64,000 nucleotides of DNA from Brassica napus (taxonomy: Eukaryota; Streptophyta; Magnoliopsida; Brassicales; Brassicaceae), in NCBI RefSeq assembly GCF_020379485.1, contig NW_026015668.1, forward strand, positions 542,147-606,146, given 5' to 3'. The notes under the pieces are model-generated. The model ran no database searches. It was not told the origin of the DNA and saw only the letters and a program-made list of their open reading frames with translations. The position numbers and the translations under genes are program-made. This document shows positions 1 through 64,000 of the stretch, piece after piece; the stretch's first letter is position 1, and every line of letters begins with the position of its first letter.

Positions 1-735
1 TATTATGAAGGTTTTTGTTAGCTGGTCTCGGGCGAGTGGATGAGAGTCAGAGATCATTTCATACTGAAATACTTTAAATATATACATATCATTTGAAATA
101 TAATTTTAAAAAACAAAAATATTTATTTTATTTTAATTTTTGTTTTATATATCTACAAATTTTAGAAATACTGTTTAGTTGTAATTTTGATAATTATACA
201 ATTTTCAATTTTATCCAAAAGAATAGATAAAATTTTATCTAAGATTATAATTTTAAATATATACATATCTATTTTAAATATAATTTTAAATAAATAAAAT
301 TGTTTTATTTTATCTTAGTTTTACGTTCATTAAATCAAAAATTATATTAAAATATTGGAAAGAATAATAAAATATAAAATAATAATAAAATTTTATTTTT
401 AAATAAAATTTAAATTTAAAAATTTTATTACTAGACGCTGTGCAGGAAAACACCTAGTTTTACCATATATTTATACATATATATATATATATAATATATG
501 TTTCTCAATATAAAAATTAAAAATATCTAAAATATGAATAAAATAAATGAATATATGTTTTTTATTAACTTATTTATTGTTTATGCTTATAAATTGTAAC
601 TAAGGTTTTAGTAATATATTTTGCTTATTATTTTTTGAAAAACAATATTAGTTATTATTTATAAAAGAATATGGCAGTGAGTCAGTGACACAATATCTTA
701 TTACACTTTTACGACATATATATGTTTCTCCTTCC
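1..735. other. AT-rich intergenic DNA, no gene seen
   Basis: This stretch is almost entirely A/T with short TA microsatellites near 478-494. I see no coding potential on either strand. The part from about 50 to 457 resembles the AT-rich stretch at about 38220-38510 in wording and order, and ends in CACCTAGT, a possible degraded Helitron-like 3' end. That reading is weak. Confidence 0.5.
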
Positions 736-936
736 TTTTTTTTTTTTTTTTTTTTTTTTGATAATCCAGGTATCCGGACCTTAGTCCGACTATCCCACCG
801 CGTCCAACCGGAACTGGCGAGGAAGGTCCTGGAGGCCAAACGAAAACCATGTTAAATCCGCTGTGGCCGGGACTCGAACTCGTGATGGCGGGCACCTCAG
901 CCAAGGTTCCTTTACCACCAGACCACGAGGCCCGGT
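736..936 (-). mobile_element. tRNA-derived SINE, minus strand
   Basis: Read on the minus strand, the element begins ACCGGGCCTCGTGG, has an RNA polymerase III A-box-like segment (about 913-925, TGGTCTGGTGG) and a near-consensus B box (about 870-881, GTTCGAGTCC), and ends in a 24-nt A tail (the T run at 736-759). The length of about 200 bp, the internal promoter and the poly-A end fit a plant tRNA-derived SINE. I see no clear target-site duplication. It encodes no protein and would depend on LINE machinery in trans. The short ORFs through it are incidental. Confidence 0.85.
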
Positions 937-2269
937 TAGTGTGCTTACATTTGTAGTGTGCTTACATTCTCTTTTTAGAGTTTGAAGACCTACTTTTTAA
1001 GAGGTCTAAAGCTTCGCCTATGCTCCTTTGTACATATTTTCTCCATCAACCTTCTAAGTGTGTCTTCATTAAATCGTTGATCGATGATTAGACATGAAGT
1101 AGGAATTCTTTTTATCTTGCTTACGTACGTCAATCAAACCATCTTTTGAGTTTGAGATAGAACACCATCATTCTCCGGTTTAGTGAAGCCTTTTTCGACT
1201 ATCTCACGTCATGTTCTTCTAAGATAATCATCATTCTTAGACTTCAATTATCATAGTTACTCGTTGTGAGCATTGAGACTTGGAAGGAAACACCGCTACT
1301 TACAATCTTTAAAATTAATTAGTGATGAAATTTTTTAAAAGTTTTTGAAGAGAAGTGATTTTATAAACATGAAAGATTTTAAGAAGATGAAATACTTCCA
1401 TATGAAGAATAAATATTTTATTACTAAAGAGAATTTAGTACTATATAAGATTTCTCTTTTCTTGGATGGTTTAAAATGAGAAAGAAGAAAAGGTATTTAT
1501 AGTTTTCAAAGTACAAAATATATCAAATATTTTAATCCTAGTTCTAGAAAATTCTACCAAAAGATCTACATGATTTTATTCTAATTAATTGTTAGGTTTT
1601 TATCCCAAAACTAACTAAATCATGTTTAACTTTCGACAATGTTTTTTTTATCAACTTTCTTTTTTTTTCACTGGAATTTTGTTAATGGAACGAGGCCCAA
1701 CTGAGCCGAGCTCAACAGAACATAAAACACAACATGAAACAAAGGCTTATCATAGAAGCCCAAACTATACAAACAACTTTAGGCCATAAGCCCAAACAGA
1801 AAACCCATCGCAGAAGAAAATTGACTCACAGAACCACGTGTTTGATCGCCCTGCAATCAATAGAGACATGACTTGCCGAGAATCAACCTTCTTCCTCCGA
1901 TAGATAGAAAATTTCATGTTTATAAAAAAACCTTTGACCGATTTCTTTAGAACATGCTTTTTAGAAAAACCTTCCACGCGTTCGATCGCTCAAAACGTGA
2001 TTTTTTTTAGTTTGTGCTCCATGTGTTGTATACTGATTTCCACGACACCGCATTGGACACAATCTTATTTGTAACCCAAATCTCCTATATATTAGATAGA
2101 AACTTCTCATAACACAAGATAGAGCCACAGTGTCATGGACATGAAAAATAAAGGGGAGAGGCAGAAGCTGTCCAAATCTCTCTTTTGTATAATCAAAAGA
2201 TATAAAAAAATGTCAGGCCCTAACATATACTCATTTCCCACTTCATGAGGTGCAGTTGCTATTCTCACT
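937..2269. other. Intergenic, no gene recognised
   Basis: No supportable gene. A segment near 1680-1990 is less AT-rich, with repeated GCCCA words and a short minus-strand reading frame. It looks like an old transposon relic or UTR remnant, but I cannot assign a family. A directly repeated AGTGTGCTTACATT lies just right of the SINE (about 938-968). Confidence 0.4.
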
Positions 2270-2898
2270 CTAGCAAAAAAAGTAAGTACCTCTCTTCAAA
2301 GTCACGCCTCTTTGATAAGTTTGTATTTGACAGTCGGGAATGAGATCAAGAACACTCCATGAATCAGAGCTACAATTGTAGATTTCAGACCAATTGATTT
2401 GGCCATAGTTATTTTCACTGTGTCGCCACAAAATTTTATAGTTAGGGATCTTACATTTATTGTATCCGAGACCATACATGTCTGACCAGTGGAAATGTTT
2501 TCTTGGTTCGATCCACCTTGTTTGCCCCAAATAAGGGTTCCACACAAAGAGCTTTTAGTCGTCCTTAGTGACACATAACACTAAGCCATCACAGTGAACT
2601 ATTTTAATTATCTCAACTTGATCAAGTAAACCTACTTGCTTCGTAGATGGATCAACCAAATCGTTGTGATTTCGGACTTCTTGGAGATCAAATCTCAAGG
2701 AACAAACCTTATGACATATTGTCATAAACCCTAGAAACTCATGCTGCCTTGATGTTGCTTTGCCAACAATAAAGTCTTTGGATAAAACATTCCATGATTT
2801 GCAAAATTGCAAGTAGATCATATTACTTTCAGAGACGTTATTGAAACTTCGGCGAGTATCTTCTCACCCACCAAATCATGTGGAAGATCACACATCAT
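2270..2898 (-). pseudogene. F-box / F-box-associated domain protein, broken
   Basis: Plant F-box proteins are substrate receptors of SCF ubiquitin ligases. On the minus strand the start lies near 2898 and gives an F-box beginning MMCDLPHDLVGEKILAEV. The frame then breaks near 2821 and resumes as CKSWNVLSKDF and KVCSLRFDLQEV. An in-frame TAA (about 2547) precedes the FBA block VWNPYLGQTRWIEPRK, followed by the SSDSWSVLDLIPD and YQRGVTLK motifs typical of FBA type 1. Translation stops after TYFFC, so the C-terminal third of a normal protein of about 380 aa is absent. One frameshift, one nonsense codon and truncation make this a pseudogene. The family call is firm; the exact paralogue is unknown. 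Confidence 0.9.
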
Positions 2899-3074
2899 CG
2901 TCATCATTCATCCAAGTTTCAATAAACGCCAGCTGCATTAGAATTTATTAGATCTAAATAACAACACTAGATGCAAAATAACATAGATAAGAGCGACACA
3001 AATACTCACAAAGGGCTGAATCGATGATTTTGCAGCAATCGATGATGATAGAAGAAGATCAACAACGTATCATG

Positions 3075-3250
3075 TATTAAGTATCAATCACAATATATAA
3101 TTGATACAATCATATCATTCATTATTCCTTCGTATCAGTCTATTTATGTAAACATATATATTGTCATTAACTAGAATACCGTAGCATGTCATCTGTATAT
3201 ATACTCTCATACTTTGTATTGTAAAGTTATCAATTCAATATAATCTTATA
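3075..3250 (+). repeat. Copia 5' LTR (176 bp) with adjacent PBS
   Basis: It aligns end to end with the 3' LTR at 19462-20278 once the Helitron is removed (176 against 178 bp). The ends are TATTAAG...CTTATA. The primer-binding site TGGTATCAAGAGCC begins directly at 3251. The promoter and poly-A signals would lie here in a live element. Confidence 0.9.
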
Positions 3251-3310
3251 TGGTATCAAGAGCCTACGTTCCAAACCAAAAAAATTTCTCTCCTTTCTCA
3301 CAAACAAAAC

Positions 3311-3548
3311 ATGAGCTCCGAAACCTCTTCCCCCGTTGTTGTTACTGAAAACATCAATGCAAACTCTCAAACCATTCTCACAATCAACATGTCTAATGTG
3401 ACCAAGCTCACCTCCACCAACTGCTTGATGTGGAGCTTGCAAATCCATGCCTTGCTTGATGGCTATGACCTTTCTGGTCATCTTGACGGTTCCCTCGCCG
3501 TCCCTGCTGCAACACTAACCACTGATGAACTGATGATCAGATCTCAGT
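3311..3548 (+). pseudogene. Copia gag, N-terminal fragment
   Basis: Translation starts at MSSETSSPVVV 60 bp after the LTR. It includes KLTSTNCLMWSLQIHALLDG, the typical N-terminal gag block of plant Copia elements (DUF4219/UBN2 type). The frame is cut at 3548 by the LTR of the inserted Athila-like element. The gag text resumes at 10566 with PDFTLWKRQDRL. The ORF continuing past 3549 is read-through into the inserted LTR and is not real protein. Confidence 0.85.
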
Positions 3549-5001
3549 TGATATCTTGCATATTTCCATTATCTTATTCATTCATCCATGTGCATTTTGA
3601 TCATATAGACTAGGATTTAGCCATGTTTAGGTTACATTTTACATACATGAGTCTCTATCAGGTGTTGGAGTGCCACATGGAGTTCTTGGGGCTATTTGGA
3701 TGCATTTGGAGCTCAAAGGAGGTGAAATATGTGATCATTGGACGAGCAGAGCAGGGGAGCGAGGTTCCGCAGCGACGTCATGAGGTCGCTCCAAAGCACC
3801 TCTCAGAGCGACCTAGCTGGAGCGACCCCGTGAAGTCGCTCGCCATATTCACCCCGTGAAGCGACTTGCCCAGAGCGACACGCCGAGATCGCTCGCATCT
3901 CACACCCCTCTCGGAGCGACCTCCCAAAGCGACACCCCGAGGTCGCTCGCGTCTCTATGGCGAGATGACACGAAGCGAAGCCCGGAGCAACCTCTCAGAG
4001 CGACCCACTGAGGTCGCTCCCGAAGGCCAGAGCGACCTCTCGGAGCGACACGCCGAGGTCGCTCCGCGTCTGTTGTTGGGTCGATTTTCTATTTTACTTA
4101 AGGGCCTTTTGGTCATTTCATTATGCACGTTTTTATTTTCTAAACCTATGTTTTAATACTCTGGAAGCCACCAGGAGGAGACTAATCTTTGGATCTATTG
4201 AGAAATACACAAAAACTCTCTTGAGAAGTTCATCTCTTGGATTTTGATTGTTATGTTCTTGTGTTATTGTTGATTTCTTATCTATTTCTCTACATGATTA
4301 GTCTGAAATCCAATATGAGTTTAAGAGGAATCATGGAGATTAGTGAGTAATCACCTTTTGAATTCATGGGTTAGGGAGATTAAGGGTGATTAGGTTAGTT
4401 CTAGGATGTTTTAGTGTAGATCATTTTTGTTCCTTGCTAGTAGAGTATTCATAATGCATCTTCTGAGTTGGCCACTCAAAAGTTGATCAATAGACATTTT
4501 CCACCCAAAAGGTGTTTGATGAAATGCCTGAGACAACTCTCCTAGGCTTTTAGTATACTTTGCCAAAGACATTTGTTGTTAAAGATGCTAAGATAGCTAA
4601 TAGACTTGTTAGTAATGATTGCTTTCATATTATTCAACCAAAGACATTTGATGTTTGAGATATGTTAGCAAATGAGCATTCATCTAGACATAGAGCTTGC
4701 TTAGAATTGTGTCTAGGCTTAAGGTTGATAGTTTGATTGATCATTTGCCATCCTTAGTTCGATACTTGATCACCCAAGGTCTAATCCCTATGCCCATGAG
4801 TTCTCTTTTCCCTTAGTCAAGAAAGTATCATTCTGTTATTGTTTTCTAGTATTAGTAGTAGTTTAAAACCCATATAAATCATTGGTTGCACTTAGATTAA
4901 GTGAGTACTTGCATTCTCAGTGCTTTGATATCCCTCAGAACTGGTTCGACAATCACTATACTACAACATTTGTCTTAGGAGCTTGAAAACTCCTAACATC
5001 A
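3549..5001 (+). repeat. 5' LTR of Athila-like element, with AGCGAC/GTCGCT array
   Basis: The LTR runs from TGATATCTTGC to CCTAACATCA. An unusually GC-rich tract at about 3765-4070 is dense in AGCGAC and its complement GTCGCT in alternating orientation. Reading frames over this tract (3866-4156) are low-complexity by-products. The primer site follows at 5004. Confidence 0.9.
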
Positions 5002-5129
5002 AATTGGCGCCGTTGCCAAATTCTGAGTAGATTTAAACATTGAGATTTAGTCACTTGCTTGAGACTAAGTCATTTTAATTTTGTTTTGTTACTGATTCTT
5101 CTTCTTCACTACCTTTAACTTTCAGGTGT

Positions 5130-7580
5130 ATGAACTTGAGGAGCAGGGGTCCATCAAACCTAGTTCCAATAGTGGCAGACATCAGAGCTTTAGAGAGGGA
5201 GTGTGCTAGAGCTAGAAGAGAAGAAGAACAACAAGCCCACTTGCAGAGATTGGATATTGATATGGCAGATCCACCGCAAGGGGCAGAACACCAACCGCGG
5301 GCAGCTCGACCCATTGGCACTTACGACCGCCCCAACATACATGGTCATAGATTGGGAATCCGAGCACCAGCTGTGGCAGCCAACAACTTTGAGGTCAAGT
5401 CAGGACTCCTCAACGTGATCGAGAACAACAAGTATCATGGCTTGGCTCTAGAGGACCCATTTGATCACTTGGACAGGTTCGACAGCTACTGTGGGTTGTC
5501 AAAAACCAATGGTGTGTCCGAAGATGCCTTAAAGCTCAAGTTATTCCCTTTCTCTTTGGGGGATAAGGCACGTCAGTGGGAGAAGTCTCTACCCAGCGAC
5601 TCTATCACCACTTGGGATGACTGCAAGAGAGCATTCTTGGAGAAATTCTTCTCATCCTCAAGAACTGCTAAGCTGAGAAATGAGATCTCCAGTTTCCAAC
5701 AGAAGAACTTGGAAGGATTCAGTGAAGCCTGGGAGAGATTCAAGGGCTACCAAGCTCAATGCCCACACCATGGTTTCTCTAAGGAGAGCTTGCTGAGCAC
5801 ATTCTACCGTGGTGCTCTTCCTAAGTACAGGGCCAGACTGGATACAGCTAGCAATGGGTTCTTCTTGGGGAGAACTGAGGAAGATGCAGAGGAGCTGGTT
5901 GACAACATGGTAAAGAGTGATGCAGTCTACAGTGGAGACCACGACAGAAGCAGTCGAACAGATGATAAGCAGACGAGGAAGGAGTTGAAAGCTCTACAGG
6001 ATAAGATAGACATCCTCCTTGCTGATAAAGCCACACAAGAGCAGCTGCACTTTGTTGGTAACCCAAGCCAAGATACACCACCTGTTGTCCATGAGGTTGA
6101 GGGTTTGGAAGGTCAGGAAGAGCTGTGTTTCATCAACAACAATGGTAGCTGGTACAAAAAAGAGCCCAACTTTCAGTACAACAACTACCAACAGAAATCC
6201 TATCCCAACAACCAACAGAGTGGTTATCCGCCTCGAAACAACCAGCAAGGCAGCTATCAACCTCAGCAAAACCCCTCATCTGGTTCCTCTGCTCCTCAAG
6301 AGAGCAGCACTGACACCCTGCTGAAACAAATCTTGGAGTCTCAGACTAGAAGTGAGAAGCATGTTGGTTATGAGTTGAAAAACCTTCATTCCAAGATTGA
6401 TGGGAGCTACAATGAGCTCAACAACAAGTTCTCACATCTTGCTTCTACAGTCAAGAATTTAGAGAATCAGTTTGCTTCCATGAACACTCACCAGACTCGC
6501 CAGCAAGGATCTCTACCTGGAAAATCTGACCAAAACCCCAAGGAGGCCAAAGCTATCACCCTTAGGAGTGGTAAGCAGTTACCTCCTACAACCCTCACCA
6601 GGGATGCTGAGAAACTAGGTGAGGAGGTGGCCATCAACTTAGATGATGAAGTGGTGATTGTTGATGAGAAAATCAATGATGAAATCTTGGAGAAGATTGT
6701 GGAAGCCAAGGGTAAAGGAAAGGTTGGGGAAGAGAAGAAAACAGTGAAGGATGGTGAAGTTCTTGCTCCAGCAAGTGAGAATTCTTTTGTTCCTCCTCCC
6801 TATGAACCCAAACTACCATTCCCTGGTAGATTCAAGAGGCAGCTGCTAGAGAAGTACAAGGCTTTGTTTGACAAGCAAATGAGTGAAGCTCAGGTTGCAA
6901 TGCCCATCATCGATGCTTTCATGTTGATTCCTCAATACAACAAGTTCCTGAAAGATGTTGTAGCTGCAAAGAAGAAGGAAATGGAAAGCATGATGATTCT
7001 TACCCATGAGTGCAGTGCCATCATCCAAAGGCTTGATGTTCCAGAGAAGTTAGAGGATCCAGGATGCTTCACACTACCTTGTGCTCTTGGACCTATGGTA
7101 TTTGAGAAATGTCTCTGCGATTTGGGAGCTAGTGTCAGCGTGATGCCTTTGTCTGTTGCAAAGAAGCTTGGATTCACTCAGTACAAGAAGTGTAAACTCT
7201 CTCTGGTGTTAGCTGATCGTTCAGTGAAGTACCCTGTGGGCATCTTAGAGGACCTACCTGTGAAGATTGGAAAATATGAGATACCTACAGATTTTGTGGT
7301 GCTTGAGATGGGTGAGGAGGCTCAAGACCCATTGATTCTTGGAAGGCCATTCTTAGCTACAGCAGGAGCAATTGTTAAGGTGAAAGAGGGCACGATTGAT
7401 CTCCATTTGGGTAAAGGGCATGTTCTCCACTTTGACATCAAGGAGAAAATGAAGAAACCAACTGTGTTCGGGCAAGCCTTCTACATTGAAGAGATGGGCA
7501 CTCTTGCTGATGAGCACCTTGAAGAGTTACCACCTGAGGACGACGAGGAGGGAGCATCTCCCTCTACTCATTCTCCATAG
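5130..7580 (+). CDS. Athila-type gag-protease polyprotein, 816 aa
   Basis: This is one uninterrupted ORF starting MNLRSRGPSNLVP, 129 bp after the LTR. Residues about 95-260 form a retrotransposon gag domain (capsid-like; block LKLFPFSLGDKARQWEKSL). The middle is Gln/Asn-rich (YNNYQQKSYPNNQQSG) with no CCHC zinc knuckle. Residues about 660-770 form a retropepsin-like domain with CDLGASVSVMPLSVAKKLG and [16 protein letters not shown]. The catalytic triplet reads D-L-G rather than D-S/T-G, as in the other Athila copy in this window. A terminal stop with no downstream pol makes it a self-contained gag-protease product that could assemble particles. The intact frame and young LTRs suggest it may still be translated. 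Confidence 0.93.
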   Translation: MNLRSRGPSNLVPIVADIRALERECARARREEEQQAHLQRLDIDMADPPQGAEHQPRAARPIGTYDRPNIHGHRLGIRAPAVAANNFEVKSGLLNVIENNKYHGLALEDPFDHLDRFDSYCGLSKTNGVSEDALKLKLFPFSLGDKARQWEKSLPSDSITTWDDCKRAFLEKFFSSSRTAKLRNEISSFQQKNLEGFSEAWERFKGYQAQCPHHGFSKESLLSTFYRGALPKYRARLDTASNGFFLGRTEEDAEELVDNMVKSDAVYSGDHDRSSRTDDKQTRKELKALQDKIDILLADKATQEQLHFVGNPSQDTPPVVHEVEGLEGQEELCFINNNGSWYKKEPNFQYNNYQQKSYPNNQQSGYPPRNNQQGSYQPQQNPSSGSSAPQESSTDTLLKQILESQTRSEKHVGYELKNLHSKIDGSYNELNNKFSHLASTVKNLENQFASMNTHQTRQQGSLPGKSDQNPKEAKAITLRSGKQLPPTTLTRDAEKLGEEVAINLDDEVVIVDEKINDEILEKIVEAKGKGKVGEEKKTVKDGEVLAPASENSFVPPPYEPKLPFPGRFKRQLLEKYKALFDKQMSEAQVAMPIIDAFMLIPQYNKFLKDVVAAKKKEMESMMILTHECSAIIQRLDVPEKLEDPGCFTLPCALGPMVFEKCLCDLGASVSVMPLSVAKKLGFTQYKKCKLSLVLADRSVKYPVGILEDLPVKIGKYEIPTDFVVLEMGEEAQDPLILGRPFLATAGAIVKVKEGTIDLHLGKGHVLHFDIKEKMKKPTVFGQAFYIEEMGTLADEHLEELPPEDDEEGASPSTHSP

Positions 7581-9109
7581 AAGGTAACCCACTACTTTCC
7601 CTTGTATATACCATTTCGTTTTTGCATATTAGTTTTCTCTTTTTGGGTATCTCTCTCTCCTTGACAACACAGAGACTGTGTCATTTAAGTTTGGGGGAGG
7701 TACCAAGTATTTGATCACGTTTGCTTTGATGATTTGAGTCTCATGCATTGCATTATACATATATATTTGCATAAAAAAAAAAAAAAAAATTCATTTAGTT
7801 TGCATCATTGGCATTTCTAGGAGAGTCTAGAGCATATAGGTTGCATTTACTTGCATTGGGAGCAATGATTTGAATGCCTTGTAAAGAACACTACGTTGCA
7901 CCTGAGTAGCTTTTGCACCTCTCAAAAAGACTTGTATGTTTCGAGCCTTGAAAACTCTTCCTGAAACTTGTTGATTGCTGAAACTCAGTCTTTGAAGCCA
8001 ACTACAACCTTATTTGAACTAAACGAACTTAATGCTTCTTGCTCATGGTCCCTTGTGTACTGAGTCATGGCTATACACACCTGAGTTGTCACATCCTTTA
8101 TGCCAATCTTATTCTGACAAACTCTAGTGGTAGACCACTCCCAAAACCTTTCCCTCCTTTTAAGCTTTCATTGTTTGATGAGTGAGGCCTTCTTCGGAAA
8201 GTCTTACATGTGCATAATGTTGAGAGTATCGGGAACGACAATGCTTGATCTTCATTCTTGCTAGATTGGGCACTCTATTGTCTAGCTATAGGTGGGGGGG
8301 GGGTGAGAGTTGTGATTATGATTTGGGAGCAATGAAAAAGGAAAAGAAATAACTCTTTGTGTTTAAGTGAATTGTCTTACTGGGATAAGTAGAAAAACCT
8401 CTAGCTCAAGTTATGAAAAGTCTTGGCCCTCATTTAAAAAAAAAAAAAAAAAATTATATGAAAAGAAAAGAAAAGAAAGAAAAAGGGGGCTAGCAAAGTT
8501 GTTAGGAGCTAAGTAATGTTTTGAGGTTGTGAAAAATCCCTTGTAGATTTCAAAGAGAAGGAGTTAATGTTCTTAGGATCTTTTGGTGAGAGATGTGAGT
8601 TGAGTTTGACATTTGGGAATGATTGTGTAATTGTATGTTTGGGAAAAGGGTAGAACAATGGAGATTGAGCATTGTATGCATGAGTTGATCCCTTTCTTAG
8701 ATATATTATGTGCAATGTCAAGGCTACTTGTTTCCAGAGTAAACCACCTTAAAGATTTTATGTTTCGAACCTTTTGAATCACTTGAATAAAAGCCTTCCC
8801 TCACTCAACCAAATGACTTGGACCAACTGACAATTTGCAAGAATTCACCTGATGTTTTGTGCTTAATGAATGTGAGAGTTGGTTGATTTGAATGTGTGGA
8901 AGCTTGATGATGAGTGTAAGGGCAAAAAGAGTTGAGATAGGCCTAGAGAAGCTAGAGTGTAATAAGAGAGTGTTCTCATGCTGGATTAGATGTTGAATCG
9001 AGTACTAGTTGTGTTTCTTTTGGCTATGAGCTCCCACCTTCAAACCTCTCTCCCTATGAGTTCTAGAAAGTTCACTTGTGGACAAGTAAAAGAACAAGTT
9101 TGGGGGTGT
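7581..9109 (+). other. Non-coding 3' internal region of Athila-like element
   Basis: About 1.5 kb follows the gag stop and contains no reading frame with recognisable content. It holds A-runs (about 7773 and 8436), a purine-rich AAAAGAAAAG tract (8460-8485), a G-run (about 8293) and two polypurine-like copies of GTTTGGGGG, at about 7688 and at 9099, the second abutting the 3' LTR and probably priming plus-strand synthesis. Confidence 0.75.
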
Positions 9110-10565
9110 TGATATCTTGCATATTTTCATTATCTTATCCATTCATCCATGTGCATTTTGATCATATAGACTAGGATTTAGCCATGTTTAGGTTACATTT
9201 TGCATACATGAGTCTCTATCAGGTGTTGGAGTGCCACATGGAGTTCTTGGGGCTATTTGGATGCATTTGGAGCTCAAAGGAGGTGAAATATGTGATCATT
9301 GGACGAGCAGAGCAGGGAAAGCGAGGTTCCGCAGCGACGTCATGAGGTCGCTCCAAAGCACCTCTCAGAGCGACCTAGCTGGAGCGACCCCGTGAAGTCG
9401 CTCGCCATATTCACCCCGTGAAGCGACTTGCCCAAAGCGACACGCCGAGGTCGCTCGCATCTCACACCCCTCTCGGAGCGACCTCCCAAAGCGACACCCC
9501 GAGGTCGCTCGCGTCTCTATGGCGAGATGACACGAAGCGAAGCCCGGAGCGACCTCTCAGAGCGACCCACTGAGGTCGCTCCCGAAGGCCAAAGCGACCT
9601 CTTGGAGCGACACGCCGAGGTCGCTCCGCGTCTGTTGTTGGGTCGATTTTCTATTTTACTTAAGGGCCTTTTGGTCATTTCATTATGCACGTTTTTTTAT
9701 TTTCTAAACCTATGTTTTAATACTCTGGAAGCCACCAGGAGGAGACTAATCTTTGGATCTATTGAGAAATACACAAAAACTCTCTTGAGAAGTTCATCTC
9801 TTGGATTTTGATTGTTATGTTCTTGTGTCATTGTTGATTTCTTATCTATTTCTCTACATGATTAGTCTGAAATTCAATATGGGTTTAAGAGGAATCATGG
9901 AGATTAGTGAGTAATCACCTTTTGAATTCATGGGTTAGGGAGATTAAGGGTGATTAGGTTAGTTCTATGATGTTTTAGTGTAGATCATTTTTGTTCCTTG
10001 CTAGTAGAGTATTCATAATGCATCTTCTGAGTTGGCCACTCAAAAGTTGATCAATAGACATTTTCCACCCAAAAGGTGTTTGATGAAATGTCTGAGACAA
10101 CTCTCCTAGGCTTTTAGTATACTTTGCCAAAGACATTTGTTGTTAAAGATGCTAAGATAGCTAATAGACTTGTTAGTAATGATTGCTTTCATATTATTCA
10201 ACCAAAGACATTTGATGTTTGAGATATGTTAGCAAATGAGCATTCATCTAGACATAGAGTTTGCTTAGAATTGTGTCTAGGCTTAAGGTTGATAGTTTTA
10301 TTGATCATTTGCCATCCTTAGTTCGATACTTGATCACCCAAGGTCTAATCCCTATGCCCATGAGTTCTCTTTTCCCTTAGTCAAGAAAGTATCATTCTGT
10401 TATTGTTTTATAGTATTAGTAGTAGTTTAAAACCCATCTAAATCATTGGTTGCACTTAGATTAAGTGAGTACTTGCATTCTCAGTGCTTTGATATCCCTC
10501 AGAACTGGTTCGACAATCACTATACTACAACATTTTTCTTAGGAGCTTGAAAACTCTTAACATCA
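9110..10565 (+). repeat. 3' LTR of Athila-like element
   Basis: It aligns over its whole length to the 5' LTR at 3549-5001, including the AGCGAC/GTCGCT tract (about 9320-9640). The LTR ends ACATCA, after which the interrupted Copia gag text resumes (ACCCAGATTTTAC). Confidence 0.92.
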
Positions 10566-11364
10566 ACCCAGATTTTACTTTATGGAAGCGACAAGATCGC
10601 CTCATATATAGTGCCCTCATTATTGCTATCTCTCCTTTTCTGCAGCCGTTGGTCTCGCGCACAACAAGCTCATCCGAAGTTTGGAGCACCCTTGCTTGAA
10701 CCTATGCAAAACCCAGTCGAGGGTATATAAAGCAAATGAAGACTCAACCGAAAAGCTAGAAGAAGGAAGCCAAAACTATTGATGTATACCTTCTAGGTAT
10801 CACGACTCGCCTTGACCAACTGGCGGTCTTGGGAAAAGTTGTTGCCCACGAGGATCAGATTGATCTCATACTCGATGGTCTTCCTGATGACTGTAAAACT
10901 GTAGTCGATCAAGTTGAAGGAAGGGATGTGCCGCCTTCCATCACCGAGCTTCATGAGAGGCTTCTTAATCATGAGGCCAAGCTACTCTCTGCTCCAGACT
11001 CGAACCTCTCTCCAGCACCGGTCACTGTTAATGTTGTTCAGCAACGCAACAACAACAATCATTACCGCAACAATCAGAACCGTCACATGAACAACAACAA
11101 CTCATGGCAGCAGCAGCAGCAGACTCTGATACCTCAACAGAACAGAGGACCGCGGCCGTACCTTGGGCGTTGCCAGATATGTGGAGTCCAAGGCCACAGT
11201 GCTAAAAGATGTGCTCAACTCCAAGGCTTTCAGTCAAATGAGAGTCAGATGCAGATGCAGTCCAGTCCGTTCCTACCATGGAACCCCCGTGCAAACTTCA
11301 CAGCGGCGTCTCCATACAATGCGGCCAATTGGCTGATGGACAGCGGTGCAACTCATCACATAAC
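10566..11364 (+). pseudogene. Copia gag C-terminus and protease start
   Basis: This continues the Copia gag broken at 3548. PDFTLWKRQDRLIYSALI comes first, then LDQLAVLGKVVAHEDQIDLILDGLP, an Asn/Gln-rich linker and a CCHC zinc knuckle CQICGVQGHSAKRC (about 11173-11214). The retropepsin start WLMDSGATHHIT (catalytic DSG) follows near 11330-11365. The reading frame is broken several times before 10829. Just after ATHHIT the sequence jumps into RT, marking an internal deletion. Confidence 0.88.
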
Positions 11365-12624
11365 TTGGAAATCTGGGATCTCCTGCCACCACCACCGAAT
11401 GTCACACTTGTTGGATGTTGCTGGATCTTCACGGTAAAGTATAATCCGGATGGCACAGTCAATCGCTACAAAGCCCGACTCGTCTTAAAGGGCTACAATC
11501 AAAGACCCGGTCTTTATTACACTGAGACGTCCAGCCCCATAATCAAATCCACCACCATTCGGTTAGTTCTCGGAATTTCCATTAACTGTAACTGGCCCAT
11601 TCGTCAGTTAGATGTGAATAATGCGTTTCTTCAGGGCACACTGGCAGATGAATTCTACATGACCCACCCTCCAGGCTTCGTTGGCAAAGACCGACCGAAT
11701 CATGTCTGCAGACTATGCAAGGCTATTTATGGCCTCAAGCAGGCGCCTCGCGCCTGGTACGTTGAACTACAAATCTATCTTCTTCGGCCTGGCTTCGTCA
11801 ATTCAGTTGCGGACACATCTCTTTTCATTCTCAAGAAGGGTACATCTCTTGTTTATCTACTTGTCTAAGTCGATGACATACTGATAACAGGGAATGCTAC
11901 TCTTCTTATACGACAGGCATTAGACTCGCTAGCTAGCATATTTTAAGTGAAAGATCATGAAGAACTTCACTACTTCCTTGGCATAGAAGCACGCAGAAAC
12001 GCCTCTGGATTGTTCCTCAGTCAGAAGAAATACATTTTTTGACCTTCTCACCAAGACGAATATGCTTGGCTCTAAACCGGTGTCCACACCAATGTTGACA
12101 TCACCAAAACTCTCTGTTAATTCTAGAACACCTCTATCTGATCCAACTGAGTATAGGAAGGTTGTTGGGAGCTTGCAATATTTAGCTTTCACTCGTCCGG
12201 ATCTGTCATATGCAGTGAATCGCTTGTCTCAATACATGCACACACCAACGACAGACCACTGGAGTGCAGTCAAAAGGGTACTGAGATACTTGTCTGGATC
12301 ATCAGACAATGGCATTCTTCTTCAGCCCGATCATCAGAAATCAGTGGCCCGATCATCTACAGAGGTAGAATATAGGTCTGTTGCCAATACCTCTTCAAAA
12401 CTGAGGTGGATCAATTTCTTACTTCAAGAACTTGGCATTCATCAGCTCAAAGCACCAGTCATATATTGTGATAGTGTGGGTGCAACATAGCTGTGTGCCA
12501 ACCCTGTTTTTCACTCTCATATGAAACATGTGGCGTTGGATTATCATTTCATACGAAATCTGGTACAGTCGGGTCGTCTCAGGGTAGTTCATGTTTCTAC
12601 AAAAGATCAACTCGCGGATATGAT
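11365..12624 (+). pseudogene. Copia reverse transcriptase-RNase H, integrase deleted
   Basis: The text begins WDLLPPPPNVTLVGCCWIF and NRYKARLVLKGYNQRPG, the N-terminal RT region, directly after the protease motif, so all of integrase is missing. RT landmarks are QLDVNNAFLQGTL, IYGLKQAPRAWY and SLFIL. The catalytic YVDD is read as stop-VDD because TAA replaces the Tyr codon (about 11867). RNase H text includes VVGSLQYLAFTRPDLSYAVN, ARSSTEVEYRS and [11 protein letters not shown], with further stops. It is cut at about 12624 by the inserted Athila and finishes at 19398-19461. Enzymatically dead. Confidence 0.92.
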
Positions 12625-13975
12625 TGATATCACTCAAATTACCCTAAGGAGTGAATTACTCTCTCAAATAAGAGGTTCGGATGTAGTACTTAGGGATCGA
12701 ATCTACAGAGACTCTAGGATTACACAGTAGATTATGGTTTTGGAATAAATCTAAATTAAATGGTTTATAAGTTTTAGAGCAGTAAATGGAGTGGTGAGCA
12801 AGTATATTGCTCGATTGATTTGTTTTGGGGGTTGTTAACAGTTGGGAGAGCTAGATTTAGGTATATTCTCAGGTATGATAAGTAAAACTTAATTTGGGGT
12901 TTTAGGGGTTTATTTATGTTAATCATTCTTGAATTTAAACTTTACATATAATCAATCTGATTATCTAAGCTGGATCTCGGATTTCAACTCTCGTATGTTA
13001 ATCACGAGAAAGTGTCAATTGATTATTCGTTACGAATATCGATCGATACACCTTTCAAAATATCGATCGATAGGGCTATCGCTGTGTCGATCGATACTTC
13101 TTCCAGAGAGCTTTACGGACAAGTTTGATCTAAATTCTCTAACTCACTAGACCAACTCTCGTCTGTAACTAGTTAGTTAGATCATACTAGTTATTTTCAG
13201 GTATTGAGTCAAGCAATGGCTTGATCCCAATTAATCCTAAGATCTAAATTTAAAGGGTGATCAATCCTAAATTTAGCTTTAATCATAACTAGATGAAAGA
13301 ATTATATCTCTAAACACCCTAACAATTGTTGTTGTCAGTAATACATTTATCAATCTATTGAGAAATCTAAATCTAACAATAAAGACTACTCAGCCATATT
13401 CATGGAACACATGGTTATGATGGTCTGAATAATATTTAAATAAAAAGAGTAAATAGAGTAAGCAACAAAATGAATAAAAGCAAAAGAGTTCAAGATTTTC
13501 TCTGTTTTGCAGTGTTGATCTATCTCTCCAATTCTAAGCTCTCACCTTTCAATGGTGGCTTCTTGCTTCCTCCAAACTTGGTCTAAAAAGGTCCCTAGGC
13601 AAGTCTTCCTCTAAAATGGTACAAAACCCTAATAAATAACCTAACAGGCGGCCATGGACGTAACATGTAATTATTGAAACTTTTGTGAAACTTTAATTCT
13701 TCTAATTTGTCATTAACTCTCTGGTGGCTTCGCCGTCGATCGACATGAAGGGCTCATCATCGATCGATATACCTTGGTAACAATCGGTCGATATTCTGAC
13801 AAATAATCGACCATCCAGCAAAGCTCAGAAAGTCTCCAAATAGCTCCAAATACATCATTTTCTTCCAGATAGTACCTGAACCTAAAATTACTCTAAATAG
13901 ACTCTATATAGTAATAATATATCTTAAAACACTCATAAAACATGGTTAAAAATGGGTAAAATCCATGGTCTATCA
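12625..13975 (-). repeat. 3' LTR of minus-strand Athila
   Basis: It begins (plus view) TGATATCACTC and ends GGTCTATCA. It aligns with the right LTR throughout. It carries several TCGATCGAT words (about 13035-13100 and 13735-13800), a motif also abundant in the internal region and in CACTA element D. Confidence 0.9.
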
Positions 13976-14042
13976 ATGTGTCTAACCCATAAGTATCAGC
14001 CAGCTAAGTTAGCTCTGTTAGACAATCCAAACACATGCAAGG

Positions 14043-14923
14043 TCAGCAAAATAAATAAACTGCATGTAGCTTTTTGTCTTTCTTTTGGCCTAGAACTGCT
14101 CCTACAGCGAAATCGCTCACATCGCACATGATTTCGAAAGGAACATTCCAGTCAGGTGCTTGTACGATGGGGGAAATTATCAAGGCTTTCTTTATCTCTT
14201 CAAAAGACTTTACGCATTCTGGTGAGAAGTCGAATTTAACTTCTTTACATAGGAGGGAGGTGAGAGGTCTTGCGATTTTGCTAAAATCTTGTATGAACCT
14301 CCTGTAAAATCCGGCATGTCTGAGAAAACTTCTCACGTCTTTTACGTTTGTGGGTGCCGGCAGACCGGTCATCACTTCAATTTTTGCCCGATCTACTTCT
14401 ATACCAGCAGTTTACACTTTATGTCCTAGGACGATTCCATCGTTAACCATAAAGTGGCATTTTTCCCAATTTAGAAAGAAGTTCTTTTCTTCACATCTTG
14501 CCAAAACTTTACATAGGTTATCGAGACAGTTTTTGAAACTGGATCCATATACTGAGAAATCGTCCATAAAAACTTCCATGAAATCTTCTATCATATCAGT
14601 AAAGATTGACATCATGCATCGTTGGAAGGTGGTAGGGGCATTACAAAGACCGAATGACATTCTGCGGTACGCGAATGTTCCATAGGGGCATGTAAAGGTG
14701 GTCTTTTCTTGATCGTCAGGATGTATAGGGATTTGGAAAAATCCAGAATATCCGTCAAGAAAACAGTAGTATTGGTGATTTGCCAATCTTTCCAACATTT
14801 GATCAATGAAGGGCAAGGAAAGTAATATTTTCTGGTGGCAGCGTTTATCTTCCTATAATCTATACACATTTGATGTCCAGTGAACGTTCGCGTGGGAATG
14901 AGTTCGTCCTTGTCATTCTTCAC
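14043..14923 (-). pseudogene. Athila reverse transcriptase fragment
   Basis: Three overlapping minus-strand frames give a Gypsy RT: CIDYRKINAATRK, then MPFIDQMLERLA, YSGFFQIPIHPDDQEKT, TFAYRRMSFGLCNAPTTFQR and the catalytic-loop region VFMDDFSVYGSSF (FMDD). The RNase H start follows as GFYRRFIQDFSKIARPL and LGQKKDKKLHAVYL, where it stops. Frameshifts separate the blocks. No integrase follows towards the 3' LTR, so the remainder has been deleted. Confidence 0.9.
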
Positions 14924-14981
14924 TACAGTGATTCCGCCCTTTTCAGTACGACATCCACAGGGCTAACCCAATGCTAGGCAT

Positions 14982-16235
14982 CTAGAAGTTTTTTATTTTC
15001 TTTTTAACAACTTCTATTAAGTTTGGGTTCAGTCGCCTTTGGTGTTCCACTGACGATTTTGAACCGTCTTCTAGGTAAATCCGGTGCATGCACAGATCTG
15101 GAGAAATGTCAGGAATATCCACGGGAGAGTATCCGAGGGCTTTCCTATATTTGCGTAGTTTATTTAGTAACAAGGCTAATTCTCCATTGGTTAGGTTGGC
15201 GTTCACGATTACGGGGTATGAATTTTTGTAGTGAAAATCATATCTGAGTTCAGCGAGTAGCTGTTTTAACTCGATTTTGGTGCTTTTTCGGGATCCCATT
15301 CCTCCAAGGGGGATGGTTGTCGGTCGACAGCTTTGAATAAATATCGATCGATATTGATTTCCGAAGTGTCATCCTCTATGTCATCAACGTTCGCTATTTC
15401 CATACTCACGTCCATTAATCGTGTGTATTGCTCAGCTCTACTGTTAACACTAAATGTTTGTTCTTCACTAGATGTGAGTATTTTCTTCAGGAGATCATCT
15501 GAGCACATGTTTATGAAAGACTCTTCAGTCAATTCGCAGATATCATCCACATAGGAAGTCTGTTTATCGATTAAAGGTCGTCTTATCAGCTTATCCATGT
15601 CAAAGGTCATTGGAATGTTTCCAATGTTTAGACTTATTCTACCCTCCTTGACATCGATTATCGCACCTGCTGTAGCTAGAAACGGTCTACCTAAAATGAG
15701 GGGATCCTTTGGTTCATTTCGGTATTTCAGCTCCACAAAATCCGTTGGGACGTGACAGTCATTAATCCTTATTGGCACGTCGTTAAGCTCTCCCTCAGGT
15801 AATCTAACAGATCTATCGGCCAGAACCAAAGTTATTTTGGTAGGTTTGAACTTGTCGTATCCTAGGGATATCGCAACAAAGTGCGGCATGAGGTTCACGC
15901 TGGAACCTAGGTCACAGAGGGATCGACAAAATATTTTATTCCGTATGTTGCAATCCAAAACAAAGCTGCCCAGATCGGGTCTCTTGATCGGAGTTTCGCC
16001 TTGGATTATTGCACTTACTTCCTCTGAAACCATCATTACGCTACGCTCAGTGGCTGGAAAGCTGTTGGATACCATGTCTTTTACATATTTTTTTTATTGA
16101 AGGTGATACTTTTATGGCATCACTCAATGGCATCTTCAACGTGATCTTGTTGAATGCTTTCTTGCAGATTGCTTTATCTAACTCTCGCTTAGTCTGCGTC
16201 TTGTTAGGAGGGAAAGGTGGTAGAGTCCTATACAC
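14982..16235 (-). pseudogene. Athila protease-like and pre-RT region
   Basis: The frame at 15266-16075 contains [19 protein letters not shown] and [16 protein letters not shown], the same retropepsin-like blocks as the 816-aa protein of the neighbouring Athila-like element, with the D-L-G variant of the active-site triplet. A shifted frame at 14982-15299 continues with AELRYDFHYKNSYPVIVN and the pre-RT linker. The frame at 16047-16235 (LDKAICKKAFNKI, PPFPPNK) joins upstream to gag. Broken by frameshifts. Confidence 0.85.
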
Positions 16236-17953
16236 TCATTCCATGGCTGGTTCAGCAGGAGTTGGGCGTCGATCGACATTGTTTCCACATTGTCGATCGA
16301 TATTTACTGTAGTGTGTTGATCGACGTTGATTCTTTCTTGTCGATCGATTTCCACATCTTCTTCCAACCCTACTTCTTCTTCCTCGAGGTCGATGGCCAC
16401 CTCCTTAGTGTTGGGCAGCTCTTTCTCTCGAGGTGTTTCTAAATCGGTATTGGGATCATCGAGGATTATCGGGCGTGACCTATTTTCACCAGTTTCCTCA
16501 ACAAAAACATGTTTTTCTGCGTAGTTGATTTCTATTGTGCTCGAAATTAGGCGTTTTCTGCTTCTTAGTAACACGGCATTAACCTGACGTTTCGGGTTCG
16601 CGTCAGTCCGCCAAGGGAGACGTCATGCCTCTCTTTTGATGGCGATTGCGTTTTTCGCGAACTGACCGTCCAGTCTCTTAATGTGTTCACTTAGGGAGTC
16701 GAATTTCCTCATTAGCTCACTGAACATTTTGTCTATTTTTCCGTTCAGGTCAGTGGCCAATTTGCGATTTCCTGTGAAAGCTTGGTTTAGCCTAAACTTC
16801 GCTCTGCCTCGGCGCGATCCAACAGTAGCATCGTAACTTTGAGTAAAACTATCGGGGTTAGGGATAGGGTATTTATTTTTCAAGGTTTGGTTATCTACGA
16901 AATCTACTTGATGTTCCAATTCAGATAGGGTGTCATCGTCAATTTGGTAAATTCCAAATTGGTTATGTTCCTCGAGTACGGAATGAAAAGAATCGAGAGA
17001 TTCTTTGATTTTGGCTAAAGGTGACCCATCAACTGAGTCAACTCTCCTTCCTCGCTCTACGTCCATCATTTCGTAGGATCTACCCGTAGCTACATTCTTG
17101 ATCAGACGCTTTTCTTCTTCAGGGTACCTGGTACTGAAACTCCCTTCACTGGTTGTGTCAAGCGTGATCTGGTAATGCAAGTTAATACCTCCGTAAAAGG
17201 TATTAATGAGTTGTGGTTCTGAATAGCCATGATGGGATATTCAAGTTGGTAGCTCTTGAATCTCTCCCATGCGTTTCTGAATGATTCTCGTGGACCTTGA
17301 CGAAATGTGGAGATTTTCTTCCTTATATCCCAGTAACGCGTCTCATCGAAGAATTTATTGATGAATGTACTCCTTATCTCCTCTCAGCAGGTCATAGATC
17401 CTGTTGGTAGTTGGTCTAGCCATTTTATGGCGCCGCCTTCCAAGGAAAATGGAAAGAGTTTACAACGATTGTATTCGTCATCCATCATATCTTCTATATA
17501 TTCGATGTGATCGTGTGGATTCTCTGAGATGGTCCCACGGAAAGGGTTTTGACGTACCATGAATAAGTATTCGAAGCTAACCCCAGATTCCTTGGCATCA
17601 TCTTTTGGTAGTTTAATGGCGGACCTATTGGAATAGGTCCTGCTAGGGTTTAAGTAGTCTTGCAAAGGCAATTTAAATTCATAATCTTTCTTTGAGATTG
17701 AATTAATTTGAACAGGGATTGCAGTCCCCTGCTCATTTGTAATTTTGTTATTTGCGTTGCTTAGTTGACCTTTAGGTTCTCCTAGGACTACTCCCTTATT
17801 AGTATTATAGGTAAGAGAAAACTTACCTGCTTCCGGCAAGGTGTCGTCGATCGATGTTTGACGTGCGGTATCGACCGATTTTTCTGCCGACTCGTCCCTC
17901 GATGTTGTTGTTGTGTTGTCGATCGATGCCCGGCCGAAATCCATGTCTTCCAT
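16236..17953 (-). pseudogene. Athila gag fragments
   Basis: The frame at 17384-17953 starts MEDMDFGRASIDN. It holds gag-like text (NPFRGTISENPHDHIEYIED and CKLFPFSLEGGAIKWLDQLP, compare FPFSLGDKARQW in the other gag). Frames at 16623-17180 and 16236-16574 continue it. The repeated SID/IDR peptides come from TCGATCGAT words in the DNA. Several frameshifts separate the fragments, so no complete product is possible. Confidence 0.82.
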
Positions 17954-18079
17954 CTCGAAGTTCCTGTGTCAGCAGGAAATGACAGAAAACTTTTAGCAAA
18001 TTTAGTAACAAAATCTAAATTAAATTTTAAACTTAATCTAATAGTAATAAGAAAGAGTCTCCGGCAACGGCGCCAAATT

Positions 18080-19397
18080 TCATATCACTCAAATTACCCT
18101 AAGGAGTGAATTACTCTCTCAAATAAGAGGTTCGGGTGTAGTACTTAGGGATCGAATCCACAGAAACTCTAGGATTACACAGTAGATTATGGTTTTGGAA
18201 TAAATCTAGATTAAATGGTTTATAAATTTTAGAGCAGTAAATGGAGTGGTGAGCAAGTATATTGCTCGATTGATTTGTTTTGGGGGTTGTTAACAGTTGG
18301 GAGAAATAGCTAGATTTAGGTATATTCTCAGGTATGATAAGTAAAACTTAATTTGGGTTTTAGGGGTTTATTTATGTTAATCATTCTTCAATTCAAACTT
18401 TAGATATAATCAGTCTGATTATCTAATCTGGATCTCGGATTTCAACTCTCGTATGTTAATCAGGAGAAAGTATCGATCGATTATTCGTTACGAATATCGA
18501 TCGATACACCTTTCAAAATATCGATCGATAGGGCTATCGCTACGTCGATCGATACTTCTTCCAGAGAGCTTTGCTGACAGGTTTGATCTAAATTCTCTAA
18601 CTCACTAGACCAACTCTCGTCTGTATCTAGTCAGTTAGATCATACTAGTTATTTTCAGGTATTGAGTCAAGCAATGGCTTGATCCCAATTAATCCTAAGA
18701 TCTAAATTTAAAGGGTGATCAATCCTAAATTTAGCTTTAAGCATAACTAGATGAAAGAATTATATCTTTAAACATCCTAACAATTGTTGTTGTCAGTAAT
18801 ACATTTATCAACCTATTGAGAAACCTAAATCTAATAATAAAGACTATTCAGACATATTCATGGAACACATGGTTATGATGGTATGAATAATAATTAAATA
18901 AAATGAGTAAATAGAGTAAGCAACAAAATGAATAAAAGCAAAAGAGTTCAAGATCTTCTCTGTTTTGCAGTGTTGATCTATCTCTCCAATTTTAAGCTCT
19001 CTCCTTTCAATGGTGGTTTCTTGCTTCCTCCAAGCTAGGTCTAAAAAGATCTCTAGGCAAGCCTGTCTCTAAAATGATACAAAACCCTAATAAATAGCCT
19101 AACAGGCGGCTAGAGACTTAACATGTAATTATTGAAACTTTTACAAAACTTTAATTCTTCTAATTTGTCATTAACTCTTGGGTGGCTTCGCCATCGATCG
19201 ACATGAAGGGCTCATCATCGATCGATATTCTGACAAATAATCGACCATCCAGCAAAGCTCAGAAAATCTCCAAATAGCTCTAAATACATCATTTTCTTGC
19301 AGATAGTACCTGAACCTAAAATTACTCTAAATAGACTCTATATATTAATAGTATATCTTGAAACACTCAAAAACCATGGTTAAAATGGGTAAAGTCC
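18080..19397 (-). repeat. 5' LTR of minus-strand Athila
   Basis: It aligns to 12625-13975. The PBS lies immediately left (minus-strand TGGCGCCGTTGCCGG). It contains TCGATCGAT words near 18475-18555 and 19193-19225. A short block present in the left LTR (CTTGGTAACAATCGG region, near 13772-13797) is missing here. Confidence 0.9.
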
Positions 19398-19461
19398 TTG
19401 CCTCGACCAGCGTTTTCTTCTTTCACAAGCAAAATTGGAGTCACCAAAGTGCCACCGGGGA
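19398..19461 (+). pseudogene. Copia RNase H C-terminal tail
   Basis: In phase this reads PLPRPAFSSFTSKIGVTKVP, the end of the Copia polyprotein that broke off at LADM near 12622. It ends in the purine-rich GCCACCGGGGA directly before the 3' LTR, the likely polypurine tract. Confidence 0.8.
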
Positions 19462-20278
19462 TACTAAGTATCAATCACCACGATATATGATCGATACAAT
19501 CATATCATTCATTATTCCTTCGTATCATCTATTTATATAAATACTAGAGTTTATCCCGCACATAGTGCGGGTATATTTTCATTTTATAAATATTTAATTT
19601 TAATATTATTATATAAATTTAAATATACAATTTATATTTTAGTGTTTAGTATTTTATAACTTTTTAATTTTATTGTTTAAGTTTCTTATTACTTTATTAA
19701 TATAGGGGTTTGTTTTATACATTTTACCTTTTTTATTACGTTTTCGAGTTTTCATAATTTGAAATCATCAAATAAAAAATATTCTTCAACATATGATTTT
19801 TGAAAATATATAGCTGTAGAAATAAATTTTTAACATATGTTAATAACATCATTTGTATAAAACAAATCTGACATGATTAAAAAATTTGAACCCGTTTTAG
19901 TGGTAGATGATAATTTATTTAAATGAAAGCATTATATTATTTAATTACGAAATTAATTAAACAAATATTAAATAAAAATTATTTAAAAATTTAGTAGGAT
20001 TTTGTTAGATTTTTCTCAACAGATTTTGTTATAACTGAAAATAAAATTCAAATCTATAGTTAAAATTAATTTATTATTAATATTCCTATTAATTATTATA
20101 TCATATTATGTGATTAATGAAATGGTCCTAGTAGACTTCTAAATAGTAGATAAAAATGGTACTTCTCTTTTAATAGAGAAGATATATATTGTCATTAACT
20201 AGAATACCCTAGCAAGTCACCTGTATATATACTCTCATACTCTGTATTGTTAAGTTATTAATTCAATATATTCTTATA
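19462..20278 (+). repeat. Copia 3' LTR, interrupted by Helitron
   Basis: Removing 19544-20182 leaves 178 bp that match the 5' LTR at 3075-3250. It begins TACTAAGTATC and ends TTCTTATA, followed by TSD TCATG. Confidence 0.92.
19544..20182 (-). mobile_element. Non-autonomous Helitron, 639 bp
   Basis: On the minus strand it starts TCTTCTCTATTAAAAGAG and ends with a 7-bp-stem hairpin CCCGCACTATGTGCGGG (19555-19571), a 7-nt spacer and CTAG. It sits between host A and T, as Helitrons do, and makes no TSD. The intact 5' Copia LTR is a true empty-site copy: GTAAACA then TATATATTG is uninterrupted at about 3150-3164. The interior is AT-rich and has no RepHel coding. It would depend on a rolling-circle transposase in trans. 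Confidence 0.93.
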
Positions 20279-20283
20279 TCATG

Positions 20284-20879
20284 TGTATGTGTCTAAGCTT
20301 AATACACACGTCTAACCCTAATTCAACGTGAGCTTAATAATTTATAATGGGTTTACTAAAATTTTATGGGCACGAATATGTACACTTGCAAATTTACATT
20401 TTTTTAAGACCTTTTTTTGCTATTTGCCTAATTACTACAATTTCTCTGCAAGTTGAGGTTTAGATACTGACCAATTATTTAAAGAGTATCTCATAATTAT
20501 GAAATCAATATTTTGACATATTTATATTTTATAGTTAAAATGTAAATGATAGAAAACTTGAATCAATTACAATAATATACATGGCCCAAGAGTTTCAGTG
20601 AGTTTCTGGTTTGAAATATCTATTAATGAAGTCGTTCCAATATAGTCATGAGTTTTAGTATCACAATTTCTTTTCCTGGTTAATAGCTTCTTTTGTTTAT
20701 CAGCATTCAAAGTCTTTTATATGATTGTATTCTACATTTGCAATGTTTCAATACCAATTCAACAAATCCATCTACAACTTTACCGATTAAATCTCACATC
20801 TCAGTTGTCTTTGGTCTACTGTCTTAAATCCAGCCATGGAGGACAAATGCAGCAGAACCATCCCCCAAAAATCAACCAA
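20284..20879 (+). other. AT-rich upstream region of the CIA30-like pseudogene
   Basis: No separate gene seen. By position this is the ancestral promoter and 5' UTR of the pseudogene beginning at 20880, now bordered on the left by the Copia TSD. Confidence 0.5.
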
Positions 20880-20943
20880 ATGGCTTCTGTCTTTGTCCAG
20901 ACAAGGCTAAAGACTTCTAGAGTCAATACAGTTTAGGGTATTC
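20880..20943 (+). pseudogene. CIA30/Rossmann plastid protein pseudogene, first part
   Basis: The start codon at 20880 opens MASVFVQTRLKTSRVNTV, an Arg/Ser/Thr-rich, acid-free start that looks like a chloroplast transit peptide. It is followed by an in-frame TAG. The text is cut at 20943 by a Copia element and resumes at 34147 after the duplicated TATTC. Joining the two sides gives continuous, though stop-bearing, sequence into the body of the pseudogene. Identity rests on the downstream part. Confidence 0.65.
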
Positions 20944-21558
20944 TGAAGATGTATATTCTGTATCAGTTCGTGAAGTACTACAGGAGGTAGTACATGCGTG
21001 TGTCATGAAGATGGGCTTGGTTGAAGTTCGTGTTATGTGATGTCCGTGGGCTTGTTAGGCTTAGAGAATAAGCAATATGTTTATTGGAAGATTTACATTA
21101 AGTGTAAATGATATTACCTGAAGAGGAAAAGGCAAGAGAGTTATTCCTTGGGAGAAAAAGAAAAGTTGCTTAAGTTGCTTTTGGAAGAACTTGGAGAGCA
21201 AGTTCTGATTATGTATACATGGAGGACATGTCTCTATGGTAAGAGTCATCTCTGCAAAAAGAAAAAACCAGAGAGATCATTGTTTGGTGCTTGTGTGATC
21301 AAGCCTTTGGTGTTGCTGCTCTGCATTAGGTGCTGACGTAGTTGTTGAAGTACTTCCAGAGTGTTGGAAGATTGAAGTCTAGATTCAGGGGGAGTTTAGA
21401 CTCTATGGTGAGTTTTAGCTTAGGATTGGGGTAATCCTAAAAGATTCTTGTAATAGAAAAGATTGGTGTAAGACTTTCTTGTTCTAGTGAATTCGAAAAG
21501 GGAAAAAACTTGTATCTTGTTTATTTCTGCATTTTACTCTGACCTCACTGCACTTACA
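20944..21558 (+). repeat. 5' LTR of gag-only Copia, with PBS
   Basis: It matches 33503-34141 along its length. The right copy carries a short extra segment near 33950-33985. The PBS for initiator tRNA-Met begins at 21561. Confidence 0.94.
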
Positions 21559-21665
21559 ATTGGTATCAGAGCGGGTCACCTAAGTTACTGGTGAGATCAT
21601 AAGGGTGAGGACAGAAACTGGTTCCGGAAGAAGGACAAGAGTTTCAAGTAGATCTTGAGGATTGA

Positions 21666-21841
21666 TGGAGAGAGTTAAGTTGCCTTTCAAGAAGCGTTTC
21701 TCATGGAATGGACGAAACAAATCTTTTATGGGGTTCATGGTTGATGATAACATGAAGGAGAAAGAAAGAAGAGGAAGATTTTGGGGTTCTCCAAAGGTTC
21801 TACAGTGCCATGAATGCAAAGGTTTTGGGCATGCAGCTGAT
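21666..21841 (+). pseudogene. Copia gag, part before CACTA insertion
   Basis: The frame opens MERVKLPFKKRFSWNGRNKS and ends in the first half of a CCHC zinc knuckle, CHECKGFGHAAD, where the CACTA element enters. Across the insertion the knuckle is completed as E-C (GAG TGT at 32371-32376), restoring C-X2-C-X4-H-X4-C. The N-terminal UBN2 part of a normal gag is already missing. Confidence 0.85.
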
Positions 21842-22420
21842 CACTACAAGAAAACATCAAAGATTCTGAGGGAAAAAATCGTCGGAATTTCGTCGGAATA
21901 CCGTTATTCCGACGACATACCGACGAAACAAGTCGTCGGAAATAATTCCTCGGAATTTCTTATTTCGTCGGAAATCCCTCGGAATTTTCCGACGGAATTC
22001 CGAGGAAACAAATTTCCGAGGATATTCCGAGGACCATTATTTTGTCGGAAATGTCCTCGGAATATACCGAGGGAGAACTTCGTCGGGATATTTCCTCGGA
22101 CGTTCATCGATCGATGCGTTTTAGACATATATACATCGATCGATAGGAATATACCGACGGAACTGTTCCCTCGGATTATACCGAGGGACATGTTCCCTCG
22201 GAATATACCGAGGAACACGTTCCTCGGAATATTCCGAGGAACACGTTCCTCGGAATATTCCGAGGGAACAGTTCCTCGGTATATTCCGAGGAACATGTCC
22301 CTCGGTATATTTCGAACTTTTTTTTGTAAACAGATCGATCGATGGATTTATGTCCAAAAACGCATCGATCGATCGCGTGAAAAATATAATTAATTTCCTC
22401 GGAATGTAAAAAATATTAAT
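21842..22420. repeat. Left terminal and subterminal repeats of CACTA D
   Basis: After the TIR there are many head-to-head and head-to-tail copies of CGGAATATTCCGAGG variants, plus TCGATCGAT words at about 22107-22144 and 22333-22375. In known CACTA elements such subterminal repeats bind the TnpA-type protein. The region is near-palindromic, so it creates spurious ORFs on both strands. Confidence 0.9.
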
Positions 22421-22559
22421 TTTTTTAAAAAAATAAAATTTCTGAAATTTAAATTCGAAAATATGAAATTAAAATTAAAATTAAAATCATATTAATTAAT
22501 ATTCAAAGTTTCACAAATAAAAATAAAACATTCCGAGTTTTTGGGAAAAAAAAAATAAT

Positions 22560-24957
22560 CTACGGGTCTGGCACGTCCGGGAACACCTCGTTCGGGTACA
22601 TCCTCTGCATCATCTCCATCATTTGCTGGTTCAGCCTCCTCTGTGCCTCATAGCCCGCCTGTTGAGCCGCCATCTGGGTCTCCAACAAAGATATACGATC
22701 ATCTTTGTCCTTCAACTGAGCCGTAAGTACTTCTGGATCAACAAAGGGCGGTGGTGCAGAAGAAGGAGGAACCGACCGGGTGCGACGACCCAAACCGACC
22801 AAACGTCCCTTTTTCTTTGGAACCGACTGAATAGAAAATAGCCAAATTTACAAATTTAAACAAAAAAATAAATGAATTGAACTTTAAAAAAAAAGAACTT
22901 ACGGATTCAACGATTTCGTTGATTCGACACCGAGACAAGTTGGTCGAAGCCGTCGAAGCGTCATCCTCGGTTTGAAGCTGAGACACTTCGTCTACCACCT
23001 GAGTTTGGACCAGGTCGACCACGTCCCTCACAAGACCGTCATCAATCTGGCCGGTCTTCTTGTTGGTATACGCCCTCCTCATTAGGGCGAGATCATCAAC
23101 CGGCTCGCCATCATTTTCTTCCGCCTTGAAAAAAAACATAAATTAAAGAAACATTAGAAATTAGAAGAAATGCACAATAAATTAAAATTCTGAAACTCAA
23201 ATAATTGAAGAAAAAACATTTGAACTTACCATGCGATCTCCCAGAGTGGCAATAGATTGAGCACCCAAGTTATGCTTGTAGATGCCCTTCCCTTTACGGT
23301 CGCTCCTGCGGTTGGTGGAGTTGGTGGAAGAAGTTTCTTTCGTCTCTTCCTTATCCCAATGCGCACACAACTCCTTCCAGACCGTGTCGTTCATCGACTT
23401 TGGTACCTTTTAATATAAAAAAAAATAGTTTATTAAATTTAAAAATAGTTTAATAAATTAAAAAATTGTTTAATAAATTAAATCGAACCTTATTGATTTC
23501 CCACTTTTTCTTCCACTCGTGGATCTGCTTCCCATAGTTGTCCATAACTTTATGGACGAAGTGGTGATAGATAAAGAGCGTCTCATCGGAATTCCAGTTG
23601 AACTCTTGCTGAAAAAAAAACACAATTAGTAAAAAATTAATATTAAAGATTAAAAATATAAGTAAAAAATTAGAATACTTACCGCAAACTGACGAAACCA
23701 CAGAACCTGCTTTTCGGTAGGGAAGTGAGTGAAAGTCGGATGTCCCTTGTCGAGGGCCGAGTACATCATACGGTTGATCCATGCGCTGATCCCGTTCCCG
23801 GATCGGTTGAACCTAATAAAAAGAACAAACGGTTAATAATGAATCAAAATTTAAAGAAAAAAAAATGTTTAATTACCATGTTTGACCATGTCCATGTGGA
23901 TACGGAGTGAGATACGGAAGATGGTCACGACCGGGCTGTTGAACCAAATCCGCAACACTCATCACTCCTGGAGGACCCGGAGGAGGAGGAGCGGGTGCAG
24001 CAGCGGGAGCGAGAGGAGCAGGAGCGGGTGCAGCAGAGGGAGATGTATGGTAGGAGCTGTGGGGCGAAGGGGAATCCTGAAAATGGGTGGAATCCCGAGA
24101 CTGGCTCCCCGTACCACCACGACCACGACGCTGTCGAGGCCGGATCTGATCATCATGAGACCTGTAAATTAAAAAAAATATATTAATAAATACAGAAATA
24201 TATAAATTATTTTTTTTTTTAAAGTCTCAAATAATTTAATCACAAAAAAATATTTATAGATATTAAAAATATTTAATAAATATATAAAAATAGTTCTAAT
24301 AAAAAAAATAGTTTTAATAAATAAAAAATAGTTCAATAATTACAAAAAATAGTTTTAATAATATATATATATATTAAAAATATTTTTAAATCCCAAATAA
24401 TAGTTTTTAATCAAAAAAAAGTTGTATAGATATTAAAAAATGTTTTGTAAAATCCAAAAAATCGAATTTATATACAAAATTTTTTTTGTAAAATCCAAAA
24501 AATCGAATTTATATAGAAAAATCGTTTTGTAAAATACAAAAATCGATTTTATATACTAAAATCGATTTTCTAAATACAAAAAAATAAAAAAATAATAAAA
24601 AAATTATAAATCAATTCAACAAAACAAATTATTCAACTAAATCACAATTCTAAACCTATTATACAACCAAAAATCACAATCCTAACCAATCACCTTAACA
24701 AAAATCTATCAAAACTCCACAAAAACCTAACAAATAGAATCTAAGAGAGTGGGATAGGGTCCTTACATGATTTGTGTAAGAAAAGGGGGAGATCGCCGGA
24801 GATATCGTCGGATTTCAGGGGGAAATCGCCGGAAAAAAAGAGAGGAATCGCGCAGAGGAAGAAGAGAGAAATGGGGAAGAAGAAGTGGCTCGTGGTTATA
24901 AAACCTAGGGTCCGACGGACATTTTCCGTCGGAATTCCGTCGGAATTTTAATTTCAA
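22560..24957 (-). CDS. CACTA second transposase (Transposase_24/Ptta-En/Spm type), 7 exons, 400 aa
   Basis: Predicted minus-strand exons are: first exon ending at 24767 with the bases AT, then 23877-24161, 23683-23812, 23489-23608, 23230-23406, 22903-23124 and 22560-22826. All junctions have GT...AG, and the sum is an open frame of 401 codons including stop. The start codon is split: AT at the end of exon 1 and G as the first base of exon 2. The protein begins [17 protein letters not shown], is Arg/Pro/Ala-rich to about residue 95, has the plant-transposase block [19 protein letters not shown] with KWEINKVPKSM and [14 protein letters not shown], a lysine-rich SVPKKKGR near 313 (possible nuclear signal) and a Gln/Met-rich coiled coil near the end ([19 protein letters not shown]). 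It probably binds the subterminal repeats. The 5' UTR extent is a guess. Confidence 0.85.
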
Positions 24958-25503
24958 TTTTCGCGAAATATTTGCCCGGTAAAATGAAAATATATGCCGA
25001 GGAAATTCCGACGGATAGTAAAGTATCCGTCGGAATTTCCTCGGAATATTCCGAGGAAATACCGAGGAACAAGTGTTTGGGGTTTCAAAACATCAATTTT
25101 TTTGGGGTTTTTCATTTGTTATACAATTGTAATGTATACCATTGAGGATTCTTTGTATAGATTAGCATAAACCATGAAATAACAAATTTCAAAACTAATT
25201 GAAAGTATTCCCTATACCATTCATTAAAACGTATAAGTGTTTCTCTTATGTTGTGGGATTTCGTTCATACAATCGGAAAAGTGTTAATTAAGGGGTAAGG
25301 AACAAATTTTAGACTTCATAAGTAACGTAAGACACTTAATAAGGGTTATGTAGGTGTTATTCAAACCGCAAAACGTTTTTTTCGGTTTACAACCCCTATT
25401 TCCTCGGAATTTCCTCAGACTATTCCGAGGAAACCCTTGTCTTCCTCGTAATTCCGTCGGAATATTCCGAGGAAATTCCGAGGAACTAGTGTTTGGGGTT
25501 TCA
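24958..25503. other. CACTA D spacer upstream of the 400-aa gene
   Basis: No gene. It contains scattered TTCCGAGG-type words and a unique stretch (about 25085-25385) that matches the spacer of CACTA G at about 62075-62400 in inverted orientation, showing that it is ancestral to the family. Confidence 0.75.
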
Positions 25504-26075
25504 ATCTTGTATGTTTTTTTATAAACGCATCGATCGATGCGTTTGTTTAGAAAAACCCATCGATCGATCACCAGATGGACGAAAGCCGTAAGAATGTGAT
25601 CGATCGATTGGATTGAACAATCGATCGATGGAACAAATCTGAAGCCTTCCTCGGAATATCCTCGGAAAATCTTGTATGTTTTTTTATAAACGCATCGATC
25701 GATGCGTTTGTTTAGAAAAACGCATCGATCGATCACCAGATGGACGAAAGCCGTAAGAATGTGATCGATCGATTGGATTGAACAATCGATCGATGGAACA
25801 AATCTGAAGCCTTCCTCGGAATATCCTCGGAAAATCTTGTATGTTTTTTTATAAACGCATCGATCGATGCGTTTGTTTAGAAAAACGCATCGATCGATCA
25901 CCAGATGGACGAAAGCCGTAAGAATGTGATCGATCGATTGGATTGAACAATCGATCGATGGAACAAATCTGAAGCCTTCCTCGGAATATCCTCGGAAAAT
26001 CTTGTATGTTTTTTTATAAACACATCGATCGATGCGTTTATGTGAAAAAACGCATCGATCGATGGGTGTGCGAAC
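25504..26075. repeat. 165-bp tandem repeat array, about 3.4 copies
   Basis: Unit starts at 25504, 25669, 25834 and 25999 are spaced exactly 165 bp. Each unit has the palindrome CGCATCGATCGATGCG, a second CGCATCGATCGAT, two more TCGATCGAT words and a CCTCGGAATATCCTCGG stretch. The unit length is a multiple of three and the units lack stops in one minus-strand frame, which explains the 268-aa repeat ORF there. I regard that ORF as incidental. The array lies about 500 bp upstream of the ORF-1-like gene and, like that gene, is absent from CACTA G. Confidence 0.93.
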
Positions 26076-26267
26076 AGAATTATAAGGCAAAACCCGACCT
26101 TTTTGGATCTAAACCTCAGAACTCTCATCCCCTCCGATTTCCCCTATAATTCGCCCCCCCCCCCTTTTCTCTCTCTATAATCATCCGATTTGAACAATTT
26201 TGGGCTCTATTCCCCTTGATTTTTCGAGCTCTACCTGATTCCTACACTCGTTTTCACCCTAAGACAG

Positions 26268-26572
26268 GTATACTCCGCGAATCTCCACATTCTGAAATCG
26301 TGTTCTTGAGCAATTTTTTGGGTTTTGTGTATTTCTTATTTCCGTGTTGATTCCTTGATCAAATATGCATGAAACAGATGTTTAAACATGGAATAGAACA
26401 CAATTGTCTGTGATCAACGAGTTTGTAACAGGATTTGAGATGATTTACGGATTGACAATTTTTTTGAATTTGGTTTTTTTTTATCACAACTCGATTTCGC
26501 TTTTCATTTTCATGTTGCTTTGAGTTCTTAATTGATTATAACCATGTTGAGAGCAATGATTCTATTTTGTAG
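26268..26572 (+). other. Probable 5'-UTR intron of the ORF-1-like gene
   Basis: CTAAGACAG/GTATACTCC at 26267/26268 and TTCTATTTTGTAG/AG at 26572/26573 form good plant donor and T-rich acceptor sites. The intron would end three bases before the ATG at 26576. A pyrimidine-rich, TATAA-containing stretch (about 26150-26180) lies upstream of the inferred first exon. The intron is inferred from sequence only. Confidence 0.55.
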
Positions 26573-26575
26573 AGA

Positions 26576-28024
26576 ATGAAGCGCACAAAAATGTCAGCAA
26601 AGAAGAACCCACAAGAAGAGGGTTCGTCTCATCTGGAGAAGCAAAGGCCAAAGAAGTGGGATAAGTCTGATACCACCCACTACAACAACATGAAGAAGGT
26701 AGCCGTTCCGGCTACACAACTAGCATGTCCTGAGACGATGACAATATTGGGAATCCAAGCAGACATTGAAGGACTGTTCCAGAACATGGGTCTAGGCCAA
26801 CTATGCAACCTCAACGAACCCACTTATCCGGAGTTGGTACGCCAGTTCATAGCATCCGCATACGTCACCCGTCCCGATGATAGGCATCAGGAAGGTTTTC
26901 TGGCATTCGTAGTGCAGAAAGTATACTATGAGGTAACTTTCACAGACCTCTGCGGACTATTTGGATTGAGTGCAGGGGAGAGGACATCTGGTCTTTATTG
27001 GACTTCAGAGCTGTTGAACTTCTGGGAAACGATTGGCACAGGGGTTTATAGATCTTCTCAGGCAAAGGAGTCACTTATCCGGAGCCCAGTACTGAGATAT
27101 GCCACACGCCTCATTGGCTCATTGCTATACGGGACAACCACAGCCGCATCAGTCACGCAATGGGAGTTGTGCCTCCTGTACCAAGGTGTGAGGCATTTGC
27201 TACCGGCATTTGGAAACTCTACATTCCCACCTGCTACTGCCTTCAACATGGGAGCGGTGCTGGCCGCAAACTTAGCAGGATACAAGGGGAAAGTAACCAA
27301 AAAAAAGAGCAATGCATGTGGATTTGGTGCAGTGATTACTCGGATCCTTAGACATGTGGGTGTAGACTGCAAGAACCAGGAGGTAGCACTGGACAGATCG
27401 AACAACATTGCTTGGAACTACCTGGATGTCATTTCTCTAGTAAGTAAGGAGTTCATAGCTGGTCCCCACTCGAGGATCCATCGGGATGGTCCTTACGTCT
27501 ACGTATTCCAGGACCGAGCGAAGAAAACACTCTACTGCCACCTACCTCAGATCGGTCTCACTTCTCTACTTTCAGAGGCTGCAGTTGAGTTCCTACCCCC
27601 TGCTACCGCACTAGTAGACAAGCCATCCTTCTTCACGCCAAAATATCAGACCAAAGGCAAGGGCGTGGTTGATGAAGAAGGAGAAGATGAGGCTGCACAA
27701 GCCATTCCAGATGATTCACAACCCCATCAGCTACTCCCATCAGACTCCAGCCAGTACAAGCTGCAAGAGCTTCCACCGAACGCCACTTCGCGCCAGCAAC
27801 AACATTGGAGAGATCAGAGCATAAAGACAAACAACGACATGCTACACAAGATCTGGGCTGCCATTTCACGTATCAGGCCGTGTCGTTGCCAAAAGGATGA
27901 TGTAGTTCATCGGGACAACTCTCCATCCACCTCTGGTTCGGGTTCGAGTGGTACACACAGGGTAAGAAAGAGGTCCAAGAGACCCAACGATGCAGGAACA
28001 TCTGGAGCAGGAGACGAGGAGTAG
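26576..28024 (+). CDS. Athila ORF-1-like protein carried by a CACTA element, 482 aa
   Basis: This is an uninterrupted single-exon ORF on the strand opposite both transposase genes. Residues about 40-370 resemble the Arabidopsis retrotransposon (ATHILA) ORF-1 family. Typical blocks are YPELVRQFIASAYV, VTFTDLCGLFGLSAGE, NFWETIGTGVYRSSQAKESL and SPVLRYATRLIGSLLYG. The C-terminal 110 residues are acidic, Gln-rich and Ser/Gly-rich, with a basic HRVRKRSKRP segment near 465 that could be a nuclear signal. The molecular function of the family is not established. Its placement inside a coding-complete CACTA, absence from sister element G and intact frame suggest a captured gene under some constraint. 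A functional annotation beyond the family name would be guesswork. Confidence 0.85.
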   Translation: MKRTKMSAKKNPQEEGSSHLEKQRPKKWDKSDTTHYNNMKKVAVPATQLACPETMTILGIQADIEGLFQNMGLGQLCNLNEPTYPELVRQFIASAYVTRPDDRHQEGFLAFVVQKVYYEVTFTDLCGLFGLSAGERTSGLYWTSELLNFWETIGTGVYRSSQAKESLIRSPVLRYATRLIGSLLYGTTTAASVTQWELCLLYQGVRHLLPAFGNSTFPPATAFNMGAVLAANLAGYKGKVTKKKSNACGFGAVITRILRHVGVDCKNQEVALDRSNNIAWNYLDVISLVSKEFIAGPHSRIHRDGPYVYVFQDRAKKTLYCHLPQIGLTSLLSEAAVEFLPPATALVDKPSFFTPKYQTKGKGVVDEEGEDEAAQAIPDDSQPHQLLPSDSSQYKLQELPPNATSRQQQHWRDQSIKTNNDMLHKIWAAISRIRPCRCQKDDVVHRDNSPSTSGSGSSGTHRVRKRSKRPNDAGTSGAGDEE

Positions 28025-28304
28025 GAGCTATCACCATCTATTTTATTTTCTTTTCTATTCTAACGTTTTATGGTCTTATTTTCTGTTAATTTTGAACTGA
28101 GTTTTTTTTTGGGTTTCTTAATTATGAGTTCGTATTTCTTTTACATGGTTTCTTCGTTTTATTTGGTTGTGTTCTGAGTAGTTTTTAATTCGTATTCAGC
28201 TTTGCCTTGCTAGATAAACCAAATAACTATTATTCGAGGAAAGAGGTTATATCAAGTGTTCCTCGGAATTTCCTCGGTATTTCTTTAAAAAAAAACAAAT
28301 AAGT
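28025..28304. other. Short spacer between converging ORF-1-like and TNP2 genes
   Basis: A T-rich 3' flank of the ORF-1-like gene, then TTCCTCGGAATTTCCTCGG near 28260. The two genes converge here. The junction near 28270 corresponds to the edge of the segment that CACTA G lacks. Confidence 0.6.
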
Positions 28305-31300
28305 TCAATGGTAGTCTGTTTCCGAGTCATCATCACCAGATGAATCTGAATCTGGATCTTCGTGAAACTCTCCAATCACTGGTTCATCCTCTACGTGAAC
28401 GACGGCTTCCTCTCCAAAGTCGGTTAAATCGACTACAAGGCCAACTCCAGCTAAATCTTCTGCTGCACTTAAGTTGCCGGATGTGCTTGGTTGTAGTGGG
28501 TCTTCCAGCTCAGAACTTCCCTGAACTCGGCCTCTCGGGTTGAGTCTTGTAACAGTAACCCATGGATCATCTCTGTTTCTTACCCGGGGGTACTTGATAT
28601 AACAAACCTGTAACATTTAGAAAAATTATAAATTAATACACATGATGATGAATCATTCTGAATAATTAACATTTAATTACCTGATCGGCCTGAGAAGCAA
28701 GAATGAAAGGATCATAATATTGCAGCTTTCGCCTCGAATTTACTGATGTAACACCAAATGCATCTGTTCTCACACCTCGATCTGGGGTGTTGTCGTGCCA
28801 ATCACAATAGAAAACAGTACAGCGCAATCCAACCATGCCCAAATACTTAATTTCCAAAATCTCATGTATGTGTCCGTAGTATACATCATCTCCTGATGCA
28901 GAACAAACGCCAGCATCATAAGTCGTACTCGAACGTCTCCTCTTCTGAGTTGTGAATGCATATCCTCGAGTACAAAATCTCGGATATGACTTCACAACAA
29001 AGTTTGGTCCAACGACCATCTCACGTATCCAATCGTCAAATGTTTCACCTCTGGCCAAACCAGCAGACACCTATTAATAGCACATATATATATATTATAT
29101 CAATAAATGTGAATTAGTATAAATATGTGATAAAATATATTTTAATTTGTTTAAAGCACTCACATAAGTAAACATCCATCCACTAAATTCTCTCTGCTTC
29201 ATTTCTTCTAGTTCGTCCTCTGTGGCGTATCTATACTCGAACCGCTTTTCTGCCATGAAAATCCTGTATATGATGACAATAATGTAATTAATTAAGATTT
29301 AAATTTCAACTTGTTAAAATAAAAATTTGTAAGCTCATTTATTTACCTCTCATATTGAAGAACGTCTTCGCAGTTGGTGAGCAAATATGTTTGCAAATGA
29401 CTGCGCTCCTGCTCAGTAAGTCGACGGTCCTTTGGTTTTCCGCTAAGTCGTCCAACATCTGTGAAAATGTCTGGAACCGTAACATGATATGCTGCCCGTT
29501 CGCCTCTATCATCATGCCGAGCAGGTCTTCTGTTTTTGGTCTGAACTTCTGCTGGAAAGTAGTACTCGGCAAAGTTTGAAGTTTCTTCATTGATCATCTG
29601 TGCGACTATAGAACCTTCCACCCTACTTAAATTTTTCACCATCTTCTTCAAATGGAACATATACCGCTCATACAGATACATCCATCTATACTGCACAGGA
29701 CCACCAAGTTCCAATTCTCTTGCCAGGTGAATAACAAGATGCTCCATAACATCAAAAAATGAGGGAGGAAATATCTTCTCAAGGTTGCACTGAATCACGG
29801 CTATGTTAGTCTTCAAATTTTCAATACCTTCAAGAGTCACTGATCTCGTGCATAAATCGCGGAAGAAACCACTTATCCCTGCAATTGCTTCATGAACATT
29901 TCGTGGTAATAGTTCCTTGAAGGCGAACGGAAGGAGGCGCTGCATCATTACATGGCAATCGTGGCTTTTCAAGCCAGTAAACTTTCCTTCCTTTCTGTCG
30001 ATACAGTTACGCAAATTTGATGCGTAACCGTCTGGAAATTCCACATCGTTTGAAATCCAATCAAAGAACGCATCTTTTCCCGCTGCATCAAGTCGGTATA
30101 TGGGAAAAGGAGCCCTACCATTTTCATCAACATGAAGTTCTGAACGAGCACATATATCGACTAAATCCAGTCTTGACTTCAAATTATCCTTTGTTTTACC
30201 TTGAACATTAAGGATCGTGTTCATGAGATTGTCAAAAAAGTTCTTCTCAATATGCATGACATCTAAATTATGCCTTAGCAGATGATCCTCCCAGTATGGC
30301 AGATCCCAGAAAATACTTTTTTTGTGCCAGTTATGTAGTTCTCCAACAGCATCTACCGGAAAACGCTCATGTCCACCGACTTCTGGCGTCCTTTCTGCAC
30401 CAAAATCTCTTAGTTGTATCTTCAAATCTTTCCCACAAATTTCCGGAGGTGGACTGTCAAACACCCTCTTGTTCTTCGTAAACAAATTCCTACTCCTACG
30501 ATATGGATGATCAGGTGGTAGGAATCTCCTGTGACAGTCAAACCAACACGTTTTCCTTCCGTGTTTTAGTTGGAAAGCATCAGTGTTATCTTGACAATAT
30601 GGACATGATAGCCTTCCATGCGTTGTCCATCCAGACAACATACCATATGCTGGAAAATCACTTATTGTCCACATTAGTACTGCCCGCATTTGAAAGTTTT
30701 CTTTACACGAAACATCGTATGTTTCAGCACCTTGAGCCCATAGTTGTTGCAACTCATATATTAGTGGCTGAAGAAACACATCAAGTGATCTCTTAGGATG
30801 CTCTGGTCCGGGAACGAGAATCGAGAGGAACAAAAACTCTCGTCGCAAGCACAAGTTTGGGGGGAGGTTGTATGGTGTAAGAATGACGGGCCATAGAGAA
30901 TATTGTCTTCCACTCTTGCCAAACGGACTAAAACCATCAGTACATAATCCAAGGTAGACATTTCTTCTCTCATACGCAAAGTCGGGATACTTTGATTGGA
31001 AATGCTTCCACGCTTTTGCATCTGAAGGATGTCTGATCTCACCATCTGTTGAGTGCTCCGCATGCCATCTCATTGGTTGCGCTGTGCGTTCAGACAGATA
31101 CAACCTCTGCAACCTTTCCGTCAAAGGTAAATACCACATCCTTTTATATGGCACTGGAACTCTTCCACTCGTATCTTTATAACGAGGCTTTCCACAAAAT
31201 TTGCATGTAACCCGCTGTTCATCCGCCCTCCAATAAATCATGCAGTTGTCGCTGCATACATCTATTACCTGATACGATAAACCAAGACCAGCTACGAGTT

Positions 31301-31922
31301 TCTGAACCTCGTAGTATGAACCAGGAGCTACATTATCCTCGGGTAGAATACCTTTTACAAAATCAGCAATCGCATCCACACAGTCTTCAGCCAAATTATA
31401 ATCTGTTTTAATGCCCATCAATCTTGTAGCAGATGATAAAGCTGAATGACCATCTCTGCAACCTTCGTACAATGGTTGCTTTCCAGCATCCAACATATCA
31501 TAAAATCTCCTAGCTTCTGCATTGGGTAAATCTTCCCCTCTAAAATGATCATTTACCATCTGCTCAGTACCTACACCATAATCTACATCCGTTCTAATTG
31601 GTTCTTCTAATCTAACCGCTGGCTGAGGTTCGCTAGTACTACCATGTTCATAATCAGTTTCCCCATGATGATACCAAATTTTGTAACTTCGTGTAAACCC
31701 ACTCAAATATAGATGAGTCCAAACATCCCACTCTTTAATAACCTTTCTATTTTTACAATTAGAGCAAGGACATCTTAACTTACCTGTTTTTGCTTCCGGT
31801 TGTCGGTGAACTAACCCCATGAATTCGGTTATACCTCGTTGGTATTCTTCCGTAAGCAATCTCGTGTTCGGATCCAAATGAGGTCGATCGATCCAAGAAC
31901 GGAAATAATTTGAAGAAGACAT
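28305..31922 (-). CDS. CACTA TNP2-type transposase, 4 exons, 1122 aa
   Basis: Minus-strand exons 29347-31922, 29164-29263, 28681-29070 and 28305-28607 join at GT...AG sites. Lengths 2576, 100, 390 and 303 give one continuous frame of 1123 codons including stop. It starts MSSSNYFRSWIDRPHLDPNT (transposon-associated domain, with CPCSNCKN near residue 50). The Transposase_21/TNP2 core follows, with VCSDNCMIYWRAD, LCTDGFSPFGKSGRQYSLWP, LPPNLCLRREF, WTISDFPAYG and LDVMHIEKNFFDN (near residue 550). A DUF4218 region (about 650-770, FPPSFFDVMEHLVIHLAREL) and a DUF4216 region in exon 3 (YYGHIHEILEIKYLG, YDPFILASQADQV) complete it. The acidic Ser/Asp tail ends the protein. It should cut and join at the CACTA ends. 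Length is normal for autonomous elements. Confidence 0.93.
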
Positions 31923-32008
31923 ATTTTTTATGAATCAAATTCGTGTGTAAATAGAGTAAGAGGGAGGATGAAGATATGGAGTGAATGAAGAGGAAGAGGA
32001 GTGCTTGT

Positions 32009-32016
32009 TTATATAG
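32009..32016 (-). promoter_or_regulatory. TATA box of CACTA D transposase gene
   Basis: TATATAAAC on the minus strand lies about 90 bp upstream of the TNP2 start codon. The sister element G has TATAAATA at 58253-58260 in the equivalent place, so the site is conserved. Confidence 0.65.
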
Positions 32017-32029
32017 ATTAAATCCTGCC

Positions 32030-32367
32030 GACATACCGAGGAAATTCCGACGGAATTCCGACGGAAAAGGCTAGTTCGTCGGAATTTCCTCGGAATTTTG
32101 TAAAATCCCCCAACGGCTCTCCAACGGCTATAATATTTCCTCGGAATTCATCGGTTTTTTCCGAGGAACACATTGTTCCTCGGAATTTCCTCGGAATATT
32201 CCGACGGACTGAGGTTTCCTCGGAATTCCGTCAGTATATTTCGAGGAAATTCCGAGGAACCCCAATTTTTTGTTTCCTCGGAATTTCCTCGGAAATTCCT
32301 CGGTATATTCCGAGGATTTCATTTTCCGTCGGAATGTCCGTCAGAATACCGCTGTTTTCTTGTAGTG
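32030..32367. repeat. Right terminal and subterminal repeats of CACTA D
   Basis: Dense TTCCGAGGAAATTCCGACGG-like direct and inverted words end in the inverted TIR (GCTGTTTTCTTGTAGTG). The outermost 30 bp match the left end of CACTA G (57891 onward) in reverse complement. Confidence 0.92.
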
Positions 32368-32370
32368 GAT

Positions 32371-33333
32371 GAGTGTGCAAATCTGTAGAAGCGGAAGAAG
32401 AAGACAGTCACCAAGAGTGATTCTAAAAGTAAATCTGATTATGGTGAGGAGCTAAAGAGTATTGTGGCGTTCACAACCTTTATGTCTGGTTCTAAGACGA
32501 AATCTGCAGTGGGATCTGCTTCAGCGTCTGTGTCAGGGTCTTCATGTGGAGGTGATGATGATGCTGGAAGTGATGATGAAGGTGAAACCTTTGATCTTGC
32601 TGGGAATTATGAAAAGCTGTATAAGCATTGGCTAAAGCTGGTTGAGACGAATTCAGATTTGGCTAAGGAGAAAGCCAAGCTAGAAGCTCAAGTTGCTGAA
32701 GCTCTTAAGTATGCTTCAGAGAAAGAAGAAGAAGCACATTAGGCTGGTGCTCAACTTGCAGAAACTCAGAAGAATTTGAGGATGCTGAATAATGGGACGA
32801 ATCAGCTAGATCATCTTCTCAGTATTGGGCAAATTGATAGATGTGGCCTTGGATATCAAGGAGAATGTTTGAAAAGTGAAGGTGTTTTTGTACCAGCATG
32901 TAAAACTAAGGATGTAGCTACGTCTGATACAAAGCCTGAGGTTAAGAGGTTTGCTGGGAATGCAACAAATGGGAAGATTGCAGTGAAGCCTGCAACTGGT
33001 GTGAAGAATGTGACTGCTACGCGTACTGCTACGACAACTGCTATGGCGACTGCTACGGCAACTGATACGGCGACTGCTCCAGAGAGAGCTTCTGGATTGA
33101 AGAGTGGATCTCAACAAAGGTTTTGGCCTGTTTGTCATCACTGTGGTGTTGTTGGACACATTAAGCCAAGGTGTTTCAAGTTATTGAGGGAGAAGAATCA
33201 GATGGAGCAAGCTTATGGTATGAGGTGTCATGGTCCTGTATGTTATTCTTGTGGAGTTCAAGGGCATATTCGACGTGACTATTTTAGGTCTGTTCAAGGA
33301 GCTAGGATTTGGGCTCAAGAATACGTGGTCTAG
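32371..33333 (+). pseudogene. Copia gag, part after CACTA insertion
   Basis: It resumes the gag zinc knuckle (ECANL), then a stop and a Lys-rich region. MAFTTFMSGSKTKSAVGS, an acidic segment and a Lys/Glu coiled coil (LKLVETNSDLAKEKAKLEAQ) follow. After another stop comes an Ala/Thr repeat (TATTTAMATATATDTATA). Two further knuckle-like motifs close it: CHHCGVVGHIKPRC (canonical) and CYSCGVQGHIRRDYF (last Cys lost). No protease, integrase or RT text follows before the 3' LTR. Confidence 0.85.
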
Positions 33334-33502
33334 GAGATTTGATCAATATGGGGATGGTGGAATATGATTTCCTCCTCACTTTGGAGGATATGATTCTTCA
33401 TATTAGTTTTTGACCATGATGTGACTCATAGGGGGAGATTGAAGACGTGGCTTTTCTATCCAGAGGTGATGAGTTCACGTGCATAGTCAAAAAGGGGGAG
33501 AT

Positions 33503-34141
33503 TGAAGATGTATATTATGTATCAGTTCGTGAAGTACTACAGGAGGTAGTACATGCGTGTGTCATGAAGATGGGCTTGGTTGAAGTTCGTGTTATGTGAT
33601 GTCCGTGGGCTTGTTATGCTTGGAGAAGAAGCAATATGTTTATTGGAAGATTTACATTAAGTGTAAAGGATATTACTTGAAGAGGAAAAGGCAAGTGAGT
33701 TATTCCTTGGGAGAAAAAAGAAAGTTGCTTAAGTTGCTTTTGGAAGAACTTGGAGAGTAAGTTCTGATTATGTATACATGGAGTACGTGTCTCTATGGTA
33801 AGAGTCGTCTCTGCAAAAAGAAAAAAAAACGAAGAGATCATTGTTTGGTGCTTGTGTGATCAAGCCTTTGGTGTTGCTGCTCTGCATTAGGTGCTGACAT
33901 AGTTGTTGAAGTACTTCCAGAGTGTTGGAAGATTGAAGTCTAGATTCAGGAAGAATTTAACTCGGGGTCGGGAAGATTCTGATAAACAAAAGTCTAGACT
34001 CTAGGGTGAGTTTAGCTTAGTACTGGGGTAATCCTAAAGGATTCTTGTAATAGTAAAACTTTCTTGTTTTAATGAATTCGAAAAAAGAAAAACTTATGTC
34101 TTGTTTATTTCTGCATTTACTCTGAACTCACTGCACATACA
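33503..34141 (+). repeat. 3' LTR of gag-only Copia
   Basis: It aligns with 20944-21558. The purine-rich AAAAAGGGGGAGATT precedes it, and the TSD TATTC follows at 34142. Confidence 0.94.
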
Positions 34142-35890
34142 TATTCTACGTCTCTGTGGAATCAACTCTCTGTGACATTTCAAAGCTTGACCAAGAAGAA
34201 GATTGTGAGCCATAGGAAACAAGATAAATGATTATCTAGCGTACGCGACTACTCCAGCAAAAGCAAGACACCCTTTCGCTTCAGCCATGAATAAATCAAG
34301 AAGAAGATACCCATTTGTCAATGGTAGGTTCATCGAAACATTGTACTTATTCAGTGTTTGAGAAACTAACTAACGGATAAACAGAGGAACTGGTTAGTGC
34401 AATGGACAATTCTAGAATCATTCTTCTGGCTGGAGCTACTGGTGGTGTAGGTAGAAGTGTTGTTGATATCTTTGAGGAGAAGAAGCTCGACTGTTAAAGC
34501 TCTGGTACTAACCTTTTGGATGTACTTCTCGATATTAAAAAAATGTGGGCAGTCATAAACTTTGTGTGAAAATATCAAAAGGTAAGGAATGAAGAGAAGG
34601 CTCGGACGAAGTTAGTAACCGACATTGATTTCGTGAGGAACTCCACAGTTTCAAGATCATTGATAACTATTTGCTTACTTCTTAGATTCTTGATTTAATC
34701 AGTGGGCTAAAATCAGATTGTTGCAGACATTACAAAGGAAAATAAATTAGTTCCTGAATAGTTAAAAGGGGTGAGGAAAGTGATCAATGCTGTTTCTGTT
34801 ATAGTCTGTCCAAAGGAAGGATATAAACCTGAGAGGCAAAAATACATTTAGGTTGTTTCTTAAAGATTTGATGCTCCTTTTTTATATATTCCCGCTCTGG
34901 GAAATGAGGGTTTTTAGATATGGATTTAACGCAAGGAGTCAGGTTCTTCTAGCCTAAGGTGATGGTACTGAAAGAACATTTCTTAAGCTCAATATTCAAC
35001 AGAACTAAACATATAGATTGTATGGTGATACACAGATAAAAGGCGACTCTCCCGAGTTAGTGGAATACACGGGAATGAAGAACTTGATCAATGATGTTAA
35101 AGATAGTGTTAAACTTGAGAACGGGAAGCTTCTTTTCTTTGGTGGGGGTACGTTGAGTCGCGTAACTTGATTAGTCTCTTTACTTGACATAACCTTTTTT
35201 GAGAAAAAGTTGAAGTCGATGTATTTGTATATATAACACATTTAAATATCTACATTGGGGAGCCTTGGATGATGTTGTAATGGTAGTTTTCAGCGAAAGT
35301 AACGTCATAGTAGACCTAACCGGTGGTTTGTTTTCTTCTCTTTGCTTTTTCTTTTCAGCTTATGTTTAGCAAATTAAGAAGGACCATTCGAGCGTACATT
35401 CAAGAATCTAAGGTGCGTTTAGTTTCTTTCTCCATAGAAACAAGAATCTTCACTAAACTCTGAATTGGCATTTGGTTTATATGCGGTTACAGGTTTGTTC
35501 ATGTTGGCTCTGTTTGGAGTAAACCGACCAGAGAGACCCGGTTTGGATCTAAGCAAACAACCTACGGATGTGAGAGTAAACAAGGAGCTTGACTTAATTC
35601 TCACTTACAAGTTGTAGACAGAAAATTTGAGAAACTCATTTTCACAAAAATTGAGGATTAAATCAAGAAGATGTTTAATTTCTCATTTTAGCTATTTTGT
35701 GTGTTTGTTTTCAAGTTAAAAAGTACCGTTCAGCGAACCTTTCACAATAGATCCTCAGAGTCATCCACCATAGAAAGACTACAAAGAGTATTTCAAGAAT
35801 CTGAAAGATGGAATCACTGGCAAAGAAGCTTTGGAACAGAGCAATGTTTCTGTTTGAAACATGATTTCTCTTTTGTTTGTTGTATCTGAA
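34142..35890 (+). pseudogene. CIA30-domain / NAD(P)-binding Rossmann plastid protein, broken
   Basis: Exon-like blocks in order: FASAMNKSRRRYPFVNG; the Rossmann start SRIILLAGATGGVGRSVVDI (GxxGxxG type); NEEKARTKLVTDIDF; ADITKENKLVPE, a stop, then LKGVRKVINAVSVIVCPKEG; KGDSPELVEYTGMKNLINDV; CIA30 remnants (around 35250-35410, RAYIQES); VNRPERPGLDLSKQPTDVRV and NKELDLILTYKL; and a last block near 35720-35890 (KDYKEYFKNLKDGITGKEAL). Stops, frameshifts and lost CIA30 exons show decay. The architecture, an atypical short-chain dehydrogenase with an inserted CIA30 domain, is that of HCF173-like and At4g18810-like chloroplast proteins. The closest paralogue is my inference. The 5' end lies at 20880-20943, separated by the Copia. 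Confidence 0.8.
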
Positions 35891-35952
35891 AAATCTTTTG
35901 CGAGTAACAACAAAATAAAGATTGTAGATCAAGATTAATATACAAAGCGTAT

Positions 35953-36219
35953 TCAACGACAACAATAAATATTATACCATTTGATCCGTGGAGGTTCTAG
36001 AACATTGTCAAGCTTCTCTGCCATTTCTTTGCCTGTAAGAATTGTGCCTTGTGGTGTAAGAAAAGTGGTGCGTTGAAACGGTGGAGACCAGATTCCACTT
36101 TTCTGGTAATCGAACTGAAACACAGACACGTCAATGTACTTGTCAAGAAGCTTGTCTGAAACTGGTTTGGATACGTTCTGAGTTAAAACAGAGGAAGATG
36201 AAGATGGAGAATCAGACAT
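35953..36219 (-). CDS. Small Ser-rich protein of unknown function, 88 aa
   Basis: The ORF starts MSDSPSSSSSVLTQNVSKPV and continues DKLLDKYIDVSVFQFDYQKSG, WSPPFQRTTFLTPQG and ILTGKEMAEKLDN. No domain is recognised. It converges with the CIA30-like pseudogene. A clearly related but deleted copy lies at about 54700-54876 (minus), so this was a real, duplicated gene. The C-terminal residues after LEPPRI look like read-through into non-coding DNA, so the present copy may be truncated or may lose a splice junction there. Confidence 0.5.
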   Translation of the reverse strand: MSDSPSSSSSVLTQNVSKPVSDKLLDKYIDVSVFQFDYQKSGIWSPPFQRTTFLTPQGTILTGKEMAEKLDNVLEPPRIKWYNIYCCR

Positions 36220-36545
36220 TGTCAGTTTATAAAATTAAGACAAAACAGAAAGTTTTTGATTGGAGGGTTTCAGATTCATGAGGAAAGGTTTGATGGAGAC
36301 TTTTGTGGTAATGACAAAATAATGGGATTTTCAGCAAAATAATGGAGGATGAGTGGGAAGGAGCACAGAACATTTGTCTGTTTATTTTTCTCTCTTTTTT
36401 TTGTTTCTTTGCCAATAGAAAAGATGCGTTGATTTTGGGCACAGAGTACAAATCATTGAGTGCTGTTTTCCTTTCCAAGAATCATTGTGCTCTTTCACAT
36501 GGCAAATGTTAACCTAAACGTGAAAGAATTTTTTTTTTTAAATAA

Positions 36546-36790
36546 TACTCCTTTTGTTTCATGGAATAATAAATATATTTGTGCAGTAAAATTTTCGTTA
36601 CAAAGTTAATGTCATTTAAAATTTTAATGCAAAATTTATGAGTTTATTCTTCATATTTATTTTTTAATGGTTGAAATATGATTAGGTGTATATGTAATTT
36701 TTATGAAAATATACAAAGTTTAATATTTTCTTAATGTGCATAAATCTAAAATGACACTGAAAATTTTAAAATGAAACATAGGAAATATAT
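36546..36790. mobile_element. MITE with GTTTCAT-type terminal repeats
   Basis: The left end ACTCCTTTTGTTTCAT and the right end ATGAAACATAGGAAATA are imperfect inverted repeats around an AT-rich core of about 240 bp. The ends resemble the CTCCxTCxGTTTCAT family of plant MITEs (Stowaway-like). The TSD (TA) cannot be fixed in this AT-rich context. Non-coding. Confidence 0.5.
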
Positions 36791-38530
36791 ATATACTGAA
36801 AAATAAAAATCATGTTAAAAGCTTGATGGTCTTGAACTAGTATATGAATCCAATGAGTATCAAACTCCACTTATGACATTGAGGTATAGAACTTGATTGT
36901 GGTTAGAGTCTTTCCACAACTGTATCTTTTTACACTGCCAAAACTTTTCTAACCATGTTTTTTGGTTGTAAAAGACAAAATACCTTAAGTACTAATATCT
37001 TAGTCTGAAGATTTATTACTAAAATATTAATGTTCGCAAACATACGACCACCCAGAGAATTAAAATTTACAAAACATATAAAAACTTGCTTAATTTTACA
37101 AAAACTAAAACTGTAGCTTTTTTCTAATCAGGCACATAGACTATATATAAAGAACATGTGGTGGCTTTGTATATATATCAAAATATTCTTATAAATTACA
37201 TTGTTTCGGAAACCCAAAAATGAAGTATGATGTCCAAAATAATTTTGCTAAAAGTCTACTTTATTTGTAAAGTTATTTCAAATGTTGAACCTCTTTTATA
37301 TGATAGTTTTCAAATGTTGAACCTATTCTTGACATTGTTTTTAAAGGCTCTTCGATTCTCTTCTTAACTAGTACAAATTTTATGATTTTAATATATACCT
37401 TTATAGATATTGATTTATTTTTGAGAGCTTTAATAGCATATCTTACTTAGATAATATATATATATATATATATATATATCATTTATATCTTACTATATGG
37501 CAAGATATTAGAAATACATAATAATTTAAGATTAATTATAATTATAATTATTAATATGTATATGATAAATTTAATATTAATATAATTATTATTTTAATAT
37601 GTTATAATTTTATATTTGAATATTATATAATATCATTTAAATTTTCCAATTGAACATTTTCGATTTTACATTATTTTGAAGTGATTTGCCATATGTCACC
37701 ACCACAATAATTTTGATAGAATACTTATATTTATATTTAATATTTATTTATATTTTTGTTAAATTTTTAAAAATATGATAATAAATCATAGATCATCATT
37801 AATACCACAATAATAATATAATAGTAGAAATAGAACTATAATAATATTTTACAATTTTTGGAATCTTATTTGTTTATATTTTTATAATTATATAAGTATA
37901 CAATTTTTATTTATTGAAGTTAACTGTAATATGAATATTTATATTTAATATTTATTTATATTTTTGGTAAATTTTTAAAAAAATGATAATAAATCATAGA
38001 TCACCATTAACACCACAATAACTAATATAATAGTAGAAATATAAATATAATAATATTTTAAAATTTTTGGAACCTTATTTGTTTATATTTTTATAATTAT
38101 ATAAGTATACAATTTTTATTACTAAAAAAAATCTTCCAAATTTTATGCATTTTTTTAAAAAAATTATAATTTTATAATCTCAGTATCATTAATTTCTTTT
38201 AATATGTACAAATTTTAAAAATATTATTTGTTTTACGTTTTGATAGTTATATACCTAGCAAAAAAAAATACTTAATTTTATAAAATTTAATATATTTAAC
38301 CAAAATAAATAGATTTAAAATATTTCAAAAATTATAATTTTAAATATATACATATTATTAAATATAAATTTAAATAAAAATATTTATTTTAGATATAATT
38401 AAATTAAATATTCTAAGCAAATAATAAAATCTAAAATTAACAAATTTTATTTTTAAATATAATTTAAATTTTAAAATTTTTTTTCTGCATGGTGCACTAA
38501 AATATTTAGTAATAAATATATGAACATTAA
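36791..38530. other. AT-rich intergenic DNA with microsatellite and local duplication
   Basis: No gene seen. A TA microsatellite lies at about 37448-37480. A roughly 185-bp block at about 37727-37911 recurs 208 bp further on (about 37935-38119) with scattered changes: an imperfect duplication. The part from about 38220 resembles the AT-rich DNA near 50-440. Confidence 0.6.
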
Positions 38531-38647
38531 AGTCACTTAAGAGCATCTCCAACTCCACTCCATAATTTACTGCAAAATAGAGTGAAAAATTGAATAATGA
38601 ACAAACAAAAAAATGATTAATCCAAAAAAAATGATTACTCCATAATC
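38531..38647. mobile_element. Truncated MITE-like fragment
   Basis: AAGAGCATCTCCAACTCCAC followed by TCCATAATTTACTGCAAAAT is a start seen in many Brassicaceae MITE copies. Related CTCCATAATCT occurs at the other edge (about 38640). It abuts the first recognisable F-box codons and probably truncated that gene. Family not assigned. Confidence 0.35.
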
Positions 38648-38992
38648 TAGCAAAACTGCAAACAAGTTGCAAACGATGGTACGTTTTATTCAAAGATCCA
38701 AAATTCGTGAAGAAGAACTCGGACAAGGCAGCGAAGGAGGTGATCTTACATATGGATTTTACGGTTCATTCAATGAACTTCAATCTCCAAGGAGCCCACA
38801 AAGGCACTTATCTAAAGGATTTAGAAGACCTAATAATATCTGAAATCTATCACAGCTACGGCCGACGGGTTGGTATTATGCTCCTTGGAGGAAAACAAAA
38901 GACTTGTGGTTTGGAACCCATGTACTGGTGAAACCAAAAGCATCAAAACAAGAAACTGGATAATGACAGGTATGGCTTTGGATGAGGTCTAC
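38648..38992 (+). pseudogene. F-box protein pseudogene, first part
   Basis: It begins inside the F-box itself (LQTSCKRWYVLFKDPKFVKK), with its N-terminal end lost. It continues [28 protein letters not shown], a frameshift, then [20 protein letters not shown]. Text stops at TSD TCTAC (38988-38992), where the LARD-like element enters, and continues at 47255. Confidence 0.82.
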
Positions 38993-40257
38993 TATGGGAA
39001 CCGAAATTCACCCGTTTAAATAAGTAAAGTAGGAGAACCCTAATTATCCAGAGGTCCCGGATATCTGATAATACCACACGCCAAGCAATCAGAATACGAA
39101 ATAAAGACGAGAAAATATAAGAAATCGAAAAGAGAGTAAAGTAAATCTTATTCCGAATTCGCGTTTGAGCGTTACAACAAGGTCAGAGCCTGAGCTACGA
39201 GAGCTGTCGGCGAGATTTCTAGTTCTAAAACCCTAAATCAGCTAAACCTAATTGAGTTGCAGCTTGAATAACAAAAACAGAAAATTGCCTAAATTGCTCT
39301 TAGTGCTAAATTTGTTTTGTCTCGAATCCCCCTTTGCCTCTCACCTAGGACTCCTTATATACTTGCTCCTAGGTCGGTTTGCGCCTTTCCCCTTCTGCCC
39401 TTAAGCCGTCATAGCTCAAAAATGGAGATATTCCAATTTTTCCGATCTTCGTGATTATCTTCGGAAGCTTCACATTTATCCGCGGAAACTTGACATTTAT
39501 CTTGCCTTACGAACCAAGCATAAACCGTCATAAGGCTTTTGGGTTTTCGGTTAAAAAATCGTAAGTGGGCTTCGAGTTGCGTTTTAGGTCTCTTTGGGCC
39601 GTCTCTGATTCGAAACATTTATTACGGTTTCTTTGATAAAAACAAACTTCCCGCGGTTTTTATCATAAAGTTTGACTGATGACTTTGAGTGATGAGAAAC
39701 AAAGAATGGTTTAGCCATGACCTACGGGAGATAGCATTAAAGAGTAGACGAGAATGCATGGATTCGTGTCGTATCGACGTTTTGGAAAGTTTGGTCGCTA
39801 CGTAGCGACCGAGCAGTGTTGGAGCTCGGTCGTTACGTAGCGACCGAGCAGTGTTGGAGCTCGGTCATTACGTAGCGACCGAGCTTAGCGACCGAGCTTA
39901 GCAACCGAGCTTGGCTAGATCTCGGTTGCTACGTAGCGACCGAGCCATGTACGTACTCGGTCGCTACGTAGCGACCGACCGAGCCGTGTGCGTGCTCGGT
40001 CGCTACGTAGCGACCGAGCTTGGCTTGTGTGTGGTCCGATGGTCATACTTGAGCTTGTCTGCGGCCGATTTGGGTACATGTCTGTTGCCTCCGGACAATC
40101 GGTATTTAGTGGTTCGATTGAGATTAGAACAAGATTTTACCGCAAGACTCTTTGTGAAAATTCTTTTTACGAAGAATAACTTTCGTAAAAAATGTTTATG
40201 CTGATTTTTACGGAGATTTGGACGTTAACATCGTCGTAACCGTTTTTGACCTCAACA
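38993..40257 (-). repeat. 3' LTR of LARD-like element, with palindrome array
   Basis: It aligns with 46134-47254. Between about 39793 and 40015 it holds six copies or variants of the palindrome GGTCGCTACGTAGCGACC joined by CGAGC-containing spacers, against two in the other LTR, which accounts for most of the 144-bp length difference. Confidence 0.93.
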
Positions 40258-43200
40258 GTTAGCCCGCCAACCTGTTAGAATCGTGGATCGTTGATGAGAT
40301 TCTAGCGTGCGGTTAGGCGAGTTAGGCAAGATAGGCATGTTGGACGAAGTTCGTATCCGAAGATTCGTAGACAAACATTGAGGAAGAAAAACTTACGCAT
40401 ATAAAGAAAAGTTTTTTTTTTTTTTTGTTTTTATTAGGGCTGCGCCTTATGAAGGCTGCCTACATACCCTTGTCGAAGGGATCAAGCCTTTCGTAGTTCG
40501 TTTTCGAGTTAAGATGCTTACGATCTGTTTTCCAATGAGACATTTACGGTTTAGTTATGTGTCATGTAGAGATTATCATGCATGTTGCTGTTGATGGCAT
40601 TTTATATCGGACCTTTGTCGGCCTTGAAACTACCCTTGTTGGCTGTTTACTTTGACCAAGTGTGGCCGTATTTATGTTTTCGGGACTGAAAGCGTGTGGC
40701 TTCGAATCCCAGCCGCTTTGCGACTTTTTTAATAAATTGTGTTTCGCGCTTTAAGAACATGTTTGTATTCGTTCGATTGTAGAGGGAAGAGTATGAGTTG
40801 TCATCTCATATCTAACTCTTTGTAGATCGTTATATTCACTGTTCATTTTAGATGAGAATTTACGAAAATTTTGCTTTTCGGAACTTCATGAACATTGGAA
40901 TACAAGCGAAGAGACATATTTTGGGATCTCGTATCTTTTGATATCATGCCTAGAGACGTTAGAGACCAGTGTGCTGGGTTTACGGCAAGACCTAGGCTTA
41001 CTTCTGGTTTTAGGGGGTGCGATGACTAATTCGGCTTACATATCCCGTTACAGTTTCAACTTGATTCCATACCGATTTAAAGTCCGCGACAGGTTCTCGG
41101 CTTATACGACTTGTATGGTTGGAACCGAGCATCTCTCCAAGGACAATTTCTAAGTCTCCTGGAAGTACTGATCAAAATTTTGGATTTCTTTTATAGCGCT
41201 ATTACCCTTGTGTCAGGTGTATGAGAGCTATCTCTATGAGATGGCTAAGTCTGTTTAGGACTGTTAAGAGTTTGTTGTGATCAGCAACAAACTTATTGGT
41301 AGATATTACCCTTTTTGAATCTTCGCGAAAGATACGTGTTTTAAGAGGCTGTTAGTGCATATGATTGTTTGGTCCTCCAAGATGGTGTTTTTATCGAGGA
41401 AGGTATTTTTGTCGAAAAATGTTTCTTCAAGCGTCTGCGACGTCTCGCAATGCTGAAGATTGGTTTCTATTTCGTATGCCGTGTTTCGTACTCGAAATGT
41501 TTGCGGGCTTGAAGATGTTATGCGGTATTGCAAGGGTTTAGTCTTAACCCTGCGTTTGAGAAACATTTTGGTTTGTCTACGGATGTTCGCAGCCAAAAGT
41601 GTTGTTCCTGTTTGGATTTGATTTGCGATCGAGGAGTTAGTACCAAGGGGTCGTGTAAATTTGTCCCCGGAAAGAGGCATCCTCCTATACTGTGCTTTGT
41701 GAGGTGTTGGCCTTCCGAGATTTCTTTCGTGTATATTTGAGGATGTTTTGTATAGCTATATGAGCTCTGCTACGAGTTTTCCTTACATGCCGCATTTTAC
41801 GAGTAAAACACAGCAGGCTTAAAGTGAATTGTAGTATATGGAACTTGGTCGATCTTTGACAAGTTCAACCTTTCCGTTAACTGTTTGGTTGTTAGGATTG
41901 AGTTTTTTTATGACGAATTTACCGTATGATTCTCGTTTCTGGATCATACGATAATTGTTTGTGTAATCGTTACTTGGCGTTTCAAGATAAATTGCGGAAT
42001 ACCGTTTAGCCGTCAAGTTATTGGAGCGGTGGTCGCTCAATTGTTTTGGCTTTGCATGAAGGCTGTGCTCAGCTTTATAGCCAAGGACGTTGTTGGTAAA
42101 GGATTAAACCATGGCACTTTTGTGTTAACACCAAAGCCGTGTTAGTTTACGATTTTTCCTTAAAGGGATGCCGAATTCTGGTTCGGGCTTTACGGGAAGG
42201 CGTAGTTAGCCGAGGGCCAAAGGGCGTTTGTCGATATTGATAGGCCAAGTAAGCCGGAGCTTTCATGTTTTAAGATGGCCCATGGGTGTAGAAAATGATC
42301 TTTCCTTTAGGTTTCAGTTATACGACGAATATTTCGTATAATGTTTCCTTATTCGTATGAAAATTGTTTCCTTTTTATCCGAGGGAGACGAAGCCTAAGA
42401 GTCTCAACCCAGAACCCGTGCAGAGTCAGTTTCGAGGTTATTTCCTGCTCGGCTATATCCAAGGGAAGTGAAACTTAGAAGTCAGCGCTCTACGATGATA
42501 GTAAATCGGATATGTCAAAGTAGCGATGTTTCCGCAGATTTTACAGGACGCGTTTCTGCTTTGATTTCGATCTTTGGTGAGATTTCCTTGGAACCACTCA
42601 TGGAGTCTTACTAAAGGTTATTTTGTTATGATCTAGTAGTGAGAAATCATTTCGATGCTTTTCCGTGACTTACCAGGTTCAACGGAAACTGAAAGCAATG
42701 CTGGTGGTTGAAGATTTTCTCGTATAATTTTTGACTTTTATACGAAACTCATTTTATTTAAGTCAAAAGGGTCTTCCACACTTTTGCTAATCGTCGAGTT
42801 TTAGTTTGATATTGGTACAAGTTTTCTAAACGCATGATCGCGATAAGAGGTGCTGTATAGTCCTCGAGATTATGTTTGTGATGTTTTAGATATGTTGTTG
42901 GCGTTTAGACAAATCTTAGATTGTCGTTTGCCTATTGGGACGATTTTATTGAGGCATCCAATTGCCTAAGTGTTTTCTACCTATCGCTGCGAGAATTTAC
43001 TTTGTCAAAAGCATTTTTTTTATGCCGAGGCAAAAAGTTTTTTGAAGGGAGTATGCGAGTATAGTATACGTACCTACTCTCTCCCATTTTCTTCGAGGAA
43101 TTGAATGACCGATAATCCGGGTCGGTTTGAAGACGACACTAGGATTGCGACTTGGTGGTTTTCAGGTTTACAACTTGGAATATGTCGGTTTTTAATAAAG

Positions 43201-43800
43201 TTGCTAGGCACGAATCGATTTTAAGAAGATGTGCGTGTCTCTAGTTCTTTTTTTTTTTTGGAAGCGAGCTAAGTATGCGTGGCAATCGTTTCTCGTTATT
43301 GTGAGAGTTTAGATCGGTTAGCAAGATCTGCCAGAGCAATTAAAGAGCAATAGGAAAAATTACCTATGACTTAGTTCACTAGACTATCCACCTAAGTTTT
43401 AAGTTCCCTAAAATTCTATGGCAGTCTCAAAAGCGTTTTATTGCTTAGTACCTTCCAACGAAAATTCCAAGTTTGATCTTGAAACAAGCCGGACATACCT
43501 TAGTGTTCTCGGAGATGCAGTTTTGTCTCTTTTCAGTTTTTTTTTTCTTATTTCCCCTTCCTCTTCTCGTGTATGTTCGTCATTTTCGATATTGGTGTTT
43601 ATCCTTTGAAACTTGAAATTTTTCTTCCGAACTTGACTGTTATCTTCTCCTTAGATACGATGTCAATTTTTATAAAAAGGTTCAACGTAATCGTCTAGTT
43701 GAGGCGGCTAAGGTGTTAAGTTAACTGTTGCCATTTTATACGATTAATTTGAATTCATGCGAGAAAACAAGTCTTTACGGTTTTTTATCGTAAAGTTTCA
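40258..43800 (-). other. Non-coding interior of LARD-like element
   Basis: No coding frame of recognisable content on either strand. A T-run (about 40411-40425) and another near 43249 are the only simple features. Base composition is more balanced than the surrounding AT-rich DNA. Confidence 0.7.
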
Positions 43801-43829
43801 ATGGTAACTCCAATCGAGACGACACAAGA

Positions 43830-44815
43830 GACGTTTCGATCGAGATTCGAAGGAGAACGCAAAGATGGAGGTAAGGGCGAGTAGGAGCAAGCCAAGGAGT
43901 TTAGACAAGTCTTACTTGTTTTCGTCGTAAAATCTCAACGGAAACTCTGATTGAGACGAAACCAAAAGCGTTTCGATCGGGATTCAAAAGAGAAGGCAAA
44001 GGAGGACTTTTTTGAGGCCTGACAGGTCGCTATGTAGCGAGTTGTAGGTCTGACAGGTCTCTATGTAGCGAGTAGGAGCACGCCAAGAAGTTTAGACGAG
44101 TCTAACTTGTTTTCGTCGTAAAATCTCAACGGAAATTCCAATTGAGCCGAAACGAAAAGCATTTCGATGACAGTTCAAAAGAGAACGCAAAAGAGGACCT
44201 TTTTGAGGCCTGACAGGTCGCTATGTAGCGATTTGGAGGTCTGACAGGTCGCTATGTAGCAAGTAGGAGCAAGTCAAGAAGTTTAGACGAGTCTAACTTG
44301 TTTTCGTCGTAAAATCTCAACGGAAATTCCAATTGAGACGAAACGAAAAGCGTTTCGAAGAGGATTCAAAAGAGAACGCAAAGGAGGACCTTTTTGAGGC
44401 CTGAAAAGTCGCTATGTAGCAAGTTGGAGGTCTGACAGGTCGCTATGTAGCGAGTAGGAGCAAGCCAAGAAGTTTAGACGAGTCTAACTTGTTTTCGTCG
44501 TAAAATCTCAACGGAAATTCCAATTGAGACGAAACGAAAAGCGTTTTGATGAGGATTCAAAAGAGAACGCAAAGGAGGGACTTTTTGAGGCCTGACAGGT
44601 CGCTATGTAGCGAGTTGGAGGTTTGACAGGTCGCTATGTAGCGAGTAGGAGCAAGTCAAGAAGTTTAGACGAGTCTAACTTGTTTTCGTCGTAAAATCTT
44701 AACGGAAATTCCAATTGAGACGAAAAGAAAAGAGTTTCGATGAGGATTTAAAAAAGAACGCAAAGGAGGACCTTTTTTAGGCCTGACAGGTCGCTATGTA
44801 GCGACCTGGTTTGGG
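43830..44815. repeat. 191-bp tandem repeat array, about five copies
   Basis: The marker CTTGTTTTCGTCGTAAAATC occurs at 43915, 44106, 44297, 44488 and 44679, exactly 191 bp apart (one copy has ATCTT variants). Each unit includes two TGACAGGTCGCTATGTAGCGA stretches, related to the palindrome in the LTRs of the same element, and a GACGAAACGAAAAGCG stretch. Non-coding. Confidence 0.95.
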
Positions 44816-46094
44816 AACTGGCTGGTCTAACTCGAGTTTTGATGATACGTTGATGCGGTCATTTCATAAATGCTGCCAATTTTTCTACGAAATTTTCATC
44901 ATAAAATATTGACTCTTTTCACTTTGCAAATGATGTTCCATAAAACATTTTCGAGTTTAATTTTATGAAAGCTGTTTCGGAAAATATTGTCAAGCTTTTA
45001 TGAAAGTTATTCCGCAAAATGTCATTATTTTAGTTTTACAAAAGCTGTGTAGAAAATGTTCCTGAGTTTAATTTTAGGAATGATGTTTCGTAAAATGTTA
45101 TCGAGTTCAGATTGACGAAAGCAGTCTCGTAAAATGTTGTCAAGCTTAATTTTACGAAAGTTATTCCGCAAAACTATTATGAGTTTAATTTTACGAAAGC
45201 TGTTTCGTAAACATGTTTTCGAGTGATTGAAGAAAGCTGTCTCGTAAAATGTTGTCAAGCTTAATTTTAAGAAATGTATTCCTCAAAACTAATATGAGTT
45301 TAATTTTACGAAAGCTGTTTCGTAAACATGTTTTCGAGTTCGGCTGTGGAAGAGCCCCTTTTCGGAAAAAAAAATGTTTTGCGGCTCTTCTGCAACTTTA
45401 GTTTCTGGGTTCAAGTACTATAAACTTTGGCTGTGACGAGCTTAATTTATTGCGACCCATCTTAATCAGAAATTTTCTCATTTTCTGCAGGGATTGATCC
45501 GAGGAAGTTCTGAGTAATTTTTCCGTAATAAACTCGAATTCAACAATTTATGTTACCATGGAAGCGACTCTTAAGTATTTTATCATAAAACGTTTTAGCA
45601 GTGAGGGAAACGATCTCCCGTTTTGCCTTGTTTCGTCTCTGTCAACCGTTTTTAGGTTTGAATGATTTAAGAAATCAACTTTGTTTCTCCGAAAGTTATC
45701 AAGAAGAAGTACAGCCGTGGGGGTTGCGTTTTTTCGCGAGTAACCTAGGGTTTTTCAGCAGTTTTTGGGAGAGCAAGTTTTATTTTTCCGAAAAGTTTTC
45801 GGAAAAGGTCTTTTGGTCAAACCCTAACACGATGAGATTTCTCCAACTCGGTAATAAGAAGAACTTTACAGGGTTGGATAGATTTTATCGTTGCCCTTTG
45901 TGTTTAGAGGGAGAAATCGCGAGCTCGTTTTAGTGCTCTTCATGTGGCGGCTAAGTTTTCGATTTTGTTGAACACTACGGCGTTTCTGTAAGCGTTGGCC
46001 ATAGGAGCAGTCAGTGCTGCGATTTTGTCTTTCATATATCCAGACATCATTTCGATCAAGCGTTTTGTGGCCATGAGTAAGAGTAATCCGTAAA
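44816..46094 (-). other. Interior of LARD-like element next to the PBS
   Basis: A diffuse repeat of ACGAAAGCTGTTTCGTAAAA-like words spans about 44940-45340. A short minus-strand frame near the PBS (MATKRLIEMMSGYMKDKIAA, about 45940-46074) could be a vestige of a gag start but ends in a stop after 44 codons. No further coding. Confidence 0.5.
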
Positions 46095-46130
46095 CCCCCC
46101 CCCCCCCCCCCCCCCCTCCTTCTAGCGCCA
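46095..46130 (-). other. Poly-C run and primer-binding site of LARD-like element
   Basis: A 22-nt C run (46095-46116; G run in the element's sense) directly follows the PBS TGGCGCTAGAAGGAGG. Such a long homopolymer may be expanded or an assembly artefact. Confidence 0.85.
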
Positions 46131-46133
46131 AAC

Positions 46134-47254
46134 TGTGGGTACCAAAATTCGCACTGTCAATTTCTATTTAAATAAGGAAAGTAGGAGAACCCTAATTTCC
46201 CAAAAGTCCCGGATATCTGCTAATACCACACGCCAAGCAATCAGAACACAAAATAAAGACGAGAAAATATAAGTAATCGAAAAGAGAGTAAAGTAGATCT
46301 TATTCCCAATTCGCGTTTGAGCGTAACAACAAGGTCAGAGCCTGGGCTACGAGAGCTGTCGGTGAGATTCCTAGTTCTAAAACCCTAAAGCTGCTAAACC
46401 TAATTGAGTTGCAGCTCGGATAACAAAAACGAAAAATTGCCTAAATTGCTCTAAGTGCTAAATTTGATGTGTCTCGAATCCCCCTTTGCCTCTCATCTAG
46501 GACTCCTTATATACTTGCTCCTAGGTCAGTTTGCGCCTTTCCCCTTCTGTCCTTAAGCTGTCATAGCTCAAAAATGGAGATATTCCAATTTTCCCGATCT
46601 TCTTGACTATCTTCGGAAGCTTTACATTTATCCGCGGAAACTTGACATTTATCTTGCCTTACGAACCAAGCATAAACCGTCATAAGACTTATGGGTTTTC
46701 GGTTAAGAAATCGTAAGTGGGCTTCGAGTTGCGTTTTAGGTCTCTTTGGGCCGTCTTTGATTTGAAACGTTTATTACGATTTCTTCGACAAAAATAAAAT
46801 TCCAGCGATTTTTATCATAAAGTTTGACTGATGACATCGAGTGATGAGAAACAAAGAATGGTTTAGCCATGGCCTACGGGAGATAGCATTAAAGAGTAAA
46901 CGAGAATGTATGGATTCGTGTCATATCAACGTTTTGGGAAAGTTTGGTCGCTACGTAGCGACCGAGCCGTAGCGACCGAGCTTGGCTGGAGCTCGGTCGC
47001 TACGTAGCGACCGAGCTTGGCTTGTGCGTGGTCCGATGGTCATACTTGAGCTTGTCCGCGGCCGATTTGGATACATGTCCATTGCCTCCGGACAATCGGT
47101 GTTTAGTGGTTCGATTGAGATTAAAACAAGATTTTACCGCAAGGCTCTTTGTGAAGATTCTTTTTACGAAGAATAACTTTCGTAAAAAATGTTTACGCTG
47201 ATTTTTACGGAGATTTGGACATTAACTTCATCGCAACCGTTTTTTACCCCAACA
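46134..47254 (-). repeat. 5' LTR of LARD-like element
   Basis: TGTGGGTACCAAAATTCGC to ACCCCAACA in plus view. It aligns with 38993-40257. It has two copies of GGTCGCTACGTAGCGACC at about 46947 and 46997. Confidence 0.93.
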
Positions 47255-47445
47255 TCTACCCATTTAAAAAACGACCAAGGGTTCCATTAGTGTTTATTGC
47301 GAGATGTATGAGTTTAGCTCTGATTCATGGAGGGTTATTCTTGGTGATCACACTAATATAGATTGGGGGCGCTTTCCTGAGGTGTCGTTGAAAGGATAAA
47401 CTTACTGGATTGCTGCAGATGGAAAAGTACTTGGCGGTCTCTGTA
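47255..47445 (+). pseudogene. F-box protein pseudogene, second part
   Basis: After the TSD the F-box-associated domain resumes as CEMYEFSSDSWRVILGDH, NIDWGRFPEVSLKG, an in-frame TAA, then TYWIAADGKVLGG, the usual end of FBA strand blocks. The text then passes into CACTA transposase sequence without a visible TIR, so the join is a rearrangement or an eroded insertion edge. Confidence 0.82.
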
Positions 47446-50400
47446 TACTACGATGTGAAGAAATTCTTGAAGACTTTCGGTATTGGTTATGAAAAGATTC
47501 ATGCATGTGTCAACAATTGCTGTATGTTCAGAAGAAATTGAAGAAGCTTGATAATTGTCCGAAATGAGGTTTCAAGGTGGAAGATAAACATGCACACTGG
47601 TGAGGTAAAGAAAGGTGTCCCGCAGAAAGTATTAAGATACTTTTCAATCATTCCAAGGCTCCAGAGGATGTTTAGGTCTGAGGAAATGGAAAAAACTTAA
47701 GGTGGCATGCTAGTAACCGTAGCACCGATGGGAAACTCAGACACCCTGTAGATTCAGTGACATGGAAACAAATGGATGACCAAAATCATTTATTTGCTGC
47801 TGAGGAAAGGAATATTCGGCTGGGATTATCTATTGATGGATTTAATCCTTGCAGCATGCAGAACAGTAAGTACTGTTGTTGGCTTGTGTTGTAGTAAACT
47901 ACAACTTGCCTCCAAATCTGTGTATGAAGAAGGAGAATATCATGCTAACCTTGCTCATTCCTGGTCCACAGCAGCCTGGTAACAACATTGACGTCTACTT
48001 AGAGCCCTTGATAGAGGATCTAAACAAGTTGTGGAGCATAGGAGAGGCGACATATGATGTATTCAGTAAATCTATTTTTACTCTCAAGACAATGCTTCTA
48101 TGGACGATTAGTGATTTCCCTGCCTATGGAAATCTAGCTGGTTGCAAAGTGAAGGAGAAAATGGGCTGTCATGTATGCGGGAAGGACAAAGATAGTATGT
48201 GGATGAAGTTCTGTAGGAAGCATGTTTATATGTCCCATAGAAAAGGTCTCCCACCAACGCATAGGTATCGGGTGAAGAAGACTTGGTTTGATGGAAAAGC
48301 TGAACATGGAAGAAAGTCTAGGATACTGTCGGGTCATGACATATCCAATAATCTGAAAAACTATGCAAACAATTTTGGGAATGGCAAAGAATCTTGGATG
48401 AAGAGAAAAAGGACTGCCATTGTTGATGAAGAAAAAGATGTGGAAGATGTTTCCAGTGAATCCGAGGCAGAGGAAGAAGATGAAGTAGAAGTTGAGGAGT
48501 TATCTAGATGGAAGAAAAGGTCAATATTCTTTAAACTGCCATATTGGGAGGTATGTGTTATATTTTAACAGTTTACATTCAGCTTTTTGAATATTTATCA
48601 AGAAAGATTTATCTAACTTTGTTTTGTCTTGTGTGTTTATGATTTTAATAGGACCTACCCATAAGGCACAACTTGGACGTCATGCATATAGAACGAAATG
48701 TGGCAAATAGCATTGTCTCCACATTACTGCATTGCGGGAAATCAAAAGATGGACTCAATACTCGTAAAGATCTGGAACATCTTGGTATTAGGAAGGATCT
48801 GCACCCCAGCACCAAAGGAAAAAGAACATACCTGCCAGCAGCACCTTGGTCTTTGTCAAAGACTGAAAAGAAAGTATTCTGTAAGCGCCTTTTTGATTTC
48901 AAAAGGCCTGATGGATATTGTTCAAATATATCAAGGGGCGTTTCATTAGAAGATTCCAATGTATCATGACTCAAATCACATGACTATTATGTTCTGATGC
49001 AACAGTTACTCTCGGTGGCAGTTAGAGGGTTATTACCAAAAGGCCCTAGATTAGAAATACTACGCATGTGTGCATTCTTCAACCTCCTATGTCAGCGTGT
49101 AATTGATGTTGAGCATATTTCAGTAATAGAAGCTGAAATTGTAGAAACACTCTGCATGTTTGAGAGATTCTTTCCGCCAAGCTTCTTTGACATAATGGTT
49201 CATCTGACAGTTCATCTAGGAAGGGAAGCTAGACTCTGTGGTCCAGTCCAATTCGTTGGATGTATGTATCCATTCGAGAGGTAACTGCTTGTCAATATCA
49301 TATGTAAGTGTATTGTTTTTGTAAGTGAACTAAATGTTTTTTTACTGTCTGCAGGTACATGAAAATACTGAAAGAATATGTTAGAAACACCGCGAGGCCA
49401 GAAGGATGTATTGCTGAGTCAAACCTAGAAGAAGAGTGCATGCGGTTTTGTAGTGAGTTTCTTAAAAAGAAAACAAGTGTAGAGGAAAAATTAGACAGGA
49501 ATACTGATTATGAGAGCCAGTCAATCCTAGAGGGACGTCCAATATCGGCAGCCACTTCAATTAATCTGTCAGAAATGGAGAAGAGAATGGCCCACCTTGC
49601 TGTCATTCAAAATACGTCTGTGGTGGAGCCTTATGTTGAGTAAGTGGACTGATATTTTTTCACTTGTCATCTATGAAATCAAAAAGCGTATTGATACATA
49701 CTTTTCTTTTTCTTAGCATGCACCTACAATATCTACAAGATACCAATGCCAGATGTAGATGTGATGCAACAGTTTTGTGGAGTACAGATACTATGAATTT
49801 TGCATCTTGGTTAAAAGAACATGCAAGTATCTAAATTTTCCTATGTGTTAATTTGTTCTGAAAGTGTCTAACTATCTTTATACCTTTATGCCAGATACCT
49901 ATTAATTCTGAAAGACATGAGGAAACACTAAAATGGCTAGCATATGGACCCCAAAGTTGTGCAAGGTCCTATACAGGCTACGTTGTGAATGGACAGCGGT
50001 TTCACACACACTCCGTTCATAGGCAAAGCCAAAATAGTGGAGTTTTTTATGAGGCAACTGCAATGTGTAGAGCTAGTGCGAAAGATACATCACAAGTTGC
50101 GGATTTGGTGACATACTACAGAAGAGTAACATAAATAATCTTGCTCGACTACAATGTGTTTTATGTCCCTCTTTTTCGGTGCCAATGGGCAGTAAGAGGT
50201 AATGGAGTCAGGGAAGAAGATGGGTACACACTTGTTAACTTGAATCATTCTCAAGTTTCATTTAATAGGGATCCATACATATTAGCTTCTCAGGCCAAAC
50301 AAGTCTTTTATTCTAGAGAGGATGATACATCAAGTTGGTATGTTGTTCTTAGGGGTTCATCAAGAAGATACAGCGAAGAAGAAGAAGAAGAAGAAGTCAC

Positions 50401-50497
50401 CGCAGATATTGGACCTTTGCCATCAACTGTTGATATGGAAGTTGAAGTAGATGAAGCGCATAATGCCCGAGCTGATTGTGAAGGCATATATGTGTGA
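47446..50497 (+). pseudogene. TNP2-type CACTA transposase relic
   Basis: It starts mid-protein at KKFLKTFGIGYEKIHACVNN; the transposon-associated domain is missing. TNP2 blocks follow: RWHASNRSTDGKLRHPVDS, RNIRLGLSIDGFNPCSMQNS, VNYNLPPNLCMKKENIMLTL, TMLLWTISDFPAYGNLAG and (after an intron near 48552-48651) LDVMHIERNVANSIVSTLL. An acidic insertion (VEDVSSESEAEEEDEVEVEE) precedes WKKRSIFFKLPYWE. The DUF4218-like part is FERFFPPSFFDIMVHLTVHL, and DUF4216-like text ends with FNRDPYILASQAKQVFY. Several stops and frameshifts (for example near 47540, 47570 and 48967) make it non-functional. It is only distantly similar to the D/G transposase. Confidence 0.9.
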
Positions 50498-50722
50498 CTG
50501 GCTTCATCCCATTATGTTTTATGTGTGTCCATTTTGTGTTCTCTGCTGTGTGATTGGCTTTAGGAAGTATTTATTTGTCCATTTTGTGTTCTCTGCTGTG
50601 TGATTGGCTTTATATGTTTTTTTGTTCATTATGTGTTCTCTGCTGTCTGGATTATGAATCCTCATCATGTATTTTAACTTTTGTGTACTAATGAAAGTGT
50701 TATTTGTTTCAGTTGAATTAAT

Positions 50723-53695
50723 ATGGGCCGCCCTAAGAGAGAAACGACTAAAGACATGAACAAGGTCACGAAGAAGGTCACGAAGAAGGTTACGAAGAAG
50801 GTCACCTAGAAAGCAACCAAGAAGGCGAGTAAGAAGCAAGATGACAAAATGGAATTTGTGTACAACATATGACTGACCACACCCTGAAGAGAATGCAGCT
50901 ACAGAAGAATCTGAACATCCTGAAGAGCATGCAAATTCTGAAGAGGCTAACGTGGAGGAAGAGCCTGAAAAAGGAGAAGATCCTGAAAACGGAGAAGAAA
51001 CTGAAAAGGGAGAAGAAACTGCAAGGTCTGAACAGGAAGATCCTGAAGAGCCTGCAGAGCCTGAAGAGCTTGAAAAGGTAGACGAGCTAGAAGACGTAGA
51101 AGGTGAGTTGGAACTGAATGAGGAGAACGATCCAGATCAACCTAAGCGGCAGAAACATAGAGGACCAACAAAGATGAAGCACATCACAAAAGATCCAAAT
51201 GCTCGAGAAAGAGTTGATTTTAATGATATGGGAGAACCTGTTGGTAAAGGATCTGTAAAGTTGTCTTCATACCTAGGTCCTTTAGTGCGGGAACATGTAC
51301 CTGTCACATTTGAAGTTTGGAGGAAAGTCAGTGAGGAAGTTAAAACGGTTCAATGGAAATCTGTCCAGGTAACGTGTACATCACATTTACATAGTTGATT
51401 CAAGTATCTAATATTTATATGTATGTGACTGTAGGCAAGATTCGAGCTTGATGAAGATTACCAAAAGATTGTTGTGTTGAAGCAGATGGGATGTTTATGG
51501 AGAGCCTCAAAATCAAGACTAGTCACCCAGATAAAGAGTAAAGCTACTAACCAAGAGAGGATGAATCTGAGACCAAAGAATGTTACACCTGTTGAATGGC
51601 ATAAATTATTGAAGTGCAAAACTAGCTCAGCCTTTAAGGTAAGGCTACAAAATGTATTTGAGTTTCTGCATTCAATATATAATATTCACTATATGTATGC
51701 TAGGTTGTCAGTGAGTCATACAAGGAGAGGAGGAGCAAGCAAATACGTCACACTTGTAGCCGTAGAGGAATGGTTAGGCTGGCTGAAGATATGGTGTTAT
51801 TCCTTCCCTTTACTCTTTACTCGATCACTAAAATCTTTCCATATTAATCCTTTCTGTTGTTTGCATCAGAAACAAGAGTGTGGAGATCCATCTCAAGTTA
51901 GTAGGCTAAAGGTGTGGGTCAAGTCACACACAAAGAAGGATGGTACACCAGTCAATATGGTAGCAGCTGAGAAGTTCGTAAGTTGTTCAATTTTTTGCTT
52001 CAAATAATTTTTTTTCTTTATTAGCATATTAACATGTTTTTATGTTGCAAGAAAAAGGCAGCTGAGCTGGTTGTTAATGATAGTTATACTAATTCAACAA
52101 AACCAAGTGTGGATCCGCTTACAGTTCTTTTAGGACCTGATCATCCTGGTCATTTGAGGGCAATGGGTAGAAACATTGGGAAGACCAAGTTAGCTTGTTT
52201 TCAAGTGAAGAAACAGTTTATGGCTGAAATGGCAGAGAAGCAATATCATTTGCAGAACAAGTCATTGAGTTGGAATCTGAGATTGCTAGAATTAAGAAAC
52301 AGGTTAGCTATAATCAAACATATCTATAATCTTCGGAGACTGAGTGTCTTCAGACAGAAATTTGTTTTTTTTTGTTGCAACAGGAACCTGAAATAGGAGA
52401 AAACTCAGCTGCTACTGCAAGAGGAAAAGTATGTAATCTATGTTCATTTTTTTAAAGGTTTTGCTCTGTATCTGCTGATGGCTTTAAATAATACTTTTCA
52501 TGTAGAGTGTTAACAAAAGGGCACAACCTAAGTGTGTATTGGTTGATTGGTCTGGTTCGGATGAAAATGTTGCTGAGGGACATATTATTTCATCTGAATC
52601 GGAAGACTTTGTCAATGACATCCCCTTAGGCCCTCTTGATGTTAAAGTATTGGTGGAGACTGCGATCAAATCAGATGCATTTCTTTGGAAACCTGCTACT
52701 GGTATGTTTATTGTTGAGCACGCGGTTGGGGAGATGATTGCATGGCCTGCCAGTAAATGTGTTTTGTCAAACTAGGGGATATTTACCGAAGACATTCCTC
52801 TCAGTGTATGATTTCTTATTGTCTACTTTATTATTTCAGTCTATGTTGCTGTTTTGATTAACATGTTTATATTTTCTTTGTATGGTAGAGTCTGAATTCC
52901 ACTTCGTTGAACAAATGCAAACTTTTATCACCGTGGTCTACGGATGACAAAGTTGTTGCTGAAGGCCGTTGGCAGTGTCAAGAACCGAAAGCTTTGGTGG
53001 ATAGTCTGCCTCTTGGACCAAATGAAGTAAAAGTTTTTGTGGATGTGGTTCATGTTCCTGATACATTTTTGTGGAGACCTAGACCTGAAATAACTTACCT
53101 TAGGGACTCTGTTAAGCATTTTGTAGCATGGCCTGCCAATAAGTGTGTGTTCGAAAACAACACAGAGTCTCCAAGCCGTAGATCTCCTCTTCAGAATGAA
53201 GCTTCTTTTTCAAAGCACAACCTGCAAAAGCTGTTACGTGTTCTGCATCACCAGGTTCTAAATCAAGCGGTCATTCTCCATAAGCTACCCGTAATAAAAC
53301 TCAAGCACCTTCTCCCCTTCGAAGATCACATGTACATTTGTTGTATATGGTATTGAGTAGCTGTTTGTTGTTTTTCTATTCACTGAGATATATTGGTTTG
53401 TCTTGCAAACATTGTAGCGTCAGATTCAAAATGAAGCTGCGAAAGAGAATCAGAAATGCAAGCTGATGTCCATTACAGGAAAGAAGCAAGTGGTTGCAGA
53501 AGGACGTTGGGCTTCAGACAACCCGAACATACCAGTTCACTTTGTTCCCTTGGGACCTAATGGCGCTAAAGTCTGGATTGATGTGGTGAAGGTGAATAAG
53601 GCAGAGGTTTGGCAGCCATCTACTGAGATTGAGTGTATGGGAGATGCACTTGGCACCTATATTGCATGGCCAAAGGAGAAAATGATCTTGTGTTA
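50723..53695 (+). pseudogene. CACTA second transposase with three TNP1/DUF8039-like repeats
   Basis: It begins MGRPKRETTKDMNKVTKKVT with four VTKK-type repeats, then a stop, an acidic Glu/Pro-rich segment (about 50880-51110) and a plant-transposase block across several exons (GPLVREHVPVTFEVWRKVSE, VKSHTKKDGTPVNMVAAEKF, DPLTVLLGPDHPGHLRAMG). The C-terminal third holds three homologous repeats of about 80 residues at 52509-52775, 52907-53160 and 53440-53695, sharing V-A-E-G, P-L-G-P, KV-V-D/E, LW-P/VWQP and AWP-K. These resemble the TNP1/En-Spm or DUF8039 domain. Stops in the N-terminal part suggest decay, although the repeat exons read open. Confidence 0.8.
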
Positions 53696-53859
53696 ACTAC
53701 TATCAGGTCTAATGTTCTACTCTTTCTGCTTGGATTAGACTAAGTGATGCACTTATGAATTTGTACTAGTAATGTGTCGGATTCAGACTTGTAGTTTGGT
53801 ACCTCTTTTTCAATGAATGTTGCAGGTTGTGTGTTTGAATATATGAATGTGTGTTTTTA

Positions 53860-54252
53860 AATACAAATCGAGCAGGTTGTGGTCTAATAACAAATCTTAA
53901 CATCTATGAAAAAACTGACAATTAACTAATAGCATCTGTAAAACCGCTGTAATATAGAAAACTGAAAAATCTAATAGTGCCATATGATAAACAATTATAG
54001 CCTTCAAATTATGCTATTGAAATAACAGATGTAGCAGGTGGAAAAAATGCTATTATAATGTCAACAATAAAACAACATCTAATAAAACCGCTATCATATA
54101 ACGTCGCTATAATAGCATTTAGAAAACCGCTATAATAAGGAGGGGGGGAGGGGGCTATTATAGCTGGGGCAGACATAGCGGTTCATAATATGCTATTTCA
54201 GGAATATGATAGCGGTTTCCTCCCGCTAAGAATGAAGGTTTTTTTTGTAGTG
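53860..54252. repeat. Right subterminal repeats and TIR of CACTA F
   Basis: Multiple inverted copies of CCGCTAT / ATAGCGG and GCTATTATAGC words, a G-run (about 54142-54162), then the TIR TTTTTTTTGTAGTG. The arrangement matches CACTA subterminal binding-site arrays. Confidence 0.85.
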
Positions 54253-54699
54253 TCTTAAAGTACTATCTAGTTGTGATAAATGGACAAAGCTAGCTTTTAC
54301 ATTTGAATGAGTTTGATCTTGGAAAGAAACAGAATCTCTTATTATAGTGCAGACAACCATTTAACCACAACTATACATACACACAGAAAAAGGGGAAAGA
54401 ACTTTAATGGAGAATCACTTCAAATGATTTATCCCTCTGTGTTTCAACTATTTCTTGTATTCTAAGTCTTGCAGAGCAACTCTATAGTGACCAACCAACA
54501 AGAAAATTTGTGTAAAATATACCTTGGGGTTTAAGATAGTACGTATTCAACCCACTGGGTTTCTTTACAAATATATCATCCTTTCTTATATAGGAAAATT
54601 GTTCTTCTTTTCTTTGGAAAAATAATATATTTCATCTTAGTCAAAAAAAGTAATAATATATTTCATCTTTTAGTTACACCATCTTTATTCTGACATTTG
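54253..54699. other. Intergenic, no gene recognised
   Basis: AT-rich DNA between the CACTA F terminus and the small-gene fragment. I found no continuation of the F-box gene here. Confidence 0.5.
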
Positions 54700-54876
54700 T
54701 CAAAGTCCTAGAAGACTATCGAGTTTCTTTCCCTGTGAGAATTGTGCTTTGTGGTGTAAGAAAAGCAGTGATTTGAAACGGTCAACATACTTTTCAAGAA
54801 GTTTGTACGAAACTGGTTTTGATACCATCTGAGTTAAAGCAGAGGAAGATGAAGATGAAGGTGGAGGTTTAGACAT
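54700..54876 (-). pseudogene. Deleted copy of the small Ser-rich gene
   Basis: Minus-strand text MSKPPPSSSSSSALTQMVSK with KLLEKYVD matches the start of the 88-aa ORF at 35953-36219. A deletion of about 50 bp then removes the VFQFDYQKSGIWSP segment and shifts the frame. Homologous DNA continues to GGGAAAGAAACTCGA. Confidence 0.8.
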
Positions 54877-55069
54877 TGTCTATTTTAAAATTAGGACAGT
54901 AAATACACAATGGTTGTATTTTTCCAAACTTGAAGGAAGTAACTTCACAACTTCTGTAAATTCATCATTATTTAGTAGGACGGTTGTAAATATTGCAAGA
55001 CGAGTGTGTTAAAGATGGAGTTGCATTTCTTTAGCTGTCATGAGATGGCAAATTGGCAATGAAGAGCGA

Positions 55070-56262
55070 GGAAAGGCGACGGCGGTTGGATTGCTCGAGT
55101 TTGGGTCAAAAGTTGAAGAGTCGCGGAAGACATAATTTGACGGAGAAGGATGATGGTTCCAAAATTTTCCAATCAGGCGCAACTCACCACTTGGGCAAGA
55201 ATCTTGCTTTGGTTCATTGTGGAGATTGCTTTGATCGGAGCTGATATACAAGAAGTCTCCGGAAGCGCAATAGCTCTTCAGATCTTGACATGTGCGTTTT
55301 TACCTATTTGGGTTGGTTGATAAGCAAGTTAGGTCAAAAATGATGTGTATTCTTTTGAAACAGCTTCTTGGCTTCGTTCTTATCTATATATTTGTGATAA
55401 AAACAGCCTCTTGATTTCATATCCAGAGAAGTGTTGAATGAGGAAACTAGAAGGTCTTTCTGCGGTTTGATCGCAACAATGCCTCTTTCCTTTTCTTGGA
55501 TGTTCAATGAAACCAAGCGCAGCGGACAAGAACTATTCATAGGTACTTAAAACATAAAATGTCTCTCAATTAATGTGGCATTGTTTTTGTTAATGATACC
55601 AGTTTTTTTTTAAATCTGATGACTTGAAAGGCATTCTTGTTCCTGACAATCTGACAAGCTGTTGGAGTTGTTGGATGTGTAATAACTCCTCACAGTGTGT
55701 TCTTGCATTCGGCTTTAGTGCAGTTGAGAAAGACAAATCCAAAGGATATAAACAGAGTCCAGGAAGCTCTTAACTACAACAACGTCAAATCATCAGCCGC
55801 GCTTTTCCTCTCTTTCATGATCAATCTGTTTGTAACCACAGTTTTCGCTAAATAGTTTTATTGAATAAAACAAGTTGAAAGCATGGGACCTGGGAGCATT
55901 ACCTACAGAATAAATATGGCGGCGAGAGTATTCCCGATACTCTACATTTGGGGGATCGGTTTGTTGGCTGCTGGACAAAGGAGTACCATAACGGGGACCT
56001 ACGCTGGACAGTTTATAATGGAAGGGTTCTTAGATCTTCTGATGGAGCAATGGCTATCAGCTTTTCTAACAAGAAGCTTTGCTAGTGTGCCTACTATGTT
56101 TGTAGCTCTTATGTTAATACATCAGAGGGCTTGATTGATGTTCTAAACGAATGGCTTAACATTCTCCAGTCGATGCAGATTCCTTTCGCTGTTATTCCTC
56201 TTTTGACTATGGTTTCTAAACAACATATCATGGGACCTTTGCTCGAAGTATGCCCCTTTTTT
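55070..56262 (+). pseudogene. NRAMP-type divalent metal transporter, broken
   Basis: NRAMP proteins are proton-coupled Fe/Mn transporters. Fragments in order: TTWARILLWFIVEIALIGAD with DIQEVSGSAIALQIL (the conserved GADIQEV helix); VRKLEGLSAV / IATMPLSFSWMFNETKRSGQ; RQAVGVVGCVITPH and [56 protein letters not shown]; the NRAMP signature [19 protein letters not shown]; and DVLNEWLNILQSMQIPFAVI, MVSKQHIMG. The last blocks resemble the NRAMP2-5 group (vacuolar NRAMP3/4 type) more than NRAMP1/6. Stops, frameshifts and missing N- and C-terminal helices show it is a pseudogene. Confidence 0.9.
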
Positions 56263-56402
56263 TCATCTCTCTTTTGTTGTTGTAATGATGATAAATGGGT
56301 CTTTGCAGAAGAAAAGCTAGTGATGATGACAAACAGGGGCGGAGCTAGAGAAAAAGTTTGTAGCGGGAATAATTAAAACTATTCATAAAACTAAGTACAA
56401 AT

Positions 56403-56473
56403 TGCGTCTGCCGGGGTCGAACCCGGGTCTATTGCTTGGAAGGCAATTATCCTAATCGTTGGACTACAGACAC
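56403..56473 (-). tRNA. tRNA-Gly(UCC)-like gene, slightly degenerate
   Basis: The minus-strand 71-mer folds as a cloverleaf: acceptor GTGTCTG/CAGACGC (with one G-U pair), D stem GTCC/GGAT, anticodon stem ATTGC/GCAAT with loop CTTCCAA (anticodon TCC), T stem CCGGG/CCCGG and discriminator A. The T loop TTCGAC has six instead of seven bases. A short T-run follows downstream. No intron. It may be a pseudogene or a tRNA-like transposon relic. Confidence 0.75.
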
Positions 56474-56667
56474 TCTTGTTAAATAATAGGAAACAAATAT
56501 ATTTAACTTATACTATTTCTATCAGAAACATTTGTTAAGTACTTGAGTGTTTTTTAAACAAAACAGTATTAATTTGAGATCTCTTAAATATGCTGTGATT
56601 GACTGGGAGCAGATGAAATGAGGTCTTAAATATAATTGGCTAATACTTTTCTTTTGTGATAGTTCAC

Positions 56668-57218
56668 TAGCCCTGAGACGGATCGGATATCCGGGCAACT
56701 TTAAGGTATCCGAATCCGGATCCTTATCCGGCGGATCCATAATTTTATTATCCTTATCCGGATCCGGGGTTCTCGGATATCCGGGTGGCGGATATCCTTC
56801 TAAAAATTGTAATATCCGGCGGATATCCGGATCCGGATTTGGATCCTTAAAATAAATAAATAAATTATATTAATATATATAAAAATATTAAAAATAATTT
56901 AAAAATAAATAAATATATAATGTTTTTAATGATTTCAACGTATAATATTACAAATTTATATAAAAATTTACGTATACAATTATAAAAATGAAAATATATT
57001 AGAAAGTTAGTTTTATATATATTACTATTTCTAAAATAGTTATTAATAAACTTACGGATCCGGATATCCGGACTAAAAAATCAAGATATCCGGATCCGGA
57101 TCCGCTTTGACGGATCCAACATTTTACTATCTGGATCCGGATTCGGTCCCTCCGGATATCCGGATTTTCGGATCGGATCCGGATCGAATCCGGATCTCGG
57201 ATAAAAGTCCCGGGCCTA
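56668..57218. mobile_element. Non-autonomous hAT-like element, 551 bp
   Basis: It is bounded by 8-bp TSDs TAGTTCAC (56660-56667) and TACTTCAC (57219-57226, one mismatch), with imperfect TIRs TAGCCCTGAGAC and TAGGCCCGGGAC. Both flanks of the AT-rich core carry arrays of ATCCGG/CCGGAT and GGATATCC words in both orientations, plausible transposase-binding sites. No transposase coding. TSD length and TIRs place it in the hAT superfamily. Confidence 0.85.
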
Positions 57219-57226
57219 TACTTCAC

Positions 57227-57890
57227 CATTCATTTGACCAGATAAAGTTTATTTGCATCAGAAATCGTCTCTAGTGATATCACATTTTACTTGCAAGTCA
57301 CTTTCTGTGACCTCCAAGTGCATTCGCAGCTAGTTCATTGTGTGTGTCCTATGATTTTTATGATTTTTATCTCACCGTTTAGAACTTTTGGTGCTTTATA
57401 TTAAGTTGTTTATGCGGTTATGTTAATGTTTCCGGCCGTTTAGCTTTTGATGCAACAGTATTTTTAATCAGTATGGCTACTTTGTTGTGATTCAATGAGT
57501 TTTCCATGGTTTGAGTATAAGCTTTATTTATGAAACTTAGATTGGTAAAAAAAAGAAAAAAGAGAGCACACTTGCTTTGCTGTAAAGGATGAGTATTAAT
57601 TAACTTATATTGGCCCCATATAGTCAGCATTTAATCAGCATTAACAAGGAACATGACATGATATAATCTTGAGTCAATTAAAACAGTCAAAAATTGACTC
57701 ATCATTCTCTATAGTCGTCAAAATATTATATGCATAATGCAAACCAGCAAAAAATAAAACGATTTGGTAAAAAAATACGACTTTTAAGAAAGTTTCGCAA
57801 TGGTTGATATCATATTATCGTTTTGTAGAATATACCGCATTGCTCTTGCTTCTTGTTTGGCTCAATCCACCAACACCATTCAACAACCAT
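57227..57890. other. Intergenic, no gene recognised
   Basis: AT-rich DNA up to the left TIR of CACTA G. No coding or structural feature is supportable here. Confidence 0.5.
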
Positions 57891-58252
57891 CACTACAAGA
57901 AAACAGCGGTATTCTGACGGACATTCCGACGAAAAATGAAATCCTCGGAATTCCCGAAGAATTTTCGAAGATATTCCGAGGAAACACAAAATTTGGTTTC
58001 CTCGGAATTTTCTCGAAATATACCGACGGAATTCCGAGAAATATCAATCCGTCAGAATATTCTTATGGAATAGCGAGGAAAAATGTATTTATTCGGAAAA
58101 AACCAATGAATTCCGAGGATATATTATAGCCGTTAGAGAACCGTTGGAGAGCCGTTGGGGATTTTTAAAAATTCTGAGGAAATTCCGACGAACTAGCAGT
58201 TGGCATCGGAATTCCGTCGGAATTTCCTCGGTCTGTCGGCAGGATTTCAAAC

Positions 58253-58260
58253 TATAAATA
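58253..58260 (+). promoter_or_regulatory. TATA box of CACTA G transposase
   Basis: TATAAATA lies about 85 bp upstream of the ATG at 58344, in the same place as the TATA motif of element D. Confidence 0.6.
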
Positions 58261-58343
58261 CAAGCACCCTCTTCCTCTCATTCACTCCATATCTTCATCC
58301 TCCCTCTTACTCTCTTTACACACGAATTTGATTCATAAAAAAC

Positions 58344-61300
58344 ATGTCTTCTTCAAATTATTTTCGTTCTTGGATTGATCGACCTCATTTGGATCCGAAC
58401 ACTAGATTGCTTACGGAAGAATACCAACGAGGTATAACCGAATTCATGGGGTTAGTTCACCGACAACCGGAAGCAAAAAAGGTATGTTAAGATGTCCTTG
58501 CTCTATTGTAAAAATAGAAAGGTTATTAAAGAGTGAGATGTTTGGACTCATCTATATTGAGTGGGTTTACACGAAGTTACAAAATTTGGTATCATCATGG
58601 GGAAACTGATTATGAACATGGTAGTACTAGCGAACCTCAGCCAGCGGTTAGATTAGAAGAACCAATTAGAATGGATGTAGATTATGGTGTAGGTACTGAG
58701 CAGATGGTAAATGATCATCTTAGAGGGAAGATTTACCCAATGCAGAAGCTAGGAGATTTTATGATATGTTGGATGCTGGAAAGCAACCATTGTACGAAGG
58801 TTGCAGAGATGGTCATTCAGCTTTATCATCTGCTACAAGATTGATGGCATTATTAAAACAGATTATAATTTGGCTGAAGACTGTGTGGATGCGATTGCTG
58901 ATTTGTAAAAGGTATTCTACCCGAGGATAATGTAGCTCCTGGTTCATACTACGGGGTTCAGAAACTCGTAGCTGGTCTTGGTTTATCGTATCAGGTAATA
59001 GATGTATGCAGCGATAACTGCATGATTTATTGGAGGGCAGATGAACAGCGGGTTACATGCAAATTTTGTGGGAAGCCTCGTTATAAAGATACGAGTGGAA
59101 GAGTTCCAGTGCCATATAAAAGGATGTGGTATTTGCCTTTGACAAAAAGGTTGCAGAGGTTGTATCTGTCTGAACGTACAGCGCAACCAATGAGATGGCA
59201 TGCGGAGCACTCAACATTGGTGAGATCAGACATCCTTCAGATGCGAATCGTGGAAGCATTTCCAATCAAGTATCCCGACTTTGCGTATGAGAGAAGAAAT
59301 GTCTACCTTGGATTATACTGATGGTTTCATCAGCCCGTTTGGCAAGAGTGGAAGACGTATTCTCTATGGCCAGTCATTCTTACACCATACAACCTACCCC
59401 CAAACTTGTGCTTGCGACGAGAGTTTTTGTTTCTCTCGATTCTCGTTCCCGGACCAGAGCATCCTAAGAGATCACTTGATGTGTTTCTTCAGCCACTAAT
59501 ATATGAGTTGCAACAACTATGGGCTCAAGGTGCTGAAACATACGATTTTCGTGTAAGAAAACTTTCAAATGCGGGCAGTACTAATGTGGACAATAAGTGA
59601 TTTTCCAGCATATGGTATGTTATCTGGATGGACAACGCATGGAAGACTATCATTCCCATATTGTCAAGATAACATTGATGTTTTCCAACTAAAACACGGA
59701 AGAAAAACGTGTTGGTTTGACTGTCACAGGAGATTCCTACCACCTGATCATCCATATCGTAGGAGTAGGAATTTGTTTACGAAGAACAAGAGGGTGTTTG
59801 ACAGTCCACCTCCGGAAATTTGTGGGAAAGATTTGAAGCACAACTAAGAGATTTTGGTGCAGAAAGGACGCCAGACGTCGGTGGACATGAGCATTTTCCG
59901 GATAGATGCTGTTGGAGACCTACATAACTGGCACAAAAAGTATTTTCTGGGATCTGCCATACTGGGAGATCACTGCTAAGGCATAATTTAGATGTCATGC
60001 ATATTGAGAAGAACTTTATTGACAATCTCATGAACACGATCCTTAATGTTCAAGGTAAAACAAAGGATAATTTGAAGTCAAGACTGGATTTAGTCGATAT
60101 ATTGCTCGTTCAGAACTTCATGTTGATGAGATGGTAGGGCTCCTTTTCCCATATACCGACTTGATGCAGAGGGAAAAGATGTGTTCTTTGATTGGATTTC
60201 AAACGATGTGGAATTTCCAGACGGTTATGCATCTAATTGCGTAACTGTATCGACAGAAATGAAAGAAAGTTTACTGGCTTGAAAAGCCACGATTGCCATG
60301 TAATGATGCAGGCGCCTCCTTCCGTTTGCCTTCAAGGAACTATTACCATGAATGTTAATGAAGCAATTGCAGGGATAAGTGGTTTCTTCTCCCGCGATTT
60401 ATGCATGAGATCATGACTCTAGAAGGTATTAAAAATTTGAAGACTAACATACCCGTGATTCAGTGCAACCTTGAGAAGATATTTCCTCCTCCCATTTTTT
60501 GATGTTATGGAGCATCTTGTTATTCACCTGGCAAGAGAATTGGAACTGGTGGTCATGTGCAGTATAGATGGATGTATCTGTATGAGCGGTATATGTTCCA
60601 TTTGAAGAAGATGGTGAAAAATTTAAGTAGGGTGGAAGGTTCTATAGTCGCACAGATGATCAATGAAGAAACTTCAAACTTTGCCGAGTACTACTTTCCA
60701 GCAGAAGTTCAGACCAAAAAAAGAAGACCTGCTCGGCATGATGATAGAGGCGAACGGGCAACATATCATGTTATGGTTCCAGACATTTTCACAGACGTTG
60801 GACAACTTAGCGGAAAACCAAAGACCGTCGACTTACTGAGCAGGAGCGCAGTAATTTGCAAACATATTTGCTCACCAACTGCGAAGATGTTCTTCAATAT
60901 GAGAGGTAAATAAATTAGCTTACAAATTTTTATTTTAACAAGTTGAAATTTAAATCTTAATTAATTACATTATTGTCATCATATGTACAGGATTTTCATG
61001 GCAGAAAAGCGGTTCGTATATAGATACGCCACAGATGACGAACTAGAAGAAATGAAGCAGAGACAATTTGCTGGATGAATGTTTACTTATGTGAGTGCTT
61101 TAAACCAATTAAAATATCAATTATCACATATTTATACTAATTCACATTTATTGACATAACATATATATGTGTTATTAATATGTGTCTGCTGGTTTGGCCA
61201 GAGGTGAAACATTTGACGATTAGATACGCAAGATGGTCGTTGGACCAAACTTTGTTGTGAAGTCATATCCGAGATTTTGTACTCGAGGATATGCATTCAC

Positions 61301-61945
61301 AACTCAGAAGAGGAGACGTTCGAGTACGACTTATGATGCTGGCGTTTGTTCTACATCAGGAGATGATGTATACTACGGACACATACATGAGATTTTGGAA
61401 ATCAAATATTTGGCATGGTTGGATTGCGATGTACTGTTTTCTATTGTGATTGGCACGACAACCTCTAGATCGAGTGTGAGAACAGATGCATTTGGTGTTA
61501 CATCAGTAAATTCGAGGCGAAAGCTGCAATATTATGATCCTTTCATTCTTGCTTCTCAGGCAATCAGGTAATTAAATGTTAATTATTCAGAATGATTCTT
61601 CATCATGTGTATTAATTATAATTTTACTAATAATTTTTTAATGTTACAGGTTTGTTATATCAAGTACCCCCGGGTGGAACAGAGATATCCATGGGTTACT
61701 GTTACAAGACTCAACCCGAGAAGCCGAGTTCAGGGAAGTTCTGAGCTGGAAGACCCACTACAACCAAGCACATCCGGCACTTAAGTGCAACAGAAGATTT
61801 AGCTGAGTTGGCCTGGTACTCGATTTAACCGACTTCGGAGAGGAAGCCATCGTCACGTAGAGGATGAACCAGTGATTGGAGAGTTTCACCAAGATCCAGA
61901 TTCAGATTCATCTGGTGATGATGACTCGGAAACAGACTATCATCG
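58344..61945 (+). pseudogene. TNP2 transposase of CACTA G, broken
   Basis: It is collinear with the D transposase: MSSSNYFRSWIDRPHLDPNT, SGFTRSYKIWYHHGETDYEH, CMIYWRADEQRVTCKFCGKP, WTISDFPAYGMLSGWTTHG, RYMFHLKKMVKNLSRVEGSI, and in the third exon CTRGYAFTTQKRRRSSTTYD. Numerous one- and two-base indels (for example near 58487, 58733, 58850, 59220, 59850, 60110 and 60320) and several stops destroy the frame. Introns are kept at equivalent positions. The D copy supplies the reference. Confidence 0.92.
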
Positions 61946-62560
61946 ACTTTATTTTTTTTTTTATAGAAATACCGAGGAAATTCCGAGGGAAGATAGGTTT
62001 TCCTCGGAATTTCCTCGGAATAGACCTTGTCGATTTAGGGATTTGATTATAGAGTCCGAGGGAATTCCGAGGAAACCCTTAAGTGTTTTAAAACCGAAAA
62101 CAACGTTTTGCGGATTGAATAACACGTATATAACCTTCATTGAGTGTCTTAACAGATTATGAAGTCAAACTTTGGTTTTTAACCCATAACAAACACTTTT
62201 ACGATTGCATGAACGAAAACCACACAACATAGAGAAACACTTATACACTTAATAAACGGTAAAGGGAATAGTTACAATTATTTTTGAAATTTTGTTATTT
62301 CATTGTCTATGATCATCTATACAAAGAATCCTCAATGGTATGCATTACAATTGTATAAGAAATGAAATACGGCAAAAAAATGATATTTTGAAACCCCAAA
62401 CCCTGTTTCCTCCTCGAATTTCCTCGGTAATTACGAGGGTATTCCGAGGAAACATGGTTCCCTCGGATTTTTCATTTAACCGGGTAAACCAAGCCGCCAA
62501 ATATTTTGCAAAAATTGAATTATGATTTCCGAGGAAAATCCGACGGAGATATTTATCATT
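61946..62560. other. CACTA G spacer between the two transposase genes
   Basis: It contains TTCCGAGGAA words and unique sequence collinear with D at about 24960-25450 (inverted). There is no trace of the ORF-1-like gene or the 165-bp repeat. Confidence 0.8.
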
Positions 62561-62599
62561 CAGAGGAATTCCGACGGACATTTTCCGTCGGACGCCTCA

Positions 62600-64000
62600 T
62601 TTTATTAGGTCGAACCCGATCTTCTTCCCCATTTCTCTCTTTCCTCTCCTCCTTCCTCTCCGCCGAGTCTCTCTTTCTCTCTCGACAATTTCCGGCGAAT
62701 CCATCCTAATCCTCCTCAATTTCAGTCACTGCATCATGTATGAACCCTATCCCACTCTCTTAGGTTAGATTTAATAGGTTTTTAAGTAGATTTGATGATT
62801 TTGGAATGATATTTATAGATTTTTGTTGGGGTGAATGGTAGGATTGTGTAAAATCGAGTTTGATTATGGTATTCACTTGATTTGGAATTTTTTTTTAGTT
62901 TTTATTAATTTTGTGGTTTAAAAATCTATTTAATAATTATGTATATATAATATGAAAACTTTTTTGTATATAAAATCTATTTTTTGCATTATAAAATCAT
63001 TTATATATTTATTAAACATTTTTAATATCTATAAAAAAATTTTGTGATTAACAACTATTATTTGAGATTTTTTTTTTTAAAAATATATATCTATATATAT
63101 ATAATATAATTTCTATATTATAATTAAACATTTTTAATATATTAAACTATTTTTTGTATTATTAAACTATTTTTTATTTATTAAAACTATTTTTTATAAT
63201 TATAAACTATTTTTTATTTATTAAAACTATTTTATTTTCTTAAAACTATTTTTGTTTTATTAAACTATTTTTTTTATTTATTAAAACTATTTTTTGTAAT
63301 TATTAAACACTTATATTTTTTGTGATTAAAAACTATTTTTTAAATATGTTTTTTATTATTAAAATTATTAGAACTAATTTTTAAATATGTTTTTTTAATT
63401 TACAGGTCTAATGATGATCAGACCCGGCCTCGACAGCGTCGTGGTCGTGGTGGTACGAGGAGCCAGTCTCGGGATTCCAGCAGATTCAGGATTCTTCGCT
63501 TCGCCCACAGCTCCTACCATACATCTCCCTCTCCATTTTCCCGCTCTTGCTCCTCCCACTCCCGCTGCTGCACCCGCTCCTGCTCCTCCGGGTCCTCCGG
63601 AGTTATGAGTGTTGCGGAGTTGGTTCGACAGCCCGGTCGTGACCATCTTCCCTATCTCACTCCGTATCCACATGGACGGGGTCAAACATGGTAATAAACG
63701 TATTTTTTTTTTCATTAAATTTGATTCATTATTAATAATTTGTTCTTTTTATTAGGTTCAACCGATCCGGGAACGGGATCAGCGCATGGATCAACCGTAT
63801 GATGTACTCGTCCTCGACAAGGGACATCCGACTTTCACTGACTTCCCTACCGACAAGCAGCATCTGTGGTTTCGTCAGTTTGCGGTAAGTATTCTAATTT
63901 TTTACTTATATTTTTAAATCTTTAATATAATTTTTCTACTAATTGTGTTTTTTTCAGCAAGAATTCACTGGATTCCGATGATAAGCTCTTTATCTATCAC
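62600..64000 (+). pseudogene. Second transposase of CACTA G, frameshifted, truncated by window end
   Basis: Exon 2 (63406-63690, 285 bp) has the same length as in D and reads [16 protein letters not shown] once the AT of exon 1 (CATCAT/GTATGA near 62738) is joined, again splitting the start codon. Exon 3 (63756-63884) is one base shorter than in D (130 bp), a frameshift near the YSSS/YSAL codons. Exon 4 starts at 63958 (AAGAATTCAC) and runs out of the window. The intron-1 region (about 62740-63405) is AT-rich. Confidence 0.85.

Follow-up and report, generated by a model that had tools for sequence, protein, structure and literature searches.

Athila elements of the Ty3/gypsy type carry an ORF1 gene of the PF03078 family, the function of which is, to our knowledge, not known; extra ORFs in Athila occupy an env-like position downstream of pol. 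CACTA (En/Spm) transposons with TNP2 and TNPA genes include Bot1 of Brassica oleracea, to which the element discussed here is compared by description only. Foreign sequence within CACTA elements is represented by the Pack-CACTA type, described as non-autonomous elements with gene fragments (PMC13317346). The VANC systems of VANDAL (MULE) transposons consist of an element-encoded accessory protein with an anti-silencing role and a short motif found in tandem repeats of noncoding DNA, with the repeats expanding, contracting and diverging rapidly (PMC5735166, PMC10398659).

The window, a 64,000-nucleotide stretch of the Brassica napus genome, contains an element, D, that is a CACTA transposon by its terminal inverted repeats, 3-bp target site duplication, TNP2 gene and subterminal repeats, characters that it has in common with Bot1 and similar elements as described. 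The structure of D and of its host site is as follows:

21842..32367, minus strand (the sense of TNP2): CACTA element D, complete, 10,526 bp, with perfect CACTACAAGAAAACA terminal inverted repeats
21842..21856, plus strand: 3' terminal inverted repeat of D, 15 bp, perfect
32353..32367, minus strand: 5' terminal inverted repeat of D, 15 bp, perfect
21839..21841 (left) and 32368-32370 (right), no strand: GAT target site duplication, 3 bp, read directly
20944..34141, plus strand: copia element, the insertion target of D, with LTR-like repeats at 20944-21558 and 33503-34141
28308..31922, minus strand: TNP2 transposase gene, with a main exon at 29343-31922 (859 aa) and 3' exons to 28308; PF02992, PF13960 and PF13963
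22563..24780, minus strand: TNPA-position gene of several exons, from reading frames and named from its position
24891..25424, no strand: spacer with many CCTCGG / CGTCGG repeats, upstream of the TNPA-position gene

The TNP2 product matches PF02992 with an E-value of 3.2e-77, and the density of CCTCGG is 34 per kb at one end of D and 27 per kb at the other, versus 0.2-0.3 per kb elsewhere in the window. When the flanks of D are joined they make up one copia-gag zinc knuckle (CHECKGFGHAADEC), within which the GAT duplication sits and from which the superfamily of the target element is named.

Unlike CACTA elements such as Bot1, as far as their description goes, D possesses a third gene, of retroelement type and equipped with a promoter array of its own, carried by a cassette arranged as follows:

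25425..28275, plus strand: cassette, missing in the sister copy G, with both edges within the element's own CCTCGGAATTTCCTCGG-type repeats
25503..26063, no strand: 165-bp tandem array, 3.4 copies, each full unit with four ATCGATCGAT sites and one TTCCTCGGAATATCCTCGG block
26130..26267, plus strand: putative leader exon (start approximate) ending in CTAAGACAG, resembling an Athila ORF1 leader
26268..26572, plus strand: putative leader intron GTATAC...TTTTGTAG, from predicted splice sites
26576..28024, plus strand: ORF1-like gene, 482 aa, PF03078, with a basic C-terminal cluster, from the open frame and profile match

Both the tandem array and an intact ORF1-like gene without a stop had been claimed in the first-pass annotation, and both are borne out. 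The PF03078 (ATHILA) profile matches the ORF at 157.6 bits (E 6e-46; gathering cut-off 20.2 bits), and Markov-shuffling the region 2000 times yields no ATG-initiated ORF longer than 246 aa, as against 482 aa in the real sequence. In addition to PF03078 the product has a weak match to PF20167, and a domain scan of the protein detected neither of the VANC domains DUF1985 and DUF287. Two AlphaFold2 models (mean pLDDT 33.0 and 36.6) were both useless, and a sequence search of solved structures gave a single match with an E-value of 0.8. No relative was found in viral_contigs, searched with the ORF and TNP2, or in genome_contigs, searched with the ORF. The cassette and TNP2 are tail to tail, and the cassette and the TNPA-position gene head to head; because of the latter arrangement the array and spacer together would form a divergent promoter region. 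Expression of the ORF1-like gene is presumed, and the predicted sites of the leader intron are kept in most copies, the donor in 21 and the acceptor in 22 of the 22 copies assessed out of 30 (the eight left out being L023-L030).

The cassette is a regular third gene of a CACTA subfamily that is now young and high-copy. In the source genome (997 Mb), all 88 ORF copies scored, D included and ranked by ORF score as the best 88 of 2258 candidates, are full length and open, and a unique event in D is rejected on this count. In each of 30 different copies that were fetched (31 or 32 alignment rows, with L009 being D, and L025 and L035 one element), the cassette occupies an identical position in the same CACTA, with the TNP2 tail on one side of the ORF, the CACTA spacer on the other and no LTRs, pol or integrase beside it. 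That the cassette might be a separate transposon, a concern raised at the outset, is likewise rejected, given this single site in 30/30 and the fact that no ends of its own were seen. A second concern, that other members with intact transposase might lack the cassette, was addressed with a list of TNP2 copies (D's own being L052) that was ranked by likeness to D and so samples its close kin only. Of 10,213 candidates the best 53 intact copies were scored; in 29 of them an ORF from the ORF list lies as far away as expected, and of 20 others that were fetched, 19 contain cassette sequence. The cassette is thus carried by 48 of the 49 D-like copies examined, and the sole fetched copy without cassette sequence, L065, is in an internally deleted element.

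The sister copy G (L076) provides the comparison from which the edges of the cassette were read:

57891..64000, plus strand: cassette-less sister copy G, cut off by the contig end
61946..62600, no strand: G spacer at the cassette position, from the D/G comparison

The 3' half of G is out of view, as the end of the window is also the end of the contig. G matches D at 94.6% over G 57891-61988, and the alignment resumes at D 25421 / G 62053, confirming that the cassette is absent from G. The two copies had been described as collinear on both sides of it. This holds on the TNP2 side, where windows are 94.5-99% identical, but needs qualifying on the other side, where a BLAST alignment over the spacer and TNPA start has a mean identity of 76%. 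Here, identity in 80-column blocks is mostly 87-96% over the start of the TNPA coding region, with one block at 70%, whereas the spacer, leader and AT-rich intron blocks ahead of it range from 54 to 92%. With spacer, leader and intron diverged in this way, D and G differ by a whole intergenic module, which is more than a clean insertion. The TNP2 gene of G is also broken into short frames, the longest being 139 aa from stop to stop, in comparison to the 859-aa main exon of D.

The contrast drawn earlier between D and G holds for the cassette itself, but D is no singleton and G is one of many. The cassette site is spanned in one piece of 655-740 bp at 22 of 40 scored places, G included, and divergence among cassette-less copies (0.0-5.7%) is mostly above that of cassette copies (mean 0.15%). 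Two of four cassette-less copies, L077 and L079, have readable last TNP2 exons, suggesting that the cassette-less type is not merely dead debris. Judged by sequence, cassette-less relatives such as G are a separate, more diverged subfamily. An ancestral cassette that was lost in the G lineage, for instance by recombination between the CCTCGGAATTTCCTCGG repeats in which both edges lie, is quite unlikely; those repeats, a TNP2 tree that is unrootable and the readable exons of L077 and L079 would suit such a loss, but it fits poorly with the number of cassette-less copies, their mostly greater divergence, their different spacer and a 3' end devoid of the cassette-associated motif where tested.

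The closest other clade of the ORF protein, that of P0016, is 34% identical to it and resides in Athila-type elements. A second protein database search, with a three-protein alignment as query, yielded no additional relative, and a third, with P0016 as query, added P0020-P0025. CACTA ORFs and the P0016 clade are separated from the rest with a support of 100/100 in a tree that is midpoint-rooted and has long branches, which the tree program warns may be meeting, and the CACTA ORFs form one terminal branch in it. In 4/4 sister-clade loci fetched, the same succession of array (GATCGGTCGATC-type), leader, intron and ORF is present, and RT, RNase H and integrase were confirmed upstream of the ORF at one of the four. 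The leaders of the CACTA and Athila-type units align at 54.0 bits, versus a maximum of 36.8 in 300 shuffles, with the donor sites aligned, in support of the earlier suggestion that the gene has a promoter region and leader intron of its own. For four other PF03078 loci (L031-L034, with 1.5-kb flanks), an array, of 45 bp, is found upstream of the ORF in L034 only, and TCGATCGA and TCGGTCGA are absent from all four.

Since the Athila-type sister clade has the same layout, what was captured was probably DNA comprising the entire transcription unit; capture of a cDNA is rejected, as the leader intron has apparently been retained. The acquisition of a retroelement gene by a DNA transposon, as first proposed, is supported, and we consider it likely that a complete Athila-type ORF1 transcription unit entered the CACTA element as genomic DNA to become its regular third gene. 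Unlike the Athila gene, that of D lies within a CACTA element, opposite to the transposase and without LTR, pol or integrase; unlike Pack-CACTA elements as characterised (PMC13317346), D has retained its transposase frame, and the unit it carries is a complete gene belonging to another class of transposon. The direction of transfer, presumably from Athila to CACTA, is read from a midpoint-rooted tree with long branches and a donor clade that is only 34% identical. The midpoint root and long branches would also accommodate the reverse, whereby Athila-type elements took ORF1 from CACTA or both took it from a host gene. This is very improbable, however, given that the 92 PF03078 places scored genome-wide have 189-246 bits, more than the CACTA ORF with 157.6, that the one place with surroundings checked adjoins RT and integrase on the same strand, that the known env-like site of extra Athila ORFs is downstream of pol, and that the CACTA clade is a single terminal branch.

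The array changes rapidly and in concert, with its ATCGATCGAT sites barely changing. Between copy groups the array is 19.7% divergent, compared to 0% for three TNP2 introns and 0.8% for the ORF, and 39/40 array columns within ATCGATCGAT are invariant versus 61/114 outside motifs. A motif search also located the following sites:

22106..22373, no strand: four ATCGATCGAT sites in the 3' subterminal region of D

This 3' subterminal motif is present in 5/5 cassette-bearing and 0/6 informative cassette-less elements, a count that excludes L086, L091 and L093 (no match), L087 (which stops short of where the motif would be), L081 and L082 (which do not extend to the 3' end) and L085, which has four motifs but whose middle is deleted.

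It is conceivable, though we think it unlikely, that the cassette is a passenger, an Athila gene captured by chance with a copy number due to the transposase alone and an array that is an inherited promoter. ORF changes among copies number 18 nonsynonymous and 11 synonymous (P 0.057), and the C-terminal third of 16 TNP2-selected copies has 11 nonsynonymous and 0 synonymous changes, which speaks against purifying selection and for a passenger; by such counts no clear sign of purifying selection is seen among recent copies. Among 19 TNP2-selected copies, moreover, there is a frameshift in L057, and in L073 a stop comes four codons early (L068 is in frame). Against this, 17 of these 19, chosen without reference to the ORF, have no stop or frameshift over the part seen, and all 88 of the copies ranked by ORF score are open. 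Motif sites that are kept amid array divergence, a motif that also occurs beyond the cassette, at the 3' end, and a layout that has persisted despite a protein divergence of about 66% from the Athila clade likewise count against a passenger.

Tentatively, the most likely working of the cassette is that the basic ORF1 protein would enter the nucleus and bind the palindromic sites clustered both in the array and at the 3' end of copies that have the cassette. Much as VANC does, it would then hold these noncoding stretches open and so counter silencing. In this way the cassette may help the CACTA element to escape host silencing. The likeness to VANC of VANDAL lies in an accessory protein carried by the element and a short motif in fast-diverging noncoding tandem repeats; the differences are the superfamily, the lack of a detected DUF1985 or DUF287, a motif that is not private to the family, and an anti-silencing function that is putative for D (PMC5735166, PMC10398659). 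ATCGATCGAT pairs number 12,898 per strand genome-wide versus 3 in a reversed control, and such clusters are also present in the LTR element at 12624-19400 of the window, where no ORF1 was found. As the motif is not private to the family, it may be recognised by a host factor or a general one.

It is possible, although somewhat doubtful, that the array is a promoter or enhancer for a host or TNPA-type factor, with the ORF1 protein having another role, such as that of a transposition accessory, and no array binding. Interspersed within the array units are CCTCGG-type repeats that may be TNPA-type sites; they agree with this explanation, as does the abundance of ATCGATCGAT clusters. Binding by the ORF1 protein is better matched by the Athila relatives, in which the motif beside a diverged ORF1 is mostly the variant GATCGGTCGATC rather than ATCGATCGAT, as expected if protein and motif change together, and by the 3' ends of the cassette-less CACTA tested, where the motif was not found.

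Among Brassica entries in protein databases, those named 'Arabidopsis retrotransposon Orf1 C-terminal domain-containing' with a close match to the D ORF are probably CACTA genes. An intact, movable, high-copy ORF1 in a CACTA element, together with a conserved motif array and a cassette-less control subfamily in the same genome, makes ORF1 function testable. More speculatively, and with little confidence, a DNA-binding ORF1 protein and its clustered motif might constitute a transferable anti-silencing or chromatin-opening module that moves between Athila (class I) and CACTA (class II) elements, the capture of which would have let one CACTA lineage, which also gained the 3' motif, amplify in Brassica beside its cassette-less relatives. 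If LTR retrotransposons and DNA transposons do exchange a gene complete with its regulation, this would change the view of how transposon accessory genes spread.

The CACTA transposon D was read directly as a complete element, whose 15-bp CACTACAAGAAAACA ends match perfectly and are flanked by a GAT duplication; its insertion point, also read directly, falls in a copia-type gag gene, among the codons for the zinc knuckle. The following features of the window are referred to:

21842-32367: CACTA transposon D, 10,526 bp, complete
25425-28275 (+): cassette segment between TNP2 and the TNPA-position gene, including a tandem array with a 165-bp unit
12624-19400: LTR element with long direct repeats at 12624-13967 and 18079-19400

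The main exon of TNP2, the CACTA transposase, is open over 859 aa in D, with Transposase_21, DUF4218 and Transpos_assoc domains. The first-pass annotation had described an intact 482-aa ORF-1-like gene on the strand opposite to TNP2, a description borne out by the open frame and by a match to PF03078 (ATHILA ORF-1) of 157.6 bits; when the segment was shuffled 2000 times, no ORF exceeded 246 aa. The copia-type element that D splits in the gag zinc knuckle spans 20944-34141, and its flanks together still read one CCHC finger. D also contains a 66-bp direct duplication (25023-25088 and 25439-25504, 88%), the second copy of which lies at the left edge of the cassette and which may be a trace of the joining event. 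Elsewhere, a 191-bp tandem array at 43877-44804 (4.9 copies, 92% matches) lies near a further TNP2 fragment (47876-48568).

A search for the ORF covered the genome to which the window belongs (997 Mb in 3116 contigs), and residues 1-482 are covered without a stop, at 97-100% identity, in all 88 scored copies (D included), these being the best 88 of 2258 first-look candidates, ranked by ORF score and hence biased towards good copies. The insertion point is the same across the fetched copies: in 30 of 30 loci (L001-L030, D being L009), the cassette has the TNP2 tail on one side and the CACTA spacer on the other. Among the best 53 intact TNP2 exons of 10,213 candidates (D included), ranked by similarity to the TNP2 of D and so representing only its close kin, a listed ORF is found at the expected distance in 29; cassette sequence is present in 19 of the 20 fetched from the remaining 24. 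Thus, members with an intact, D-like transposase do not in general lack the cassette. The sole exception fetched, L065, has its 3' end only ~3 kb from TNP2, as against 7.5 kb, the result of an internal deletion.

Cassette-less copies are common too, as 22 of the best 40 of 2087 candidates scored with the spacer of G, the cassette-less sister of D, cross the site as one 655-740 bp piece (G among them). Divergence in the TNP2 tail averages 0.15% among 30 distinct cassette copies (maximum 0.84%), indicative of a young and homogeneous cassette-bearing lineage, and four cassette-less copies (G and L077-L079) are 2.3-6.3% different from the cassette copies and 0.0-5.7% from one another. The last two TNP2 exons are not intact in G and L078 and are readable in L077 and L079, so not every cassette-less copy is dead. 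For Brassica oleracea, one study gives CACTA elements the lowest share of fixed insertions (9%) and recent activity in bursts (PMC7459127).

D and G had been regarded as collinear on both sides of the cassette. This stands for the TNP2 side, where windows are 94.5-99% identical, but needs qualifying on the TNPA side, where the spacer, leader and AT-rich intron blocks between the cassette site and the TNPA coding sequence range from 54 to 92%, so that D and G differ by a whole intergenic module. Where TNPA coding begins, most 80-column blocks are 87-96% identical and a single one 70%. The TNP2 of G is fragmented into short frames, and the contig end cuts G short. Both cassette edges lie within D's own CCTCGGAATTTCCTCGG-type repeats, and inspection of these edges revealed neither terminal repeats nor a duplication of the cassette's own, which argues against its being a separate transposon.

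Database proteins related to the ORF fall into a close cluster (304 members) and a distant one, P0016 (71 members). The best 85 of 2346 candidate P0016 relatives in the genome were scored, 71 of them without stops (some partial), and these relatives lie in Athila-type elements. All four loci fetched (L046-L049) have a 164-171-aa frame, taken from its sequence for an integrase C-terminus and alone giving no Pfam match, followed by noncoding sequence with a GATCGGTCGATC-type tandem array, a leader, a 491-493 nt intron and the ORF. The next stretch upstream of L047 (L096) encodes domains of reverse transcriptase, RNase H and integrase in a frame that ends short of L047; pol in that copy is thus not a single open frame. 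The CACTA cassette has the same order of array, putative leader ending ACAG/GTAT (the slash marking the donor site), intron, and acceptor directly before the ATG. Alignment of the two types of leader (122 columns, 68%) scores 54.0 bits, whereas none of 300 shuffles exceeded 36.8, and the donor sites fall in register.

In a tree of 25 proteins, six CACTA-type proteins (five with CACTA context plus the database protein P0003) form one branch, sister to five P0016-type proteins, and support is 100/100 for the branch that divides these 11 from the other 14 PF03078 proteins in the tree. In one of the 14, L031, the ORF is preceded on its own strand by reverse transcriptase, RNase H and integrase. 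The root is a midpoint, and long branches (0.83 and 0.86) meet, as the program warned; the capture is therefore old, or the true donor is unsampled. Upstream of another PF03078 ORF, L034, is a tandem array with a 45-bp unit and CAGCGG/CCGCTG motifs, a hint that ORF1 genes may be accompanied by arrays particular to each family. Among the open-licence papers listed for CACTA with Athila, ORF1, PF03078, Brassica, TNP2, TNPA or anti-silencing, none was recognised to report an Athila-type gene in a CACTA element. Two database gene models (P0005 and P0014) join a MADS-box domain to part of the cassette ORF, and probably arose as prediction errors where a CACTA element had inserted into a MADS gene.

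The 30 ORF copies comprise 11 haplotypes, one of them found in 16 copies; nonsynonymous changes number 18 and synonymous ones 11 (P 0.057). When copies were chosen by TNP2, 17 of 19 were without stop or frameshift in as much of the last 140 codons as each sequence covers (L057 is frameshifted; in L073 a stop comes four codons early), and 16 compared with D over these codons carry 11 nonsynonymous and 0 synonymous changes. Such counts give no convincing purifying selection among recent copies, and we infer long-term constraint solely from the frame being open and the layout having been kept since the split from the Athila clade.

Between L023-L030, eight copies of lower ORF identity, and L001-L022, all picked by ORF similarity, the array differs by 19.7% in a rough alignment, as against 7.2% for the spacer, 4.0% for the leader, 1.8% for the leader intron, 0.8% for the ORF and 0% for three TNP2 introns. 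Units are alike within each copy, the mark of concerted evolution. Each of the 30 copies has 10-22 ATCGATCGAT sites in the stretch equivalent to 25380-26180, and across 15 units (three from D, 12 from six loci) the four sites keep 39 of 40 columns invariant, as against 61 of 114 outside motifs (Fisher P 5e-8, an optimistic value, given how nearly identical the units are). A CCTCGG block keeps 8 of 11 columns; CCTCGG-type repeats cluster at both ends and in the spacers of D and G and recur within array units, a link between the array and the repeat system of the CACTA itself.

In the 3' subterminal region, ATCGATCGAT is present in 5 of 5 cassette-bearing elements (D 4, L035 3, L092 2 with partial coverage, L094 4, L095 5) and was found in 0 of 6 cassette-less ones (L080, L083, L084 and L089, complete; L088 and L090, partial), whose 3' ends were assigned by distance only (P about 0.002, by hand). 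This absence may reflect lineage history, since subfamilies differ generally in the 3' subterminal region.

As described in two papers, VANC anti-silencing proteins of VANDAL transposons bind short motifs in fast-changing noncoding tandem repeats of their own elements, where silencing is then removed (PMC5735166, PMC10398659). The cassette likewise encodes an accessory protein, whose C-terminus bears a cluster of basic residues (RSKR) common to the Athila clade; its motif array lies in a divergent promoter region and changes fast and in concert while the motifs stay constant, and the motif recurs at a second, 3' subterminal site. However, no VANC domain was detected in the protein, and ATCGATCGAT is not a private signature, as pairs 15-45 bases apart number 12,898 per strand genome-wide, versus 3 for the reversed pattern. 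In the window, such pairs fall within 13038-26063. Clusters of the motif occur in other elements, for example in the LTRs of the LTR element at 12624-19400, in which no PF03078 gene was found and whose TGGCGCCGTTGCCGG-like primer site we take to be typical of Athila/Tat. The palindrome seems to be used by several transposon families, and its reader could be a host factor or the whole class of ORF1 proteins. Given the shared outward signs, we propose, as the leading functional reading though at less than even odds, that the cassette protein would act on the motif array of its CACTA host in a VANC-like role.
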